From Rhizobium sp. NXC24 (lineage in GTDB: Bacteria; Pseudomonadota; Alphaproteobacteria; Rhizobiales; Rhizobiaceae): a stretch of 64,000 bases of DNA. The notes beneath the pieces are model-generated. The model saw only the letters and a program-made list of their open reading frames with translations, did not search any database and was not told where the DNA came from. The stretch is taken from positions 310,001 through 374,000 of the forward strand of contig NZ_CP024313.1 of the NCBI RefSeq assembly GCF_002944315.1. Direction: 5' to 3'. This document shows, in pieces, positions 1-64,000 of the stretch (the first letter of the stretch is position 1; the number at the start of each line of letters is the position of its first letter). The translations under genes and the position numbers were made by a program.

Positions 1-1
1 T

Positions 2-1048
2 GCCTATGTCGGATCGGAACAGCGCCAAGGCTGGTTCACGCGAGAGCCACTCGGCATCATCACCGCCATTACGCCCTACAACGACCCGCTGAACCTCGTC
101 GCGCACAAGCTGGGTCCGGCGATTGCCGGCGGCAACGCAGTGCTGCTGAAGCCCTCGAACCTGACGCTTTTCTCGGCAATCAATCTTGTCGACGCGCTCA
201 GGGAAGCCGGTCTGCCACCGGACATCGTTACCGCCGTTCACGGCGATCGAGAGATCGTCACGGCTCTAGTCTCAGCACGGGACGTCCGCATGGTGTCCTT
301 TACCGGTGGCTTCGCTACCGGGGAAGCGATCAGCCGTAAAGCTGGCCTCAAGAAACTCGCGATGGAGTTGGGTAGCAATGCGCCAGTCATCGTCATGAAT
401 GACTGCGACTTCGACAAGGCGGTTGAAGGCTGCGTCTCCGGCGCCTTCTGGGCCGCCGGGCAGAACTGCATCGGCGCCCAGCGTATTCTGGTGCAGGCCG
501 AGCTTTATGAACGCTTCCGCGACGCCTTTGTGGCCGGGACGAACCAGCTCAAGGTCGGCGATCCGCTGAAGGAGGATACAGATGTCGGTCCGATGATCTC
601 GAAAGAGGTCGCCCAGCGCACCGAAGAAGCCGTCAACGACGCCATTGCCGCCGGCGCCAAGCTTCTTTGCGGTCACAAGCGCGAAGGCTCGCTCTATCAC
701 CCGACGGTGCTGGAAGGCACGCCGGTGACCTGCCGGCTGTGGCACGAGGAAGTGTTCGCGCCTGTGGTCATGCTTGCGCCGTTTGCGACGCTTGATGAAG
801 CGGTCGAACTGGCCAATGAGCCCGAATACAGCCTGCACGCCGGCATCTTCACCAGCAATCTCAATATCGCGCTTGACGCCGCAAGCCGGATCGAGGCCGG
901 CGGCGTAATGATCAACGATTCATCCGACTATCGCTTCGACGCCATGCCGTTTGGCGGTTCTAAATACGGCAGCATGGGACGGGAAGGGGTGCGCTTCGCC
1001 TACGAAGAGATGACCCAGCCGAAGGTCGTTTGCATTAATCGTGGGTGA
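2..1048 (+). CDS. NAD(P)-dependent aldehyde dehydrogenase, 5' end outside window
   Basis: The reading frame is open from the first bases of the window, so the gene starts upstream; 348 residues are visible. Aldehyde dehydrogenase superfamily hallmarks are present: the cofactor-binding stretch ending LLKPSN, the general-base glutamate in MELGSNAP, and the nucleophilic cysteine in GQNCIGAQ. The late motif [15 protein letters not shown] is the usual C-terminal ALDH signature. The enzyme should oxidise an aldehyde to the carboxylate in the cytoplasm. The substrate cannot be read from the sequence; the company of glutamate and succinate-semialdehyde dehydrogenases suggests amino-acid or small-aldehyde catabolism. 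The stop codon overlaps a possible short frame at 1045. Confidence 0.93.
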
Positions 1049-1182
1049 ACGAGGCCGCCGAACTGCTGAAAAGCCGGTTGTCAGCGAAAGTGAACATCGA
1101 CAACGACACCGCGCGCCGGCTGTTCACGCTGATCTACGCCCTGCTCGTGCGCAATGCCGACCATCGCGTTCTGCTGAGCTGA
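1045..1182 (+). CDS. Possible 45-residue protein or gene remnant
   Basis: A GTG-started frame overlaps the aldehyde dehydrogenase stop codon and encodes 45 residues ending [12 protein letters not shown]. It reads like the amphipathic C-terminal end of a longer protein ([17 protein letters not shown]), so it may be the tail of a deleted gene rather than a functional small protein. I recognise no family. It fills the gap before gdhA and could be translationally coupled to the dehydrogenase. Confidence 0.25.
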
Positions 1183-1225
1183 GATAGCTTCGGCCCGAGA
1201 CTTTCCCATCAAGGAGGAACCCTAA

Positions 1226-2671
1226 GTGAACGCAATACCACAACGCAACGTGCAAGCCGGAGAAACCAGCTCCGCAGGCTTCCTGGATAGCGTTGACCAA
1301 AACTTCCGTCATGCCATGACATTCCTCGATTTGCCGGATGGCCTGTCGGAACGGATCATGCAGTGCAATTCAACCTATACGGTTCGGTTCGGCGTTCGCC
1401 TGCGCGGCCGCATGTATAGCTTCATCGGCTGGCGATCGGTCCATAGCGAGCACTGCGAGCCGGTAAAGGGCGGCATTCGCTATGCGTCGAATGCCGACGC
1501 CGAAGAGGTGGAGGCGCTGGCGGCGCTGATGACGCTCAAATGTTCGCTGGTCGATGTGCCGTTCGGCGGCTCGAAGGGCGCCCTGAAGATCGACCCGCGC
1601 GAATGGACGCCGCAGGAGCTCGAGCGCATCACCCGCCGCTTCACCCAGGAGCTCAACAAACGTGGCCTGATCGGCCCGGGCGTCAACGTTCCGGCGCCCG
1701 ACATTGGCACGGGCGAGCGAGAAATGGCCTGGATGATGGACGAGTTCCGCCGCGCCAACCCGACTGATGTCATCAATGCGCGGGCCTGCGTGACCGGCAA
1801 GCCGCTGTCGAAGGGCGGTATTGCCGGCCGCACCGAAGCAACCGGCCGAGGCGTTCAGTTCGCGATTCAGAGCTATCTCCGCGATCCGCGAACCGCCGGG
1901 TTGAACGGCAAGCGTGATCTGAAGGGTGCTGCGGTCATCGTTCAGGGCTTCGGCAATGTCGGCTATCATGCGGCAAAGTTCGTCTCCGAAGAAGACGGCG
2001 CCCGGGTTACCCTCGTCGCCGAACGCGACGGCTATGTCGCCAATGCCGATGGTCTGGCGATTGAGGCGCTGAAGCAGCATCAGATCAAGACCGGCAGCAT
2101 CCTTGGCTTTGAAGGCGCCACCTCGTATCCGGGTGATATGACGGGCATCGAGCAGCCGTGCGACATTCTCATTCCGGCGGCGATGGAAAATGCCATCCAT
2201 GCGGGGAATGCGGAGCGCGTCAAAGCGAACCTGGTCGTCGAAGCGGCCAACGGCCCGATCACCTTCGAGGCTGACAAGGTGCTTCGCACCCGTGGCGTTA
2301 CCGTCCTTCCCGATCTTTACGTCAATGCCGGCGGTGTCGTCGTCAGTTACTTCGAGTGGGTGAAGAACCTGACGCATATTCCCTTCGGTCTGATGGAACG
2401 GCGCCGGCGCGAGCGGCGCAACCAGACGATCGCAACGGCGCTGGAACGCATGACGGGCAAGGAATTCCCCGCCGATATCCGCGACGAATTCCTCGAAGGC
2501 GGCGCCGAGATCGACCTCGTCCGGTCCGGCCTCGAAGACGTCATGCGCAGTACCTGGACACGCATCGCCGACCTCATCGAACAGCAACCGGAGCTCGGCG
2601 ATTACCGAACCGCCGCCTATGTCGCGTCGATCCGGCAGATTGCCGATGCCTATGAAGCGATAGGTGTCTGA
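1226..2671 (+). CDS. gdhA: Glu/Leu/Phe/Val dehydrogenase (glutamate dehydrogenase)
   Basis: A 481-residue cytoplasmic enzyme that should interconvert glutamate and 2-oxoglutarate plus ammonia with NAD(P). The substrate-binding segment around residues 75-125 shows KGGIRY and the catalytic-lysine region VPFGGSKGAL. PAPDIGTGEREMAWMMDEF and the Rossmann motif QGFGNVG near residue 235 follow in the family order. The GTG start is chosen for the ideal AGGAGG ribosome-binding site a few bases upstream (1211-1217). Length and motif order fit the Glu/Leu/Phe/Val dehydrogenase family; glutamate is inferred from the family and from the neighbouring GABA-shunt and TCA genes. A terminator follows. Confidence 0.93.
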   Translation: MNAIPQRNVQAGETSSAGFLDSVDQNFRHAMTFLDLPDGLSERIMQCNSTYTVRFGVRLRGRMYSFIGWRSVHSEHCEPVKGGIRYASNADAEEVEALAALMTLKCSLVDVPFGGSKGALKIDPREWTPQELERITRRFTQELNKRGLIGPGVNVPAPDIGTGEREMAWMMDEFRRANPTDVINARACVTGKPLSKGGIAGRTEATGRGVQFAIQSYLRDPRTAGLNGKRDLKGAAVIVQGFGNVGYHAAKFVSEEDGARVTLVAERDGYVANADGLAIEALKQHQIKTGSILGFEGATSYPGDMTGIEQPCDILIPAAMENAIHAGNAERVKANLVVEAANGPITFEADKVLRTRGVTVLPDLYVNAGGVVVSYFEWVKNLTHIPFGLMERRRRERRNQTIATALERMTGKEFPADIRDEFLEGGAEIDLVRSGLEDVMRSTWTRIADLIEQQPELGDYRTAAYVASIRQIADAYEAIGV

Positions 2672-2742
2672 CTACACGTAGGACAAGGGCTTCGGTTCTG
2701 CGATCAGTGGTTTGGGCTTTGAATTCGCCTCCCGAGCGACTT

Positions 2743-2781
2743 GGCTGTCGTCGAACAAGTTTTGACGGCAGCCCCTTTTTT
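2743..2781 (+). terminator. Rho-independent terminator after gdhA
   Basis: GGCTGTCGTC (2743-2752) pairs with GACGGCAGCC (2764-2773) with one G-T wobble and an 11-base loop, followed at once by CC and a run of six T. It lies about 70 bases past the gdhA stop and before the convergent dehydrogenase gene. Confidence 0.8.
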
Positions 2782-2831
2782 GCGAGAGGCCGGCATTAAC
2801 ACCGTCAAATCGCGGGAAGCCGTAAGCCGCG

Positions 2832-4307
2832 TTAGAGGCCACCCAGGCACAGGTACTTCATTTCAAGATAGTCCTCGAGGCCGTGACGAGACCCCTCACG
2901 TCCAATGCCTGATTGCTTGATCCCTCCGAAGGGTGCAGCCTCTGACGACATGCGGCCAGTGTTGATGCCGACCATTCCGTATTCCAGCGCCTCGGCCACA
3001 CGCCAGACCCGCTTGAGGTTTGAAGCATAGAAATAGGCGGCGAGGCCGTAGATCGTATCATTGGCCTCTCGCACGACTTGCTCCGGGTCTTCGAAACGGA
3101 TGATTGGCGCCAGAGGACCGAAAGTCTCTTCCTGGGCGAGGCGCATTGAGCTGACGACATTTGTAATCACGGTCGGCTCAAAAAATATTCCGGACGTGCC
3201 GATCCGGCGTCCACCACATCGCACTATCGCCCCTTTTTTGACAGCGTCATCGACATGCGCTTCGATCTTTGTCAGAGCGTGATTGTCGATGAGAGGCCCG
3301 ATGGCGGTGTCCGGTTCAAAGCCGTCGCCAACACGAAGTCTGCGCGCGTGCGCGGTGAACTTTTCAGCAAATTCGTCATAGACGCGCTTTTGGACGTACA
3401 GCCGATTGGCGGACACGCAAGTCTGGCCAGCATTGCGAAATTTCGCTTGGATCGCGCCATCGACGGCGGCGTCGATATCGGCGTCGTCGAAGACGATGAA
3501 AGGCGCATTTCCTCCGAGTTCGAAGCTGATGCGCTTGATCTGGTCAGAGCACTGGCGCATCAGCAATCGGCCGACTTCGGTCGATCCGGTGAAACTGATC
3601 TTTCGCACCTTGGAGTTGGAGCACAATTCACGACCGATAGCGTCACCCTCAGACGCATAGACCAGATTGAGAACGCCCTCGGGGAAGCCAGCTGCACGTG
3701 CGAGGGCGAACATGGCCCCGGCAACGAGAGGCGTTTGCTCAGCGGGTTTCAAGACAACGGTACAGCCGGCGGCAAGCGCCGGCGAAATCTTGCGCGCTAC
3801 CATCGAGGCCGGGAAGTTCCAAGGGGTAATGGCGCCGACAACCCCGATTGGTTGCTTGATCACCAGCATGCGCCTGTCATTGGATGGGGCCGAGATGGTC
3901 TCGCCGTAAATCCGGTTTGCCTCTTCGGCGTACCATTGAAGATATGCCGCCGCGTGCAAGACTTCCGATTTCGCCTCTCCCAACGGCTTTCCCATCTCGG
4001 CCGTTAAGATCACCGCAAGATCGTCGCTATGTTCGAGGATCAGCCGGTGCCAGTTCCACAGTATGTCCGAGCGCTCCCGGGCCGTGAGCCCCGCCCAACC
4101 CGCTTGGGCAGCATGCGCCTTGTCAATGGCTACGGAAACCTCTTCAGCGCTCATATCCGGCACTTCGGCCAGCAGATCACCGGTGGACGGGTTAAAGACC
4201 GCAAAGCACTTCATAGATGTAGCTGCGTGCGCACTACACTCCAAGGTTAGGTGGAGGAATTGCTTCGGATTCCTCAGATGCCTCGTTAATGCAGGAGTGA
4301 GCGTCAT
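2832..4307 (-). CDS. gabD: NAD(P)-dependent succinate-semialdehyde dehydrogenase
   Basis: A 491-residue aldehyde dehydrogenase that follows the GabD pattern closely: LVIKQPIGVVGAITPWNFP, the base glutamate in SFELGGNAPF, and the catalytic cysteine in NAGQTCVSANR. The end, AAPFGGIKQSGIGREGS followed by a GLEDYLEMKY tail, is also typical. It should oxidise succinate semialdehyde to succinate, the last step of GABA degradation. The ATG at 4307 is preferred because a GAGGAAAAA ribosome-binding site precedes it and the N-terminus then aligns in length with GabD; a start nine codons upstream or near 4214 is possible. The gene converges on gdhA, so glutamate and GABA carbon both reach the TCA cycle here. 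Confidence 0.92.
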   Translation of the reverse strand: MTLTPALTRHLRNPKQFLHLTLECSAHAATSMKCFAVFNPSTGDLLAEVPDMSAEEVSVAIDKAHAAQAGWAGLTARERSDILWNWHRLILEHSDDLAVILTAEMGKPLGEAKSEVLHAAAYLQWYAEEANRIYGETISAPSNDRRMLVIKQPIGVVGAITPWNFPASMVARKISPALAAGCTVVLKPAEQTPLVAGAMFALARAAGFPEGVLNLVYASEGDAIGRELCSNSKVRKISFTGSTEVGRLLMRQCSDQIKRISFELGGNAPFIVFDDADIDAAVDGAIQAKFRNAGQTCVSANRLYVQKRVYDEFAEKFTAHARRLRVGDGFEPDTAIGPLIDNHALTKIEAHVDDAVKKGAIVRCGGRRIGTSGIFFEPTVITNVVSSMRLAQEETFGPLAPIIRFEDPEQVVREANDTIYGLAAYFYASNLKRVWRVAEALEYGMVGINTGRMSSEAAPFGGIKQSGIGREGSRHGLEDYLEMKYLCLGGL

Positions 4308-4635
4308 CCCCGTTTTTCCTCTTCCGATCGTCAACGTCTATGGCTTTGTTCTTCCGAACGTTTATGCTGAAAGGGAGCGCCGGAGCAATGGTTGTTCATG
4401 ATCGTTGCGGCTGCAGGCGGCGCGCAGCTTGCCTGAGGGCGATCAAGGCCTCTATTTTCACTTTTGCACCTTTCGGCAACGCCTTCCACCGCCAGCAGGA
4501 GTAGGGTCTTGACGAAGGAAGCATAGGTGGGATTGACGTGTGCGAAGGTCGCTGAGTTCAACGAGCAGAACGATCGTTTTCACCGAGGTCGGCCACCATT
4601 GAGGAGCCGGGCTTTCGTTTCATCACGGATGTCGT
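4308..4635. other. Intergenic region, no recognised gene
   Basis: About 330 bases between the gabD start and the citrate synthase stop. Short frames on both strands here have no ribosome-binding site and no recognisable product. It must contain the gabD promoter, but no clear -35/-10 pair stands out. Confidence 0.5.
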
Positions 4636-5925
4636 TCAACGCTTGGAAACCGGAACGTATTCGCGCTGCGGTTCGCCGGTATAGAGCTGGCGCGGGCGGC
4701 CGATACGCTGTTCCGGATCTTCGATCATCTCGTTCCACTGGGCGATCCAGCCGACGGTGCGGGCAAGCGCAAACAGCACCGTGAACATGGTCGTGGGGAA
4801 GCCGAGAGCCTTCAGCGTGATGCCGGAATAGAAGTCGACATTCGGGTAAAGCTTCTTCTCGATGAAATAGTCATCGGTCAGCGCGATACGCTCCAGTTCG
4901 ATCGCGATGTCGAGCAGCGGATCGTCCTTAATGCCGAGTTCGCCGAGAACCTCGTGCGCCGTCTTCTGCATGATCTTGGCGCGCGGATCGTAGTTCTTGT
5001 AGACGCGATGACCGAAGCCCATCAGACGGAACGGATCGTTCTTGTCCTTGGCGCGGGCGATATATTCCGGAATGCGGTCAACCGTGCCGATTTCCGTCAG
5101 CATGTTGAGCGCAGCTTCGTTGGCGCCGCCGTGAGCGGGACCCCAGAGGCAGGCGATGCCGGCGGCGACGCAAGCGAAGGGATTGGCGCCGGAAGAGCCC
5201 GCGAGGCGAACCGTCGATGTCGACGCATTCTGCTCGTGATCGGCGTGCAGGATGAAGATGCGGTCCATGGCGCGGGCAAGCACCGGGTTGACCACATATT
5301 CTTCGCAGGGCACGGCAAAGCACATGCGCAGGAAGTTCGACGCATAATCGAGGTCGTTCTTCGGGTAAACGAAGGGCTGGCCGATATGGTACTTGTAAGC
5401 CATGGCGGCAAGCGTCGGCATCTTGGCGATCATGCGCAGGCTTGCGACCATGCGCTGGTGCGGATCGGTGATGTCGGTGGAGTCGTGATAGAAGGCCGAC
5501 AGAGCGCCGACGCAGCCGCACATGACGGCCATCGGATGCGCATCGCGACGGAAGCCGGTGAAGAAGCGAGACATCTGTTCATGCACCATGGTGTGGTGCA
5601 CGACCCGGTAATCGAAGTCCTTCTTCTGGGCTGCGGTCGGCAATTCGCCGTAGAGCAGCAGGTAACAGACTTCGAGGAAGTCGCCGTGTTCGGCAAGCTG
5701 TTCGATCGGATAACCGCGATGCAGCAGAACGCCTTCGTCGCCATCAATAAAGGTGATGCTGGATTCGCACGACGCAGTCGAAGTGAAGCCAGGATCGTAG
5801 GTGAACATCTTCGTCTGCTCGTAGAGCGATCCAATGTCGAGTACGCTCGGACCGATCGTGCTTGATCGAAGTTTCAATTCGGCACTATGGCCACCGACTA
5901 CAACACAAGCATTGTTGTTATCCAT
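4636..5925 (-). CDS. gltA: Citrate synthase
   Basis: A 429-residue type II citrate synthase that condenses acetyl-CoA with oxaloacetate. Family landmarks include FTYDPGF, the [15 protein letters not shown] stretch, [29 protein letters not shown] and the active-site region [15 protein letters not shown]. The ATG at 5925 (protein begins MDNNNA) is chosen over an upstream in-frame start because GAGGAAAG precedes it and the length then matches rhizobial citrate synthases. It shares strand and context with isocitrate lyase, so it looks like part of an acetate/glyoxylate module. Plasmid-borne extra citrate synthase genes are known in Rhizobium (pcsA of R. tropici); whether this is the only copy in the genome cannot be told here. 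Confidence 0.95.
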
Positions 5926-6069
5926 GATATCTTTCCTCAGGGCCCGCTTGCTGGGATCTGACAGCTGCCGAATGAACGGATCGGTGTTGTCGAATATGGT
6001 TGCGCAGACGGGCCGTGATATGCAGTTCTTCGATCCCAATCGCCACGCGCTTACCGATAAGTCGCGATC

Positions 6070-6249
6070 TTACGTTATGCGGCCGAGCCGGTGATGAAGG
6101 TTTGAGTATTTTACTGCCACTGGCTCGTTTTTCACCACCTGCAGATAGTGGGCGACAGCGACCCGGATGAGCTCAAAGTCCTCTTGCGAAAAGACAGCCC
6201 GCGGTCGCTCCAGCAAGATCGGTTTCTTTTTCTCTTCGTCGTTCGACAT
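6070..6249 (-). CDS. Small conserved protein downstream of isocitrate lyase
   Basis: Encodes 59 charged residues (MSNDEEKKKPILLERPRAVF...), with no signal peptide or membrane segment. The start is chosen at the ATG near a GAGGACGAGA-like ribosome-binding site (transcript sense); a longer in-frame start further upstream would overlap aceA. It lies 64 bases downstream of aceA on the same strand, so they are probably co-transcribed. I do not recognise a function; a regulatory or accessory role to the lyase is only inferred from position. Confidence 0.6.
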   Translation of the reverse strand: MSNDEEKKKPILLERPRAVFSQEDFELIRVAVAHYLQVVKNEPVAVKYSNLHHRLGRIT

Positions 6250-6313
6250 CTCGTCCTCCGGTAAGGCAAGGGAACGCAGGCCTGCCGCGGATCCCTTGCC
6301 AGGTGGGTCTGCA

Positions 6314-7906
6314 TCAGGCCGCAAATTGGTTCATCGTGTTACTCGCTCCGCCAGCCTTAAGCGCCGCCTCGCCAGCAAAATACTCTTTATGGTCGTCGCC
6401 CATGTCGGAACCGGCCATGTTCTGGTGCTTCACGCAGGCAATGCCCTGGCGAATCTCCTTTCGCTGGACGTTCGCCACATAGCCGAGCATGCCCTGCTCG
6501 CCGAAGTACTCCTTGGCGAGATTGTCCGTCGAGAGCGCCGCGGTGTGATAGGTTGGCAGCGTAATCAGGTGATGGAAAATGCCGGCGCGTTTGGAGGCGT
6601 CATGCTGGAAGGTCCTGATTTTTTCGTCTGCTTCAAGCGCCAAATCGCTGCCGTCATATTGTACGCTCATCAGCTTGGCCCTGTCGAACCCGGAGACGTC
6701 CCTTCCTTCCTTCTGCCAATCATCAAAGACCTGCTGTCGGAAATTCAGCGTCCAGTTAAAAGAGGGTGAATTATTATAGACTAGCTTGGCATTGGGGATG
6801 ACCTGCCGGATGCGGTCCATCATGCCCGCGATTTGCTCGACGTGTGGCTTCTCGGTCTCGATCCACAGCAGGTCGGCGCCGTTGTTAAGGGCATTGATAC
6901 AGTCGAGGACGCAGCGGTCGGCGCCGGTGCCTTCACGAAATTGATAAAGATTGGAACGCAGCCGCTTCGGCCGCAAGAGCTTCGAGCCGCGTGTGATCAG
7001 GACGTCGCCGTTATTGAGTGGCTCGCCGCTGACGTCGTCGCAATCCAGAAAGTCGTTGTACTGGTCGCCGATGTCGCCTTCGCTGGCGCTGAAGGCAATC
7101 TGCTTCGTAAGGCCTGCGCCGAGTGAATCGGTGCGGGCGACGATGATGCCGTCGTCGATGCCGAGCTCAAGAAACGCGTAGCGGCATGCGCGGATCTTGG
7201 CGACGAATTCCTCGTGAGGGATGGTCACCTTCCCATCCTGATGGCCGCACTGCTTTTCGTCGGAGACCTGGTTCTCGATCTGCAGCGCGCAGGCGCCGGC
7301 TTCGATCATTTTTTTTGCCAGCAGGTAGGTTGCTTCGGCATTTCCGAAACCTGCATCGATATCAGCAATGATCGGAATGACGTGGGTTTGATGATTGTCG
7401 ACCGCCTGAACCAGCTGCTGTTCCCGCGCCTGGTCACCCTGCGCCCGGGCTTTGTCGATTTCCCTGAACAACATGCCGAGTTCGCGTGCGTCTGCCTGGC
7501 GCAAGAAAGTGTAGATCTCCTCGACAAGGGTCGGCACGCTCGTTTTCTCATGCATGGACTGGTCGGGAAGCGGCCCGAACTGCGATCGGAGTGCCGCAAC
7601 CATCCAACCTGAGAGATAGATGTAACGGCGCTCCGTCGTGCCGAAATGCTTTTTCAGCGAGATGACTTTCTGCTGGGCAATAAATCCATGCCAGCATCCA
7701 AGCGACTGCGTATATTTGCTCGGGTCCTGATCGTAGGCGGCCATGTCACGACGCATGATCGCAGCGGTATAGCGTGCAATGTCCAGACCGGTTCTGAATC
7801 TGTTCTGAAGCCGCATGCGAGCGACAGCTTCGGCCGTGAGGCCGGACCATGCGTGGTTCTCGGCAATCAAGGTTTTGGCTCCTTCGATACTATCTGAATA
7901 CGACAT
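6314..7906 (-). CDS. aceA: Isocitrate lyase, long (about 530-residue) type
   Basis: A 530-residue enzyme cleaving isocitrate to glyoxylate and succinate, first step of the glyoxylate shunt. The metal-binding IIADIDAGFGN and the active-site loop EKQCGH near residue 220 are present, as is LVYNNSPSFNW near residue 390. The loop has Gln where the E. coli-type enzyme has the second Lys of KKCGH, and there is extra sequence in the middle. Both features are usual for the longer Pseudomonas/Acinetobacter-type enzymes rather than the roughly 430-residue form. It is transcribed divergently from a ScfR-type regulator, which probably controls it. Confidence 0.95.
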   Translation of the reverse strand: MSYSDSIEGAKTLIAENHAWSGLTAEAVARMRLQNRFRTGLDIARYTAAIMRRDMAAYDQDPSKYTQSLGCWHGFIAQQKVISLKKHFGTTERRYIYLSGWMVAALRSQFGPLPDQSMHEKTSVPTLVEEIYTFLRQADARELGMLFREIDKARAQGDQAREQQLVQAVDNHQTHVIPIIADIDAGFGNAEATYLLAKKMIEAGACALQIENQVSDEKQCGHQDGKVTIPHEEFVAKIRACRYAFLELGIDDGIIVARTDSLGAGLTKQIAFSASEGDIGDQYNDFLDCDDVSGEPLNNGDVLITRGSKLLRPKRLRSNLYQFREGTGADRCVLDCINALNNGADLLWIETEKPHVEQIAGMMDRIRQVIPNAKLVYNNSPSFNWTLNFRQQVFDDWQKEGRDVSGFDRAKLMSVQYDGSDLALEADEKIRTFQHDASKRAGIFHHLITLPTYHTAALSTDNLAKEYFGEQGMLGYVANVQRKEIRQGIACVKHQNMAGSDMGDDHKEYFAGEAALKAGGASNTMNQFAA

Positions 7907-7996
7907 TCACTCCTCCAAGGCGTCGGCCAGTTGTGTGCACTGCAATAGCGGGTCGCGGTCTTCTTTTCAGCCTGCGCATTGTGATGTTGTCAAACT

Positions 7997-8015
7997 TTAC
8001 AAGATTAGTTTGTAA
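7997..8015. promoter_or_regulatory. Palindromic operator between aceA and the regulator gene
   Basis: TTACAA-N7-TTGTAA is a perfect 6+6 inverted repeat that ends 15 bases before the regulator start codon. RamB/ScfR-type regulators are known to bind TTTGCAAA-like sites near glyoxylate-cycle genes; the related TTTACAA/TTTGTAA halves here suggest autoregulation and control of aceA. The assignment to this regulator is inference. Confidence 0.5.
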
Positions 8016-8030
8016 TGCTGTAATCAGTGT

Positions 8031-9428
8031 ATGGAAAAGCACGGCGTTTATCTCGGCCCGCGTCTTCGACGGTTGCGGAAGAATCTCGGCCTCACTCAGG
8101 CCGACATGGCATCTGACCTGGAGGTCTCCCCTTCTTATGTCGCGCTCATGGAGGGAAACCAGCGACCAGTTACGGCCGAGATTCTTCTGCGACTTGCGAA
8201 GACCTACAAGCTCGACATGTCGCTCTTTGCCGACGACGGCACGCCCGAGGTCCTTGCGCGACTGCAATCGACCATGAAGGACCCGATTTTCAGCGGTATA
8301 GAGATATCACCGCTCGAAGTCGCAGACGTGCTGAGCAGCTTTCCTGGATTTGCAGAAGCGATGCTGCGCCTTTACACCTCGTACAAGGAGGAGCAGGTTG
8401 TTCTTGCAGATCAACGACAGGTCGCACGTGACCGAGGGATCGATGAAGGAGCAGATCCTGTTGCGGGCGTGCGACGGTTCCTTGCCGCTCGACGCAATTG
8501 CTTCCCCGGCCTCGATGTCGCGGCAGAAAAGTTGGCTACTGCGGTGACGGAGGCCGGCGGCCTTCCATCCTATCTCGCGCAACGTCACAATCTTCGAGTG
8601 AGACGATTGCCAACGGAGATCATGTCAGGATCGGTCCGCCGACTGGACCGACATAGGCACGAGGTTCTGCTTGACGACTGCTTGGATCTGGCAAGCCAAA
8701 ACTTTCAACTTGCACAGCAACTCGCCTATCTCGAATGCGACGGCGACATTCAAAAATTCGTTCAAGAAGGCAATCTCGCGACAGAGAGCGCGCAACGATT
8801 AGCCCACCGGGCGCTCGCCGGCTACTTTGCAGCAGCTGTCGTCATGCCCTATACGCAATTTGCCAAAGCCGTTGAAGCGCGTCGCTATGATGTCGAGGCG
8901 CTCTCGCGTCAATTTGGCACCAGTTTCGAACAGACGGCACATCGGCTGACGACACTACAGAAGCCCGGACAAGAGCGGATCCCGTTCTTCTTTATCCGTG
9001 TGGATGCAGCGGGGAATGTCTCCAAGCGCCTGGACAGCGCCAATTTTCCCTTCGCCCGACATGGCGGTGGTTGCCCTCTGTGGACGTTGCACCAGGTTTT
9101 TACAACGCCGAGGACGGTGGTAACGCAGTGGCTGGAGTTGCCGGATGGCCAACTATTTTTTTCGATCGCTCGAACGGTAAGTTCCGGAGGAGGTGCCTTT
9201 GAACTTCCGCGCGTCGATCGGGCTGTGGCGCTGGTTTGCGAAGGCAGCCACGTCCAACGTCTTGTCTATCATAAGGACGCTAAGTCCGTTGTGCCGACGC
9301 CCATCGGCATTACCTGCCGTCTTTGCCAACGCGAGAGTTGCACATCCCGGTCCGAACCACCAATCGGCCGACAGATCTTGCCTGATCATTACCGTCGCAC
9401 GGACGCGCCATTTGGGTTTTCCGACTGA
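8031..9428 (+). CDS. XRE-family regulator with IrrE-like and ScfR C-terminal domains (RamB-like)
   Basis: A 465-residue DNA-binding regulator. Residues 8-62 form an XRE helix-turn-helix (RLRRLRKNLGLTQADMASDL...SPSYVALMEGNQRP). The middle (about 150-290) resembles the IrrE/ImmA-like domain but without a clear HExxH protease motif. The C-terminal part (about 300-450) is the short-chain fatty acid regulator domain, including CPLWTLHQVF and a Cys pair in TCRLCQRESC. Family members such as RamB and MccR control acetate and propionate catabolism. Divergence from aceA and the palindrome beside its own start support control of the glyoxylate shunt. Confidence 0.88.
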   Translation: MEKHGVYLGPRLRRLRKNLGLTQADMASDLEVSPSYVALMEGNQRPVTAEILLRLAKTYKLDMSLFADDGTPEVLARLQSTMKDPIFSGIEISPLEVADVLSSFPGFAEAMLRLYTSYKEEQVVLADQRQVARDRGIDEGADPVAGVRRFLAARRNCFPGLDVAAEKLATAVTEAGGLPSYLAQRHNLRVRRLPTEIMSGSVRRLDRHRHEVLLDDCLDLASQNFQLAQQLAYLECDGDIQKFVQEGNLATESAQRLAHRALAGYFAAAVVMPYTQFAKAVEARRYDVEALSRQFGTSFEQTAHRLTTLQKPGQERIPFFFIRVDAAGNVSKRLDSANFPFARHGGGCPLWTLHQVFTTPRTVVTQWLELPDGQLFFSIARTVSSGGGAFELPRVDRAVALVCEGSHVQRLVYHKDAKSVVPTPIGITCRLCQRESCTSRSEPPIGRQILPDHYRRTDAPFGFSD

Positions 9429-9745
9429 GGGCGACGGCCGCAGGAAGTGCGCCCTCTGTTGTACTGGCGCCAAGGTGGAACGACTTCGGATTGACTCCGC
9501 CGCTCAATCGGGCAGCAGAGGTACGTCACTCCCAAAGTGACACTCTTTTATCCTAAAAGCTTCCCGTAAATAGCGTCGTCAAGCGCTCGATTAACGCAGG
9601 TTTTCTGCATGATCAGGCTGTGATACGCCGCCCTTTGCAATAAGCGAATGGGTAATGTGGTCCACACTAACTGAGCGCTGGGGTGAACCGCAACCAACCT
9701 CCCGACCGCTGGTCGGCGTGATGGCTAACACGAGACAATTCGCGA
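9429..9745. other. Intergenic region with an 11-base palindrome
   Basis: About 317 bases with no credible gene. TGTGG-T-CCACA at 9656-9666, some 80 bases before the transporter start, is a perfect palindrome and could be an operator for the exporter gene. No clear promoter boxes were recognised. Confidence 0.4.
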
Positions 9746-11389
9746 ATGTCGTCGAAAGATAATACTGCTTCATCAACGTTGTCGGCGCCGCTGACAAATC
9801 CTACGTTTCGCGCAATCTGGATCGCCAATCAGTTCTCCAGTCTCGGCTGGTTAATGCAAGCGGTCGCGATCAGTTGGCTGATGGCGACCATTTCGACCTC
9901 GGATGTGATGGTCGCATTGGTCCAGGCCTCTTCAACCTCACCTGCATTCTTTATGGCCATTTTCGTCGGGGCGATCGCTGACAACTTTAGCCGACGTAAG
10001 GTGATGATCATTGGCCGAAGCCTTATGATGACCGCGTCCGCCATGCTCACGCTTTCCATTGCTTTCGGCGTAAGTGAGCCCTGGATCATCCTCGGTTTCA
10101 GCTTTCTGGCTGGCTGCGGCATTGCTCTCCACGATCCCGCCTGGCAGGCATCCGTCGGCGATATCGTCGAACGGCCCCAGCTGCCGGCAGCGGTCACGCT
10201 TATTTCTGTCGGGTTCAATACCGTTCGCAGTGTCGGTCCCGCACTGGGAGGGGTCGTCGTTGCCTCAGCGGGGCCTCTTTTTGCCTTTGGGATTGCGACA
10301 TTTGGTTTTGCAGTTCCGCTGATCACCTTGTGGCAAAATAAATGGAAAACGCTTTCCTCATCCTTGCCGCGTGAGGCGATGTTCACGGCTATCTATGATG
10401 GCTTGCGCTTCACCGCTATGTCGTCAGAAATTAAGGCCACCATCGCCCGAGGCGCATTGTTCGGTTTGGCAAGCACGTCCATCTTGGCGCTTCTGCCGCT
10501 GGTCGCCCGCGATCAGTTGCATACCGATGCAGTTGGATTTGGCGTCCTCATGGGTGGTTTCGGGGCAGGCGCCTTTCTTGGCGGGATCTCAAACCCTTGG
10601 TTCAGGCAAATGCTGACGCAAGAGATGCTGATTACGCTTGCCTGCATAGCATTGGCAACGTGTTCGTTTTTGCTCACCTTCACCTCGTCCCTTACCTTCG
10701 CAACGATTGCGCTCGCCTTCGGCGGCGCTGGGTGGGTTACCGCCTGGTCGGGGCTTGGTGTAAACGTCCAACTGGCCAGTCCGCGCTGGATCACGGGCCG
10801 GACCATCTCCATTTACAGCGCGTTGACGAATGGAGGTATTGCAGCCGGCAGCTGGCTTTGGGGGACGGTTGCACAGAGCCAATCGCTCTCGGTCGCATTT
10901 GGCTGCTCCACGGGCGCCATACTGATGGTGGCGGCGCTCGGATTGAAGTTGCCGATCAGCAACCGTTCTGAATCGGAGCTTGAACCATCTGGAAACTTCA
11001 GCGCTCCCACGGTCGCCCTTGATCTGAAGCCGAGAAGCGGCCCCATCCTAATTATCACTGAATACTCCATACCCGAGCAGAACATCGATTTGTTCCTTGA
11101 GATCATGCGTGAACGGCGGCACGCCCAAAGCCGCGTTGGTGCTCGTCATTGGACACTCACCCGGGACGTTGGGCAGACATCGCGGTGGATAGAGACATAT
11201 CGAACTCCCACGTGGACCGACTATCGCAGGCTTCATCATCGCTACACGTCGGCTGACACGCAGTTGGATCAGGAACTCCTAAGGCTGAGCACAGACGGAT
11301 GTCCTTCGCGAACAACCATTCTGATTGAGCGACCGACGGGAGCGGTCCGCAAGTCTTATCCGACAGTTCCCTATGTCTCGCAGAAGTGA
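9746..11389 (+). CDS. MFS exporter of the EntS/MFS_3 type with C-terminal soluble domain
   Basis: A 547-residue inner-membrane transporter. Residues 15-410 contain about a dozen hydrophobic segments. The MFS loop motif appears as GAIADNFSRRKVMIIGR after transmembrane helix 2, and FRAIWIANQFSSLGWLMQ marks the start. The last ~110 residues (from ILIITEYSIPEQN) form a soluble extension resembling antibiotic-biosynthesis-monooxygenase-type ferredoxin-like folds, as in other members of this family. The family exports siderophores and small molecules; the substrate here is unknown. It stands alone and is not adjacent to the peptide-synthetase genes. No strong ribosome-binding site precedes the ATG. 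Confidence 0.85.
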   Translation: MSSKDNTASSTLSAPLTNPTFRAIWIANQFSSLGWLMQAVAISWLMATISTSDVMVALVQASSTSPAFFMAIFVGAIADNFSRRKVMIIGRSLMMTASAMLTLSIAFGVSEPWIILGFSFLAGCGIALHDPAWQASVGDIVERPQLPAAVTLISVGFNTVRSVGPALGGVVVASAGPLFAFGIATFGFAVPLITLWQNKWKTLSSSLPREAMFTAIYDGLRFTAMSSEIKATIARGALFGLASTSILALLPLVARDQLHTDAVGFGVLMGGFGAGAFLGGISNPWFRQMLTQEMLITLACIALATCSFLLTFTSSLTFATIALAFGGAGWVTAWSGLGVNVQLASPRWITGRTISIYSALTNGGIAAGSWLWGTVAQSQSLSVAFGCSTGAILMVAALGLKLPISNRSESELEPSGNFSAPTVALDLKPRSGPILIITEYSIPEQNIDLFLEIMRERRHAQSRVGARHWTLTRDVGQTSRWIETYRTPTWTDYRRLHHRYTSADTQLDQELLRLSTDGCPSRTTILIERPTGAVRKSYPTVPYVSQK

Positions 11390-11540
11390 GCGTCCTCGGA
11401 AGGGAGGGTAAATTGATGGCATTCCGGAGAAAGTGGTACGAGAAATTTGAATTTCCTCAAGTCAGCCGCACTTTTTAGAAAAATCAATATGTTAAGTTCG
11501 ATCTGCTGCGAAGCAGCAGCAACGGGGTGATGTAGCAGTT

Positions 11541-11681
11541 ATGGAAAGCTACGCGATTCGAGCCAATGTCGAATTCCATGCCTGCAGTCAAAAAACTTGG
11601 AGTGCCGAGCAGGTGGATATTGAAACTTCATTTTTTCTAATGCAGGTTGTGATTGCGACATGCGTCGGGAGGATTTCGTGA
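11541..11681 (+). CDS. Possible 46-residue protein coupled to the zinc-hook ATPase
   Basis: An ATG-started frame (MESYAIRANVEFHACSQ...) whose TGA stop overlaps the preferred GTG start of the large ATPase gene in a GTGA arrangement. That overlap suggests translational coupling and hence a real gene. It has no strong ribosome-binding site and no recognisable domain. It could equally be the tail of a truncated gene. Confidence 0.3.
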   Translation: MESYAIRANVEFHACSQKTWSAEQVDIETSFFLMQVVIATCVGRIS

Positions 11682-14600
11682 GCAGGCTTACGAAGTTGGA
11701 GATCGAAAGGCGGCTCCTATCGGGATTATCGCTTAGTTGGAAAGACTCTGCAGGTAAAAGCAACTCGATAAAACTCGAGACCCCAGCTGCACGCCGCCTT
11801 TTCCAGTTTCTTTTAAGATCCGATGTTCGATCGCCTACAGAATTGCCTAACGTCTTCATCGATGGCCTGCAAGGCGAAATCAGTGGCGAATACGACCCAG
11901 CCGATACCCATGGAGAAGCAGGGGAAAATCTTGGTCTTTTCAGCTGGAAACTAAAGTCGATTCTTACAGAAGGTTTTGGAGGCATAAATGTTTGGGCGGG
12001 TGCCCCGTTTGAATACAGTTTCGATCGACAAAGCTTACTTATCGAAGGGCCAAACGGTAGTGGAAAGTCGTCGTTAATTGGTGCCATACTCTGGACCCTC
12101 TCAGGGGAGCGGCTGCGGGATCAGACCAAGAGCCTGCCACATGCCCTTCAGCCGGTGTTTGGAGAAAATCAAAAGCCTATTGGAAGCTGGCCCCCAATCG
12201 CGACCTATCCCCCGACCGAAATTGACCTAACCCGCTCTCCGAAAGTAAGAGTTGAGTTGGTATTTGAGAATGAGAACGGAGAGATTGCTCGCGTTGAGCG
12301 GCGGTTAGAAAACGGCGACATCAGCGTGAATGCGGACCCGTTGCTGTACTTGCCCGATGTGCTTATCGAGACAAGCTTACTGATGCCGTCTCGATTGCCT
12401 CTCCTCAGATTAGATGAAGGTGCTGGTCAACTCACGTCGGCAGTCCAGAAGCTTACCGGACTCGATGACCTAATCGCGTTAGGAGCGTTAGTGTCTGGAC
12501 TTTGCAATGGCGGCCGAGAATACCTTTCATATCGAAAGAAAGAACTCGCGTTGGAGCGGGTTAAATTTGATCGTGCTTTGGTAGATTGTGAAGCGTCTCT
12601 GAAGTCAATCGACGTTACGATCCCCGGTTTTGCTCCATCAGATACCAAACGTTCGGAGAGCAAAGCGAAGGCATTTGGAAAGGAACTTGTTGCCAAAGCG
12701 GCGGAACTTACGGAAGCGGTTCGCGACGATTTATCGCCGGACCTCGAGCTTAGTAAGCTGGCAGTTCAGACCCAAGTTTCGGCGGCACTTGAGGCAACCC
12801 GAAGCGAGCTCGGAAAAGGCCTTCAGTCTCTTGCGAGTTGGAATGATCTTGAGACCGTTCACGGCGCTTTGGATGATGAAACAGTTACGGCCATTGAAGT
12901 CGCGATCGATATTGCTATTGCTGCGACGAAAGATGCAGTTGGGCTGTTGGCTAGAAGTCAGGTTGATAATCGTTTTCGGCTAAAGGCGATGGCCGCCCGG
13001 TGGCATGTTGACCATGCAATCGGACCAATCGACGATTGCCCACTTTGCCAACGAGTCCTGCAGTCTCCAGAATTGAAAAAGGAGCTGGAAGGATTCCGCG
13101 CCTTAGGTGAACTTGCGACGCGTCAATTCGAAGACAATATGAACCTTATTGCTGGCGAATTAGATAGAGCCGTGCCTTCTACCTTCAGGCGCTTTGGTGA
13201 AAATTTCTTGGCTTCGGGGCCTAGTTTTGCATTGGCGCGAGATTTCACTAAAAAATACATAGATGCACCTAATGTCTCTGAAATCTTGCATGGATTCAAA
13301 AGACTAGCGGGCGAGGCGCTGAAAAGCATCCCACAGAGCAACTTTGACTATGCCGTAGAACAACCTGTCGAAGATGCTGCAACGCCATCGGTGAATCGTA
13401 AAATTGAAACGTTACGTCGTTTTATAGCTCTAGCGAAATGGTACCGGGATAATGCTGCTGATTGGCTAGGTTGGTGGAACAGAAATGCCTTGCCGAGGCC
13501 CACCACATCGCCAGAGGCGGTTGAGACCCTCGGAGAATATCTAGGAAGGTTGGCTGATGCTTTGCGTGAAGCCGAGCCTTATAGAAAGGCAGCGGTCGCC
13601 ATGCGTGATGCCTGGTCAGCTGGGCTCGTAGTGTCGGAAATAGAGGACGAGCAAGAGAGGCGAAAAGCGGTTTCGAACGAGATCGGCCCACTGAAAGACC
13701 TTTCCTCATTAGCCGAATCCGTGGCCCGGGATGCAATTAATGATTTATCTGGTCGTATTGCAGCGACTTTAGATCGCATCCATTTGGCTGAGAACCTAAA
13801 GTTCAAGGATACAAGCCTTCGCAAGAAGGATGGACTGACAGTATTTGGGAACCTTGTCAGCGACTATCGGATTGACGCAACGCTCGTGGCGAATACGTCT
13901 TGGCTACGTGCAGTTTTGTGGGCTTTTATTTTTGCACTGCGCGAAGAAGCGCTTGAACAGCTGGGAAAAGATGGACTGCCGCTATTTCTCTTTGACGATC
14001 CGCAGACGACATTTGACCCCGACCATCGCCATAGATGGTGCCAGCATGTCGCAGCGATGCAGCAAGCACCACGTGACATGCAAGTTATACTCGCGACCCA
14101 CGACCCGCATTTTGTGGAATTGATAAAAATTGGAGGCGTGACTGGTCGCGAAGCGATGATTGCCTCGGCGCATAAAGACATAGGTTATCTTGCAATCATC
14201 GAGGGTGATGCACTCGCAAGACGCTGGGATGATTTTAAGAGCCACCCAACGCCACTAGGCGGTCGAGATTACATCGGCAAAGTTCGTGAACACGTCGAAG
14301 GCCTGCTGCGTATTATGCTACGCGCTGAGGACGCAAATGTCTCCGCTGTAGGCAGAGGATTCACTATCGGTGACGCCCGAAGTAAGATCGAGCATCTCCA
14401 TGCAAAGGGTTTCGCCCCTTGGGACAGAAGTGAATTTAAAGCGCTTACGAAGTCGCTGCATCAGAACCTGACATCCATCAAGCACATGGAAATGGCCCAT
14501 CATGCAAGTGGACTTGCGCTTGGTATCGCGGAGGCTGAAGACGTCGAGAAGCATTGGAGGAAAGAGCTTCGACCAGCAATCGAAGCTTGCAGCGCAATAT

Positions 14601-15496
14601 CCCGTGAGTACCGACTCCTGCATGCTCCGTACACGGCGCTGTTCAGCCCACCACCAAGCATATCTTTGCCTAATGGCTATAAGTCTTCTGTTCGGAAAAT
14701 GAAGCTTGAGATTATTGGACGCGCCGCGGCGCTTAGCGGTGGACGAGCAGCGGATGGGATGTTTCAATCATCTGGGTTCGACTCCGCCACGTCTAAAAAG
14801 ATCGTCTTGGCACAACACGCAGCCTATCGATGTGTCTCCTCAACTCTGGAGCCTGTTGCAAAGGTCGGTGACATTGTTCTTGTAAAGGATGCTGCCGAGC
14901 CATCCGCGAAATCGCTCGTCATTGCGATAAGCGGCGGCAAACTTTTGGCTCGTAGATTTGAGATTGCGGACAATCACAGCGACGTTGCGGTTTTGACAGC
15001 GCAGGCTATTAACCCTCGAAATATAGCGCCGCCAATAATTGCTAAAAAGGCTACTTTGACGCTCCACAAAGTGGTCGGTGTGCTTTATCAGCGCTTCAAC
15101 TGGGTTTTTCAAGGCAGCGATCACGAGGTTTCCGACTGTGGTGGGACATCGGCTATCGATCAGATTGCTGAGGAAACTATTGGATTGATCGAGGTGGTCG
15201 GACAAAGTGCCGAGCCTTTTGCGCTAGACAAGCAACATCTGATGATCTTGCCGGAACTGCAGTCGCTGGCATCTCTGTCGCAGCTCGACGGTCGCCCTGT
15301 CGTCGCCTGCGACGCCGATGATAATTATTACTTCAAAAGGCTGCGCTTTACTAATGACGCCTCAACATTGGTCTTGGAAAGTTTAGATAGCGGGGGGGAT
15401 CATGGTCCAATCGTGCTGGCTGCGCCGGGCTTCGAGGGAAATAGCCTTCGTAGAGTTTGGCCGGTAGCGGGAGTGCTTTTTGAACTTCCAAATTGA
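11678..15496 (+). CDS. Zinc-hook (Rad50/SMC-like) ATPase with C-terminal S24/LexA-like domain
   Basis: About 1272 residues if started at the GTG at 11678, which has GGGAGGA seven bases upstream; an ATG at 11660 is the alternative. Walker A is GPNGSGKSS near residue 124. A long helical region has a CPLCQRVL zinc hook near residue 454. Walker B, LFLFDDPQTTFD, is near residue 771 and the H-loop ATHDPH near 806. This order is that of Rad50/RecN/SMC-type ABC ATPases acting on DNA. The last ~200 residues (EPVAKVGDIVLVKD near 1065, then SGGKLLARRF) resemble an S24/LexA-like fold, but Thr and Arg sit where the Ser-Lys dyad would be. Base composition is less GC-rich than the neighbours, suggesting transfer. 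A role in defence or DNA damage response is inference. Confidence 0.7.
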   Translation: MSRLTKLEIERRLLSGLSLSWKDSAGKSNSIKLETPAARRLFQFLLRSDVRSPTELPNVFIDGLQGEISGEYDPADTHGEAGENLGLFSWKLKSILTEGFGGINVWAGAPFEYSFDRQSLLIEGPNGSGKSSLIGAILWTLSGERLRDQTKSLPHALQPVFGENQKPIGSWPPIATYPPTEIDLTRSPKVRVELVFENENGEIARVERRLENGDISVNADPLLYLPDVLIETSLLMPSRLPLLRLDEGAGQLTSAVQKLTGLDDLIALGALVSGLCNGGREYLSYRKKELALERVKFDRALVDCEASLKSIDVTIPGFAPSDTKRSESKAKAFGKELVAKAAELTEAVRDDLSPDLELSKLAVQTQVSAALEATRSELGKGLQSLASWNDLETVHGALDDETVTAIEVAIDIAIAATKDAVGLLARSQVDNRFRLKAMAARWHVDHAIGPIDDCPLCQRVLQSPELKKELEGFRALGELATRQFEDNMNLIAGELDRAVPSTFRRFGENFLASGPSFALARDFTKKYIDAPNVSEILHGFKRLAGEALKSIPQSNFDYAVEQPVEDAATPSVNRKIETLRRFIALAKWYRDNAADWLGWWNRNALPRPTTSPEAVETLGEYLGRLADALREAEPYRKAAVAMRDAWSAGLVVSEIEDEQERRKAVSNEIGPLKDLSSLAESVARDAINDLSGRIAATLDRIHLAENLKFKDTSLRKKDGLTVFGNLVSDYRIDATLVANTSWLRAVLWAFIFALREEALEQLGKDGLPLFLFDDPQTTFDPDHRHRWCQHVAAMQQAPRDMQVILATHDPHFVELIKIGGVTGREAMIASAHKDIGYLAIIEGDALARRWDDFKSHPTPLGGRDYIGKVREHVEGLLRIMLRAEDANVSAVGRGFTIGDARSKIEHLHAKGFAPWDRSEFKALTKSLHQNLTSIKHMEMAHHASGLALGIAEAEDVEKHWRKELRPAIEACSAISREYRLLHAPYTALFSPPPSISLPNGYKSSVRKMKLEIIGRAAALSGGRAADGMFQSSGFDSATSKKIVLAQHAAYRCVSSTLEPVAKVGDIVLVKDAAEPSAKSLVIAISGGKLLARRFEIADNHSDVAVLTAQAINPRNIAPPIIAKKATLTLHKVVGVLYQRFNWVFQGSDHEVSDCGGTSAIDQIAEETIGLIEVVGQSAEPFALDKQHLMILPELQSLASLSQLDGRPVVACDADDNYYFKRLRFTNDASTLVLESLDSGGDHGPIVLAAPGFEGNSLRRVWPVAGVLFELPN

Positions 15497-15724
15497 GATG
15501 CTAGATCTGGTTGACCCCATATGTCTTTAGAATTTTTACGTGAACTTGCGGCTCCCGCGTCGGGGAACTAAATTATCGCGCCGCCGTTATTGGGCGAGTG
15601 TAACCAGGGGTATTTCCCATGCTCAAAATCTCGCTCGCGACCGCAATCTCGGTGTTTCTCACCCTGTCGTCTTGCGCAAACACTGCCAAAGGAATGGCGA
15701 AGGACGCGAAAGAAACGTAAGCGG

Positions 15725-17323
15725 TTAGCCGACGGCGTCTGGTTTGAAGTTCCACGGCATGAGCAGCTCAATATCAGCGGCTGGCCAGCGATTTGCGATG
15801 CGGGTGAGCGTTTGAGATAGCCAGGCAAGCGGATCGACGTTGTTCATTTTTGCCGTCTGCAGAAGTGTGGCGATCGTCGCCCATGTCTCTCCGCCGCCCT
15901 CGCTGCCGGCAAAGAGACTATTCTTCCTCGTAATGGTTTGGGGTCGGATGGCACGCTCGACTATGTTGGAGTCGATTTCGACGTGACCGTCCGTCAAGAA
16001 GTGCTCCAGCGCCTCCCGGCGTGTCAGGGCGTAACGTATCGCCTCAGCAGTCTTGGACTTTCCGGAGACTTTGGAGAGTTCCTTCTCCCACAACTGGAAG
16101 AGATCGGCGACAATGCCAGCGGACGTCTCCTGACGGCGCCTCGCGCGCGTTTCGGCATCACTGCCGCGGATCTCGTCCTCGACCTTCCAAAGTTCCGTCA
16201 TGGCTGTGATCGACGCCGTTGCAGCGTCATTAATGCCGCCGACATGCAGCTCGTAGAACTTTCGGCGTAAATGTGCCCAGCATCCGGCAAGCTTGATCGT
16301 TTCATTGCTGCCGGACTTGGCGCGCTCTTTGATCATGCTGGTATAAGCCGAGTACCCATCCACTTGCAGGATGCCGCCAAACCCGGCGAGATGACGCGCG
16401 ACACACTTGCCACCCCTGCTGTCTTCGAAGCGATAGGCAACCATCGGCGGGCCAGACCCGCCAAACGGTCGGTCATCGCAAGCGTAGGCCCATAACCACG
16501 CCTTCATCGTTCTACCAGAGCCGGGAGCCAGCGTCGGCAAGGTCGTCTCGTCCGCAAATATCCTCTCACTGGCTTTAATGCGTTCCAAGATGTAATCCGC
16601 CAGGATCCGCAGCTCGAAGCCCAGATGCCCCATCCATTGGGCCATCAAAGAGCGGCTGAGAACCACGCTGTCGCGCAGATAGATCGCCTCCTGGCGGTAG
16701 AGCGGAAGACCATCGGCGTATTTCGACACGGCGATATAGGCCAGCAACCGTTCGCTCGGCAGCCCGCCTTCGATGATATGCGCGGGCGCCAAAGCCTGCA
16801 GCACGCCGTCACGTTCGCGGAACGCATATTTCGGGCGGCGTGTGACGATGACCCTGAACTTCGGCGGTATGACGTCGAGCCGCTCGGATCGGTCCTCGCC
16901 GATCAGAACCTTTTCCAAGCCTTGGCAGTCGTCGGGGATCTCCGGCTCGATCACTTCCTCGATGCGTTCGAGATGGGCGGCAAAACCTTTGCGTGGCCGC
17001 GCCTCCCTTTTTGGCCGCGCTTTGCCCACTTGGCCGAGCTCGCTGTCAATCGCCGCAAGGCCAGTCTCGACCTCCTCAAAAGCGAAGTCTATCTGCTCGT
17101 CGTTTATCGCCAGCCGCAGTCGCTCGGAGCGCGTACCGTTTTGGGCCCGCTGCAAAACCTTCAAGATCGCCGTCAAAGTGGTGATCCGCTCGTCGGCTTT
17201 CTGTTGGACAGCCCTCATTCGGGCAATTTCGGCGTCAGTCGCAGCCTTCTCTGCGTTCAAAGCGATGATCATCGCTTTCAGCGCATCGACGTCGTCAGGA
17301 AGGTCCGGACCGGGTAAAACCAT
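15725..17323 (-). CDS. tnpC: IS66 transposase TnpC
   Basis: 532 residues from the ATG at 17323. The N-terminal coiled-coil and zinc-finger-like part (LKAMIIALNAEKAATDAEIARM...) is followed by the DDE transposase core. The core shows ADETTLPTLAPG, QVDGYSAY and the acidic end in SNIVERAIRP, then the conserved NSLFAGSEGG. It catalyses strand transfer of the element. Full length for the family and with no frame damage. Confidence 0.95.
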   Translation of the reverse strand: MVLPGPDLPDDVDALKAMIIALNAEKAATDAEIARMRAVQQKADERITTLTAILKVLQRAQNGTRSERLRLAINDEQIDFAFEEVETGLAAIDSELGQVGKARPKREARPRKGFAAHLERIEEVIEPEIPDDCQGLEKVLIGEDRSERLDVIPPKFRVIVTRRPKYAFRERDGVLQALAPAHIIEGGLPSERLLAYIAVSKYADGLPLYRQEAIYLRDSVVLSRSLMAQWMGHLGFELRILADYILERIKASERIFADETTLPTLAPGSGRTMKAWLWAYACDDRPFGGSGPPMVAYRFEDSRGGKCVARHLAGFGGILQVDGYSAYTSMIKERAKSGSNETIKLAGCWAHLRRKFYELHVGGINDAATASITAMTELWKVEDEIRGSDAETRARRRQETSAGIVADLFQLWEKELSKVSGKSKTAEAIRYALTRREALEHFLTDGHVEIDSNIVERAIRPQTITRKNSLFAGSEGGGETWATIATLLQTAKMNNVDPLAWLSQTLTRIANRWPAADIELLMPWNFKPDAVG

Positions 17324-17398
17324 GCGGGCAATAGAGCATAAAATCCGCCGATTTCCCAACACTTACAGCAACATGATTCATCTTGCCGCACATCGTCA

Positions 17399-17743
17399 TC
17401 AGCCGATCGAAAGTGGCCGCCGCACCTTGGCGGGGCGAATCTTTTTCCAATCCATTCCGGCCAGAAGTGCCATTAATTGCGCATGGTCGAGACGGACGCG
17501 GGCAGCAGACGGGACAGGCCAGCAGAAGCCATTTTCTTCGATTATTTTGGCGTAAAGGCAGACCCCACTGCCGTCCCACCAAACAATGCGGATCCGGTCT
17601 GCGCGTTTCGAGCGGAATACATAAAGCGCACCGCTAAAGGGGTCGAGGCCGCCATCCCGCACCAGGGCCATCAACGACGCAGCGCCTTTGCGGAAGTCGA
17701 CGGGCTGACATGACACGTAAACAACAACACCCGAAGTGATCAT
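17399..17743 (-). CDS. tnpB: IS66 accessory protein TnpB
   Basis: 114 residues with the family signature VYVSCQPVDFRKGAASLMAL, then GALYVFRSKRADRIRIVWWDG and a C-terminal MDWKKIRP. TnpB is needed for IS66 transposition, but its biochemical role is unclear. The gene overlaps the tnpA stop by four bases and lies 75 bases upstream of tnpC, the usual IS66 layout. Confidence 0.93.
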   Translation of the reverse strand: MITSGVVVYVSCQPVDFRKGAASLMALVRDGGLDPFSGALYVFRSKRADRIRIVWWDGSGVCLYAKIIEENGFCWPVPSAARVRLDHAQLMALLAGMDWKKIRPAKVRRPLSIG

Positions 17744-18144
17744 GCTTGCCGTACCGCCCTGACAATGCCGCTCAGCAGCGTCGGATCGATCGAAGCGCTG
17801 ACGCGAAGTGTCGTGTCGCCCACCTGGATCTCGACAGTGTCCGTCCGCACCGCCTCGAAACGAGTAAAGGCCTCATCGTTTTCGGTTGTTTTCAGGCGCT
17901 GAATCGAACCAGATGCGAGGGCTACTCGCCGCCATCCAAAGAGCTGCGACGGGTCCATTCCATGCGCACGCGCGACCGCAGAGACATTCGCGCCAGGAGC
18001 GAGAGCTTGCTCCAGGATCAGAGCTTTCGCCTTATCTGACCACGACTTCGGTTTCCGCCGCGTTCGCACCGGCTCCGCCGTCAGAATTTCGAACGTACGA
18101 CCATGATTCATATCTTCACTCATAGGATTCCCAGCATGATTCAT
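17740..18144 (-). CDS. tnpA: IS66 accessory protein TnpA
   Basis: Up to 134 residues; a start at the second Met (18123, MSEDMNHGR) is equally plausible. The helix-turn-helix region is recognisable (SWSDKAKALILEQALAPG, then VSAVARAHGMDPSQLFGWRR), as in IS66/IS3 OrfA-type DNA-binding proteins. It is the first gene of the element and is translationally coupled to tnpB. Confidence 0.9.
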   Translation of the reverse strand: MNHAGNPMSEDMNHGRTFEILTAEPVRTRRKPKSWSDKAKALILEQALAPGANVSAVARAHGMDPSQLFGWRRVALASGSIQRLKTTENDEAFTRFEAVRTDTVEIQVGDTTLRVSASIDPTLLSGIVRAVRQA

Positions 18145-18386
18145 GCTGAAAATGAGCGATTTCGCGTCTCCATGCTACGTGGGATGGCCTGTCCGCTTAC
18201 AAAGAAACTGGACAGGCAATGGATTCAAGTACGCATACGGTCCTGAAAGCGGGTGCCAGTGGAAACAAGGCCGCGCAATAACCATGTGATGGCCTTAGCG
18301 TGATCACCCGTTACGGGGCGAAAACATCTTTGATGAGACAAAGCTAAAATGCTGGCTATGCTGGTCTCCTAACGGGGAAAGACAGG

Positions 18387-18515
18387 ATGAGAGCAGCGAA
18401 CGACAACGAACATCAACCGACTTCCGAACGCGAATGGATCAGTGCCGCGCTGGTGCTTGCATGGCCATTCGGAATTTTTACTGTTGCGCTTGGATGCTCA
18501 TGTTTCATCCGATAG
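18387..18515 (+). CDS. Possible 42-residue single-pass membrane protein
   Basis: ATG at 18387 follows a purine-rich GGGGAAAGACAGG stretch. The peptide has a charged N-terminus (MRAANDNEHQPTSEREW) and one hydrophobic segment (AALVLAWPFGIFTVALGC). The ANDNE-type start is common among small rhizobial proteins. No family is recognised; its reality is uncertain. Confidence 0.35.
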   Translation: MRAANDNEHQPTSEREWISAALVLAWPFGIFTVALGCSCFIR

Positions 18516-18823
18516 TTTTGCCGTAATCGCCGTGTGGCTGTCGGCGCAGCGCCGTTCCTCAATAGCGCCGAAGTCCCGATTGTCCGCGGCTCGACGTCAG
18601 CTGTCGGCAGGGTATATCATTTCGCAGCAGCCAACACGCATGGTACAGTTCGGCACCGGATGATGCCCAACGCGAAGCGAGAGGGGAGCACTCATCCGCT
18701 GGTGAGAATGTCATAATGCAATTATTTAAAAGTGAGCGTTGCAGTATCAAAATTGAAATTCTACTATGGCTTAGGCGAATTTTCCTTTCATTCGCCAAAG
18801 TGGCTGCAGGCGCAGTCACCTTT

Positions 18824-18854
18824 GGGCCGCCATATCGCCCCTTCGAGGCGGCCC
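18824..18854. terminator. Terminator-like hairpin
   Basis: GGGCCGCC (18824-18831) pairs perfectly with GGCGGCCC (18847-18854) across a 15-base loop. T-rich TTCCTTT follows on the plus strand. It could end transcription from upstream and insulate the hxs operon. Confidence 0.5.
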
Positions 18855-19035
18855 TTCCTTTGTGAGGCGTCAACGGCATTTCGAATATTGCGAACGAGAA
18901 GGATTCACATCGGCAAAGTGTTCGCCGTAACCTGCAAGCTCGTAATCAAACCGCGCCTCCATGGCACCGCTCCTCTGCGATTCGGTGCCAGACAAGGAAT
19001 CACGAGCGATTCCTGCTTCAGCAAGAGGGCAAATC

Positions 19036-19071
19036 ATGAAAGCACTCACTGGAATGAAATGTGGTAATTGA
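19036..19071 (+). CDS. Possible 11-residue leader peptide before hxsD
   Basis: An ATG seven bases after GAGGG encodes MKALTGMKCGN and then stops. It has a good ribosome-binding site and lies directly upstream of hxsD, so it could be a translated leader. The length makes chance occurrence quite possible. No attenuator structure was identified. Confidence 0.2.
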   Translation: MKALTGMKCGN

Positions 19072-19121
19072 AAGCCTGGTCGGGATGGATACGTTGGTTT
19101 GGGACGTAGTGAGCTAGGAGC

Positions 19122-19499
19122 TTGAAAGCGAAAGCTCAGCGCAATCCTATGGTGTTTAAATGCCAGCATTGCTACAATCTCAATCATACGGAATGGGGAC
19201 GCTGCACTGACGTGAAACCGCAAAACTCTCGCACCTTGTCCCCAAAGAAGACTCGCCGCAGTGCGATCGAGCTCGATCCGACATTCCGTCCATATCTCGC
19301 AGTGGCTATTGTTCGGTTCAGTGCGTTGCATCCAGGTACAGAAATCGAAATATCTCAGACGATCAGCCTGTTGGACGACGGCGCAGCTTCGGTCGATCTG
19401 TTGGTTCGAGAATTTCATCATTGTCTGTATCGGGAGAAAATTTATGCCGAGACACTTCCGCTTAGGCGTGCTCTCCTCGACGGTGTCCTCGGGCGATGA
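19122..19499 (+). CDS. hxsD: His-Xaa-Ser system protein HxsD
   Basis: Up to 125 residues from a TTG. The start is uncertain because AGGAG sits only about two bases from it, and internal starts would give a product nearer the roughly 100 residues expected. The family region is about residues 45-125 (IELDPTFRPYLAVAIVRF...), ending with the characteristic EFHHCLYREKIYAETLPLRR helix. The extra N-terminus has a CxxC (KCQHC). HxsD is a small partner protein always found with the two radical SAM maturases HxsB and HxsC; its molecular role is unknown. Its stop overlaps the hxsB start as ATGA. Confidence 0.75.
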   Translation: MKAKAQRNPMVFKCQHCYNLNHTEWGRCTDVKPQNSRTLSPKKTRRSAIELDPTFRPYLAVAIVRFSALHPGTEIEISQTISLLDDGAASVDLLVREFHHCLYREKIYAETLPLRRALLDGVLGR

Positions 19500-20902
19500 C
19501 CGTATTTCCCCTTAAATTCAGACCGTGCGGGGCCGGCTATCTTTTTGCGGATGATGCGGGCGGTTACTTCAAAGCCGATGTCCGCTTTCTCAATCGCTAT
19601 GCGACCGGAAAGCTAATGGCCGTGGATAGGGATTTTCTTGAAGCGAATGGTCATGCGTTCAATGAGATAGGCGACCCGGCCTATATGGGATTTGCCTACC
19701 GATGGGCCCAACGATTGCATCGTTCTCAAGAGCTGAATTACGTCATTCTGGTTCCGACCCTCCGTTGCAATTTGGCGTGTGCCTACTGTCAGGTGTCTCG
19801 GGTGAACGAGAGCACTTTAGGCTTTGATTGGACGGATGAGACGCTTGAGCGCGTTCTCCGATTTCTCGACGCCATGACTTCCGCGAGCGTCAAAATCGAG
19901 TTCCAGGGTGGCGAGCCACTGCTCCGATTAGACTTATTGAAGAAGGTTCGCGCTTTCGCTCGCCGCAAGTTCCAAGAAGTTTCCTTTACGGTATGCACCA
20001 ATTTGCAATCGGTCTCGGAAGAAGCTTGGGATTTTCTGGATGCCCCGGACGTCTTCGTGAGCACGTCACTCGACGGCGAACTCTCGACGCATGAGCGACA
20101 ACGAACCCCAAATGCCCACGATACGCAGCAATTTGTATCGAACCTCCGCTATGCCATCGAGCGCTTGGGTCAGGTAAAAGTCTCGGCTCTCCCGACGCTA
20201 GACATCAACAAGTTGCCGAGCGCTTCCGAGATCATTAATACGTTTGGTAGGTTCGGATTTCGGTCCATTTTCCTTCGGCCTGTCAATCATCAAGGTTTTG
20301 CTAGAAAAAGATTTCAGACCACCGGTCTCGAAGACAAATGGAGTGCTTATCACACCGATTTTATCGATGCGCTGATCGAGCACAATTGGACCGCCGCTCA
20401 GCCGGTCGAGGAGTTTTATTTCACTCACTGCCTGCGCCGGGTTCTGCATGGCGGCCACAATCAGCACGTCGACCTTCGTAATCCGAATATCCTCGGGCGA
20501 GACTACATCGTTATTGACTACGACGGCACCTTCTATCCGACGGACGAAGCCAGGATGGTCACGAGGGTCGGACAGGTCGATCTTAGCATTGGCGATCTAT
20601 GGAATGGTATCGACCAGTCGAAACTAGACGTACTGAACGAAGAATCTTCCAATTCATTCCATCCCGATTGCATTCATTGTCCGTACCAGGCCGCTTGCGG
20701 CGCAGACGTCGTTGACGATCTATCCCGTTACGGGCGCATCGATCTGCCGAAGGCCGACACAGCCTTCTGTCGCCGTCATACCGCAATCTTCGACAAGATC
20801 TTCGAGCTGCTCTATTCGGACGATGAGAAAGTCCAAAAGAGCCTCGCCGTGTGGGCCGGAATTCCAGAATTCGATCCGTCACTGGCGCCGGTACACACAT
20901 GA
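19496..20902 (+). CDS. hxsB: His-Xaa-Ser system radical SAM maturase HxsB
   Basis: 468 residues. The radical SAM cluster motif is CNLACAYC near residue 90, with EFQGGEPLLR (GGE motif) near 140. A SPASM-like C-terminal cysteine region CIHCPYQAACGAD near residue 400 probably binds auxiliary Fe-S clusters. This order matches HxsB. It should generate a 5'-deoxyadenosyl radical to modify the HxsA repeat peptide in the cytoplasm before export; the chemistry is not established for the family. It is coupled by four-base overlaps to hxsD before and hxsC after. Confidence 0.88.
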   Translation: MTVFPLKFRPCGAGYLFADDAGGYFKADVRFLNRYATGKLMAVDRDFLEANGHAFNEIGDPAYMGFAYRWAQRLHRSQELNYVILVPTLRCNLACAYCQVSRVNESTLGFDWTDETLERVLRFLDAMTSASVKIEFQGGEPLLRLDLLKKVRAFARRKFQEVSFTVCTNLQSVSEEAWDFLDAPDVFVSTSLDGELSTHERQRTPNAHDTQQFVSNLRYAIERLGQVKVSALPTLDINKLPSASEIINTFGRFGFRSIFLRPVNHQGFARKRFQTTGLEDKWSAYHTDFIDALIEHNWTAAQPVEEFYFTHCLRRVLHGGHNQHVDLRNPNILGRDYIVIDYDGTFYPTDEARMVTRVGQVDLSIGDLWNGIDQSKLDVLNEESSNSFHPDCIHCPYQAACGADVVDDLSRYGRIDLPKADTAFCRRHTAIFDKIFELLYSDDEKVQKSLAVWAGIPEFDPSLAPVHT

Positions 20903-21981
20903 TCGATCTGCGGCTCAAGATCGATGACGTTCCAATCGACAATCCAATTATCGTTCGCTTGCGCACGGACGGGGTGGATGGTGAATATGATGCACTCCTG
21001 ATCGACAGAGATCAGGAAAGTCAAACCTTCGATCTCGCAGGCTACTCGCTTCGCGTCCACTGCGGTGCCGAAACTGATCTCAATGGTGACGTGCTGCTTA
21101 TAGTTCCTGGGCGAAAGTCAGCGCATCGATTAGTGCGATCACGGTCGAGACACAATACCTTCCTGGTCACCGAGCAATGCGATCAGCTCTGCGTCATGTG
21201 CTCGCAGCCTCCAAAGAAACATCACGCCGACCTCTTCGACCAGTTCACAGTCGCTGCCATTTTAGCGCCGGAAAACGCTCGGATCACGATATCTGGCGGC
21301 GAACCGCTGCTGCACAAACGAAGACTGTTTCAATTTCTTCTGGCCGCCGCGAAAGCACGGTCGGATATCTCATTCCATGTTCTGACCAACGGCCAGTTTT
21401 TCGAGCCAGGCGACAGCACGATAATTGATGAGATCGGAAGAGATCGCGTCTTATGGGGCATTCCGCTGTATGCGCCTTGCGCCGAACTTCACGACAGCAT
21501 CGTTGGAAAGTCCGGTGCCTTTGACATGCTGTCATCGAACTTGGCGACGCTGATGAGGATGGGTGCGGTAGTCGAGCTTCGCACTGTTGTCCTTCAGCAG
21601 AACTGGGGCGCGTTGCCTGAGCTTGCGAGCTACGTCTCCACCAGGCTGCCGTTCATCGATGTCTGGGCAATCATGCAGCTAGAGAATATCGGCTACGGCA
21701 GAATGAACTGGGCGCATTCGTTCAAGGATACGTCGCTGGATTTCGGACAACTGCGCAGAGCCATCAACCTCGCGATGGGGCGCGGTATCCAAACTCTTCT
21801 TTATAATTTCCCCCTTTGTACGGTTCCTCCACAGTACCGGCATTTGGCGCCGGGCACGATTTCAGATTGGAAGAACAAATTTTTGGTAGAGTGCAGCGGA
21901 TGCTCGCTGCGCTCTACTTGTGGTGGATTTTTTGAATGGTATAAAGCTGATCAGGGGTTTGGGGGACTCTCACCACAATGA
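20899..21981 (+). CDS. hxsC: His-Xaa-Ser system radical SAM maturase HxsC
   Basis: 360 residues from the ATG that overlaps the hxsB stop. After ~90 residues of N-terminal domain comes the cluster motif CDQLCVMC, followed by SQPPKKHH and then ISGGEPLL. The cysteine-rich C-terminal end (CSGCSLRSTCGGFFEW) could ligate a further cluster. CxxxCxxC spacing and the position between hxsB and hxsA identify HxsC. The presence of two different radical SAM enzymes suggests two steps or a heteromeric maturase. The stop overlaps the hxsA start. Confidence 0.88.
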   Translation: MIDLRLKIDDVPIDNPIIVRLRTDGVDGEYDALLIDRDQESQTFDLAGYSLRVHCGAETDLNGDVLLIVPGRKSAHRLVRSRSRHNTFLVTEQCDQLCVMCSQPPKKHHADLFDQFTVAAILAPENARITISGGEPLLHKRRLFQFLLAAAKARSDISFHVLTNGQFFEPGDSTIIDEIGRDRVLWGIPLYAPCAELHDSIVGKSGAFDMLSSNLATLMRMGAVVELRTVVLQQNWGALPELASYVSTRLPFIDVWAIMQLENIGYGRMNWAHSFKDTSLDFGQLRRAINLAMGRGIQTLLYNFPLCTVPPQYRHLAPGTISDWKNKFLVECSGCSLRSTCGGFFEWYKADQGFGGLSPQ

Positions 21982-22604
21982 AAAAGCGCAAGATCTACCT
22001 GGTGCCGTCGTTAATCGCCGCCGGATTCATGCCGTCGAAAAGTGATGCAGCGCCGATCACCGGCATTACCGAAAAGAAGCCCGTAACCACCCTGTTCGAG
22101 CGGCTGCGGGTTAAACAGGTCTACACCCTTGCGGGCCATAGCTCGCATTCGAGCCATGCAAGTCATGCCAGTCACGCGAGCCACGCATCCTCAGCTGGAG
22201 GCGGCTACATCCCACGGGGCGATTATGACACCGCTTATCCATTGCCCGACCCGACACCGCAGTATTCGCCCAACCCAGGTCCCGTCATCAGAAGTTCCCC
22301 GACCACTCCCAACATACCTGCCACGACTTCAACTGGCGGCGCCTATTCGCCGCAGTCCTCCCCGACGAACGCGCAGCCACAGCCGCTGAAAACGCTGCCA
22401 GGCAACTCGGACAAATTTCGCCGCATCGTCATACAGGTCCAGACCGCTCTGATTGCCTTTGGCTATTTCGGCGGCCCGATAACAGGGCAGGTCGATGCCG
22501 CGACGAGGGGCGGACTTAATAAAATGCAGGATGCGTACGGGCTCAAAGTCACCGGCACCATCACTCCGCAGGTCCTGTCGGCCCTGGGAATCGCGACAAA
22601 CTAA
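21978..22604 (+). CDS. hxsA: His-Xaa-Ser repeat protein HxsA, putative modified secreted peptide
   Basis: 208 residues. The N-terminus MKKRKIYLVPSLIAAGFMPSKSDAAP looks like a signal sequence. Residues 54-71 are six consecutive His-x-Ser units (HSS twice, HAS four times). A Pro/Ser/Thr-rich linker follows. Residues ~140-208 form a peptidoglycan-binding_1 domain (VQTALIAFGYFGGPITG, then GLNKMQDAYGL). HxsA is the predicted substrate of HxsB and HxsC: a repeat segment modified by radical chemistry and displayed at the cell wall. Modification and function are inferred from the family architecture, not from any demonstrated product. Confidence 0.88.
   Translation: MKKRKIYLVPSLIAAGFMPSKSDAAPITGITEKKPVTTLFERLRVKQVYTLAGHSSHSSHASHASHASHASSAGGGYIPRGDYDTAYPLPDPTPQYSPNPGPVIRSSPTTPNIPATTSTGGAYSPQSSPTNAQPQPLKTLPGNSDKFRRIVIQVQTALIAFGYFGGPITGQVDAATRGGLNKMQDAYGLKVTGTITPQVLSALGIATN
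22137..22190 (+). repeat. His-Xaa-Ser codon repeat array in hxsA
   Basis: Six tandem 9-base units encode HSSHSSHASHASHASHAS. Codons vary between units (CAT/CAC, AGC/TCG/AGT/TCC), so the repeat is kept at the protein rather than the DNA level. This is the presumed site of maturase action. Confidence 0.85.
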
Positions 22605-22616
22605 GCCATCACGCAA

Positions 22617-23795
22617 ATGAAACGGCATCTCCTTTATACCGCTATGACGATTGTTTTGGCTGCTTCCGCTCCGGTGGGCGCAGCGACAGCCGCGGTTTCC
22701 TATCGCCATCTCTCCACGACGAATGGGACGACGATCCTCCTTGTCGAGGGCAGCTTCGAGACCGGCGATGATCCACAACGCGTCGCCTTGGAACTTACAG
22801 CGAGCCCGGCCAAATACATCGCATTTAATTCGGCGGGTGGCGATCGATCAATCGCGATGGCTTTCGGGAAAGCAATTCGCAAGACCGGCCTTCCAACGCT
22901 CCAGACCAAAGGCTCGCCTTGTCTCAACACCTGCCTTTTGGCATTTATGGGTGGCGCCAGTCGCTATGCCGAAGATGAGAGCGTCAGCATATCTGTAGAG
23001 ACGTTTGCCACGTCTGCGGAATCTGGGGGGCGTGTCGATCCCTCAGTTTCAGCCGCCATCAAAGACTACCTCAGCACGATGGGTGTCAGCGCTTCGCTTC
23101 TTGACGCAGCACTGTCGATGCAGCTTGGGCAATCGAAAGAATTGAACCTTGTAGATATGGCGGGTTATCAGCTGGTAACGGCTCAGCCCAGTGGTTCAGG
23201 CACCTGGACGGATATAGTGCAGGGCGCGCAGCCTACTGACCAAGCAGGGGCAGTGGAAGTGTTCAACGAGTTCCAACGGGTGTGGTCGGGCTCAAGTAGC
23301 GAGGCGGCCGCCTTCCTTCGCAACGTCTATGCCGACCGCCTCCAGTACTACGGAAAAGATCTTTCGCGAGAGGATGTACTTAAAGAGAAAAGTGCTTTCG
23401 TGGACCGATGGCCGACACGAATCTACGCAGCGCGGCCAGGTTCGGTTCATGCGCTCTGCGCAGACAGGTGTTCTGTCTTCGGCATTGTCGATTGGTACGC
23501 CTTCAGTGCAACCAGAAAAAAGGGAGCTTCTGGCGCAGTGAACTTCGCGCTGACTTGGGACCCGGTCGCTCGGAAAATAATCGGAGAAACGGGCAAGGTC
23601 ATCGAGACCGACAAAGCGGTCGCCATCCCCGATCGGATCATTCGCCGTTGGATTCTCGACGCTACCGCCTGCTCGACTGCGAACGCTGTCGACGCTGAAG
23701 TATGCAAATCGCGCTCGATCCTGGAGACCGATTTGAATAATTCTGGGTGGTGCAATCGGCAGGGATTGGGCTGGAGGCAGTGCGGCGGCCCATGA
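22617..23795 (+). CDS. Secreted ClpP/COG3904-like protein with C-terminal Cys-containing domain, hxs-linked
   Basis: 392 residues starting 12 bases after hxsA, so very likely in the same operon. A signal peptide (MKRHLLYTAMTIVLAASAPVGAATA) is followed by a region resembling periplasmic ClpP-like COG3904 proteins: LVEGSFETGDD, AFNSAGGDRSIAMAFGKAIR, and CLNTCLLAFMGGASR. In active relatives the cysteine pair brackets a serine (CxSxC); here it is CLNTC, so the catalytic serine appears to be missing. The second half has RPGSVHALCADRC and several further cysteines, suggesting disulphides. It may be a binding partner for modified HxsA in the periplasm; this is inference. Confidence 0.55.
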   Translation: MKRHLLYTAMTIVLAASAPVGAATAAVSYRHLSTTNGTTILLVEGSFETGDDPQRVALELTASPAKYIAFNSAGGDRSIAMAFGKAIRKTGLPTLQTKGSPCLNTCLLAFMGGASRYAEDESVSISVETFATSAESGGRVDPSVSAAIKDYLSTMGVSASLLDAALSMQLGQSKELNLVDMAGYQLVTAQPSGSGTWTDIVQGAQPTDQAGAVEVFNEFQRVWSGSSSEAAAFLRNVYADRLQYYGKDLSREDVLKEKSAFVDRWPTRIYAARPGSVHALCADRCSVFGIVDWYAFSATRKKGASGAVNFALTWDPVARKIIGETGKVIETDKAVAIPDRIIRRWILDATACSTANAVDAEVCKSRSILETDLNNSGWCNRQGLGWRQCGGP

Positions 23796-23799
23796 TCGA

Positions 23800-24555
23800 T
23801 TAGCGGCCCCCCTCGCGACGTGGAGTTTCGACTATCCGCATGTTGGGAACCGATTTCCGGGCAACATTGAGCACGGAACTGGAAGAAATTGTGCCAGAGG
23901 GTACCCATCCAATCGCGTCCGGGCCACCGCTGACGTGGGTCCAACCCGCTTCTTGCTCCATGACAGAGACAAGAGCGTTTTGACCAAGGCTACCGACGAC
24001 GATGTATTTGGGACTAGGTCCGTCTCTAAGTTCAAGAGGTACCCGCATGTAAGCGAATTTCGCAGCAGAGATCGGGCCGGCTGTTTTGGAAGGATCAACA
24101 GCGGCCACGGTGGTAGCCTGCGATTGCTCGATGGAGGCAATCAATCCATCGAAAACTTCGGGGTTTGGTTCTGAAGCGGTGCTCGTGATTGGCTCCGTGA
24201 TCGTAATGGCGGAACTCGTCGCGGTGCTTTGAGGCGCGGCCATGGGAGCAGACGGAGCCGTTTCCGAAACGGATGTTGCATTCCCAGTGCTGGAAGACGT
24301 GGGCGACAGCGAGTCTGCACTGGCAGCAGTTGCGGTTGCCACCGAAGTCTGAGGCGCAGGAAGCACTTTCTCCTGAGTGAGGGTAGGACTACTTACCGGC
24401 GCGGTCACGATCTGATTGCGTGAGGCAGTAGGTAACGACGCCGGGACCGGAGATACGGTTCCAGGCTTCGACGTTGCATTCGCCGCGAAGACAGCGACCC
24501 CGATCATTGTGAGCATTATCCAGAAGTCTCGGTATGGTCCCGCCACGCGCGCCAC
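23800..24555 (-). CDS. Membrane-anchored bacterial SH3-domain protein
   Basis: 251 residues: one N-terminal hydrophobic segment (FWIMLTMIGVAVFAANA), then about 140 residues rich in Ser, Thr, Ala and Pro. A bacterial SH3 domain lies near residues 165-230 (YMRVPLELRDGPSPKYIVV...ALVSVMEQEAGWTHVSG...GWVPSG). Such domains usually bind cell-wall peptides. It is the last gene of the vWA-PP2C-kinase operon (two bases after the kinase gene) and converges on the hxs operon with only four bases between. The wall-binding domain could be the outside sensor of the kinase. Confidence 0.7.
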   Translation of the reverse strand: MARVAGPYRDFWIMLTMIGVAVFAANATSKPGTVSPVPASLPTASRNQIVTAPVSSPTLTQEKVLPAPQTSVATATAASADSLSPTSSSTGNATSVSETAPSAPMAAPQSTATSSAITITEPITSTASEPNPEVFDGLIASIEQSQATTVAAVDPSKTAGPISAAKFAYMRVPLELRDGPSPKYIVVGSLGQNALVSVMEQEAGWTHVSGGPDAIGWVPSGTISSSSVLNVARKSVPNMRIVETPRREGGR

Positions 24556-24557
24556 CG

Positions 24558-26468
24558 TTACCCTATGTCCATTTGAACTTGCTTAAGCCGTACATACGCT
24601 TCAACTAATTGCGGGGGCGGGTTCCTTCGTAGGTCGGAGGCAGTATCCAGAAGTTCCTTGAGCTCATCCGGAGCACGCCTCAGCTCTCGTTCCAAGTCAG
24701 CCCTCTGACGCGCTATGTCCGTTTTGACCTCATTGATAGCCTGCGGATCGGTGGCAATATGACTATTGAATACAAATTTCTTCTCAACGGACGACGACCA
24801 ATTCGCAAGGGCGTCGGCTTTTTTCGGACCAATGCCAGGAACGGCCAAAACCGAGCGAGTCTTCACGTCCCACGCGCTGTCAAAACCAAACGACGAGAGC
24901 GTTACCGTCCTGCTCTGTCCAATCCCACCGATTTTTGCGCGGGAGATCAAGTGCCCCTGCATGTGGCTCCTGAATTGAAGGTCCCTTTTCTTCCGCTCGA
25001 GCTCGAGGAGCCGTTCGCGTTCCTGTTCCGGAAGTTTGGCATGAGCCGAGGCCAAGGACAGATAGTGGCTTTTTCGTTTCAGGAACACGGCAGGCCCGGC
25101 GTGCTCTTCCCAAATTTTCTTCTTCTCTTCCCATGCTGCAGTCGCCGCCTGCAGTTCGACCCGAAATTCTTCCGCAGGACGGCGGGCTCGGATCATCATT
25201 ATGATTGATGCAATAACCAGAGCGGTACCCCAGAAGCCATTCAACTGATTGGCAAGGAAAAAGCCTATCAGCAGTCCGGCAACCGACGCAAAAAGCGTCA
25301 GTTGCTTTCCATGTAATGCGGCTGCCGCCGCAGGACTGCGGGTAAGAGACGGAACCGCGATGATGCTTTCAGGGGCAGGCGGTTGGCTTGGTGGAGCGGG
25401 ACGGTTGATTAGAGCAATGAGGTCACCGATGTTCAGTGTGGAAACAGTGCTTGAAATCTTTGCGGCGAATAGGCTCCGGCCCATCGATTTCTCGAGGCGG
25501 CACCAGGGGCACGACGCGCCGCCCCGAAAGTACGCATGTGATTTGTCTGCAGAGCACTCCACCAGACCCTGCTCGAGCTTGCCGAGGATTTGGACCCACG
25601 ATGCCGCGTTGGGCCGACCGCCCGGACGATCACCATTCTTGCTGAAGGCTGACTCGAAGGCGTCAGAAACTTCATTGCCAAAGTCACTGAGCGCTGGTGT
25701 TAGCGGCGGGGGTTCCATGCGCGTCTCAGCCCTACGTGCGCTATAGGCGAAACGGTGGTCGCCGATGGCGGTGGGTATGTCTATGTCTCCAAGACCCAGA
25801 TGCTTGCCGGCAAACGGATGTCTCCCAAGAAAAAGCAGCTGAAAGATGAGGACGGCCAGACCGAAGTTGTCGTGGTTTGCCGTTCGAACCATTTTTTCGA
25901 AGTCCGCACCTCTGAGCTCAGGTGGCGTATAATCCGGCACGCCTACCGTGCAGCGATAGACCTCTGGCCCCTTATTGAACTGAAAGGAGTCACTGTCGAT
26001 GAGAGTTACCATAGCCTGGTTTGAAACGAGGATGCCGGAGTGGTTCACGTCGCCGACTACGCAGCCTGTATTGTGGATTGCAGCAAAAGCGTTCGCGAGA
26101 TTGAACGCACTGCGCACCAGGAACCGGGCGTCGGCAGAAGGAAATTCCGTCCGCCTGCTGCCCGGCCCATAGAGCTCGTGGATGTTCTTAAAACCTGCGA
26201 CCTTCTTCATGGAAAAACCCATGAACGTTCCGTTCTTGTCGCTTACAGTCTCGATTGGGAAGGCGACTATGTCGGTTGTCTTGTGGAGCGCCGCCGACGT
26301 CATGGCAAAGATTTTTGCTTTCCTCTCGAAGGCTTTGCCGGAATTGTAGATCTTCACCGCCAAATCGCCCGCCTCGTGGATGTGGTAGACCGTGCCCTCG
26401 CCACCCTTTCCCAGCATCATACCAAGCGTGAGCTTCTTTCCATCCGATCCGAATACGGTAGTGCTCAT
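24558..26468 (-). CDS. Ser/Thr protein kinase-like protein with membrane segments and helix-hairpin-helix
   Basis: 636 residues. The kinase domain occupies 1-300: glycine loop GKGGEGTVYHI, lysine in AVKIY, catalytic-loop aspartate in VVGDVNHSGILV, metal site as IDSDSFQF in place of DFG, and GVPDYTPPEL. A CPWC motif follows near residue 330. Two adjacent hydrophobic segments lie near 395-430, then a charged helical region, then a helix-hairpin-helix near residue 565 (VPGIGPKKADALANW). This architecture matches the kinase of vWA/PP2C/kinase triads described with tellurium-resistance-like (TerY) systems. It overlaps the phosphatase stop by four bases. Regulation by the co-encoded phosphatase is expected. 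Confidence 0.8.
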   Translation of the reverse strand: MSTTVFGSDGKKLTLGMMLGKGGEGTVYHIHEAGDLAVKIYNSGKAFERKAKIFAMTSAALHKTTDIVAFPIETVSDKNGTFMGFSMKKVAGFKNIHELYGPGSRRTEFPSADARFLVRSAFNLANAFAAIHNTGCVVGDVNHSGILVSNQAMVTLIDSDSFQFNKGPEVYRCTVGVPDYTPPELRGADFEKMVRTANHDNFGLAVLIFQLLFLGRHPFAGKHLGLGDIDIPTAIGDHRFAYSARRAETRMEPPPLTPALSDFGNEVSDAFESAFSKNGDRPGGRPNAASWVQILGKLEQGLVECSADKSHAYFRGGASCPWCRLEKSMGRSLFAAKISSTVSTLNIGDLIALINRPAPPSQPPAPESIIAVPSLTRSPAAAAALHGKQLTLFASVAGLLIGFFLANQLNGFWGTALVIASIIMMIRARRPAEEFRVELQAATAAWEEKKKIWEEHAGPAVFLKRKSHYLSLASAHAKLPEQERERLLELERKKRDLQFRSHMQGHLISRAKIGGIGQSRTVTLSSFGFDSAWDVKTRSVLAVPGIGPKKADALANWSSSVEKKFVFNSHIATDPQAINEVKTDIARQRADLERELRRAPDELKELLDTASDLRRNPPPQLVEAYVRLKQVQMDIG

Positions 26469-27235
26469 TTGCGCACACCGAGTACTAGCGTCTTGTCGTC
26501 ATCTGTCCGTTCGCAAATGGAAGGGCTTTCAAGATAGTCTCGGAGGGCTATCGACAGAGAAACGTTCCTGCCGGCTTCCTCCGAAAAAGCTAGCGGCGTC
26601 ACTATCCGATTGAAGAATGGCTCATGGGCCGAACGATCTACGCTATTGAGGACTAGGCGCTCAATGCCGTCGGAGAATACTGCAAATCGATCGACACGAC
26701 GGTCATTTCGAATAAAAGTCAGACGCGGATAAGGATCATCGGTGATGAAGCTGGTTGTCGATGCATATTCGCCTTGATACGGCCAAGACGGCACATCCCA
26801 TGCGTCGTCTCCTTCGTAGCGTACGACGGCTGCGCCGTCGCCGATGTGGAAGATCACAGTGCCGTTTTCAGACATGAGAGCCGCAACGGTTGTGGCCGCG
26901 AAATCGCGACGCTGTGTTCCAGATCGACTAGCCTTTGCGCTGATGTATTCGCGGATATCATCTATCCAGTCCCAAACCATTTCTTCACGAAGCTGGGACA
27001 GGGAGTGACTTGCAAGATATCCACGGATGAGCCGAAGCAGACCAATGCAGACTGATTTTGAACCAATCTCCGCCAGTTTTGCGCTTCCCGCACCATCTGA
27101 AACGATCACTGTCATGACCGTTTCATCGAGGCTGGCTACAGCCTCACTGAGCGCAAAATCCTGACATGGCAAACCTGTCTTCACATGAGAGGTGCCACGC
27201 GCACGGGCCGCGGCCCAACGCCAGCCATCGGTCAT
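26465..27235 (-). CDS. PP2C-family Ser/Thr phosphatase
   Basis: 256 residues from the ATG at 27235, which overlaps the vWA stop as ATGA. Metal-binding and family motifs are [48 protein letters not shown] and the terminal DDKTLVLG. It should dephosphorylate Ser/Thr residues, probably on the partner kinase or its targets. The variant beginning ([14 protein letters not shown]) is typical of the PP2C form found in vWA-PP2C-kinase triads. Confidence 0.88.
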
Positions 27236-27912
27236 GCGATTGAGGCCCATCCGTCTGGTGTTGCAGGATTGGAGAGAGGAACGGCGTCGCCGGGATTGGA
27301 TTGCGAGACGGAGCTTAGAGAGCTGGAAAGCCACTGGAACAGATCGCGGAACCTGAGTTCCTTCAGAGCCAAAGGCTGGCGCACGCAGATCTGGGAAAGC
27401 GTTTCGAAATTCGCGCCGTCGACGCCGACGGCAAAAAAGCTGAAGGCCTTTTCAGCTTCACCAGCCTTGATCTGGGCGGCCGCATTTTGCCACGTGTCTG
27501 TCGGAGCTCCGTCCGTAATCAGGAAAACCCACGGGCGATAGTACGAGATTCCGTTTTGGCGATAGGAGCTCTTCCGGTCGCGCAGGAGCCGAAGGCCTTC
27601 CTCGATTGCGTGGCCCATTGGCGTATCTCCCTGCGCTGCTAGCTCGGGAACGATCCAATTATGCACGCTTGTAAAGTCGTTCACAATGCTGACTGGGCCG
27701 AAGGAGACGAGGCCTATCTCAACGCGCTTGGATGCGAGAGAGTCCGCATAGAGCTCATCCTTAAACTGAACAAGACCTTCATTGAGTTCTCTCAGTGGGC
27801 GTCCTCGCATTGAACCTGAGACGTCCAGCAACAGGAGGCAGGGGCAGCGCGGTTCGGGATTGTCCACGAACTCGGCGCCATCAAAGGGGATTTGCTCAAA
27901 TGGATTCGGCAT
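27232..27912 (-). CDS. vWA-domain protein (TerY-like)
   Basis: 226 residues from the ATG at 27912, preceded by GAGGAGAA. The von Willebrand factor A fold has a full MIDAS: DVSGSM near residue 30, threonine in [12 protein letters not shown] near 95, and aspartate in LITDGAPTD near 130. TerY-like proteins bind divalent metal and act as adaptors in stress and phosphorylation systems. It is the first gene of a coupled vWA-PP2C-kinase-SH3 operon. Confidence 0.88.
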
Positions 27913-28073
27913 TCGGTTCTCCTCAAGCTTGTGAACAATGCATAGCAGCTCTCGCCGGCGCTGCATTTACAAAAGAGCGCTCAAAGATTTTTTTTGGCCG
28001 GGTGTGGCATTTTGGAAAGACACTGGAACGGCAATTCTGGGCTCGATATGGCAGCATGGAGGCGCAACGAATG

Positions 28074-28319
28074 CTACCTAAGTGCGCCGTGCAAAAGTGC
28101 AAACAGCCAGGCGACGGCTAGGACCCAAAACACGGCCGAATACAGTATTTCGCAAGTGCGGCTGCGGTAGCGGCGGCCAGTAGCAATGACATTGCCGAAT
28201 TTAGGAAAGTGATACTGAAACCATAAGATGGCCTTCCCAGGAAATAGAAATACCATCCACCAGAGTCGCGGCCGAGTGCTCGAGCCGCTTTGTGGTGAGG
28301 GGACCTGGTGCATTGCCAT
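28074..28319 (-). CDS. Small membrane protein upstream of the vWA operon
   Basis: 81 residues with two hydrophobic segments (WWMVFLFPGKAILWF and ILYSAVFWVLAVAWLFALL) separated by a basic loop GRRYRSRTC. It is on the same strand as the vWA gene and 160 bases upstream, so it could be first in that operon. No family is recognised. The Trp/Phe-rich, well-ordered hydrophobicity argues for a real protein. Confidence 0.5.
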   Translation of the reverse strand: MAMHQVPSPQSGSSTRPRLWWMVFLFPGKAILWFQYHFPKFGNVIATGRRYRSRTCEILYSAVFWVLAVAWLFALLHGALR

Positions 28320-28446
28320 CGCGATCTCGTTGCCTGCGGACTAAGATTCCTTAGGCAGCATATACGAGTCTCCGGGAGAAGCTACCCAGGGTTTTTCTCA
28401 CGCAGACATTATACAATCACGTCATGATCTTCGACTTGGCTCAAGG

Positions 28447-29232
28447 GTGTTGCTGACAGCAATCTTCTTCCCACCTGGGTTCGTATTGGTCGTTGGCGAC
28501 CGCAGGGCGGTGAATCAGACGGAGGACGCTATCGACACTTCCAAGCGTGTGCTGCTCCTTTTTGATCATGGCGTGGAAGTGCCGAACGAATGGGCGACGA
28601 TCTCCGACATTTACGCTGATCTGGAGGCTCCGAAGCTCAAGCTGACAAGGGATGCATTACGCGCCTCGTGTATCGTCCAACGCCTCCAGAGGAGGATGTT
28701 TCGGAAGCAGTGGCCATTGCGCCTGGCCTATTTTGGAAGACCGTTCGAAAGGGTCGCAGTTTCGATGAGACATTGGGGCGTTTGCGTTGGCTGCGAATGC
28801 AGCCAACGTTAGCCGGGCGAAGTCTGGCGAGGTGGTACTGGACCTGAGTAGTGTAAGAGGCTACCGCGCAGCCCGCGATTGGGCGTCAACGCTCGTTGGT
28901 GAAGTTGCCGAGTGGCGTACAGGTAAGCTGCGATGGTCCAATATCGATAGCCGGTTGCTCTTTAGTGGGCAGCGGGAGGTGCGGAAAGACCGCATTCGCG
29001 CGCATTCTGGCAAAAACGCTCGATGCGCATTTCATCCCGACCTCGTTGGCTGCTTGGCAGAGCAAAGGAGCGTTGGACGCCCTCTCGTTTCGGCACTCTT
29101 GGAAATGATCGATGGCGGCGAGAAAAACGAGGGCATCTTTATCATGGGCGCCTGTAATTTCTCTGAGCGTCTCGATCCCGCGCTCAAGTGGTCGGGGTGT
29201 CTTGCAAAACACAATTGCGCTGCCTTCATCTG
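28447..29232 (+). pseudogene. Decayed AAA+ ATPase gene
   Basis: Pieces of a AAA+ ATPase appear in different frames. VEVPNEWATISDIYADLEAPKLKL is near 28570; a degraded Walker A, GSGRCGKTAFARILAKTLDAHF, is in one frame near 28970-29040. LLEMIDGGEKNEGIFIMGACN and SERLDPAL return in another frame near 29100-29190. The Walker B region is deleted and at least two frameshifts are needed to join the parts. The remnant ends just before an insertion element. It may once have belonged to the adjacent divergent kinase module. Confidence 0.7.
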
Positions 29233-29431
29233 AGTAACAGCCGACAAACCGTCTATGAGTTCCATAATAGAACTTATCTGATTTTCTGTTGTAGCGGCTA
29301 TTTAGTAATGCGACAGTTGGGCCAGTTAGAGATGCGACAGTCTCGCCTCTCGACGTTCTGGTCAATGCCAAGGTTGGGAGCAAGGATGACGACCTTCAGC
29401 CTGGTCGAGACCATGAGCGGTCGGAGTCGTC

Positions 29432-30853
29432 ATGTCCTGTTTGATCACTATGTCGCAGAAAGAGTTGCATCGCCTCGAAGTCATCCAGAAGATCCGTGAC
29501 GAACGCCTGAGCGTTGTCCAGGCTGCCGAACTGCTCGACCTCAGTCGAAGTCAGGTGCATCGGCTGCTGCAGGCTTATGACCTGGATGGTCCAGCCGGGC
29601 TCGTTTCGAAGAAGCGATCTCAACCGAGCAACCGGCGTCACAGCGAGGAATTTCGCAATGCGGCGCTGGATCTGATCCGCGAACGCTATCTGGATTTCGG
29701 CCCGACGCTGGCGCGTGAGAAGCTGATCGAGCTGCACCGGATCTCTGTCGCCAAGGAGACGCTGCGGCAATGGATGACCGAGGCTGGTATCTGGGTCTCA
29801 CGCAGAGAACGCAAGAAACGGGTTTTCCAGCCACGCGGTCGACGTGATTGCTTTGGCGAACTGGTGCAGATCGATGGCTCGCATCACTGGTGGTTCGAGA
29901 ACCGTGGGCCCAAATGTGCCCTGCTCGTCTATATCGATGACGCGACCGGCAAGCTGCTACATCTACGGTTTGCCGGATCGGAGAACACATTCGACTATCT
30001 GCACGCGACCAAGGCCTATCTGCAGCAATGGGGCAAACCGCTGGCCTTCTACAGCGACAAGCACGGCGTCTTTCGTTCGACCCATGCGTCGGAGAAGGAC
30101 CGGACGAGCGGCCTGACACAATTCGGCCGGGCGCTCTATGAGCTGAACATCGACATCATCTGTGCCAACACCCCGCAGGCCAAGGGCCGGGTGGAACGTG
30201 CCAACCAGACATTGCAGGATCGGCTGGTCAAGGAGATGCGGCTTCGCGGCATTGACACGATCGAGGAAGCCAACGCCTATGCACCTGAGTTCATTACGGA
30301 TTTCAACGCGCGTTTCGGCAAACAGCCGCGCAATCCGAAGGACATGCACCGGCCGTTGGCCGATCACGAGAACCTTGATGGCGCCATGTGCCGCAAGGAA
30401 GTTCGCACGCTGTCGCAGGCTTTGACGCTGCGCTACGACAAGGTGCTGTTCATTCTCGATCCGACCGACGTTTCCAGACCCTTGGCCGGCCAAAAGGTGA
30501 TTGTCTGCGATTATCCGGACGGTCGTCTCGAGATCATGCACGAGAGTTTTGCCCTACCCTACAGAACCTTTGACAAGCTGCGGTCGGTCCATCGGCCGGA
30601 AGTCGTCGAGAACAAGCGTCTGGACGACATGCTGTCGATCGTCGCCGAGATGCAGGCTGGACGAGAACAGCAACGGAGCAAGAGCGGCCCTCGCCGCACC
30701 GGGCAGACGGATCATATGTTCGGCATTCGGGACGGCAGCACGGCGAACGGCTATCAGAAGCGTGGCCGCAAGCCGAGGACAGATTACATGAACGATCCCG
30801 CGGTGATTGCCCGGCGAGAGAAAGCGTTATTGAGGCAACCAGCGGCGGAATAA
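29432..30853 (+). CDS. DDE transposase, ISNCY (IS1202/IS481-like) family
   Basis: 473 residues. An N-terminal helix-turn-helix (VVQAAELLDLSRSQVHRLL) is followed by an integrase core with acidic residues in QIDGSHHWWF, FYSDKHGVF and KGRVERANQTLQDRL, the last supplying the glutamate. The C-terminal basic region (KRGRKPRTDYMND) probably aids DNA binding. The frame is intact, so the element may be functional. The start could be a few codons later, at MSQKELHRLE. Confidence 0.9.
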   Translation: MSCLITMSQKELHRLEVIQKIRDERLSVVQAAELLDLSRSQVHRLLQAYDLDGPAGLVSKKRSQPSNRRHSEEFRNAALDLIRERYLDFGPTLAREKLIELHRISVAKETLRQWMTEAGIWVSRRERKKRVFQPRGRRDCFGELVQIDGSHHWWFENRGPKCALLVYIDDATGKLLHLRFAGSENTFDYLHATKAYLQQWGKPLAFYSDKHGVFRSTHASEKDRTSGLTQFGRALYELNIDIICANTPQAKGRVERANQTLQDRLVKEMRLRGIDTIEEANAYAPEFITDFNARFGKQPRNPKDMHRPLADHENLDGAMCRKEVRTLSQALTLRYDKVLFILDPTDVSRPLAGQKVIVCDYPDGRLEIMHESFALPYRTFDKLRSVHRPEVVENKRLDDMLSIVAEMQAGREQQRSKSGPRRTGQTDHMFGIRDGSTANGYQKRGRKPRTDYMNDPAVIARREKALLRQPAAE

Positions 30854-30859
30854 AGATCG

Positions 30860-31597
30860 TCAGTGCACGCCGATGTCGCTTTGCGTATCTGATTCCAGCT
30901 GCAGGCAGGCGGACCAAAGCGGCGTCTTATGGAAGGCTCCGTCTTGAAGAAGCGTGAGCCCTTCTCGTGCCTCATAAAGCAGGCCCAGCCAGCACAGGCG
31001 CCGCAGGACACCATATTGGAGATCGGATTTGAGCTCCCAGGCTTCCAGGGTCATTTCGGTGTCGGACAGAGGTGCCATGTCTGGATAGAGGATTTTTACA
31101 ACGTCCAATGGCGTGCAGCCCTCTCTCGCCTTGATATTGAGAAGATTGAGGAACATGCGCCACCAACCTAACCGAGCTTGGACCTCTTCTTTGCGCTCGG
31201 TGGCGTGGACATAGGAATAGAGATAATCCGTGGCGACGAGATCGAAGAAGGCCTGCGGGTTCATCAGGAACTCGCGGCCACGTCTGGTTGGCAGCAGCAC
31301 ATCCTTTTTCCGGCGAAGAAGCTTCAGATGGCGGGTCATGTCCCGCACGACCCAGAGCGGCGGCATGTCGTTTTCGTTCAGCACTTTGTTCATGCTGTAG
31401 AGGTCTTCGGCCGTGAAGTCGGGCCAGAGGAAGTTCACAGCGGCCCAATGCACGAATTTGCGGTTCATGGCGCCGGTCGCCGTCAATCCTATGCCACCCT
31501 CACCGTCAGCATAGGCAACGGACAGAAGCATGCCGCGAAGAAGAGGTGACAGCGCGGCGACATCGACGTCACCTTGCAGGTTGATTTCCGGAAGCAT
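30860..31597 (-). CDS. Passenger protein of the insertion element, unknown function
   Basis: 245 residues, convergent with the transposase and lying wholly inside the inverted ends. Notable stretches are LLSVAYADGEGGIGLTATGAMNRKFVHWAA, DMPPLWVVRDMTRHLKLLRRKKDVLLPTRRGREFL, and a leucine/arginine-rich end (LQYGVLRRLCWLGLLYEA). It resembles the C-terminal part of pRiA4b ORF-3-type proteins that travel with insertion elements, but I cannot confirm that. No transposase, resistance or methylase motif is visible. Confidence 0.65.
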   Translation of the reverse strand: MLPEINLQGDVDVAALSPLLRGMLLSVAYADGEGGIGLTATGAMNRKFVHWAAVNFLWPDFTAEDLYSMNKVLNENDMPPLWVVRDMTRHLKLLRRKKDVLLPTRRGREFLMNPQAFFDLVATDYLYSYVHATERKEEVQARLGWWRMFLNLLNIKAREGCTPLDVVKILYPDMAPLSDTEMTLEAWELKSDLQYGVLRRLCWLGLLYEAREGLTLLQDGAFHKTPLWSACLQLESDTQSDIGVH

Positions 31598-31951
31598 CGT
31601 GCGGCTTCGATCCCTATCCGCCCCATGCGGTGTAGAGGAGTATCAGCCGACGACAGAACAATTGCTACTGAGAAAGCTAAAGTCGAAGGGGAGCGTTATC
31701 ACCCGCCCCCGCTCCGCCCTTTCAACCCGGCCCAGCCGGTCGGATCGGGGGCTACCGGCAGAACCAGTGGCGCGTTTCTAACTGGCTGGAGAAGTCGCAC
31801 TGCTAATCAGCTTTGACATCTGTATCACATTGAAAATAAAAGGTAAAAAAGTGGTCCCCGCACTTCGTTTTGCGACGTACTGCGAAAGCCATAGATGAAG
31901 TTCGCCAGCGTCAAAGACCCGGAGCTCAAGCCGATCCGGCACGGTCGAAGA

Positions 31952-33244
31952 CTACGGTTGACGGTGTACTTCGTCCACCAGGGTCAGAGTCTCGAGGCGA
32001 TCGAGAAGCTGCTTTGCTTTCTTTTCTCCGAGCAATTCGGGCGCCAATGTCGGCCAATGCTCCAGCGCACGATTGACTGTCGCCACGACCTCGCGGGTGA
32101 TCAGCTTCTCGTCTAGGCGAAGAAAACTTGCGACCCTCTCAAAGCGATGAAGGTTCACGTTTTCGAAGCTGTGGGTTTTGACGAACCTCAACGCCATAGT
32201 GTCGGATGGAATGTAAAGTACGGTCGGGACGATATCGTAGGCAGGCGACAATCGGATTTCGCCGGGTGCCGGAAAGCAAAAAGACCAGTTCTTAAGATGG
32301 TTGTCGCCATTGCCCAAAAGCACGTCTGCAACAACCCTGCGGATGGATTCCAATATGTCATCGCGATGATCGGTACTGAAGCGGCGCACCATGTTGATGA
32401 TGGTTTCAGTCGTCGCCATCGTGTATTTGCGATCGCCTATCGCTCCCAGAATTTGGGCTGCGTCTTCGATGTGAATGCGACGATCATCGTCGGCACGGTC
32501 GAAGCGATCGACGACGAGAACGCGTTTTCCGTGGGCCAAGAGTTCCGCTGGAACGCCGCTGATGACATCGCTGGAGACAAGCCGGCAATTTGCGGTTCGC
32601 ACGCCAATCATTTTTGCCATATGCATGGCCGCGTATTCAGCCTCGGGCAAACCCGGGAATCGCTCGCTTGCGACCTTGATGATGCAACGGCCGGTGTTAC
32701 CGCGACCGGGAACCGTCAGTCGCTCGCCCTCGACGTTGGCTGTGAACTTGAGCTGGACACCTGCGAGCGAGAATTTGACCGCGCCGTCAGGCAGCGCGAC
32801 ATCCACGCCATGTACCTTTTCGATGGTGATCGGGCCGGCTGACGCTGGGATCGCTGTTTCCGGTACGACGAGAATTGCGCCGGGGAGATCGCCACCCAGG
32901 CGGCTCAGAACGTCGAATTCGTCGTGATCGCCCGGCCCCATTTCGTTCAACACGAGATCCCTAAGGGCGCCCTCCGGAAGCAGCCCTGAAAACCATGGTG
33001 GCAATGTGCCGTGAAGCCCAATTTTGTCACCGCGCCGCGCCAGATGATTGCGTGTGCCCTCGTCATCGTCAGGATCGAACCAACCCAGGCTCAGAATTGG
33101 CCGCTTTGGATCCCGTAGGAATGTTTCCGCAACGACAAACGCGACTGCGCCGTCACTGTCGCGCGTCAGGGTGCCTACCCTAACCTTCCCTTGTGTCTGA
33201 TCCAGAAGATGGACGCCGAGGATCGCCGAAGATTTCGCCATCAC
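31952..33244 (-). CDS. hipA: HipA-family serine/threonine kinase toxin
   Basis: 430 residues. Order of motifs: N-terminal HipA_N region with WFSGLLPEGALRD near 85, SLAGVQLKFTA near 160 (ATP-binding loop), the kinase catalytic motif GNGDNHLKNWSF near 310, and LSPAYDIVPT (metal-binding Asp) near 330. HipA kinases phosphorylate targets such as glutamyl-tRNA synthetase and cause growth arrest or persistence. All key residues are present, so it may be active. Its start overlaps the hipB stop as ATGA. Confidence 0.92.
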   Translation of the reverse strand: MMAKSSAILGVHLLDQTQGKVRVGTLTRDSDGAVAFVVAETFLRDPKRPILSLGWFDPDDDEGTRNHLARRGDKIGLHGTLPPWFSGLLPEGALRDLVLNEMGPGDHDEFDVLSRLGGDLPGAILVVPETAIPASAGPITIEKVHGVDVALPDGAVKFSLAGVQLKFTANVEGERLTVPGRGNTGRCIIKVASERFPGLPEAEYAAMHMAKMIGVRTANCRLVSSDVISGVPAELLAHGKRVLVVDRFDRADDDRRIHIEDAAQILGAIGDRKYTMATTETIINMVRRFSTDHRDDILESIRRVVADVLLGNGDNHLKNWSFCFPAPGEIRLSPAYDIVPTVLYIPSDTMALRFVKTHSFENVNLHRFERVASFLRLDEKLITREVVATVNRALEHWPTLAPELLGEKKAKQLLDRLETLTLVDEVHRQP

Positions 33245-33588
33245 GGCTCCCCTTTGTCGTCTTCATCGAGATCGACAAAAAGTTCCTCGAATGCGCTGGC
33301 CGCCGCACTTCTATTCGGCTGTTCCCCCTTATCGCCAATCAGCGCCCTCACTTCCCCGACCCGGGACTTCGGCAGCAGGACCGGCATAAGGTCGAGTGCA
33401 TCGCAGATTTCGGCAAACAGGGTCAGTCGGTCCCTACCCCGCCGATCCGTCGCAAGGTCCCGTTCGAGTTCCGATATTCGGGCCCGGTCCCGGCCGAGCC
33501 TTGTCGCAAGTGCGGGCTGACTGAGACCTCGCCGTTTACGGGCGGCCAAGAGTTGTTCGCCAAGAGCGTTGAAAATCGTGGTAGTCAT
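33241..33588 (-). CDS. hipB: HipB-family antitoxin, XRE helix-turn-helix
   Basis: 115 residues with an XRE helix-turn-helix at about 8-65 (LGEQLLAARKRRGLSQPALATRLGRDRARISELERD) and an acidic C-terminus (EELFVDLDEDDKGEP). It should neutralise HipA and repress the operon through sites upstream. It is first in a two-gene operon, and the four boxes in front of it are the likely operators. Confidence 0.9.
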   Translation of the reverse strand: MTTTIFNALGEQLLAARKRRGLSQPALATRLGRDRARISELERDLATDRRGRDRLTLFAEICDALDLMPVLLPKSRVGEVRALIGDKGEQPNRSAAASAFEELFVDLDEDDKGEP

Positions 33589-33695
33589 GCGGAATATCGC
33601 TCATATAAAGGTTGACGTACGGAATATCGTACGGCCAGAAGATAAACTAGAATGCGGAATTCTGCAACACTGAACCATAACGAGCGGAATAGCGC
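33589..33695. promoter_or_regulatory. Four-box operator region of hipBA
   Basis: Four copies of a 12-base box close to GCGGAATATCGC occur at 33589, 33619, 33654 and 33684: GCGGAATATCGC, ACGGAATATCGT, GCGGAATTCTGC, GCGGAATAGCGC. Spacings are 30, 35 and 30 bases, i.e. roughly three helical turns, so all lie on about the same DNA face. The first abuts the hipB start codon. HipB proteins are known to bind several operators cooperatively. Confidence 0.65.
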
Positions 33696-33759
33696 ATCTG
33701 GTTTGTCGCTGACCTCAGCAGTTGCGCCAAGCCTGCTCCCGCCTTTTCAGCAATTCGAT

Positions 33760-33912
33760 CTAGCGTTGGTGCAGCGTGGCGATCTCGATCTCGCCTCTTG
33801 TCCATTCATCGACCCAGCGCTCAAACTCTTCGGACCTTTCGATGGGAAGCCCCCATCTTTTGGGCCCGGCCAAACGCCCTTTCGACAATCGCGCGCGAAC
33901 TTCGATCGACAT
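33760..33912 (-). CDS. Small 50-residue protein, possibly a fragment
   Basis: MSIEVRARLSKGRLAGPKRW...ATLHQR is encoded from an ATG with GGAGT a few bases upstream. It is charged, with no signal or membrane segment. It could be a small regulator or the N-terminal stub of a recombinase-like gene. No family is recognised. Confidence 0.35.
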   Translation of the reverse strand: MSIEVRARLSKGRLAGPKRWGLPIERSEEFERWVDEWTRGEIEIATLHQR

Positions 33913-34241
33913 GACTAACTCCATCCATCCAATCGGCAGCCCGAACACCCGTGAACGCAGCCCGCGCCAATATCTTAAGCCTGAGTGCGGCTGTCCTCCG
34001 CTTCAATACTCAGGTTTGACTGACGAGGCGACCACCCAGCCACAAGAATATGCGCCCTTCCGAAGAAATCGACGCCGAGGACGACCTTGAAATCGTCTAT
34101 GAGTACACGCCTTGGCATTGAGCCGAGGCATTGCCTTCGGCCTGCGGCTAGCGAGCGGCAGTCCGAAGGGAGGCTTCGCCGCGGCCGACATCGATCCGAT
34201 GCGCGCGGTGACGAGGCGCACGTTGACACGCGTGAAAGTTC
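33913..34241. other. Intergenic region, no recognised gene
   Basis: About 330 bases. Short frames exist on both strands, including a 23-codon frame ending EIVYEYTPWH on the plus strand and a 47-codon frame beginning MPRRVLIDDFK on the minus strand. Neither has convincing start signals. It may hold decayed genes. Confidence 0.4.
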
Positions 34242-35057
34242 CTACCGTGTTTCCTTTGAGCGCATCTGCATATTCGATTGACCAGTGCGGGATGCGGGCA
34301 AGTCGCGATGAACGATTTCCAGAGCTTCGACCCAAGGGACAGCCGCGTTTGTCCGCGCGAGATGGTCTAGGCCGGTCTTCGTGAAAGTTCCCGGTGTTGC
34401 GATAGCGTCAGAAATCGCATTGAGAGAGACATCCTGCAGTACCGTTGCATAGGCGGCTGCTCCGGCTATATCTCCCGCAACCAGCGCCCGGGCCTGGTTT
34501 GGCTCGAGTCCACGCTCGACAAACCAGTTTTCGAGCTCAGCGATAAAGCGATACGTCCAGCCCGCCAGGCAGGCTCCGATCATCGCGAGGTCGAGTTGGT
34601 CCTCATGGTTCAGAACCAGAACTTTTCCCGCGGCAGCCAAAACGGCTTCCACTTCCGGGCACGCGGGAAACATCAGAATGAGGCCGTCACCAATCGCCTC
34701 GATGTAACTCGACGGCATGATGCGCACGACCTGGATGCTGCCACCTGTTGCGACACGTAGTTCGGCAGCAGCGATGCCGGCGACAGCTGAAATTAGCGTC
34801 TGGCCCGGCCCTAGCGCTAGCGTAGGCAACGCTGAAGCGAGCTGCTCTGGTCGCACTGCAAGCAGGATCCAGTCGGCCTCCTCTATCAAACTCAGTTGAT
34901 CCACCGCAACGGTGCAACCATAACGCGCCGGGAGGTCCTCAGCCTTTATGCGATTGTGCGGCGAGAGGATGATCCGCCCTGTATGGCCACCCCGTCTTAA
35001 GGTGACAATCAGATACGCGGAGAAATCCCCTGTGCCGATAACGCCTATAGTCGTCAT
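34242..35057 (-). CDS. Pyrroline-5-carboxylate reductase-like oxidoreductase
   Basis: 271 residues. The N-terminal Rossmann motif is GVIGTGDFSAYL, followed by ILLAVRPEQL and the P5C-reductase signature region VVRIMPSSYIEAIGDG. The C-terminal dimerisation helices include GDIAGAAAYA and TPGTFTKTGLDHL. True ProC usually has MPNTP and SPGGTT at these places, so this is a divergent member whose substrate may differ from pyrroline-5-carboxylate. It sits beside the NRPS genes, in the opposite direction, and might supply a cyclic or modified amino acid to them; that link is inference. Confidence 0.75.
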   Translation of the reverse strand: MTTIGVIGTGDFSAYLIVTLRRGGHTGRIILSPHNRIKAEDLPARYGCTVAVDQLSLIEEADWILLAVRPEQLASALPTLALGPGQTLISAVAGIAAAELRVATGGSIQVVRIMPSSYIEAIGDGLILMFPACPEVEAVLAAAGKVLVLNHEDQLDLAMIGACLAGWTYRFIAELENWFVERGLEPNQARALVAGDIAGAAAYATVLQDVSLNAISDAIATPGTFTKTGLDHLARTNAAVPWVEALEIVHRDLPASRTGQSNMQMRSKETR

Positions 35058-35166
35058 CTCCTGACCCCATTCTATGCTCTAAAACGCCAGGCCCTGGCCC
35101 TGACGAACGACTCCGGCGAACAGCAAGCTGCTTGTGATCGCACAGTGGCCGTAGGGACCTCGTGGG

Positions 35167-35688
35167 TTAAACGAGCTGACTGTCAGCCTCTATCGCATCG
35201 AGCCGGGACAACACCATCGCAAGATGTGATTTGTGAACCGTCGCCACCAAGCGAACATCTCTCAGTTCGAGGCTTCGGCGGATCATTCGCAGCTCATCCA
35301 GAAGGTCTTCGACCTGCTGACGAAAGTTCATCTTTTCAAGAAGCAAAAACCAGAACCTTGCCGATTGAAAGAACAAGATATCGTTGAAGTCCCTGAGCGG
35401 TCCGTTGCTGCTCAAGCCGTGCAGGATCTTATGCAGGCAGATAATGATTTCGGCGAACTGCCGTTTATCTTTGCCATCCAATAGCTGGCGGCAGGATTGT
35501 TCCAACTCCTGAATTGCGTCGAGGATGACGACGGCGCTGTGTCCGCGGTGCAGCGGCCAAGCAATTGATGATGGGTAATTCTGCTCTCGCGGGGTGATTG
35601 CTGGTTCGGCCAGCACCTGAGCCCATCCCCACATGCCCCGGCGCAAAAAGAGCAGCAGGCCGCTACGGGCCATATCCCAAGAAAACAC
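35167..35688 (-). CDS. Hypothetical protein with FCD-like helical C-terminus, possible truncated regulator
   Basis: Up to 173 residues from a GTG. The second half is helical with FNDILFFQSARFWFLLLEKMNF and a His in VATVHKSHLAMVLSRLDAIEA, reminiscent of the ligand-binding FCD domain of GntR/FadR regulators. No winged helix-turn-helix precedes it: an in-frame stop occurs four codons before the start. It may be a regulator that lost its DNA-binding domain. It is divergent from the first NRPS gene, a classic regulator position. Confidence 0.45.
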   Translation of the reverse strand: MFSWDMARSGLLLFLRRGMWGWAQVLAEPAITPREQNYPSSIAWPLHRGHSAVVILDAIQELEQSCRQLLDGKDKRQFAEIIICLHKILHGLSSNGPLRDFNDILFFQSARFWFLLLEKMNFRQQVEDLLDELRMIRRSLELRDVRLVATVHKSHLAMVLSRLDAIEADSQLV

Positions 35689-35784
35689 AAGTGGGCTGCT
35701 CTATTGTCGGGTTCGTCGATTTCGCGACACGCGCCGGTCCGACGCAATCTGCTGGCGCGCCGTTAAACTACTGAAACGTAACGG

Positions 35785-35790
35785 TATAAT
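35785..35790 (+). promoter_or_regulatory. Candidate -10 box upstream of the first NRPS
   Basis: A perfect TATAAT lies about 110 bases before the NRPS start in the divergent intergenic region. The -35 at the right distance (GTTAAA, 35762-35767) is poor, so an activator may be needed. Confidence 0.3.
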
Positions 35791-35900
35791 TTGCGGTAGC
35801 GCTCTTCGCGTAACTGGCATGACTTTTGGAGCTTACTGGATCCGACAGGGAAAAATTGGCAGCTGGGACCTACTAACCGCCCCAACCTACGAGGAAACTT

Positions 35901-38900
35901 ATGCTCAACGAAGGCCAGACTGCGAAGTCCGAAAATGTCGGAAGTCAGCCTATCGATTTAGTCGCCGCTATAGATGAAATCGCGGTGTCGTTCCCGGACA
36001 GGATAGCGATTAAGCATGGCGCGGAAGAACTCACATATGGTGACCTGCGAGTGCAGTCGGATCGAATTGCGAGAGCGCTGCGAGAGCGCAAGGCGCAGGG
36101 CATGGTCGTTGGCTATTGTGGTGAACGAAACCTTCATTGGGCAACCACTGTAATCGCGATTCTGAAAAGCGGCTCAACTTATTTGCCGCTTGATCCATCC
36201 TTGCCGGCCTCCCGCATTTCTTTCATGATTGAGCAGAGTGAATGCACCCTGATCATTGGGCCGGAAAGACCGAAAGCGCTTGGTCTGTTTCAGGAAAGCG
36301 GCAACTGCAGCCCAGAATTTTTGACGGTGCAGACGGCGCTACTCGGCGGCCGTGCCTCTGCTGCAGTGCCTACTTCGATTGAAAGCCGTCTTGCCTACAT
36401 TCTTTTTACGTCCGGCTCGACGGGCAAACCTAAAGGAGTGATGGTCAAGCGCGCTGGCTTAAACAACCATTTGATGGCCAAGATAGATGCACTCGAGCTC
36501 AGCGATAGGGACTGTGTCGCACAAACTGCTTCGCACGGCTTTGATATCTCACTGTGGCAGCTTTTGGCAGGGTTATGTGTCGGCACTTGCGTCGCGATCA
36601 TAGATGATGCGACGGTGAGATCTCCGATGGCCCTTCTTGAGGCCTTGCAGGCACATCGCGCGACAATCGTCCAGTTCGTCCCATCGGTGCTTGCGGTATT
36701 CGTCGAATATCTGCAGGCCCTTTCGGCCGACGGGCGGCTTCTCGACGCCCTACGCATGGTGTCCACGGTCGGCGAGCCGCTGACGCCCGCATTGGCGCGC
36801 AGCTGGCTGACACTCTATCCTCAAATACCAATTCTCAATCACTACGGCCCGACTGAATGTGCGGATGGAGTTACGCATCATTTGATATCTCTCCCGCCCA
36901 GCACAGCTGACGCCTATGTCCCCATCGGTAAGCCGATTGCCAACCTTAAGGTTTACGTCGCTAACGGGTTGCGTCTGTGCAAGACGGGAGAAGTTGGGGA
37001 AATTTGTGTTAGTGGCGCCGGTGTCGCTGATGGTTACATCAATGATGAAGCGCGGACCAAGGAAGCCTTTTCGTCAAATCCATTCTCGGAGCACCCATCC
37101 CATCGGCAGCTCTATAAGACCGGCGATCTCGGGCGCATCAGGGCGAACGGCCTGCTGGAGTGCCTTGGTCGACGAGATCGTCAGATCAAGATCCGCGGGC
37201 ACCGGATCGAACTTGGAGAGATCGAGTCTCGCCTCTGCGCTCACCCTCTGGTAAATGCCGCCGCCGCGGTTGCACCCGTCGCCGAGAGCGTGAAGCTCAC
37301 GGCTCGGGACATAAACAACACCGACCGGCAAACAGGACCACGGCGAATTGTCGCCTATGTGTCGGCTCCTGCCGAACTTTCAGAACGAGAACTCAGAAGC
37401 TTCGTTGCCGAAGCGCTTCCTGCCTACATGCTGCCGGAACGCATCATTCGCGTCGACCGGCTTCCGGTTACCCGAAACGGAAAAGTGGATCTTACCGCCT
37501 TGCCGGATTCGACGACCATTCGACCCGAGCTGCCGAATCCATTCGAGGAACCAAAGACCGAACTCGAACGGACGCTACGGGATATTTGGTCAAGCGTTCT
37601 TCGGATCAAGGATATCGGCGTCAGCGACCAATTTATCGACCTCGGTGGCGACTCGCTCCGAGCGATGCTTATATTGGTTCAGGTTCAAAGGCAGCTCGGG
37701 ACTAAGGTGGACTTCAGGATTGTCCTGAATGGGACCGTCAGGTCGCTTGCTGCGTCAATATCGAGCCCATCCGACACGATGCAGACGATACTGCCAGCCT
37801 GCGGGAACCTCAGGCGATCACCCCTGACGCGGGTGCAAGAACACCTTTGGTTTCTCTGGCAGCTTGATCCGACCGTGAAAAACTACACGATTCAGGGCGG
37901 CGTGCGTATCCGGGGTGCTATCGATCTGATCGCGTTCAATAAAGCTTGGCGCGACGTTGTTCAGGCGCATGACGCGCTTTGCGCGCGCTTCATCGACGAA
38001 GACTGGCCGGTTCAGATTTTTGATGATCCGCCGAGCGCCGATCTGGAGTTGATAGATGCCACCGATCTAAGTGAACAGCAGGCCGAGGAACTTGTGACGG
38101 AACTGCGACTGAAGGAGCTCGCCAACCCTTTTGATCTCAGCCAAGGGCATTTGTTTCGACCACGGCTGATCCGTCTTGGCGCGGACGATCATCTCATGCT
38201 GATAACCGCGCACGAAATTATCATAGATGCATGGTCAATTTCGATCCTGCTCAGAGATTTGCAAACGAGATACTCCCGAGACTCTGCCGTCTCTCCGACG
38301 GATCGCCCATCACTCTCAACCTATGCGCTCTGGGAAAGTGAAAATGTTACACCGGAGTCGCTGGAGGGCCAGCGCCGCTATTGGCGCCGGCAAATAGGCG
38401 ACAATCCTCCCGTACTTTCGCTCGGGGACGATCGAGTGCGGCCGAAAGTGAGCTCCTACCGCGGGAACTCGCATGCGGTTCATCTTGGCGGCGAGCTGTC
38501 TGACCACGTGCGAGATTTTGCGCGCCGGCACAGGTGCACGACTTCGGCTGTCCTGTTGGCATGCTTCAAGCTGCTGTTGCGTATGTATAGCGGCCAAGAC
38601 GACGTTGTCGTTGGTATGCCGCACGTCGTGCGTAGCCAACCAGGCACCGAGGAAATCGTAGGCTTTTTCCTCAACATGCTGCCAATCCGAACGAAGATCG
38701 ACATCAATCAGTCGTTCGCGGCTCACGCGGCTCATGTGCAGGACCTCATGAGCGATGCCATCGCGAATTCGGACTATCCATTCAGCTGGATGGTTAGAGA
38801 TACCAGGTTCCTGCGCGAGCATGGTCGATCGCCGATCTTCCAAGTCATGTTCAACATGTACTCCGAGCCGCCGGAGCCATCGGGCAAACGCGATCTGCAA

Positions 38901-41900
38901 CTGACATTTCGCGAATACGACACGGGTTATGTGAAGTTCGACCTTACCCTTTATGCACAAGATGAAGGCGATGAAATTGCAATGCAGCTGGCTTATGCGC
39001 AAGACACATTCTCAAGCGATGTGATCGCCCGCATGGCCGATAATCTTCGCCACCTCATTGCTGCCTGTGTTGATAGGTCTGCCGAGTCGATTGTCGCCCT
39101 GAGCGCCCCCAGCCCGTCGGAAATCGTCATCCTAAACTCCCTCAAGGGCGACGAGCAGTCGTATGAGGACCAGCCTTCACTTACGGAGGCGTTCAATCAG
39201 GTAAGCGCTTCAAACAGCGATCGGGTGGCGTACTTCGGCGAGTTCGGAGAAATCACCTTTGGCCAACTGCGCGACCGAATGGCTACAATCCAGTCGCTTC
39301 TGCGAACTTGCGGGGTGGGAGCGGGCGACATCGTCGCCATGCTGGTCGACCGGTCGCCGGATGTAGCGGCAACAAGTTTGGCAATCAGGGATTTGGAGGC
39401 AACGATTGTGCCGATCTCGCCTGATTACCCAAGGGACCGGGTGGGCCACATCGTAAGAAATAGCGGCGCGAGGCTCCTTATTCATACCGGCATGGACGCA
39501 GGGGTCGATTTCGGCGTGCCGTGCGTCGACCTGGCTGTCCTCCAAGCTGCATCCGGCCCTGGACGGATCTGCCACCGAACTGTCGAGTTGCCCACTCAGG
39601 ACGCGGCCAGCCTAATTTACACTTCATCCTCAACGGGGAAGGCGAAGGGCGTACTCATACCCGAATCTGCGATACTCAACCGACTGAACTGGATGTGGCG
39701 ATGCTTTCCCTTCGATGGCGTCGACGTGATGGTGGCACAGAAGTCAGCAACACTCGTTGCCGCGGTATGGGAGTATTTTGGAGGGTTGCTGAAGGGAGTG
39801 CCCACGCTGATCCTGACGCAAGAGCAGGTGCTCGACCCCGACCTCTTATTGAGGGCATTGGCACGATATCGCGTCACGCGGTTGTTTGCCTCTCCGCCCA
39901 TTCTGTCCGGTTTAATCGCTTCTCAAAAGCGACATCCGGAAACAACCAACTTGCGCCTGGTCACAAGCAGCGCTGAACTGATGCCGCCGTCGCTTCCCAT
40001 TCGCTGGCGAGAGTGCTTTCCAGATGTGCCGCTATGGAATTTTTACGGCACGACCGAGTGCGCGTCTAATGCAGCCGTGTACCGAACATCGAACGCCGAC
40101 GACGGCTCTTCAGCTGTGCCGGTCGGGCGCCCGATCGACAATGTAAAAGTTTACGTTCTTGACACACAATTGAAACAGGTTCCCGCCGGAGTCGCAGGTG
40201 AGCTCTGCGTTGCCGGACGGTGCGTGAGCACCGGGTATTGGAAGGACCCACAGCGAACAAAGCACCGTTTCGTTCCGAATCCGTACGGCGGAGGTCAATA
40301 CAGCATCCTTTATCGCAGCGGTGATATTGCCCGCATCTCCGCCAAAGGCCTTCTGGAAATTTGCGGTCGAGCAGATAACCAAATTCAGCTTCGGGGTTTC
40401 CGAATTGAGCTGGAGGAACTTGAAACGGCGCTCGTCTCTCATTCCAGTGTTGCGCAGGCCGCCGCATTTGTTCAGGGCGAAGACGATGATCGGCGACTGG
40501 TTGCCCTTGTGGTCCCAGCTCTCGACGGCCTGACCTCTGGAGCCATTGTCAACCATCTGCGGCAGACACTGCCCTCCTACATGATTCCGTCAGATGTTCG
40601 AATCGTGCACCGTATACCGCTCACTGCAAGCGGGAAGATTGATCGGGCTCGTCTGTCTTCCGTCTCGTCCCGCAAGATGCGAAGGACCAAATCCGCTAGG
40701 CCACGGACGGAGAGGGAGCGGCTCCTTGCCGATGTCTGGCGCGAGCTGTTGGATGCCAAATCTGTCGGCATCGATGATAGCTTCTTTGACATCGGTGGAA
40801 ATTCGCTCCTCAGCGTGCGCTGCGTTACACTGGCTCGTAGGGCGGGACTGAACTTGACAGTCAGCCAACTGCACCGGAAACCGACAATCCGCGAGCTGGT
40901 AACGCACCAGACCTCGGCCATGACCTGTGCCGAGCCCGTTTCCGATGAACCGCTGAAAATGACCCCTGCGGTCTCACATTGGAATAGTCGTGTCGGAATC
41001 GGCGAGCACTACAATATCGGCGATCTCTTCTTCATGCCCGCCGGCCTCTTAAACGTCTCTACTCTTGAACATGCGCTTGCGCATGTCGCCGGCCGGGAGG
41101 AAGGACTTAGGCTCCGCATCGTGCAAACTAAGGGCGGCCTCTCGCAGGTAATCGGATCGATACCCCATCCCCTCATAGAGGAAATAGACCTCGTCGGTCT
41201 AGACACATCGGAACAACTCGCAGTCATTGAGCGCTCCTGTGCGGAGCGTCAGCGCTCGTTTCGATTTGACGGTCTGACATCTCTTATCAGGGTCTCAGCT
41301 TTCCGGACGTCGGAAAGCGGCGATTACTATTTGCTCCTTCTGCTGCATCATTTTGTAGCAGATGGGGTCGGATACAGATTGTTCCTGAATGCACTGGACG
41401 CAGCTTACAATTCGTTCGCTGCGGGCCAAACCGCAGCGGTTACAGAGACCACGACCCTGACCCAATGGCTGAAGCGTTTGGACGGATACGCGAATGGCGA
41501 AGCCGAAACGGAGCTCGAGCACTGGGAAGGCCTTCCATATGAACGGTTTGACATGCGGGTAAGCGACGCCGGCTCGTCTGCGGCCGGTTTTTCAACCGAA
41601 ACAGCCAAACGGCTCCACCACATTGGCGCTGAGAAGCAGATCGATGAAGAATTCTGCGCGCCACTTTGGAAAGACCAGGCAACATATCATTTAAGGATCG
41701 ATGAGGAGACAACCGGGAAACTTCTCAAGGTTGCGGCGAGGTCTGCGCATTGCGAGGATTTTGATCTCATGCTCGCGGCTATTTCGGGGGCATTTGGCCG
41801 CGCTTTTGGAAATTACTCCCTCTGGATTGACAGCCTCACCTCGACGAGGGGACATCTATTCGACGATATCGACCCGTCTCAAATCATCGGTTATGTCGGT

Positions 41901-42365
41901 GAACTGGTGCCGCTTCCGTTATTCCTTACCGGAACGGAGTCTCGTCTGGACCGCGCCCGCTCCATATATCGGCAGCGCAGCTCGCTGCCGCGCCAAGGCA
42001 TAGGTTTCCGTGCTCTGAAGTTCTTGAACCAGAATCCCGCTGTGCGCGAGCGGATCGATCGTCTGCCGTTACCCCGCATCGGGCTAAACTATCGAGCTAG
42101 ACTCCAACATCATTATCCGCGCCGTCTGCTATGCAGAGATCCACACCGATTGTGGATCGGCGAAGATATGGATCAGTCCGTTATGAACTACCTTTTCTGG
42201 TTTCGCATCGGATACGAATCGGACGAACTGCGTATCGAAGTGAGATATGATCCACGACAAGTCGGCTACGAAACCACCCGCAATCTCTGTACGATGTTCC
42301 GCGAGGAACTCCTGCGGACTGTCGATGCATTTGGCGAGGCTGCACAGCGAGTCAATTACGCATGA
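35901..42365 (+). CDS. Nonribosomal peptide synthetase, A-T-C-A-T-E
   Basis: 2154 residues; ATG preceded by GAGGAAA. Approximate domain order: A1 20-520 (FTSGSTGKPKG near 168); T1 with LGGDSL near 580; C 640-1075; A2 1090-1590; T2 with IGGNSL near 1630; a C-terminal condensation-fold domain 1690-2154 that looks like epimerisation. The last shows HHFVADG, STRGHLFDDID...GYVGELVPL and GLNYRAR. The internal C domain has HEIIIDA where HHxxxDG is expected, so the catalytic second His is Glu. A2 has SSSTGKAKG for SGSTGKPKG and Val where the Asp that binds the amino group (PheA 235) should be. There is no starter C domain and no TE, so it should load and extend two residues and hand over to the second NRPS. 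Base composition is visibly less GC-rich than the second NRPS. Confidence 0.93.
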   Translation: MLNEGQTAKSENVGSQPIDLVAAIDEIAVSFPDRIAIKHGAEELTYGDLRVQSDRIARALRERKAQGMVVGYCGERNLHWATTVIAILKSGSTYLPLDPSLPASRISFMIEQSECTLIIGPERPKALGLFQESGNCSPEFLTVQTALLGGRASAAVPTSIESRLAYILFTSGSTGKPKGVMVKRAGLNNHLMAKIDALELSDRDCVAQTASHGFDISLWQLLAGLCVGTCVAIIDDATVRSPMALLEALQAHRATIVQFVPSVLAVFVEYLQALSADGRLLDALRMVSTVGEPLTPALARSWLTLYPQIPILNHYGPTECADGVTHHLISLPPSTADAYVPIGKPIANLKVYVANGLRLCKTGEVGEICVSGAGVADGYINDEARTKEAFSSNPFSEHPSHRQLYKTGDLGRIRANGLLECLGRRDRQIKIRGHRIELGEIESRLCAHPLVNAAAAVAPVAESVKLTARDINNTDRQTGPRRIVAYVSAPAELSERELRSFVAEALPAYMLPERIIRVDRLPVTRNGKVDLTALPDSTTIRPELPNPFEEPKTELERTLRDIWSSVLRIKDIGVSDQFIDLGGDSLRAMLILVQVQRQLGTKVDFRIVLNGTVRSLAASISSPSDTMQTILPACGNLRRSPLTRVQEHLWFLWQLDPTVKNYTIQGGVRIRGAIDLIAFNKAWRDVVQAHDALCARFIDEDWPVQIFDDPPSADLELIDATDLSEQQAEELVTELRLKELANPFDLSQGHLFRPRLIRLGADDHLMLITAHEIIIDAWSISILLRDLQTRYSRDSAVSPTDRPSLSTYALWESENVTPESLEGQRRYWRRQIGDNPPVLSLGDDRVRPKVSSYRGNSHAVHLGGELSDHVRDFARRHRCTTSAVLLACFKLLLRMYSGQDDVVVGMPHVVRSQPGTEEIVGFFLNMLPIRTKIDINQSFAAHAAHVQDLMSDAIANSDYPFSWMVRDTRFLREHGRSPIFQVMFNMYSEPPEPSGKRDLQLTFREYDTGYVKFDLTLYAQDEGDEIAMQLAYAQDTFSSDVIARMADNLRHLIAACVDRSAESIVALSAPSPSEIVILNSLKGDEQSYEDQPSLTEAFNQVSASNSDRVAYFGEFGEITFGQLRDRMATIQSLLRTCGVGAGDIVAMLVDRSPDVAATSLAIRDLEATIVPISPDYPRDRVGHIVRNSGARLLIHTGMDAGVDFGVPCVDLAVLQAASGPGRICHRTVELPTQDAASLIYTSSSTGKAKGVLIPESAILNRLNWMWRCFPFDGVDVMVAQKSATLVAAVWEYFGGLLKGVPTLILTQEQVLDPDLLLRALARYRVTRLFASPPILSGLIASQKRHPETTNLRLVTSSAELMPPSLPIRWRECFPDVPLWNFYGTTECASNAAVYRTSNADDGSSAVPVGRPIDNVKVYVLDTQLKQVPAGVAGELCVAGRCVSTGYWKDPQRTKHRFVPNPYGGGQYSILYRSGDIARISAKGLLEICGRADNQIQLRGFRIELEELETALVSHSSVAQAAAFVQGEDDDRRLVALVVPALDGLTSGAIVNHLRQTLPSYMIPSDVRIVHRIPLTASGKIDRARLSSVSSRKMRRTKSARPRTERERLLADVWRELLDAKSVGIDDSFFDIGGNSLLSVRCVTLARRAGLNLTVSQLHRKPTIRELVTHQTSAMTCAEPVSDEPLKMTPAVSHWNSRVGIGEHYNIGDLFFMPAGLLNVSTLEHALAHVAGREEGLRLRIVQTKGGLSQVIGSIPHPLIEEIDLVGLDTSEQLAVIERSCAERQRSFRFDGLTSLIRVSAFRTSESGDYYLLLLLHHFVADGVGYRLFLNALDAAYNSFAAGQTAAVTETTTLTQWLKRLDGYANGEAETELEHWEGLPYERFDMRVSDAGSSAAGFSTETAKRLHHIGAEKQIDEEFCAPLWKDQATYHLRIDEETTGKLLKVAARSAHCEDFDLMLAAISGAFGRAFGNYSLWIDSLTSTRGHLFDDIDPSQIIGYVGELVPLPLFLTGTESRLDRARSIYRQRSSLPRQGIGFRALKFLNQNPAVRERIDRLPLPRIGLNYRARLQHHYPRRLLCRDPHRLWIGEDMDQSVMNYLFWFRIGYESDELRIEVRYDPRQVGYETTRNLCTMFREELLRTVDAFGEAAQRVNYA

Positions 42366-43771
42366 GACCGGCACAGCAACTGATGATGAAGGGCATAGAT
42401 GAGCGCATGGCTTCACCGGCGGAGCATACTAGTTTGTTGAAGGGGAAGGTTTCCGGCCTCGTTATACGGCTTGCCATTCCCTCCGTGATCGGTTTGTCAA
42501 TCAATGCGCTTCAACAGTTCGTGAATGCAATCTTTGTTGGCAGGCTCGGCGCACAGGCTATCGCCGCAGTCAGCATAACGTTACCCTTGATCGTCCTGCT
42601 CACGGCAGTTGGGCAGGGGGTTGGCGTCGGCGCGGCGTCGTTCGTGTCGCGCAATCTTGGCGCTGGCAACTCTTTGGAGGCGAATCGAGGCGCGAGCTTG
42701 GCGCTCGCTCTAGCGGCTCCGATCGGAGTGGCACTTACCGGCGCTCTGCTTTTCGGTTTGCGCGACGTTCTCGCGTTGCTCGGCGCCAGTCCGACCATAA
42801 TGCCAGCCGCACTCGACTACGCATCGACGCTCCTATTTGGTTACACTCTGATGTTATTGAATATGGTCAACGGGTTTATAGTGAGGGCTGAGGGTAATAC
42901 ACGCTTCAGCATGTGGACCATGATCACGGCTTTTGTGCTGAATGCCGCGCTCGATCCGATTCTGATTTTTTCCCTGCACCTCGGAATTCGCGGGGCGGCG
43001 CTCGCAACCTTTTCGGCGCAGCTCGCCGCCGCCAGCCTCTACCTTCTATATTTCGTGAAGCAATGGGGAATTGTCCGTGTCCGGCCCTCTTACATAACTT
43101 GGAGGGGTGAGCGCGTACAGCAACTCGCCGCCATTGGAGCCCCTGCAACCATCACTGGCATTTTGTCTGCTGTTGCGTTCGTGCTCTTGAACAGGGCCGC
43201 TGCGCAATTCGGCGACAATTCCGTTGCCGCGGTGGGCATAGCTGCACGATTGTTGACGATCGGGGCACTCCCAATCACTGGCCTATGCATAGGCTCCCAG
43301 GCGGTTCTCGGTTTCAGCTGGGGAGCACAGGATTTCGCTCGGGTACAGAGGGCTGCTAAGTTCATGCTCTCTATAGCCGTTGCATTTTCAGCCAGCTTTT
43401 CTGCTGTGGTTGTGATTTTCGCCCGGCCAATCGTCCGACTTTTCAGCGACAGCGAGGACATGACTGAAATCGCTGTCTCCACTTGCATCATGTTCCATCT
43501 CTTTTTCGGGCTTTTTGGTGTTCAGTATGTAGCGATCACAATGCTTCAGTCATTCGGGAAGGCCCGTCTGAGTGCAGTCGTTTCATTCGCGAGGCAAGGA
43601 TATCTATTCGTACCAGCCGTACTGCTGTTGCCCGACATTTGGGGCTTCAAAGGACTATTAATCAGCCAGGCAACTGCTGAGCTTCTGGCCGGGCTGCTTG
43701 CTGTATTTGTAATAGTCAGGCAGTTCGGCGATCTCAAAGAAATGCTCGTTTCTCCGGGAGCGGCTGGTTAA
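42362..43771 (+). CDS. MATE-family efflux transporter
   Basis: 469 residues with about twelve hydrophobic segments in two homologous halves (LPLIVLLTAVGQGVGVGAAS in the first, ALPITGLCIGSQAVLGFSWG in the second), as in NorM/DinF-type multidrug and toxin extrusion proteins. It uses an ion gradient in the inner membrane. The ATG overlaps the NRPS stop, so the two are translated together and it most likely exports the peptide product. Starts 7 and 15 codons further in are possible. Confidence 0.92.
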   Translation: MRPAQQLMMKGIDERMASPAEHTSLLKGKVSGLVIRLAIPSVIGLSINALQQFVNAIFVGRLGAQAIAAVSITLPLIVLLTAVGQGVGVGAASFVSRNLGAGNSLEANRGASLALALAAPIGVALTGALLFGLRDVLALLGASPTIMPAALDYASTLLFGYTLMLLNMVNGFIVRAEGNTRFSMWTMITAFVLNAALDPILIFSLHLGIRGAALATFSAQLAAASLYLLYFVKQWGIVRVRPSYITWRGERVQQLAAIGAPATITGILSAVAFVLLNRAAAQFGDNSVAAVGIAARLLTIGALPITGLCIGSQAVLGFSWGAQDFARVQRAAKFMLSIAVAFSASFSAVVVIFARPIVRLFSDSEDMTEIAVSTCIMFHLFFGLFGVQYVAITMLQSFGKARLSAVVSFARQGYLFVPAVLLLPDIWGFKGLLISQATAELLAGLLAVFVIVRQFGDLKEMLVSPGAAG

Positions 43772-43865
43772 GACTGAGAGTTGATGCGAACGTGGCGATG
43801 ATTGCGGATTCGCTTGGGATTGACCAGCCAATCCAAAAAAACGAGGTCATACTTACGCATGGCAA

Positions 43866-44645
43866 TTGATTTTAACGCCGAGCGAGAATGCACCGATCCA
43901 GCGTGATCTTGCACGAGTTCCCGATCAAATAGGACGTGCTCGAATGAGCGGAAATCTCATGCTAGAAAAGCTGCTCCCACCGAACGTTGCCGTGCAAACA
44001 TCTCGAGCAAATGAAGTCCCCGAAATCCAAGTGATGGCCGGAGAAGAGAGTGCAATTGCGACAGCGGTCAAGAGCAGAAGGCATGAATTTTCGATCGGGC
44101 GGGCCTGTGCCAGGGCGGCATTGTGCAAACTTGGCTTTCCCTCTTGTCCGATCCCAAGCGGACCTAACAGGGAACCGCTTTGGCCGTCTGGCATCGTTGG
44201 CAGCATAACACATTGCGCCGGATTCTATGCTGCGGCGGTGGCCATGCAGAAGGACTACATCGCGCTTGGAATCGATGCCGAAGTAGACGAGGAGCTGCCC
44301 TCAGGCGTGTTGTCGCTCATATCGAGCCATGAGGAACGCCGTTGGATCGCGAACGCATCCGAGCATATCAATTGGGACCGGCTGCTCTTCAGCGTCAAGG
44401 AGAGTATCTTCAAGGCGTGGTTTCCGCTCACGCGTGAATGGCTGGGCTTCCAGGACGCCGTGGTGACTATCATTCCAGAAGATGGCTCATTTATTGTTCA
44501 GCTTCCACACACGTGTGTGCCGGCAGCCGATTGTCCACGAGAGCTTCGCGGCCGCTTCACTATTTCAAATGGCCTAATACTAACGGCAGTATTTATTGAG
44601 GCGTGTCAACGGCGATCTGTATCATCCGAAACCCTTTCTTCGTGA
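43866..44645 (+). CDS. 4'-phosphopantetheinyl transferase, EntD/Sfp type
   Basis: Up to 259 residues from a TTG; the ATG at 43944 (MSGNLMLEKLLPP) may be the true start. Family motifs are HEFSIGRACARAAL, PLWPSGIVGSITHC, GIDAEVDEEL (metal-binding Asp and Glu) and FSVKESIFKAW. It transfers phosphopantetheine from CoA to the serine of the NRPS carrier domains. Gene position between MATE and NRPS genes makes the two synthetases its natural substrates. Confidence 0.9.
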   Translation: MILTPSENAPIQRDLARVPDQIGRARMSGNLMLEKLLPPNVAVQTSRANEVPEIQVMAGEESAIATAVKSRRHEFSIGRACARAALCKLGFPSCPIPSGPNREPLWPSGIVGSITHCAGFYAAAVAMQKDYIALGIDAEVDEELPSGVLSLISSHEERRWIANASEHINWDRLLFSVKESIFKAWFPLTREWLGFQDAVVTIIPEDGSFIVQLPHTCVPAADCPRELRGRFTISNGLILTAVFIEACQRRSVSSETLSS

Positions 44646-44698
44646 CGCACGAGGTTTTGATTTGCATTTAAAGCGATCGTGAATGGTCCGGCAATTTC

Positions 44699-45010
44699 GT
44701 GATGCCTTGGCATTCCGCTCCAAATCTACAAGAGCCAATCAATGCCCGGACCGGCAAGGATTCCTTATCTTCAGGCGCCTGGGGTGGAAAGCTGCGTCAT
44801 GACGCCCAGATCGAGAACGCTGACTTCCGAGCCCCCCGAGGCCTGGACCGCAATCTATTCATGAAGCTCGCCGGTTGCGACTGGATCTCTCAGCGCCATA
44901 GCCTACTGTTGATCGGACCCGCCGGCGTCGGAAAGAGCTGGCTTGCCTGCGCGCTCGGAAATAAGGCATGCCGCGAGGACTTCTCCGTCGCCTATCACCG
45001 CCTTCCAAGG
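44699..45010 (+). pseudogene. IS21-family IstB fragment
   Basis: Encodes the N-terminal and Walker A part of an IstB ATP-binding protein (ADFRAPRGLDRNLFMKLAG, LLLIGPAGVGKSWLACALG, FSVAYHRLPRL) and then breaks off at a junction with IS6 sequence near 45010. The rest of istB and istA are absent. It is a remnant only. Confidence 0.85.
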
Positions 45011-45525
45011 CTTCTATCTGTCTCCGACACGGAATGGCAAAGCGGCCAAGCGCTTCCTCGGTAAGGCTTTGAACGGTCTGAAGGATTGGGAAAAGCCAAC
45101 GGTCATCAACACCGACAAGGCGCCGACTTACGGGATCGCGATTTCGGAACTGAAGGCCGAACGCAAATGCCGAGGAAATCTCGTGCATCGGCAGGTCAAA
45201 TATTTGAACAATGTCATTGAGGCCGATCATGGCAAGCTAAAACAGTTGATCAGACCGGTGAAAGGGTTCGAGACGTTGAAAACCGCCTACGCAACGATCA
45301 AGGGTTTCGAGGTCATGCGGGCTCTACGCAAAGGACAGGCTGCTGTTTTCAACCTGACGCGCGACATCCGCGGAGAAGCCCGCATTGTCGAGCGGGCTTT
45401 CGGTATCGGACCGAGCGCCTTGACGGAAGCCATAACTCTGCTCACCTCAAATCTCGGCGCTCCGGCCGCGTAACGGCAGGCGAGACAAGGATCTATCCAA
45501 CCACCGGAGTTTTTGCAACAGAGCC
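45011..45525 (+). pseudogene. IS6-family transposase, 3' fragment with right inverted end
   Basis: From the junction near 45010 the frame encodes YLSPTRNGKAAKRFL, INTDKAPTYG, HRQVKYLNNVIEADHGKLK and ERAFGIGPSALTEA, stopping at 45473. This is the last ~150 residues of an IS6/IS26-like DDE transposase, including its final Asp and Glu. The right terminus TTTGCAACAGAGCC follows at 45512-45525, the standard IS6 end in inverse. The N-terminal half and left end are missing, so the piece cannot move itself. Confidence 0.88.
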
Positions 45526-45745
45526 CCCCTCGAGGATATCGCCATATATCATGGGAATCGACGTCGGAGCATGACACCTGCTTGAGGCTTGTTCTCCCCG
45601 TAATGTCGTATTGCTGACAATGTCGGACATAAAGCGCAGCTCGGTCTCCAGAGTAGCATTGTTTTGAGGAGTTTTCTGACTTGGTACGACGGTTGCTTAG
45701 CCGTCAGCAACCACACTGCGGCACGAACCGACAAGGAAGCTCACT

Positions 45746-46075
45746 GTGAACAGGTTCGCTGAACAGGCGCTTGCCACCTGGTTCGTCTCGCGCAGGGCCG
45801 GAAGGTTTCCCGCTGTCTCGGAGGTGCCCTGCCAGTCGACGGGTCATCGTGGGTGTACGCGCCACGCTAGCATGACTGTCCGGCCGATTCTGATCGCCTT
45901 GCAACAAATGAGCAGAATGCTCCAGGTTTCCCTGCAGGCTCTGATCGGCCGGCGGCTTCAGGATGCCGTGCCGCAGCCGATCTGCGACAGTTACCTCCGC
46001 TGGCAGAGAATCGATGCAAGCTCACCGATGGCCTCTGCACCGTACCGTGTTGAGCCGGGGAGCGGCGAGCCATGA
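45746..46075 (+). CDS. Hypothetical 109-residue protein coupled to the second NRPS
   Basis: A GTG start follows AAGGAAG at good distance, and the TGA stop overlaps the NRPS ATG (ATGA), both signs of a translated gene. The product ([16 protein letters not shown]..., later [16 protein letters not shown]) has no recognised domain, signal or membrane segment. It may be a leader that couples translation, or a relic left by the rearrangement marked by the IS scars just upstream. Confidence 0.35.
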
Positions 46076-49000
46076 ATGGCATGCAGCAGAACGTTCATCG
46101 GCTCACTGCACCGCAGACGGAAATCTGGCTGGCCGAACAACTCACGCCGGGGACCGCGCGCTATAACATCGCCGAATATCTGGAAATCCAGGGGCCGGTC
46201 GATCAAATTTTGTTCGAGAGGGCGCTACGCCAGACGGTGTGCGAGGCAGAGAGCTTGCACGTTAGTTTCTTCGATGGTGACGAGGGGCCGCGGCAAATTC
46301 GTCGCCGCCGGACCGACTGGTCCTTCCCGGTGATCGACGTCAGTGCCGAAGCCGATCCACGCGCTGCGGCAGAGGCCTGGATGCAGGCGGACCTCGCCCG
46401 GCCGGCCGATCTGGTGCACGGGCCGCTCTTCGCCTACGCCCTGTTCCACGCGGGGCCTGACCGTGCCTTCTGGTTCCAACATTATCACCACATAGTCATG
46501 GACGGTTACGGCGCGGCGCTGCTGGCGCGCCGTTTGGCTGATGTGTACACGGCGTTGGCCGCAGGCCGGGTGCCGGAGCGTTCCCCGTTCCCCACATTTG
46601 CGGAATTGCTTGCGTCGGATGCCGAGTACCGCCAGACAGAAGCTTTCCTGCGGGATCGAGCGTATTGGACCAAGCGCTTTGCAGACCGGCCTGAACCGGC
46701 GGGTGCCCTTGGGTGGCGATCGACGGGCGGCGACATCCTGCGTCATCGGGCACATCTACCGGTTGAGACAGGAGAAGCGTTGCGGGATCTGGCACGGAGG
46801 GCCGGCGCCACCCTGCCACAACTGATGATCGCGCTGGGGGTCGCTTATCTCCATCGAATGCACGACCAAGCGGACCTGGTCATCGGCTGCCCGGTCACGG
46901 CGCGCGCGGGCCGGACGTTGCGGCAAATTCCGAGCATGGTCTCGAATGTGGTGCCGCTGCGCTTGGCGGTGACGCCAGGCACAAGCCTCATGGACCTGAT
47001 CGGCCAGGTTGGCCGGGAGGTACGCCAAGCGCTGCGCCATCAGAGGTATCGGTATGAGGACCTGCGCCGTGACCTCGGCCTCGCGGCCAATCGGCAGCAT
47101 CTGTTCACCACCGCGATCAACATTGAGCCGTTCGACTACTCGCTCAGCTTTGGGGGTCATGTTGCGGCGGCGCGAAACTTGGCCAACGGCCCGGTCCGGG
47201 ACCTCGACCTTTACGTCTTCGATCGCGGTGCCGACGCGCCCTTGGAGATTGCTCTCGATGCCAATGCGACGGTCTACGCGTCCGCCGATCTGGCCGCATA
47301 CCAGGCGCGACTGGAGCTGTTGTTTGAGGCTGTGCTTGCCGCGCCCGGGCGGCCGATCAGTTCGTTTGAGCTGCTCGCGCCCGCGGAGCGCCGGCAGATC
47401 GTGGAGGAGTGGAATGCCACTGCCCGGCCGGTGCCTGAGACCACCTTGCCGGCGCTGTTCGAGCAGCAGGTGTGCCGCAGCCCCGCGGCCACGGCGCTCA
47501 TCTTCGAGGATCAGGAACTCAGCTATGCCAAACTTGACGCCCGCGCTAACCGGCTGGCGCATCACCTGATCGGGCTGGGAATCGGGCCCGATCAGGTGGT
47601 GGCGATCTGCCTGGAGCGCTCGCCGGAGATGGTCGTTGCGCTGCTGGCCATCCTCAAGGCGGGAGCGGCCTACCTGCCGCTCGATCCCGGCTATCCCGAG
47701 GCTCGACTGGGCTTCATGCTCGACGACGCCGGCCCGGCGGCGCTGGTCACCACCTCCGCACTGGCCGCCCGCCTGCCTGCGACCGGTCCCGTCCGCCTGC
47801 TGCTCGACGAGCCGCAGTTGCGGGCCACCATCGCCGCTGCCCCTGCCACCCCTCCCACTGACGCCGACCGCGTTCGCCGGCTCGATATTCGCGACCTCGC
47901 CTACGTCATCTACACCTCTGGCTCCACCGGAACACCCAAGGGCGTCGCCGGACTTCATGCCGGCCTTGTCAATCGTTTGAGCTGGATTGGAGAGCTGCAG
48001 GTCTACGGACAGGGGCCGGTGCTTGCGAAAAGCTCCATCAGCTTCATTGACGGCTCAACCGAACTCCTTGGGGCACTGGTCCATAAGAGTTCGGTCGTGC
48101 TGGCACCATGTGCTATGGCTAGGGACCCTGCCAAGATCGCAAACTTGATCAAGTTGCGAGGCGTCTCTGGGGTCACCCTTGTACCGAGCTTGCTCAATGC
48201 CGTGCTCGATCAGACCGGTTTGCACAGCCTGATCTCGTGCAGAGCTTGGCTGGCCAGCGGTGAAGCGCTGCTCGGAAGCCATGTCGCCGCTCTGAATGCG
48301 CGCCTGCCGGAGGCGCGGTTCTTCAACTTCTATGGCGCATCGGAAGCCACCGGCGACAGCTTATATGCATTATGCACGCTCGATGAACACGATCGGCACA
48401 AACCTCCTCCGATCGGCCGACCGATCTGGAACACTCGTGTGTACGTGCTCGACGGCAGGCTGCGTCCGGTGCCGGCAGGTGTGGCGGGTGAGCTGTACAT
48501 TGCGGGGACGGGTCTGGCGCGAGGGTATTGCGGGCGCCCGAGCCTGACGGCGGAACGGTTCGTGGCATGCCCGTTCGGCGAGCCGGGAGAGCGGATGTAT
48601 CGCACCGGCGATCTGGCGCGATGGCGGGCGGACGGCATGCTCGACTTTCTCGGCCGGGTCGACGACCAGGTCAAAATACGCGGCGTTCGGATCGAGCCGG
48701 CAGAGGTGGCGGCGGCGCTGAGCGCCCATCCGGCGGTCGCACAGGCAGCGGTGGTGGCGCGCGCGGACGGCCCAGGGGGCCAGCAGCTGGTCGGCTATGT
48801 CGTGGCGGTGGCAGGCCAAGACCTCGACGCCCAGGCGCTACGAGCGCATGCGGCGGCGCGGCTGCCCGAACACATGGTGCCGTCGGCGATCGTCGGGCTC
48901 GAGGCCCTGCCCCTCACCCCGAACGGCAAGCTCGACCGCAAGGCGCTGCCGGCGCCCGTCATGGCGACGGCCAAAGATGACTATGTGCCGCCTGAGGGGT

Positions 49001-52000
49001 ATACAGAACAGCTCCTGGCAGCGATCTGGGCTGAGGTGCTGCAGCTTGAGCGTGTCGGTCGACACGACAATTTCTTTGCGCTAGGCGGCCATTCGCTGCT
49101 GGTACCAAAGTTGATTGCACTCTCAGGCCAGGCAGGCTTTCACGCCGATGTGCGCACGATTTTTGAAGCACCCACACTGGCTGCCTTAGCGGCAGCAGTA
49201 ACATCTTGCCGCAGTAACCTCATCGAGGTTCCTGAAAACCGCATTCCGCCGCAGTGCGAAGTGATAACGCCAGCCATGCTGCCGCTGGTGCAGCTGAGCG
49301 AGCGGGAGATCGCTCGGATCGTCGAACATGTGCCCGGCGGAGTGGCGAATATCCAGGACATCTACCCACTGACACCCCTGCAAGAGGGAATGCTGTTCCA
49401 TCATCTGACGGCAACTGCGGGCGATCCCTACCTGTCGCAGGTGACGGTGGGCGTTGACAGCCGGCCGCGCGTGGACAACTTGTTGCAAGCACTACGGGCA
49501 GCGATCCACCGAAATGATGTCCTGCGTTCCGCCGTGCTTTGGCAGGACATGGTAGAGCCGGTGCAGGTGGTATGGCGACAGGCGCATCTCGCGGTCGAAG
49601 AGATCAGTCTCGATCCGCATGCAGGTGATATCGCGGACCAGCTCCGCGTGCAGTTCAACCCCCGACATTTTCGCTTGGATCTCACACAGGCGCCGCTGCT
49701 AAGGGCCCATATAGCACAGGATCCGTCTAACAATCGCTGGGTCCTGCAGTTGCTCTTCCATCATATGGTGGACGATGCTACGTCCTTGAGGCTGCTGTTT
49801 GAGGAAATCCGGGCGCATCTAGCGAACCGGGCCGACCATCTTCCAGTGGCGCAGCCGTTCCGTGAGTTCGTGGCACGAGCTCGGCTCGGCCTGACCGACG
49901 AGAAGCACGAATTGTTTTTCCGGGAAATGCTGGGTGATGTCGATGAGCCGACGGCGCCGTTCGGTTTGCTCGATGTCCAACAGGATGGGACGGCGATCGT
50001 GGAGGCAAGCCGGACGCTGGATTCCCGTTTCGCTGGGCGGCTGCAGGCAGCCGCGCAAGCAGTCGGAGCCGGTGCGGCCAGCCTGTTTCACCTAGCGTGG
50101 GCGCATGTGCTGGCAGCAGTGTCAGGACGAGATGACGTCGTGTTCGGGACCGTGCTGACCGGCCGCCTCCAAGCCGGCATTGGCGCGGATCGAGCACAGG
50201 GACCATTCATCAATACGCTACCGATCCGAATCAGGATTGGCGGTCTGAGCCCGCGAGATGGCGTAAGACTGACGCATGGCCTGCTAGCACGGTTGGTGAG
50301 CCATGAGCACGCGCCGCTCCTCTTAGCGCAGCGTTGTAGCCGGGTCTTGGCGCCGGCGCCATTGTTCAGTGCCCTGCTGAACTACCGTCAGCAACGCGAC
50401 CAACCACAGATTTCTGGTGAATTGGATCGCGCCGAGCAGGGAATTGAGTTTCTCGGTTTTGAGGAGCGGTCCAACTATCCCCTCACGTTTTCGGTGGACG
50501 ATCTGGGAGACACTTTCCGCCTCACGGTGCAAATGGCGTCGACGAGCGAAGTCGATCGGATCTGCACCTATATGACCAATGCACTAGAACAACTGGTAGA
50601 AGCTTTGGAGGTATGGCCCGATATACCGATACAGCGCTTTGAAATTATTTCACCCGCGGAGCGCCGGCAGATCGTGGAGGAGTGGAATGCCACTGCCCGG
50701 CCGGTGCCTGAGACCACCTTGCCGGCGCTGTTCGAGCAGCAGGTGTGCCGCAGCCCCGCGGCCACGGCGCTCATCTTCGAGGATCAGGAACTCAGCTATG
50801 CCAAACTTGACGCCCGCGCTAACCGGCTGGCGCATCACCTGATCGGGCTGGGAATCGGGCCCGATCAGGTGGTGGCGATCTGCCTGGAGCGCTCGCCGGA
50901 GATGGTCGTTGCGCTGCTGGCCATCCTCAAGGCGGGAGCGGCCTACCTGCCGCTCGATCCCGGCTATCCCGAGGCTCGACTGGGCTTCATGCTCGACGAC
51001 GCCGGCCCGGCGGCGCTGGTCACCACCTCCGCACTGGCCGCCCGCCTGCCTGCGGCCGGCCCCGTCCGCCTGCTGCTCGACGAGCCGCAGTTGCGGGCCA
51101 CCATCGCCGCTGCCCCTGCCACCCCTCCCACTGACGCCGACCGCGTTCGCCGGCTCGATATTCGCGACCTCGCCTACGTCATCTACACCTCTGGCTCCAC
51201 CGGAACACCCAAGGGCGTCGCCGTTTCGCATTGCGGCCTCGCCGGCTTCGCGGAAAGCCAGATCGAGCGCTTAGGCGTCACGAGCGCCTCCCGCGTGCTA
51301 CAATTCGCCTCGGTGAGCTTCGATGCCGCTGTTTGGGAGCTGTTGACAGCCTTCGCAGGGGGTGCCTGCCTGGTGCTGCCGCCGCCCGGCCCACTGCTCG
51401 GCAGCCAACTCGCCGCCACCTTGCGCCGCCGTTCTATCACCCATGCCCTGATTCCGCCGTCCGCGCTGGCCAGCAGCGATGCCAACGTCTCGACCGCCTT
51501 GCCCACTTTGTTGGTCGGAGGCGAGGCTTGTTCGCCGGACCTCGTGGCGCGATGGTCGGCTGAGCGCCGGATGATCAACGTCTACGGTCCGACCGAGACG
51601 ACGGTCTTCGCGACGATGAGTGGTCCGCTGACGGCGCCGGAACCTCCTCCGATCGGCCGACCGATCTGGAACACTCGTGTGTACGTGCTCGACGGCAGGC
51701 TGCGTCCGGTGCCGGCAGGTGTGGCGGGTGAGCTGTACATTGCGGGGACGGGTCTGGCGCGAGGGTATTGCGGGCGCCCGAGCCTGACGGCGGAACGGTT
51801 CGTGGCATGCCCGTTCGGCGAGCCGGGAGAGCGGATGTATCGCACCGGCGATCTGGCGCGATGGCGGGCGGACGGCATGCTCGACTTTCTCGGCCGGGTC
51901 GACGACCAGGTCAAAATACGCGGCGTTCGGATCGAGCCGGCAGAGGTGGCGGCGGCGCTGAGCGCCCATCCGGCGGTCGCACAGGCAGCGGTGGTGGCGC

Positions 52001-53277
52001 GCGCGGACGGCCCAGGGGGCCAGCAGCTGGTCGGCTATGTCGTGGCGGTGGCAGGCCAAGACCTCGACGCCCAGGCGCTACGAGCGCATGCGGCGGCGCG
52101 GCTGCCCGAACACATGGTGCCGTCGGCGATCGTCGGGCTCGAGGCCCTGCCCCTCACCCCGAACGGCAAGCTCGACCGCAAGGCGCTGCCGGCGCCCGTC
52201 ATGGCGGGCCGCAGCACGCGAGCGCCGCAGACGCCAGAGGAGGCGCTGCTATGCAAGCTCTACGCCGATCTGTTGGGGCTGGAACGTGTCGGCCCCGAGG
52301 ATAACTTCTTCGAGCTCGGCGGTCACTCGCTGCTCGCCACTCGCCTGGTTTGCCGCATCCGCGCCGCTCTCGCCGTCGAGCTGCCGATCCGGGCCATATT
52401 CGACGCCCCCACCCCCGCCCAGCTCGCCGCTGGTCTCGCCGGGGCCGATCACGAGCAGGCGGCCGCCTCCGCCTCCCTCCATGTGCTCCTGCCGTTGCGC
52501 ACCCAAGGTAGCCGTCCACCGCTTTTCTGCATCCACCCTGCCGGCGGCCTCGCTTGGCCGTATGCCGGTCTCTTGCAGCACCTAAAGGGTCGCCCCCTCT
52601 ACGGCGTGCAGGCCTTGGGTTTCGTCGACGGGGAGACTTCGGAATTATCGATTGAGGCAATGGCCGAAGACTATCTCCACGAGATACACTCAGTGCAACC
52701 TCGTGGCCCCTATCACTTGCTCGGCTGGTCCTTCGGCTGTCATGTCGCCCACGCAATCGCAAATCGCCTGCAGGACAAGGGGGAGCAGGTCTCCCTGCTC
52801 GCATACCTCGACGGCTACCCGATGCGTAACGCGCCCCATGCAGTTGCTCCTGAACCGACTATTCGGGATTTAATGGAGGTGCTGCTCGATGTGTTCTCGG
52901 ACCGGCCGGTCGAGTTCGGGGATGCGGTGCCATCTCCTGCGCAAATCCGGAGGCTCCTTGCAAAGACTGAGGCGTTGGCCACCCTCGACGACCGACTTGT
53001 TGAGAGTATATTCAGGAATTTTCGTGACGCCCCGCGCTTAATGCGAGAATTCAGACCAAGAACCTTCCAAGGGGATCTGTTGTTCTTCCGGGCGACGCTG
53101 ACCGCCAAGGAATCTCAGCCGGAGGACTGGCAGCGCTATGTCACCGGCCGCATCAGTATCCACGACATTGTCTGCCGGCACGAGAAAATGATGCGCCCTG
53201 CCACGCTTTCTGCCATCGGCCCGCTCTTAGCCAGAGCCCTCGAGCGAGCATCGCAAACAGAATCTGCCTCCCTATAA
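46072..53277 (+). CDS. Nonribosomal peptide synthetase, C-A-T-C-A-T-TE
   Basis: 2401 residues. C1 spans 1-430 (HHIVMDG near 137). A1 spans 440-965 ([11 protein letters not shown] near 612), and T1 has LGGHSL near 1004. C2 spans 1065-1490, with HHMVDDA near 1229 where HHxxxDG is usual. A2 spans 1520-2045, T2 has LGGHSL near 2082, and the thioesterase 2140-2390 has GWSFG (nucleophile Ser near 2219). A1 has Ile at PheA position 235 and Asp at 236 (SFIDGSTE), a pattern seen in A domains for beta-amino acids; A2 has the usual FDAAVWE. Outside the core, A1 and A2 are almost identical in DNA. With the first NRPS it makes a four-module line ending in TE release. Confidence 0.94.
47380..47950 (+). repeat. 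Direct repeat 1, copy a (N-terminal part of A1)
   Basis: 571 bases matching 50653-51223 with two mismatches by my line-by-line reading. It covers the start of the A domain through the A3 phosphate-binding motif. Identity starts and stops abruptly at both ends. Confidence 0.95.
48401..48966 (+). repeat. Direct repeat 2, copy a (C-terminal part of A1)
   Basis: 566 bases identical, as far as I can read, to 51641-52206. It covers from just after the A5 region (PPIGRPIWN) to the end of the adenylation domain (KALPAPVMA). Confidence 0.95.
50653..51223 (+). repeat. Direct repeat 1, copy b (N-terminal part of A2)
   Basis: Partner of 47380-47950; the two mismatches fall together near 51054-51060, and one changes Thr to Ala. 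Confidence 0.95.
51641..52206 (+). repeat. Direct repeat 2, copy b (C-terminal part of A2)
   Basis: Partner of 48401-48966, with no differences seen. Between the two repeats the cores differ in length (450 versus 417 bases) and sequence. Confidence 0.95.
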
Positions 53278-53287
53278 AGGATCCACC

Positions 53288-53506
53288 ATGACTAACCCCT
53301 TCGACGATCCCCATGCTACCTTCCTGGTGCTGGTCAATGACGAGGGTCAGCACTCTCTGTGGCCCGAATTTGTAGACGTCCCTGCTGGCTGGCACACCGG
53401 CTTCGGACCCGCCACCCGCCACGCGTGCCTCGATCAAATCGAGACGCGCTGGACCGACATGCGGCCCAACAGCCTTAAGGCTGCCATCGAAGCAGAGGCC
53501 CCGTAA
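53288..53506 (+). CDS. MbtH-like protein
   Basis: 72 residues with the full family signature: [29 protein letters not shown], and a final DMRPNSL. MbtH proteins bind adenylation domains and are needed for their solubility or activity. It begins 10 bases after the second NRPS stop, with AAAGGA before the ATG, and closes the biosynthetic operon. Confidence 0.95.
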
Positions 53507-54031
53507 GGGGCCATCACATCCGTGGTTGCGGAGATCGGAACGGAGAATACGGTGCGGCGCCACCAATGGCGCGTGGCGCTGTTTGGCAGCGTCGCTACTT
53601 CCACTCCATCGCGTCGAAGGCGAGCGCGACCGGCCTGAAGCCGCCAGCTCGGCCGGGCGGCCGGGCGACAAAGTGAAGCCGAACTTGCTGCAACGCGCTC
53701 CGTGCCAAGTCCCGACATTCCTTGATTCGGTTTCCAATGCAACAGCGTCAACGACGTGCTGAACGGTGGAGACGGTCAAAAAAATTCTCGAAGGCCGACT
53801 CGCCGGCAATCCTTCAATGACGATATCTCTGATCTCAGAATTCATAAGGGAGCTCCTTTGATTTGAGGCGCACCAGATGAACCCATCAATGCTGCATGCG
53901 GGTTGAAGATTGGGCCTTCACTTGAGGCGGGTCGCCGCGCGTCCCCAGGTGGAACTTACGTACTTGCATTTTGCTGGCGGACCCAGCTTTGATCTGAACT
54001 GTGTGTTTGCGAGGGAAGCCGAATGTTTGTC
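53507..54031. other. Region after the NRPS operon, no recognised gene
   Basis: About 520 bases. A minus-strand ATG at 53845 has a good AAAGGAG site and begins MNSEIRDIVIEGLPASRPS, but the frame then runs antisense across mbtH with no recognisable motif, so at most its first part is a gene remnant. Plus-strand frames are Arg-rich and unconvincing. Confidence 0.4.
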
Positions 54032-54229
54032 ATGAAGGCAGTTCTGATCATGGTCCTTACAACGAGTGCAGGGCAAAAGACCGAGTATTTGGAACTGCCA
54101 GATATGGACAGTTGCGATTTCTCGCGTTTCGAGCTTTCTAAATTCGGGCCGCCAGAAGGCGCGACCAAGATACGCGTGTCTTGCGCACCTCTTAAGGTTT
54201 ACGTCGCTGCACAAACCATGGGTTACTGA
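54032..54229 (+). CDS. Small hypothetical protein
   Basis: 65 residues from the ATG at 54032 (68 from an ATG three codons earlier). MKAVLIMVLTTSAGQKTEYLEL may act as a weak signal or membrane segment, followed by MDSCDFSRFELSKFGPPEGATKIRVSCAPLKVYV with two cysteines. The pattern looks like a conserved small rhizobial protein; function unknown. Confidence 0.45.
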   Translation: MKAVLIMVLTTSAGQKTEYLELPDMDSCDFSRFELSKFGPPEGATKIRVSCAPLKVYVAAQTMGY

Positions 54230-54607
54230 GTGACTGCATCTGAGAAATAGCAGAAACGGAGTTGGGGATCACCAGGCATCAGGAAGGGCTGAGGAAACGG
54301 GTGCCAGCTTCAGGGACCGTGTGCCGTCCGGAGCAACCGAGCACCGATGAAGGCCTGGACCTGCCAGAGGTAGGCCATCTGCTCGGATTGCGAGAGGCGC
54401 AATGCCTTCATCTTGCCGCCGAAAACTTCGGTAGAGTTCGACCGCCCTCCATCCGAGATTACCACCAAGATGGCCTTCAAGAGTGGTGATCGCTATGCAA
54501 GGCAAATTATCCGGATCGAGGCCGAACGGCCTTCTTTAATTTCTGTTTCGGCTGGCGGCTGTCAACTGATCTATGGTTCGGCCAATGCGATATTGGGCGG
54601 GGCTCGC
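54230..54607. other. Region with no recognised gene
   Basis: About 380 bases with only short frames on both strands and no motif or good start signal. It could contain decayed mobile DNA. Confidence 0.4.
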
Positions 54608-55372
54608 TCAATCCTGCAAACTGGTGCTTTCATAATCTCGTAAAGAGGAGAACTGATAACCGCGCTGCTTGAGCTTTCTGATGAGGGCGCGCAGGTTTTC
54701 CTTTCCGTTGAACTTGTCCTGGAACATCGCGTCGTGCATCAAGAGGATCATTTTGCCCGGATTCACAAAGCGGTTGTACGCAAATAAGGAATCGATTTCC
54801 CGGCCCAGTGTTTCCACCGACTGGATGGGCTTACCGTCGCTATAATGTGCCCATTCGTGATCCCAGCCATACAGGTCGAAGCCGGCTTCTCTGACTAACT
54901 CGAAGTTAATCCACTCCTTACCCTACTCACGGACGTCCAACGACAAGTCCTCGGAGGAGGCTGTTTTCAATCGGAAGACGTTTCTGCCGGGAAGACGTGT
55001 TGCGGCGGGCATGGCTAGGCTGAGAACTTCATTGGCTTTGACGAGATCCGTAATTACAGCCTGGCTATCCGAGTAGAAGACGCGGTAGCGGTTATTCGCG
55101 TGGCTATAGCTATGATTGCCAACGGCGACGTTCTCGAGGGAGCGAACCTCGGCCAGAACAGATCGGCCATCTTCTTTGGTCTCAACGTGAACGCCAACCA
55201 TGAACATGGTTGCAGGCACATTCTCTTCGAATAGCACCTGCAGGACATTTTCACTGCCAGGCAGCGGACCATCATCAAATGTGAGATAGATTTTTCGGCC
55301 GGATGCCCAAGTGTCAGGCGCGCAAAAACCGAATGTTATAACTGCTGCGCAAACTATGACCAATCGCACCAC
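54608..55372 (-). pseudogene. Polysaccharide deacetylase (NodB-homology) gene with one in-frame stop
   Basis: A signal peptide (MVRLVIVCAAVITFGFCAPDTWA) is followed by the NodB motif LTFDDGP near residue 30 and the metal-binding HSYSH near residue 92. A TAG at 54923-54925 interrupts the frame after LSLDVRE. The same frame resumes at once with GKEWINFELVREAGFDLYGWDHE and runs to 54608 (KMILLMHD, then LRALIRKLKQRGYQFSSL). Without the stop it would be a 254-residue secreted carbohydrate deacetylase. A single nonsense change, sequencing error or recent inactivation are the options. Confidence 0.8.
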
Positions 55373-55932
55373 GATGCTCTCCTAACGGTTGCCCAATAGT
55401 ACCGAAAAGTCCGGGAAATACAGCGGTCTTCCCTTCACGTGGTTGACTAAGGTTCGCCAGCGAGGCGTTAGCGATGGGATCGAAACAGGAGCGGAACTCG
55501 ATAGGACGATTGTGCCGATAGATGCTGCACAAAGTGCTCGTTGGCCGCATGGGACCAGATTTCGTCAGCCCAGCGCCTGTGGAAGGGCGCCGAAATCCGA
55601 CCGCCCTGCCCCATCAAGAACAACCGCTTCGCCATCGAGATGGCTGTGCCGCCGATCTCAGGTGCCGCCGCCACAGTAACGCGGTCGACGCCGCCTGGGC
55701 GAGCGGGAGATTGCGGCAGCACTCGTCGATCTCGCCGATCATCACATGCTCGGTCTGATAACATCAGGTGAAATTGACGAACTGCTTGGCGCCATCAAAA
55801 AGCGTCCTTGACTCACATCGAAAAACGAGAACATAATAGGAACACATTGGCGGCGGAATGACCCGCCGTTCACCCTCAATACCTTGCTGATGAGACTCCC
55901 TGGCGACAGCGGAGAAGGAAGACGCTTGCCCG
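55373..55932. other. Region with degraded coding traces
   Basis: About 560 bases. Near 55690-55811 a plus-strand frame without a start reads RRRLGEREIAAALVDLADH and ends GEIDELLGAIKKRP, like the C-terminal end of a small protein whose upstream half is in another frame. Nothing else is recognisable. Confidence 0.4.
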
Positions 55933-56145
55933 ATGAGTACCGTAGTCGCCCAAACTGAAGAACCGGAATTTGATCCTGTCGAAGCCGCACTTGCTTTTTG
56001 CGGCGGCGATGTCCGCGCGACAATTGCTGCCCTGTTGGACGAATTGCAATTCGTCCGCGGCCAGTTGGCCTTAAGCGAAGCCGGAATGTCGGTTGGCTTT
56101 ACGCGGGGCTGGAAGCCGCGTTTTGAAATCAAAGGAGATACGTGA
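55933..56145 (+). CDS. Small hypothetical protein, first of a two-gene operon
   Basis: 70 residues: STVVAQTEEPEFDPVEAALAF, CGGDVRATIAALLDELQFVRGQ, and SVGFTRGWKPRF. It is soluble and helical, with no signal. Similar small proteins are common in Rhizobium, but I know no function. TGA overlaps the next ATG (TGATG). Confidence 0.6.
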   Translation: MSTVVAQTEEPEFDPVEAALAFCGGDVRATIAALLDELQFVRGQLALSEAGMSVGFTRGWKPRFEIKGDT

Positions 56146-56903
56146 TGTTAGAGGTCAAGTATGATCCTGAGTGGGATCCGACGCCGAAGGAAGGCGCTTT
56201 AACGGTCAGTGAGACGGACATCGAGGCCGTAAGAGCTCTGGTGAAATACATCAGCGACGACGCGTTTGATCACTTTCACGGAAGTCGGCTTGAATTCCGT
56301 GAAAAGTCTCCGGAGTTTTTGGCTCATATCCGACGTGTCGGAGGTATTGTTGCCAGCTTGCGGCCTACCTCGACCATTGGCCAAGAGGATGTCATTGCGG
56401 TCTACCTGCTGATGAGGTTCATCGGCTACAACGTCTTCGATGTGTTCGGAGATCCGCCGGGCCATCGCGGTAAATCGTTTGAGCTTCAGGAGCTTGAACG
56501 CCCCGTAGATGCGATGCTTGCGAAGCTCATGAACCTAGGAACGCCCGACTTCGAGGGCTTTTTCTGGAGGGAACCTCTCCCGCTCGCCGTCGATGAAGTC
56601 CATCCCAAACTCCTGGAGGAGATCGGCAATCGGCAAGTGCGAATGCTGCAAGTCGATCTTTCTTACCAGAGTGAGGAGTTTTATCTTGGATCACTCGAAA
56701 TGGCATTCGATGACGACAGCGGCAAAGTGTGCGGTGTATTCCGTTTAAACGCCCATCGAAGCGACTTCATCGCTGGCCCTGCCTGGATCGAGACGAAGGC
56801 GGATGTGAATGACGTGATCCAGACCTTTGCCGATGCGATACCCGTGGGTGAGTTCTTTGCTCTGATGCAGGAGGAAGACGAGCCCGCCCATAAGGTCGCC
56901 TGA
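56145..56903 (+). CDS. Hypothetical cytoplasmic protein
   Basis: 252 residues from the ATG at 56145, chosen because AAGGAGA lies at proper spacing; a GTG one codon earlier is possible. The protein is acidic and well ordered (EVKYDPEWDPTPKEGALTV, DDAFDHFHGSRLEFREKSPEF), with no signal, membrane segment or recognised domain. It is translationally linked to the small gene before it, and the next gene starts two bases after its stop, so the three probably form an operon. Confidence 0.65.
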   Translation: MLEVKYDPEWDPTPKEGALTVSETDIEAVRALVKYISDDAFDHFHGSRLEFREKSPEFLAHIRRVGGIVASLRPTSTIGQEDVIAVYLLMRFIGYNVFDVFGDPPGHRGKSFELQELERPVDAMLAKLMNLGTPDFEGFFWREPLPLAVDEVHPKLLEEIGNRQVRMLQVDLSYQSEEFYLGSLEMAFDDDSGKVCGVFRLNAHRSDFIAGPAWIETKADVNDVIQTFADAIPVGEFFALMQEEDEPAHKVA

Positions 56904-56905
56904 TT

Positions 56906-57241
56906 GTGCCCGAAACGCATCCGCCAGCTTACCTATCGCCCACGAAGATCGCGCAACTTCCGAAGCTGTCAAGCTTCCAGGACAGGCATTACGTTCAGAT
57001 CAAATGCAGTTGGTGTCGAAGCCAACATCTTTACGAGCCAGCCGACCTCGTGCAGATTTTCGGTGACCTTCCGTTCATGGGGATCGAGGGGAAGTTCAGG
57101 TGCAGTCAGTGTGGGAAGAAAGAGTACCTCACGTCGAAGCTACGATCCGTTAGCGGCGCTGAAGCCGTCGGCATTACTGTCCGCCGCCTTGTCAGGATCG
57201 AAACGCTCAGGCGTCCCGTCTGGAAAGATGAAAAGCGGTAA
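56906..57241 (+). CDS. Hypothetical zinc-ribbon protein
   Basis: 111 residues from a GTG just after the preceding stop. Two cysteine pairs, CSWC and CSQCGKKEYL, spaced about 38 residues apart, suggest a zinc ribbon. The C-terminus is basic (VRRLVRIETLRRPVWKDEKR). DNA or RNA binding is a guess from this pattern only. Confidence 0.6.
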   Translation: MPETHPPAYLSPTKIAQLPKLSSFQDRHYVQIKCSWCRSQHLYEPADLVQIFGDLPFMGIEGKFRCSQCGKKEYLTSKLRSVSGAEAVGITVRRLVRIETLRRPVWKDEKR

Positions 57242-57324
57242 GGCGACAACGGCGCGAGTGGCGTCGTAGACACCTCCACAGAATTTTACGATGATAGTTG
57301 TAGGAAGAATGAGGAAGCGGGCTG

Positions 57325-58053
57325 GTGTGCAATCTGTACAATGTCACGACTAGTCAGGAAGCGATCCGACAATTCACCAGGGCGATGATCGACAGCATCG
57401 GCAACATGGAGCCGTCGCTCGACGTCTATCCAGATCGCATGGGGCCAGTCGTTCGAAACACTCCGGCCGGTCGCGAAATGGCGATGGTGAGATGGGGATT
57501 GCCCAGCTCGCAACAGGCGCTCATGCAGGCTGCCAAAAAACGCGCCGACAAGCTGCAGGCAAAAGGTTCGCCGTTTGACTTCGCGCAGCTCCTGAAGATG
57601 GAACCGGATGGCGGCACCACCAACGTGCGGAATACCAACAGCAAGCATTGGACACGCTGGCTCGGTGTAGAAAACCGGTGCGTCGTGCCTTTCACCCGTT
57701 TTGCCGAGCCGGATTACGGAAGTCGCGGAGAAGGTGGCCGTGTGCCGAACGCCTGGTTTGCAGCCAATGAAGAACAACCACTCATGTTTTTCGCCGGCAT
57801 ATGGGTGTCGCAATGGCGATCGGTGCGGAAGATCAAGGAGGGAGAAATCACCGCCGACCTCTATGGCTTCCTGACGACAGAAGCCAACAGGGTCGTTGGT
57901 GAAATCCACGAAAAGGCGATGCCGGTCATCTTACGGAATGTGGAAGAGATCGAACTGTGGCTGACTGCCTCATGGGAGGAAGCAAAACGGCTGCAGCGTC
58001 CGATGCCGGATGATGAGCTGCTGTTGCTTTCGCCAGAGAGCGTGCCCGCATGA
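57325..58053 (+). CDS. SRAP/HMCES-family DNA abasic-site protein (YedK-like)
   Basis: 242 residues from a GTG, so that the protein begins MCNLYNVT with the obligatory catalytic Cys2. Other family positions: VRNTPAGREMAMVRWGLP, VRNTNSKHW, RCVVPFTRFAEP, FFAGIWVSQW and EKAMPVIL with its following region. SRAP proteins form a covalent link to abasic sites in single-stranded DNA and are associated with SOS response genes. Removal of Met1 must expose Cys2. It overlaps the next gene by four bases. Confidence 0.9.
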   Translation: MCNLYNVTTSQEAIRQFTRAMIDSIGNMEPSLDVYPDRMGPVVRNTPAGREMAMVRWGLPSSQQALMQAAKKRADKLQAKGSPFDFAQLLKMEPDGGTTNVRNTNSKHWTRWLGVENRCVVPFTRFAEPDYGSRGEGGRVPNAWFAANEEQPLMFFAGIWVSQWRSVRKIKEGEITADLYGFLTTEANRVVGEIHEKAMPVILRNVEEIELWLTASWEEAKRLQRPMPDDELLLLSPESVPA

Positions 58054-58373
58054 GCGACTGGAAACGGAAAGAAGAACGCGTGCCAAGTGATGTTGCGGGT
58101 CAGCTTGAGTATGCAGCCGATCGCATTGGAGAGGCGTCTCGTGCCGACCTACAGATTATGTTGCGACGTGCGGCACTTTTGATCCGGAACGCAACACCGA
58201 TCGGACTCGATGCCGAAACGGAAGATGCATTGCTGTCGATCGCCGGCGAGCTCGGCGTAACGCGAAACGACATTGTCCGCCACATCATCAAGGAATGGCT
58301 AGAGACGAACGCTTATCTGCCGGTTCGGGTACTGGATGAGGATGAGGATGGCGATGTGGATGGCACGGCATGA
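58050..58373 (+). CDS. Hypothetical protein with ribbon-helix-helix-like segment
   Basis: 107 residues. The part ALLSIAGELGVTRNDIVRHIIKEWLE looks like the helices of a ribbon-helix-helix DNA-binding protein, though the preceding strand is not obvious. The C-terminus is very acidic (VLDEDEDGDVDGTA). Coupled by ATGA overlaps to the SRAP gene before and the secreted-protein gene after. Confidence 0.55.
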   Translation: MSDWKRKEERVPSDVAGQLEYAADRIGEASRADLQIMLRRAALLIRNATPIGLDAETEDALLSIAGELGVTRNDIVRHIIKEWLETNAYLPVRVLDEDEDGDVDGTA

Positions 58374-58819
58374 AGACGTGGGTTATTTCACGCTGCCTGC
58401 CCCTCCTCCTAACATACCTCGCCTTCTGGAACGTTGCACTGGGCGGATCTATCCGGAACGATGGGTATCCCCCATTGCCGCTCGCCACGAATGACTTCGA
58501 CGCATTCGTGCAGAAACTGGCCGCTGAAGCGAACGGAAGCAAAGCTGTAATGGCCGAGAGGCTCCGTGGGCTGGGCTTTACCTGTACTCCAGTTTCTAAA
58601 TCGACGCAGTTTGAATGTGTGAGATTTGGCTGCCGAACAGGCTTTTGGGGTCGTGGCTCGCTCATCCAGTGGTCAGTGAGCGAAGACCCTTTCAAACCAA
58701 CGAAGGATGCTGTCGCTGGTACCGCCGTGAACTATGCATGGGTCGCTCGTTGCCTCCCGATTGAGGAGACCGAGGAAGCTCAGAAGAGGTTCCTTTCTCG
58801 GAACTTTCCGGGCCAGTGA
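58370..58819 (+). CDS. Hypothetical exported protein
   Basis: 149 residues with a hydrophobic N-terminus (ISRCLPLLLTYLAFWNVALGG) that may be a signal peptide or anchor. The body has cysteines in FTCTP, FECVRFGCRTGF and ARCLP that could pair in the periplasm. No domain is recognised. It is the last gene of the SRAP operon. Confidence 0.55.
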   Translation: MKTWVISRCLPLLLTYLAFWNVALGGSIRNDGYPPLPLATNDFDAFVQKLAAEANGSKAVMAERLRGLGFTCTPVSKSTQFECVRFGCRTGFWGRGSLIQWSVSEDPFKPTKDAVAGTAVNYAWVARCLPIEETEEAQKRFLSRNFPGQ

Positions 58820-58878
58820 CCCTACCCTTCCAACTTTGTTGGCAGCTTAGAGTCAGTCAGGCGAGAAGTCGATTGTCA

Positions 58879-59070
58879 TTATAGCCCTTCTTGCATCCGC
58901 CGGTCCGGTCGGAAACCCAGCAGGAAATCGATCACCTTGGACGACGACATCTCGCACGGCTTCAGCGTCAGGTGTCCCGACAGACGATAGATGTTGAAGC
59001 TGACGATGTCTCTCCCGCCAAGCTCTTCGGCAAATAAGCATGTTCGACGCCCGTCAAGCGACCTTGTCAT
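58879..59070 (-). CDS. Small hypothetical protein
   Basis: 63 residues: RTCLFAEELGGRDIVSFNIYR, then GHLTLKPCEMSSSKVIDFLLGFRPD. The sequence looks evolutionarily ordered (alternating strand, conserved-looking KPCEM). An overlapping frame at 58853-59041 is rejected in favour of this one. Function unknown. Confidence 0.5.
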   Translation of the reverse strand: MTRSLDGRRTCLFAEELGGRDIVSFNIYRLSGHLTLKPCEMSSSKVIDFLLGFRPDRRMQEGL

Positions 59071-59110
59071 GCTCGAGCCCCGTCTTCGTCCTCAGAAGTT
59101 GCCTTCGAAG

Positions 59111-59293
59111 TCAGAGGGCCACGCCAGTTATTGGATTGACGATTGGTCGCTCACTCTCGTCCTTACTGCCGGCAGGCTGGACTGTGGGCGGTGCAAGGGA
59201 TTCTTTGTCCGCCTTTTCAGGTTTTTCCGGTACAGGACTCACGTCCTTGGGGCGTCGCTGCTCGCGCGTTGCATTCGTGTCGTTGGTGCTCAT
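59111..59293 (-). CDS. Small Pro/Glu-rich hypothetical protein
   Basis: 60 residues from the ATG at 59293 with GGAGAAG upstream; longer upstream starts are unlikely. The sequence MSTNDTNATREQRRPKDVSP...ERPIVNPITGVAL is hydrophilic and probably disordered. Similar tiny proteins are common near rhizobial stress genes; no function is known. Confidence 0.5.
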   Translation of the reverse strand: MSTNDTNATREQRRPKDVSPVPEKPEKADKESLAPPTVQPAGSKDESERPIVNPITGVAL

Positions 59294-59348
59294 CGTCTTC
59301 TCCATAAGACTTGGCGTCTGCCTAAAAGAACAAGGGTGTCGGCGCCCC

Positions 59349-59606
59349 TCAATCGAATTGTTCACCGTGGCCGATCTGTTCGCGAACCGCATCGCCAACT
59401 GGCGGATCATCAGCAGGATCCGGGTCCGCACTGTTGGCGTCCTCGAGAGAGTGGGCCGCCTCGACAAGGGCGCCGAGTACCTCTCGAGTGCCCCACCCCG
59501 CTTCGTTCGCGGAGGCAATAGCTTCTTCCAGGGTTTCTCTGGCCGCCGCCTTCAATTCCTCGAAGCGCTGCTGCAAATCCTGGGATCGTGGTGATGGAAA
59601 CGGCAT
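59349..59606 (-). CDS. Small helical hypothetical protein
   Basis: 85 residues from the ATG at 59606, preceded by AAAGGAG. A helical N-terminal half (DLQQRFEELKAAARETLEEAIASANEAGWGTREVLGALVEAA) is followed by an acidic tail. No family recognised. It is first in a row of three small minus-strand genes. Confidence 0.55.
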   Translation of the reverse strand: MPFPSPRSQDLQQRFEELKAAARETLEEAIASANEAGWGTREVLGALVEAAHSLEDANSADPDPADDPPVGDAVREQIGHGEQFD

Positions 59607-59851
59607 GGTCGGCTCCTTTCGCTGACGATGTAACCCGCAAGCCATCGGTCGGTTCCCGCTGACGCCTTGACGCATCCCAGCGGAACAACATTAATCATCA
59701 CGGTGCATAGCTCGCCGCAACAGTTCCCCTGGCAATATCTGTCTTCAGCTCTCAATGAGAGATTGCCAAATATTCCGACAACGCCTATCCATCCGGATAC
59801 TTTCTATATTCCCGATGCTCCTCGCATTTTTATTTTTTCGCGCCCACTAAA

Positions 59852-60736
59852 ATGTCAATGCATGCAGATTCAGCCGAATTGCGAGACAGGCGCCGCGCTT
59901 TCAGTGTCGACGAGCTGCTGGCGGATGCCTCCTTTGCAGCTGCTCTCCGTGATGCCGCATTGGAGTTGCTGGCGATCCATCGAACGGCACCGAGAGTGGT
60001 ACGTTATGTCGCCGACCTGCAGAAGTGGCTGCTCAGCCAGGCGACATTGGCAATGCATTTTGAGCACAAGCTTAATCCGAGCTGCCCGCCAGTCACGGTT
60101 TCCAATCTGAGAAAATTCTTGGTCGAGAACCATGTTGCCAGCCACAACACAGCGATCTCGCATCTGAAGGAGATGGCGCATTATAAATTATTCGAGCCGG
60201 TAGAAAATGCGGACCGGCGCACCAACGCCATGCAGGCTACCGCCCATACGGAACAGCTAATCCGGCAATGGCTCGACGGACACCTGCGCTCGCTTGACAG
60301 CATAGATGCAGGTGATCGATATCAACGGTCCCAAGCCGATCCAACGATATTGTTTCGCGCCCAGCCACAAATCGCGCGTCGGCTCTTCCATCACCCAGAC
60401 TGGTATAGCCCTCCCGAACGCATCACGCTCTTCGTCAAGTCGGAATCCGGCAGCAACATATTGCACGACCTTATGTCGCGTGTGCCAGCAACCGCAGAGG
60501 TGGCTGAGCGCTCGTGGATAGGTGCCGTTTCGGCACGGCTTGCCGCCGCCGACTATCTCATTTCCCGCACTCATACCGGCAGGATACTCGCGACCGCGCA
60601 GTCCAAGGGGCTATTAGGATGGCAGACGGTCAAGAAGAGCGGCGACTGCTGGGTTTCGAGGAATCTAGTGCTCGACTATAGACGGTGGCAGGCGGTGAAA
60701 TTTTCCGTCATCTCGGACGTCTTTGCGGACATCTAG
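59852..60736 (+). CDS. Putative winged-helix transcriptional regulator
   Basis: 294 residues, soluble. The segment around residues 70-120 (VTVSNLRKFLVENHVASHNTAISHLKEM, then YKLFEP) looks like a MarR-type winged helix, and the C-terminal part contains another possible recognition region (ARLAAADYLISRTHTGRILATAQSKGLL). It stands alone upstream of a gap. Rhizobial genomes carry many such uncharacterised proteins; its target is unknown. Confidence 0.5.
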   Translation: MSMHADSAELRDRRRAFSVDELLADASFAAALRDAALELLAIHRTAPRVVRYVADLQKWLLSQATLAMHFEHKLNPSCPPVTVSNLRKFLVENHVASHNTAISHLKEMAHYKLFEPVENADRRTNAMQATAHTEQLIRQWLDGHLRSLDSIDAGDRYQRSQADPTILFRAQPQIARRLFHHPDWYSPPERITLFVKSESGSNILHDLMSRVPATAEVAERSWIGAVSARLAAADYLISRTHTGRILATAQSKGLLGWQTVKKSGDCWVSRNLVLDYRRWQAVKFSVISDVFADI

Positions 60737-60958
60737 GGTTTTTGGGTCCCTGTAGCTGTTGCGCAGCACTGCTGTGTAGCCCACGCCCGCAATATCCCCG
60801 CTTGTCACTTCCGGTGTCCGGGTTCGGGGCCATGCATTCCCATTTTTCCTCAATGGGTCGCCACACGAGAAGGCCCAGTGAAGTGCAAGCGGTGTTCGAA
60901 TGCACCGGCGATTGTCGATGCGTGTTGGCGTCATCCCTTCAATCAACGCAATTCGCCA

Positions 60959-61363
60959 TCATTCAGTTGGGCGGCCTGGCAAATCGCCGATCGTTTCCAC
61001 CCAGGGCAGCCGCGACGCTAGCCAGATTTGAAAACGGGGAGAAAGCTCATGACGTTGGTCGATGGTTCCGGCGCGTATACCGACATGCTCGGCGGCATCA
61101 GCCTCGCCCGTCGTGTAGATCGGCGACCCACAGTCCCCGCAGAAAAATTGCAGGCGCTTCTGACCGTTGTCCGCAGTCTTCACGTAGCATCGCGGTTCAC
61201 CGGCTGTGATGCGAAAATGCGCGCGTGGTGTACTGGCGGTCACGCGATATGCCGAACCGGTGAGTTGCTGACAATCGTTGCAGTGGCAGATGCCGACGTC
61301 ATCGGGATCGATTTCTGCCTCGTAAGTCACACTTCCACAATGGCACCGTCCTTGTATTTCCAT
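60959..61363 (-). CDS. GFA/CENP-V-family zinc protein
   Basis: 134 residues from the ATG at 61363 (MEIQGRCHCGS); an upstream start would add ten residues. Zinc ligands are CHCGSV, CHCNDCQQLTG and FFCGDCGSPIY, the full set for the glutathione-dependent formaldehyde-activating (GFA) fold. GFA of Paracoccus was proposed to join formaldehyde to glutathione; most relatives, including this one, have no proven activity. It is a single-gene unit. Confidence 0.88.
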   Translation of the reverse strand: MEIQGRCHCGSVTYEAEIDPDDVGICHCNDCQQLTGSAYRVTASTPRAHFRITAGEPRCYVKTADNGQKRLQFFCGDCGSPIYTTGEADAAEHVGIRAGTIDQRHELSPRFQIWLASRLPWVETIGDLPGRPTE

Positions 61364-61752
61364 GCGTTCAACTCCTATTCGCGAGGCTGACATCGTGCAT
61401 CGATTGTCGATCTCATTGCACGCATTGATGAACTAGAGCTCTTCCTCATGCCAAAAGGAGCCAAGCGGCGCGCACTCCCCGTTGATGGCGATCGGGCACC
61501 ATCCGACGGAGCGATTTAAAAGCGCCAGTTCTACCTTCTCGGATTCCAGTTGCTGACTTTTCGATCCGATGTCGGCAGGGGCAGACAAAGCTGAGTTCGA
61601 AATCGATGCCGCTAATCCGGCGTATGCACGGCATCTCACTCTGCTGTAGCAATTGCTCAGTTAGCAAGTTCTTTGCGGTGGTGAGTTTTACATCCATTAA
61701 GGATTCCGGTTGTTGTCGACGTTCTCGTTGGCAGCGAGGCCCCGATGAATTG

Positions 61753-61784
61753 CCCTGTCGTTACCCTGGCAGGTAACGACAGGG
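61753..61784. repeat. Perfect 13-base inverted repeat
   Basis: CCCTGTCGTTACC (61753-61765) and GGTAACGACAGGG (61772-61784) flank a six-base loop, and one further G-C pair extends the stem. No T run follows on either strand, so it is a poor terminator. It may be an operator or an RNA hairpin in the gap downstream of the pyruvyl transferase gene. Confidence 0.7.
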
Positions 61785-61978
61785 CGCGGTCACCGGCGCG
61801 GGTGGCATGGATACGTCGGGGACAAGGCGATTGCTCTATACCAGACGATCTCCCAATAGGAATTTCATGGCCAATTCACTCAGCGACAGGTGGATTGGGA
61901 TTCGCAGAATTCGCATCTGCTGCCCCGACGTGGCATCCGGTCCGGGCGGGCTGGCGTTATCACCCCGAAGTGCGGCCG

Positions 61979-62989
61979 TTAAGCGGCAGGCAGGAATGAT
62001 TGATCAGCTTTACAGCGTGCCCACGCGATCCCATCGTCAAGTGATGTCGCCCTGTAAGCTAGATCTGTGCCACCCGAAAATGCGTCCATGAACCGGCGTA
62101 TTTTGCCGTAGCTATTGTCTAGCACCGCATGGGGTCGCCCGAGCAGGATCGAGCAGATATGGACGTGAAGCCCGTCGGTTACGAGCGCACGACCGCGGGA
62201 TATCTGGCGGATGCGGCGACCTAATCTGTTGTGTGCTGCTGCATCAAGCTTGCGCAGCCGCATTTCCGTGGGTTTGAGATCCAGCAAGGCCGTCGCTGCG
62301 CCAAGCGCTTTTGCGATGCGCACGCGCCTTGCAGATTCGGTGATCCAGTCCTCTTTTGGGATATCGGGGTAGGCGGAGAGGTCGGCATCTCCCACCTTCT
62401 CAAGATCGGATCTGAGCATGGCAAGGACGGGAAATTCCGGTTCTTTCGGCTGAATTGCTCCGATTGAAAAGGCCATGTCCGGGCAAAGGCGCACCTCGCA
62501 GTCAAAGTGCTTAAGGGCAAATTCCTTCGACTGCTCGTCGCGCACCAGCAGTACGAAGCGCTTGTGGCGTCCGATGACGCGCGCACTTTGGGTGAGGCGA
62601 GCCTGGGAGTTGTAATGGATGGACTGGGGGAACTGAATCACCAGACGATGGGGAAACTGCTCCAGGACCTTCTCGCGAAAGTCCTGATGCGCACCCCAGA
62701 TGTCACCGAAATTGCCGCCGCCATGAATGAAGATCGGACCGGTTGGCATAGTGCGCTCGAGTTGCTCGGGCGAGAAATCATCAATCCGGGATACATAAGT
62801 CGGCCGCTTACCGTATCGCCTTTTGAGATAGGCCATTTCGCCCAACCAGATGGCCGAGTCACCGCAATTGCGGATATCCGGAAAGTCGAGGATCGCCAAA
62901 GGTTCATCACGGCAGATGTAGTCTTTCAGGCAATCGTGGATCATGTCGTCCAGCTTCGCGATCAAGACTCGATTTGATTGCAATGTCAT
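61979..62989 (-). CDS. Polysaccharide pyruvyl transferase
   Basis: 336 residues from the ATG at 62989, which follows GGGGGA; an upstream in-frame start would add 48 unlikely residues. Features of the family: FPDIRNCGDSAIWLGE near the N-terminus, FIHGGGNFGDIWG near residue 110, VIQFPQSIHY near 140, and a C-terminal TDGLHVHICSILLGRPH. It adds pyruvate ketals from phosphoenolpyruvate to exopolysaccharide sugars. The adjacent flippase gene supports an exopolysaccharide cluster continuing past the right edge. Confidence 0.85.
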   Translation of the reverse strand: MTLQSNRVLIAKLDDMIHDCLKDYICRDEPLAILDFPDIRNCGDSAIWLGEMAYLKRRYGKRPTYVSRIDDFSPEQLERTMPTGPIFIHGGGNFGDIWGAHQDFREKVLEQFPHRLVIQFPQSIHYNSQARLTQSARVIGRHKRFVLLVRDEQSKEFALKHFDCEVRLCPDMAFSIGAIQPKEPEFPVLAMLRSDLEKVGDADLSAYPDIPKEDWITESARRVRIAKALGAATALLDLKPTEMRLRKLDAAAHNRLGRRIRQISRGRALVTDGLHVHICSILLGRPHAVLDNSYGKIRRFMDAFSGGTDLAYRATSLDDGIAWARCKADQSFLPAA

Positions 62990-63045
62990 TCCCCCATTTC
63001 CCCTTTGATGACAAGGCACTCCAGCCGACGTCGGCCGCACCTTCT

Positions 63046-64000
63046 TCAGACAAGACGTAGTCTCGGCAGCACTTTGCCGAGTATGATTCGAACCTCCGTT
63101 TCGGGGCCGGCCGGCCGTTTCATCAACATCCACAGCAGCAAGGTCGAGCCGCAGTAGAGCAGGCCTCCAAAAAGGATCAGCAACGACAGGTGCGTGACGA
63201 GCACGAGCTTGTCGTCGCTCGCCGCCAGCTGGCTTGAAGCGAGTGAGACGCCCGCCGCCATCACCGCGACGCTTGCGAGCGCCCGAAGGTTCACCGACAA
63301 TTGTTTCAATACGGAAATGCCGGTGAAGCGCCGTACGAGCATCATGTTGACAAGAGTGCTGAAGAGGCCGGTAAAGACGCGACCGAGGATGACGCCGGGA
63401 AGGCCATACAGCATCAGACCGGCAACCATGATCGGTACCCGCAGGCAGAACATCTGGGTATCGCGCACGAACAACACCCGCGTCTCACCCTTTGCCATTC
63501 CGAGCGGCTGAACCAGGGAGCCCAGTGTCTGCAGCGCGAAAACCGAGGCAAGCGACTGGATGATGAAAATGACCGGCGCCCACTTGTCACCCAATGCGAG
63601 TCGGACCAGCGGATCGGCGGTCACCGCGACGCCAATGCCGGCGGGAAGCGCAACGGCGGCAACGAGCGCCTGCACGCGCTGATAAGCGGCAGCGAGCCTC
63701 ACGGCGTCGTTGCGAATGCCTGCGAACGCAGGATAGATCGTCTGCGTGAGCGGCGCAGTCGCTTCCCGCGTCGGCATCATGGCGAGATTGCTGCCCACGG
63801 AATAATAGCCGAGCTGAACCCCGCCGAGCATCTTGCCGACCAGCAAGTAATCGAAACGCCAGTTGAGCGTGCTGACGATTTGGCCTGCGGTCAGCCAGGC
63901 GGAGAAGGAGAAGAACTCCCGCATATGCTGAAAGGTGATCCTCGGCCGGAAGGGCAATACGAGATAGGAGACAATGACGTTCGTCGCCTGGCTTATGAGC
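63046..64000 (-). CDS. Polysaccharide/lipopolysaccharide flippase (Wzx/ExoT-like), 5' end outside window
   Basis: The frame runs open to the right edge, so the N-terminus is missing; about 317 residues are visible. Many hydrophobic segments, the pair LNWRFDYLLVGKMLGGVQLGYYSVG, and the internal PLTQTIYPAFAGIRND are typical of the polysaccharide transport (PST/MATE-like) flippases that move lipid-linked repeats across the inner membrane. It ends about 56 bases before the pyruvyl transferase start on the same strand, so the two are probably co-transcribed. Confidence 0.88.
   Translation of the reverse strand, partial: LISQATNVIVSYLVLPFRPRITFQHMREFFSFSAWLTAGQIVSTLNWRFDYLLVGKMLGGVQLGYYSVGSNLAMMPTREATAPLTQTIYPAFAGIRNDAVRLAAAYQRVQALVAAVALPAGIGVAVTADPLVRLALGDKWAPVIFIIQSLASVFALQTLGSLVQPLGMAKGETRVLFVRDTQMFCLRVPIMVAGLMLYGLPGVILGRVFTGLFSTLVNMMLVRRFTGISVLKQLSVNLRALASVAVMAAGVSLASSQLAASDDKLVLVTHLSLLILFGGLLYCGSTLLLWMLMKRPAGPETEVRIILGKVLPRLRLV

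Follow-up and report, generated by a model that had tools for sequence, protein, structure and literature searches.

Recurrent linkage of His-Xaa-Ser genes with a vWA-PP2C-kinase-SH3 gene group in Rhizobiaceae

Within the Rhizobiaceae, the hxs genes of the His-Xaa-Ser system lie beside genes for a vWA protein, a PP2C phosphatase, a Ser/Thr kinase and an SH3-domain protein far more often than expected by chance, and this linkage is real. In the window (the whole stretch of 64,000 nucleotides from Rhizobium sp. NXC24 that was analysed), the order hxsD-B-C-A followed by a ClpP-like gene forms a plus-strand operon, which faces a minus-strand operon of vWA, PP2C, kinase and SH3 genes, with exactly four bases (23796-23799) between the two convergent stop codons. 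This layout, first proposed by a sequence-only reading of the same DNA, is confirmed by the coordinates and family scores of the following genes:

19122..19499, plus strand: hxsD-like gene, assigned from its position and from a profile whose seeds included the window HxsD itself
19496..20902, plus strand: hxsB, radical SAM/SPASM maturase (TIGR03978, 445.5 bits; cut-off 370)
20899..21981, plus strand: hxsC, radical SAM maturase (TIGR03977, 324.6 bits; cut-off 267.9)
21978..22604, plus strand: hxsA, predicted precursor (TIGR03979, 220.8 bits; cut-off 121.65)
22617..23795, plus strand: secreted ClpP-like protein, probably catalytically dead by comparison with a paralogue and homologues
23800..24555, minus strand: membrane-anchored SH3-domain protein (SH3_3, 23.4 bits, under the cut-off of 27)
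24558..26468, minus strand: YegI-like Ser/Thr kinase (Pkinase, 40.7 bits, over cut-off)
26465..27235, minus strand: PphC-like PP2C phosphatase (PP2C_2, 139.9 bits, over cut-off)
27232..27912, minus strand: YegL-like vWA protein (VWA, 41.0 bits, over cut-off)

The plus-strand operon resembles the His-Xaa-Ser system in its gene order D-B-C-A and in that HxsA, HxsB and HxsC all exceed the curated cut-offs. Its genes are tightly coupled, with 4-base overlaps at hxsD/hxsB, hxsB/hxsC and hxsC/hxsA and a 12-base gap from hxsA to the ClpP-like gene. For hxsC, the ATGA overlap at 20899 was preferred over the longer ORF start at 20851, and the same start is annotated in R. tropici CIAT 899. For the HxsD-like protein, 19122 is the longest start and the conserved part begins near 19236; it has no NCBIfam match with either start and matches HxsD of Klebsiella and Paraburkholderia weakly (hhalign probability 20%, E 0.0011). 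HxsA has six histidine-rich H-x-S repeats and, at its C-terminus, a domain for peptidoglycan binding (PG_binding_1, 46.3 bits), and the gene content predicts that it is modified by HxsB and HxsC.

Unlike a number of other His-Xaa-Ser loci, the window cluster has neither the TIGR03982 nor the MauG-like TIGR03981 partner, both of which fall outside the core definition of the system; the kinase triad and the SH3 gene adjoin the core instead. TIGR03982 and MauG-like genes are present at 14 of the 34 named hxs loci, and together with the histidine-rich repeats and the metal-sensing switch hypothesised for the TerY-P triad in passages of one paper (PMC11090510), they would suit a core whose product is a metal- or redox-active element, rich in His and bound to the wall, for which the triad, the ClpP-like protein and MauG-like di-haem proteins would be alternative maturers or readers. 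We consider this improbable for the window cluster, which yielded no gene with a metal or redox function, and whose genome has no MauG-like protein over the cut-off (best TIGR03981 score 51.8 bits versus 340).

The last gene of the plus-strand operon had been read as encoding a secreted ClpP-like protein. The gene is indeed there, but its product has probably lost the catalytic serine and histidine, which we take to be the ClpP motif, using a distant paralogue from the same genome as the reference for positions. This paralogue retains both residues, whereas the window protein has Asn at the position of the Ser and no His; among 13 homologues, the Ser occurs in two and the His in none. An active protease is therefore rejected as the likely reading. 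No Pfam or NCBIfam model matches the protein, and a PDB profile search with its alignment returned a single match (E 1.7), taken as noise.

The minus-strand operon is coupled in the same manner (4-base overlaps at vWA/PP2C and PP2C/kinase, with the SH3 gene starting 2 bases past the kinase gene). The PP2C start is the ATGA overlap at 27235, and the ATG at 27912, proposed earlier for the vWA gene, holds as the likely start of an ORF that can be extended to 27966. The kinase combines a kinase domain, a CPWC motif, a two-helix membrane hairpin (hydrophobic segments at residues 389-407 and 408-426) and a C-terminal HhH region, for which the HHH model scores 16.9 bits, below its cut-off of 24. All three proteins have homologues in the YegL-PphC-YegI triad of E. 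coli, in the same vWA-PP2C-kinase order: the vWA protein is 62% identical to YegL over 220 residues, the phosphatase 36% identical to PphC, and the kinase 32% identical to YegI over 647 aligned columns, in an alignment that spans the whole protein, membrane and HhH regions included. YegI is described as a membrane-bound kinase dephosphorylated by PphC in the parts of the source consulted (PMC13232886). The E. coli K-12 triad differs in its annotated neighbours (yegD, yegJ and mdtA, with yegJ between pphC and yegI), and hxs and SH3 genes are absent from the stretch around it that was read.

The sequence-only reading had also treated the hxs genes and the kinase module as one unit, and had suggested a count of neighbours within 10 kb of hxs genes. 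When this count was run, the link stood within the Rhizobiaceae. In 148 genomes of the genus, 12 of the 13 kinase loci have hxsB at a distance of 3.2-5.1 kb (p 1.7e-8 by the hypergeometric test, and 6.5e-4 once the eight near-identical window-type genomes are collapsed), and in 297 genomes of the family three of six kinase loci are linked to hxs. The window's 7.3 Mb genome has a single PP2C_2 copy and a single HxsB over the cut-off, both in this cluster. Six other loci (L054, L067, L068, L069, L070 and L089) were found to have a same-strand cluster, U-hxsDBCA-vWA-PP2C-kinase-SH3. Between them, the benign symbionts Rhizobium tropici CIAT 899 and Sinorhizobium meliloti Rm41 have both arrangements. 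The upstream gene of the same-strand cluster, absent from the window cluster, encodes a secreted protein U of about 380 residues, which is conserved (nine proteins compared, every pair at E 4.5e-66 or better) and has no Pfam or NCBIfam match; as a candidate relative of the ClpP-like protein it was rejected, with no similarity at E 0.01.

As a general rule, however, the unit does not stand. A sample of 385 genomes of the class has hxs and kinase together in the window genome only, the hxs loci read outside the Rhizobiaceae have no triad, and many hxs loci have neither triad nor SH3 partner; the full triad is found in only four of the 34 named hxs loci, and these are near-identical to one another. 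Universal linkage is thus rejected by the class sample and the MauG-type loci. Moreover, the window operons converge, and hence hxs and triad are not one transcript there.

Several observations indicate that the joined genes have been rebuilt as well as kept together. The hxs-linked kinases form one clade of eight, apart from six others (97/97), and the window kinase falls within it. By HxsB, on the other hand, the window hxs core belongs to a lineage in which hxs is accompanied by ClpP-like and DUF4236-SH3 genes (100/100), and to one such locus (L011) it is 88% identical in DNA from 19126 to 22602, the identity ending at the hxsA stop codon. Judged by sequence comparison, the window cluster is a hybrid of an hxs core from the ClpP/DUF4236-SH3 lineage, a kinase from the hxs-linked clade and a chimeric SH3 protein. 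This last protein, with a predicted transmembrane segment at residues 11-29, joins parts of two hxs-linked SH3 families, the anchor of the kinase-cluster type and the SH3 domain of the ClpP-cluster type. Its first 30 residues match all nine kinase-cluster SH3 proteins (none of 500 shuffles as good in each case). The seven DUF4236-SH3 proteins give no such match to these residues (88-213 of 500 shuffles did as well), whereas the SH3 domain of the window protein has scores of 188-217 with them and of 63-111 with the kinase-cluster proteins. What the sequences themselves show is the set of parts, the recurrence of their linkage, the exchange of cassettes and the chimeric SH3 protein.

These rearrangements bear on whether hxs and the triad may be accessory modules with no relation to each other, carried as passengers on the same Rhizobiaceae replicons and co-inherited by descent. 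Many of the loci are on plasmids, the window cluster has IS66 and ISNCY transposases on its flanks, and the co-occurrence counts overstate independence because the genomes are related. We nevertheless judge such passive co-travel unlikely: the joined genes of the annotated same-strand clusters have 4-base overlaps and short gaps throughout, the junction recurs with one kinase clade in two differing hxs lineages, the SH3 protein has been rebuilt as a chimera, and in two genus genomes (G705 and G813) the pair is located deep inside a contig of more than 2 Mb. Independent joinings are few, perhaps two or three, since genomes of the window type have near-identical clusters and the hxsB sequences of the same-strand group could share a single origin. 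Seven loci with hxs have lost the kinase domain together with PP2C and vWA but retain the membrane-HhH part and SH3. The retained parts favour the exchangeable-cassette reading set out below, and the lost ones, which are therefore dispensable or replaceable, count against it.

Anti-phage defence is a serious rival to a role in envelope sensing. It is possible, though we hold it to be on the doubtful side, that the unit serves in defence against phages or in conflict between bacteria, the triad acting as a TerY-P or TerY-P-like phosphorylation switch and modified, wall-bound HxsA as an envelope sensor or effector. In the passages seen of two papers (PMC7699616, PMC11090510), the TerY-P triad likewise places a vWA protein, a PP2C and a Ser/Thr kinase side by side and is reported as an anti-phage system, but its kinase has a zinc ribbon or OB fold fused at the C-terminus (PMC11090510), whereas the window kinase has the membrane hairpin and HhH region. 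Among the vWA conflict systems described in passages of another source (PMC7159879), some include a radical SAM domain thought to modify a peptide and others have kinase-PP2C-vWA neighbours; they differ in being MoxR- or GAP1-based, and neither Hxs nor an hxs-triad combination is named in those passages. Strong PADLOC matches are present beside hxs-linked triad or HhH-remnant loci (GajA and GajB at L068, ThsA and ThsB at L073, MkoC at L072 and Drt2 at L054). Yet accessory replicons are rich in defence genes anyway, and matches above 200 bits occur at four of seven kinase/HhH loci versus two of seven MauG-type controls, with hand-picked neighbours, which is no clear difference from this small control set and gives no sign of enrichment as a defence island. 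In the window itself, the vWA and PP2C proteins have no PADLOC-DB match at E 0.01, in a library that may hold no TerY-P model, and the kinase has weak matches of 28.8 bits at best.

The reading we propose, to which we give a little short of an even chance, is that the cluster consists of an hxs peptide-modification core and an exchangeable downstream signalling cassette, in which the SH3 domain would take up the input and the kinase triad would be one of the outputs. In the cytoplasm, HxsB and HxsC, with the help of HxsD, would modify HxsA at its H-x-S repeats, and HxsA would then be exported and bind peptidoglycan. An N-terminal helix would hold the SH3 protein in the inner membrane and leave its SH3 domain outside, where that domain could meet HxsA, a partner of HxsA (perhaps the ClpP-like protein in this cluster) or the wall. 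The anchor of the SH3 protein may act together with the hairpin that the YegI-type kinase has in the membrane, so that conditions outside control how active the kinase is inside. Reversal of the signal would fall to the PphC-type phosphatase, and the vWA protein, of YegL type, may bind a peptide or metal-dependent partner. From the chimera one would expect the SH3 domain to pair with the HxsA/ClpP side and the N-terminal anchor with the kinase side. Modification, export, all the contacts and the signal itself are what we infer. Envelope sensing plausibly fits the predicted topology, in competition with a role in defence.

It is possible, though less likely than not, that the whole is a membrane-spanning relay with the radical-SAM-modified, wall-bound protein as outside sensor, the SH3 protein as modular receptor and an inside output swapped between lineages (the kinase-phosphatase-vWA triad, a DUF4236 protein or a kinase-less membrane-HhH protein), perhaps one that monitors the envelope for damage or for attack by phages. 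If so, Hxs and YegI/PphC/YegL would be two halves of one pathway; the literature searched, which covered few subscription journals and did not include the original Hxs description, yielded no paper joining them. The rebuilt and recurrent linkage invites a direct test, of maturase loss against kinase change and the reverse, for which the natural swaps of differing downstream cassettes on one hxs core are built-in controls. The recurrent adjacency in some root-associated bacteria suggests that two poorly understood systems cooperate.

The window genome is a 7.3 Mb Rhizobium genome of four contigs, and its contig C3 carries the two facing operons described in the sequence-only reading, whose stop codons are indeed separated by four bases (23796-23799):

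+ strand: hxsD, hxsB, hxsC, hxsA and the ClpP-like gene, joined by 4-base overlaps and one 12-base gap
− strand: SH3, kinase, PP2C and vWA operon, converging on the hxs operon

HxsA, HxsB and HxsC of the window pass the NCBIfam cut-offs, while HxsD has no NCBIfam match and shows weak profile similarity to annotated HxsD. In the facing operon, VWA, PP2C_2 (found once in this genome) and Pkinase pass the Pfam cut-offs, and HHH and SH3_3 fall below them. Each triad protein has a match in E. coli, with identical gene order: vWA is 62% identical to YegL over 220 residues, PP2C 36% to PphC over 253 aligned columns, and the kinase 32% to YegI over 647 aligned columns that include the membrane and HhH regions. 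No family model matched the ClpP-like protein. A paralogue from another part of the genome (27% identity over 132 residues) has a Ser flanked by two Cys and, further downstream, a His, positions we take to be catalytic, whereas the window protein has Asn instead of Ser and no His; of 13 aligned homologues, two have the Ser and none has the His.

IS66 transposase genes and an ISNCY-family transposase lie on both sides of the cluster (15725-17743 and 29432-30853). Further out, a gene at 11660-15496 encodes an SMC/RecF-like ATPase of 1278 residues (41.7 bits for SMC_N), which the PADLOC models LmuB and mad3 hit weakly (at 54 and 42 bits), and a HipA-like toxin gene lies at 31952-33244 (HipA_C, 159.4 bits).

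The proposal that hxs and the triad form one unit predicts more close pairs than chance, and this is seen in Rhizobiaceae, where the linkage itself is near certain. In the genus sample of 148 genomes (thresholds E 1e-40 for HxsB and E 1e-20 for the kinase), HxsB is present in 32 and the kinase in 13; in all of the latter but G811 (12 of 13), kinase and hxsB share a contig and lie 3.2-5.1 kb apart. Eight of the 12 are near-identical to the window type (kinase identity at least 93%), and in the other four (G699, G705, G733, G813) the two matches lie on one strand. In the family sample (297 genomes), HxsB occurs in 10, the kinase in 6 and both in 3 (G000, G559 and G613, the last with the C-terminal half of the kinase only), close together each time. 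Hypergeometric values, which assume that genomes are independent although they are not, are 1.7e-8 for the genus (6.5e-4 after collapsing the eight near-identical genomes) and 5.3e-4 for the family (7.9e-3 when the window genome is left out). The expectation fails at the level of the class: among 385 genomes (HxsB at its cut-off, kinase at E 1e-20), HxsB occurs in 6 and the kinase in 17, but both only in the window genome. The link is therefore strong, yet confined to Rhizobiaceae within the genomes sampled. Multiple HxsB matches occur in some of the genus genomes: G684 has three, G714 has two, and G699 has two, one of them partial.

Plasmid records matching HxsB number 409 and those matching the kinase 74, with 60 of each listed. 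Among the 60 kinase records listed, 37 belong to Rhizobium, Sinorhizobium or Agrobacterium, and hxsB lies 1.7-5.1 kb away in all 37; 23 of these (Rhizobium sp. Y9 and 22 near-identical Agrobacterium plasmids) match the C-terminal kinase half only. The remaining 23 are absent from the 60 hxsB records listed, and two of them (L080, L081) have no hxs gene inside the 7 kb fetched. Klebsiella accounts for 311 of the 409 HxsB records; in one K. pneumoniae plasmid stretch (L078), hxsDBCA adjoins lasso peptide klebsidin genes, with IS110 between and no annotated triad gene within 7 kb.

Profiles of our own, seeded from members of the same loci and run over all fetched loci, gave the following architectures, where U is a secreted protein upstream of hxsD.

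Locus architectures
Class I, single strand: U-hxsDBCA-vWA-PP2C-kinase-SH3 (L054, L067, L068, L069, L070, L089; broken copy L071)
Class Ih: U-hxsDBCA-[membrane-HhH part of kinase]-SH3, lacking the kinase domain, PP2C and vWA (L020, on one contig with L055; L072, L073, L083, L084, L085; L086, HhH part split)
Class Is: U-hxsDBCA-SH3 (L014, L082)
Class II: hxsDBCA-ClpP facing a DUF4236-SH3 fusion (L005-L011, L074, L088; L059 repeats L009), with Pfam matches to both domains in L005, L009 and L011
Class W: hxsDBCA-ClpP facing SH3-kinase-PP2C-vWA (window, L001-L004, L077)
Class M: hxsDBCA-TIGR03982-MauG (14 of 34 named loci)
hxs alone: for instance L013, L015, L018, L031, L061, L062, L064, L065, L075, L076, L078 (Klebsiella)

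The 34 named loci comprise 4 W, 7 II, 1 Ih, 1 Is, 14 M and 7 others. L012 and L019 stop at contig ends, L034 has ClpP without SH3, and L087 contains U, hxsD, hxsB, hxsC and a mere piece of hxsA. U (~380 residues) is conserved in the class I group (L014, L020, L054, L067-L073, L082-L087, L089), absent from the window and without a match in Pfam or NCBIfam. L071 (Rhizobium sp. T136) is decayed, with hxsC and PP2C split, the kinase shortened and an IS66 element close by. In L023, L024, L025, L026, L027, L029 and L030 a second gene, a TIGR03982-like/MauG-like fusion, follows the usual pair, and L074 (Rhizobium tumorigenes) carries a YhhA/YhhB cyclophane peptide pair (1888-4303) ~4 kb upstream of hxs.

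The window cluster is a hybrid, with its hxs side from the class II lineage and its kinase side from the class I clade. In the HxsB tree (39 sequences, nine rows excluded from groups), the window and R. tropici CIAT 899 fall among six of seven class II rows (100/100). A single change is enough for the class I rows, though support is modest (76/71; 83% of bootstrap trees). The seventh class II row, L074, is placed elsewhere, so cassettes moved more than once or were lost. The window kinase groups with class I kinases, separate from six without an hxs link (97/97; 98% of bootstrap trees), and the vWA tree gives the same picture with weaker support (81/89). At the DNA level, identity of the window to L011 (class II) is 88% over 19126-22602, a stretch that ends on the opening base of the hxsA stop codon, with no match beyond; the ClpP-like proteins of the two share only 42% identity.

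The SH3 protein itself is a chimera of a class I/Ih anchor and a class II SH3 domain. Its anchor (first 30 residues) beats all 500 shuffles against nine of nine class I/Ih proteins, whereas 88-213 of 500 shuffles are as good when seven class II proteins are compared by their N-terminal parts; its SH3 domain aligns better to class II (scores of 188-217) than to class I/Ih (63-111). The CIAT 899 protein shows the same pattern. Such a chimera would be expected if the SH3 domain had to stay compatible with the hxs/ClpP side and the anchor with the kinase side.

In the literature searched we found no description of hxs combined with vWA/PP2C/kinase/SH3, in line with the sequence-only reading. The nearest published idea found, in PMC7159879, concerns other conflict systems centred on vWA, in which radical SAM elements and kinase/PP2C/vWA elements occur; PMC8446631 names hxsA-D, and PMC9062424, following Haft and Basu, treats HxsB and HxsC as putative maturases of the H-x-S motif. 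A real rival is that the unit serves anti-phage defence, a role reported for vWA/PP2C/kinase triads in PMC7699616 and PMC11090510. Defence genes adjoin some hxs-kinase or hxs-HhH loci (L068, L072, L073, L054), namely Gabija (GajA, GajB), Mokosh-like (MkoC), Thoeris (ThsA, ThsB) and DRT2 (Drt2). PADLOC matches above 200 bits occur at 4/7 kinase/HhH loci against 2/7 MauG-type loci, with hand-picked neighbours, and defence is therefore a lead only.

Hydrophobicity predicts a single helix, N-terminal, for the SH3 protein (residues 11-29), an N-terminal helix for the ClpP-like protein and, for the kinase, a hairpin (389-426) besides an additional peak inside the kinase domain (202-220). Since the N-terminus of HxsA, basic and moderately hydrophobic, is under threshold, the probable export of HxsA is deduced from the peptidoglycan-binding domain together with that N-terminus. 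The reading we favour, tentatively and at somewhat less than even confidence, is that Hxs proteins would make a modified, wall-bound protein, which the SH3 protein would read, and that the kinase triad may act as one among several outputs.
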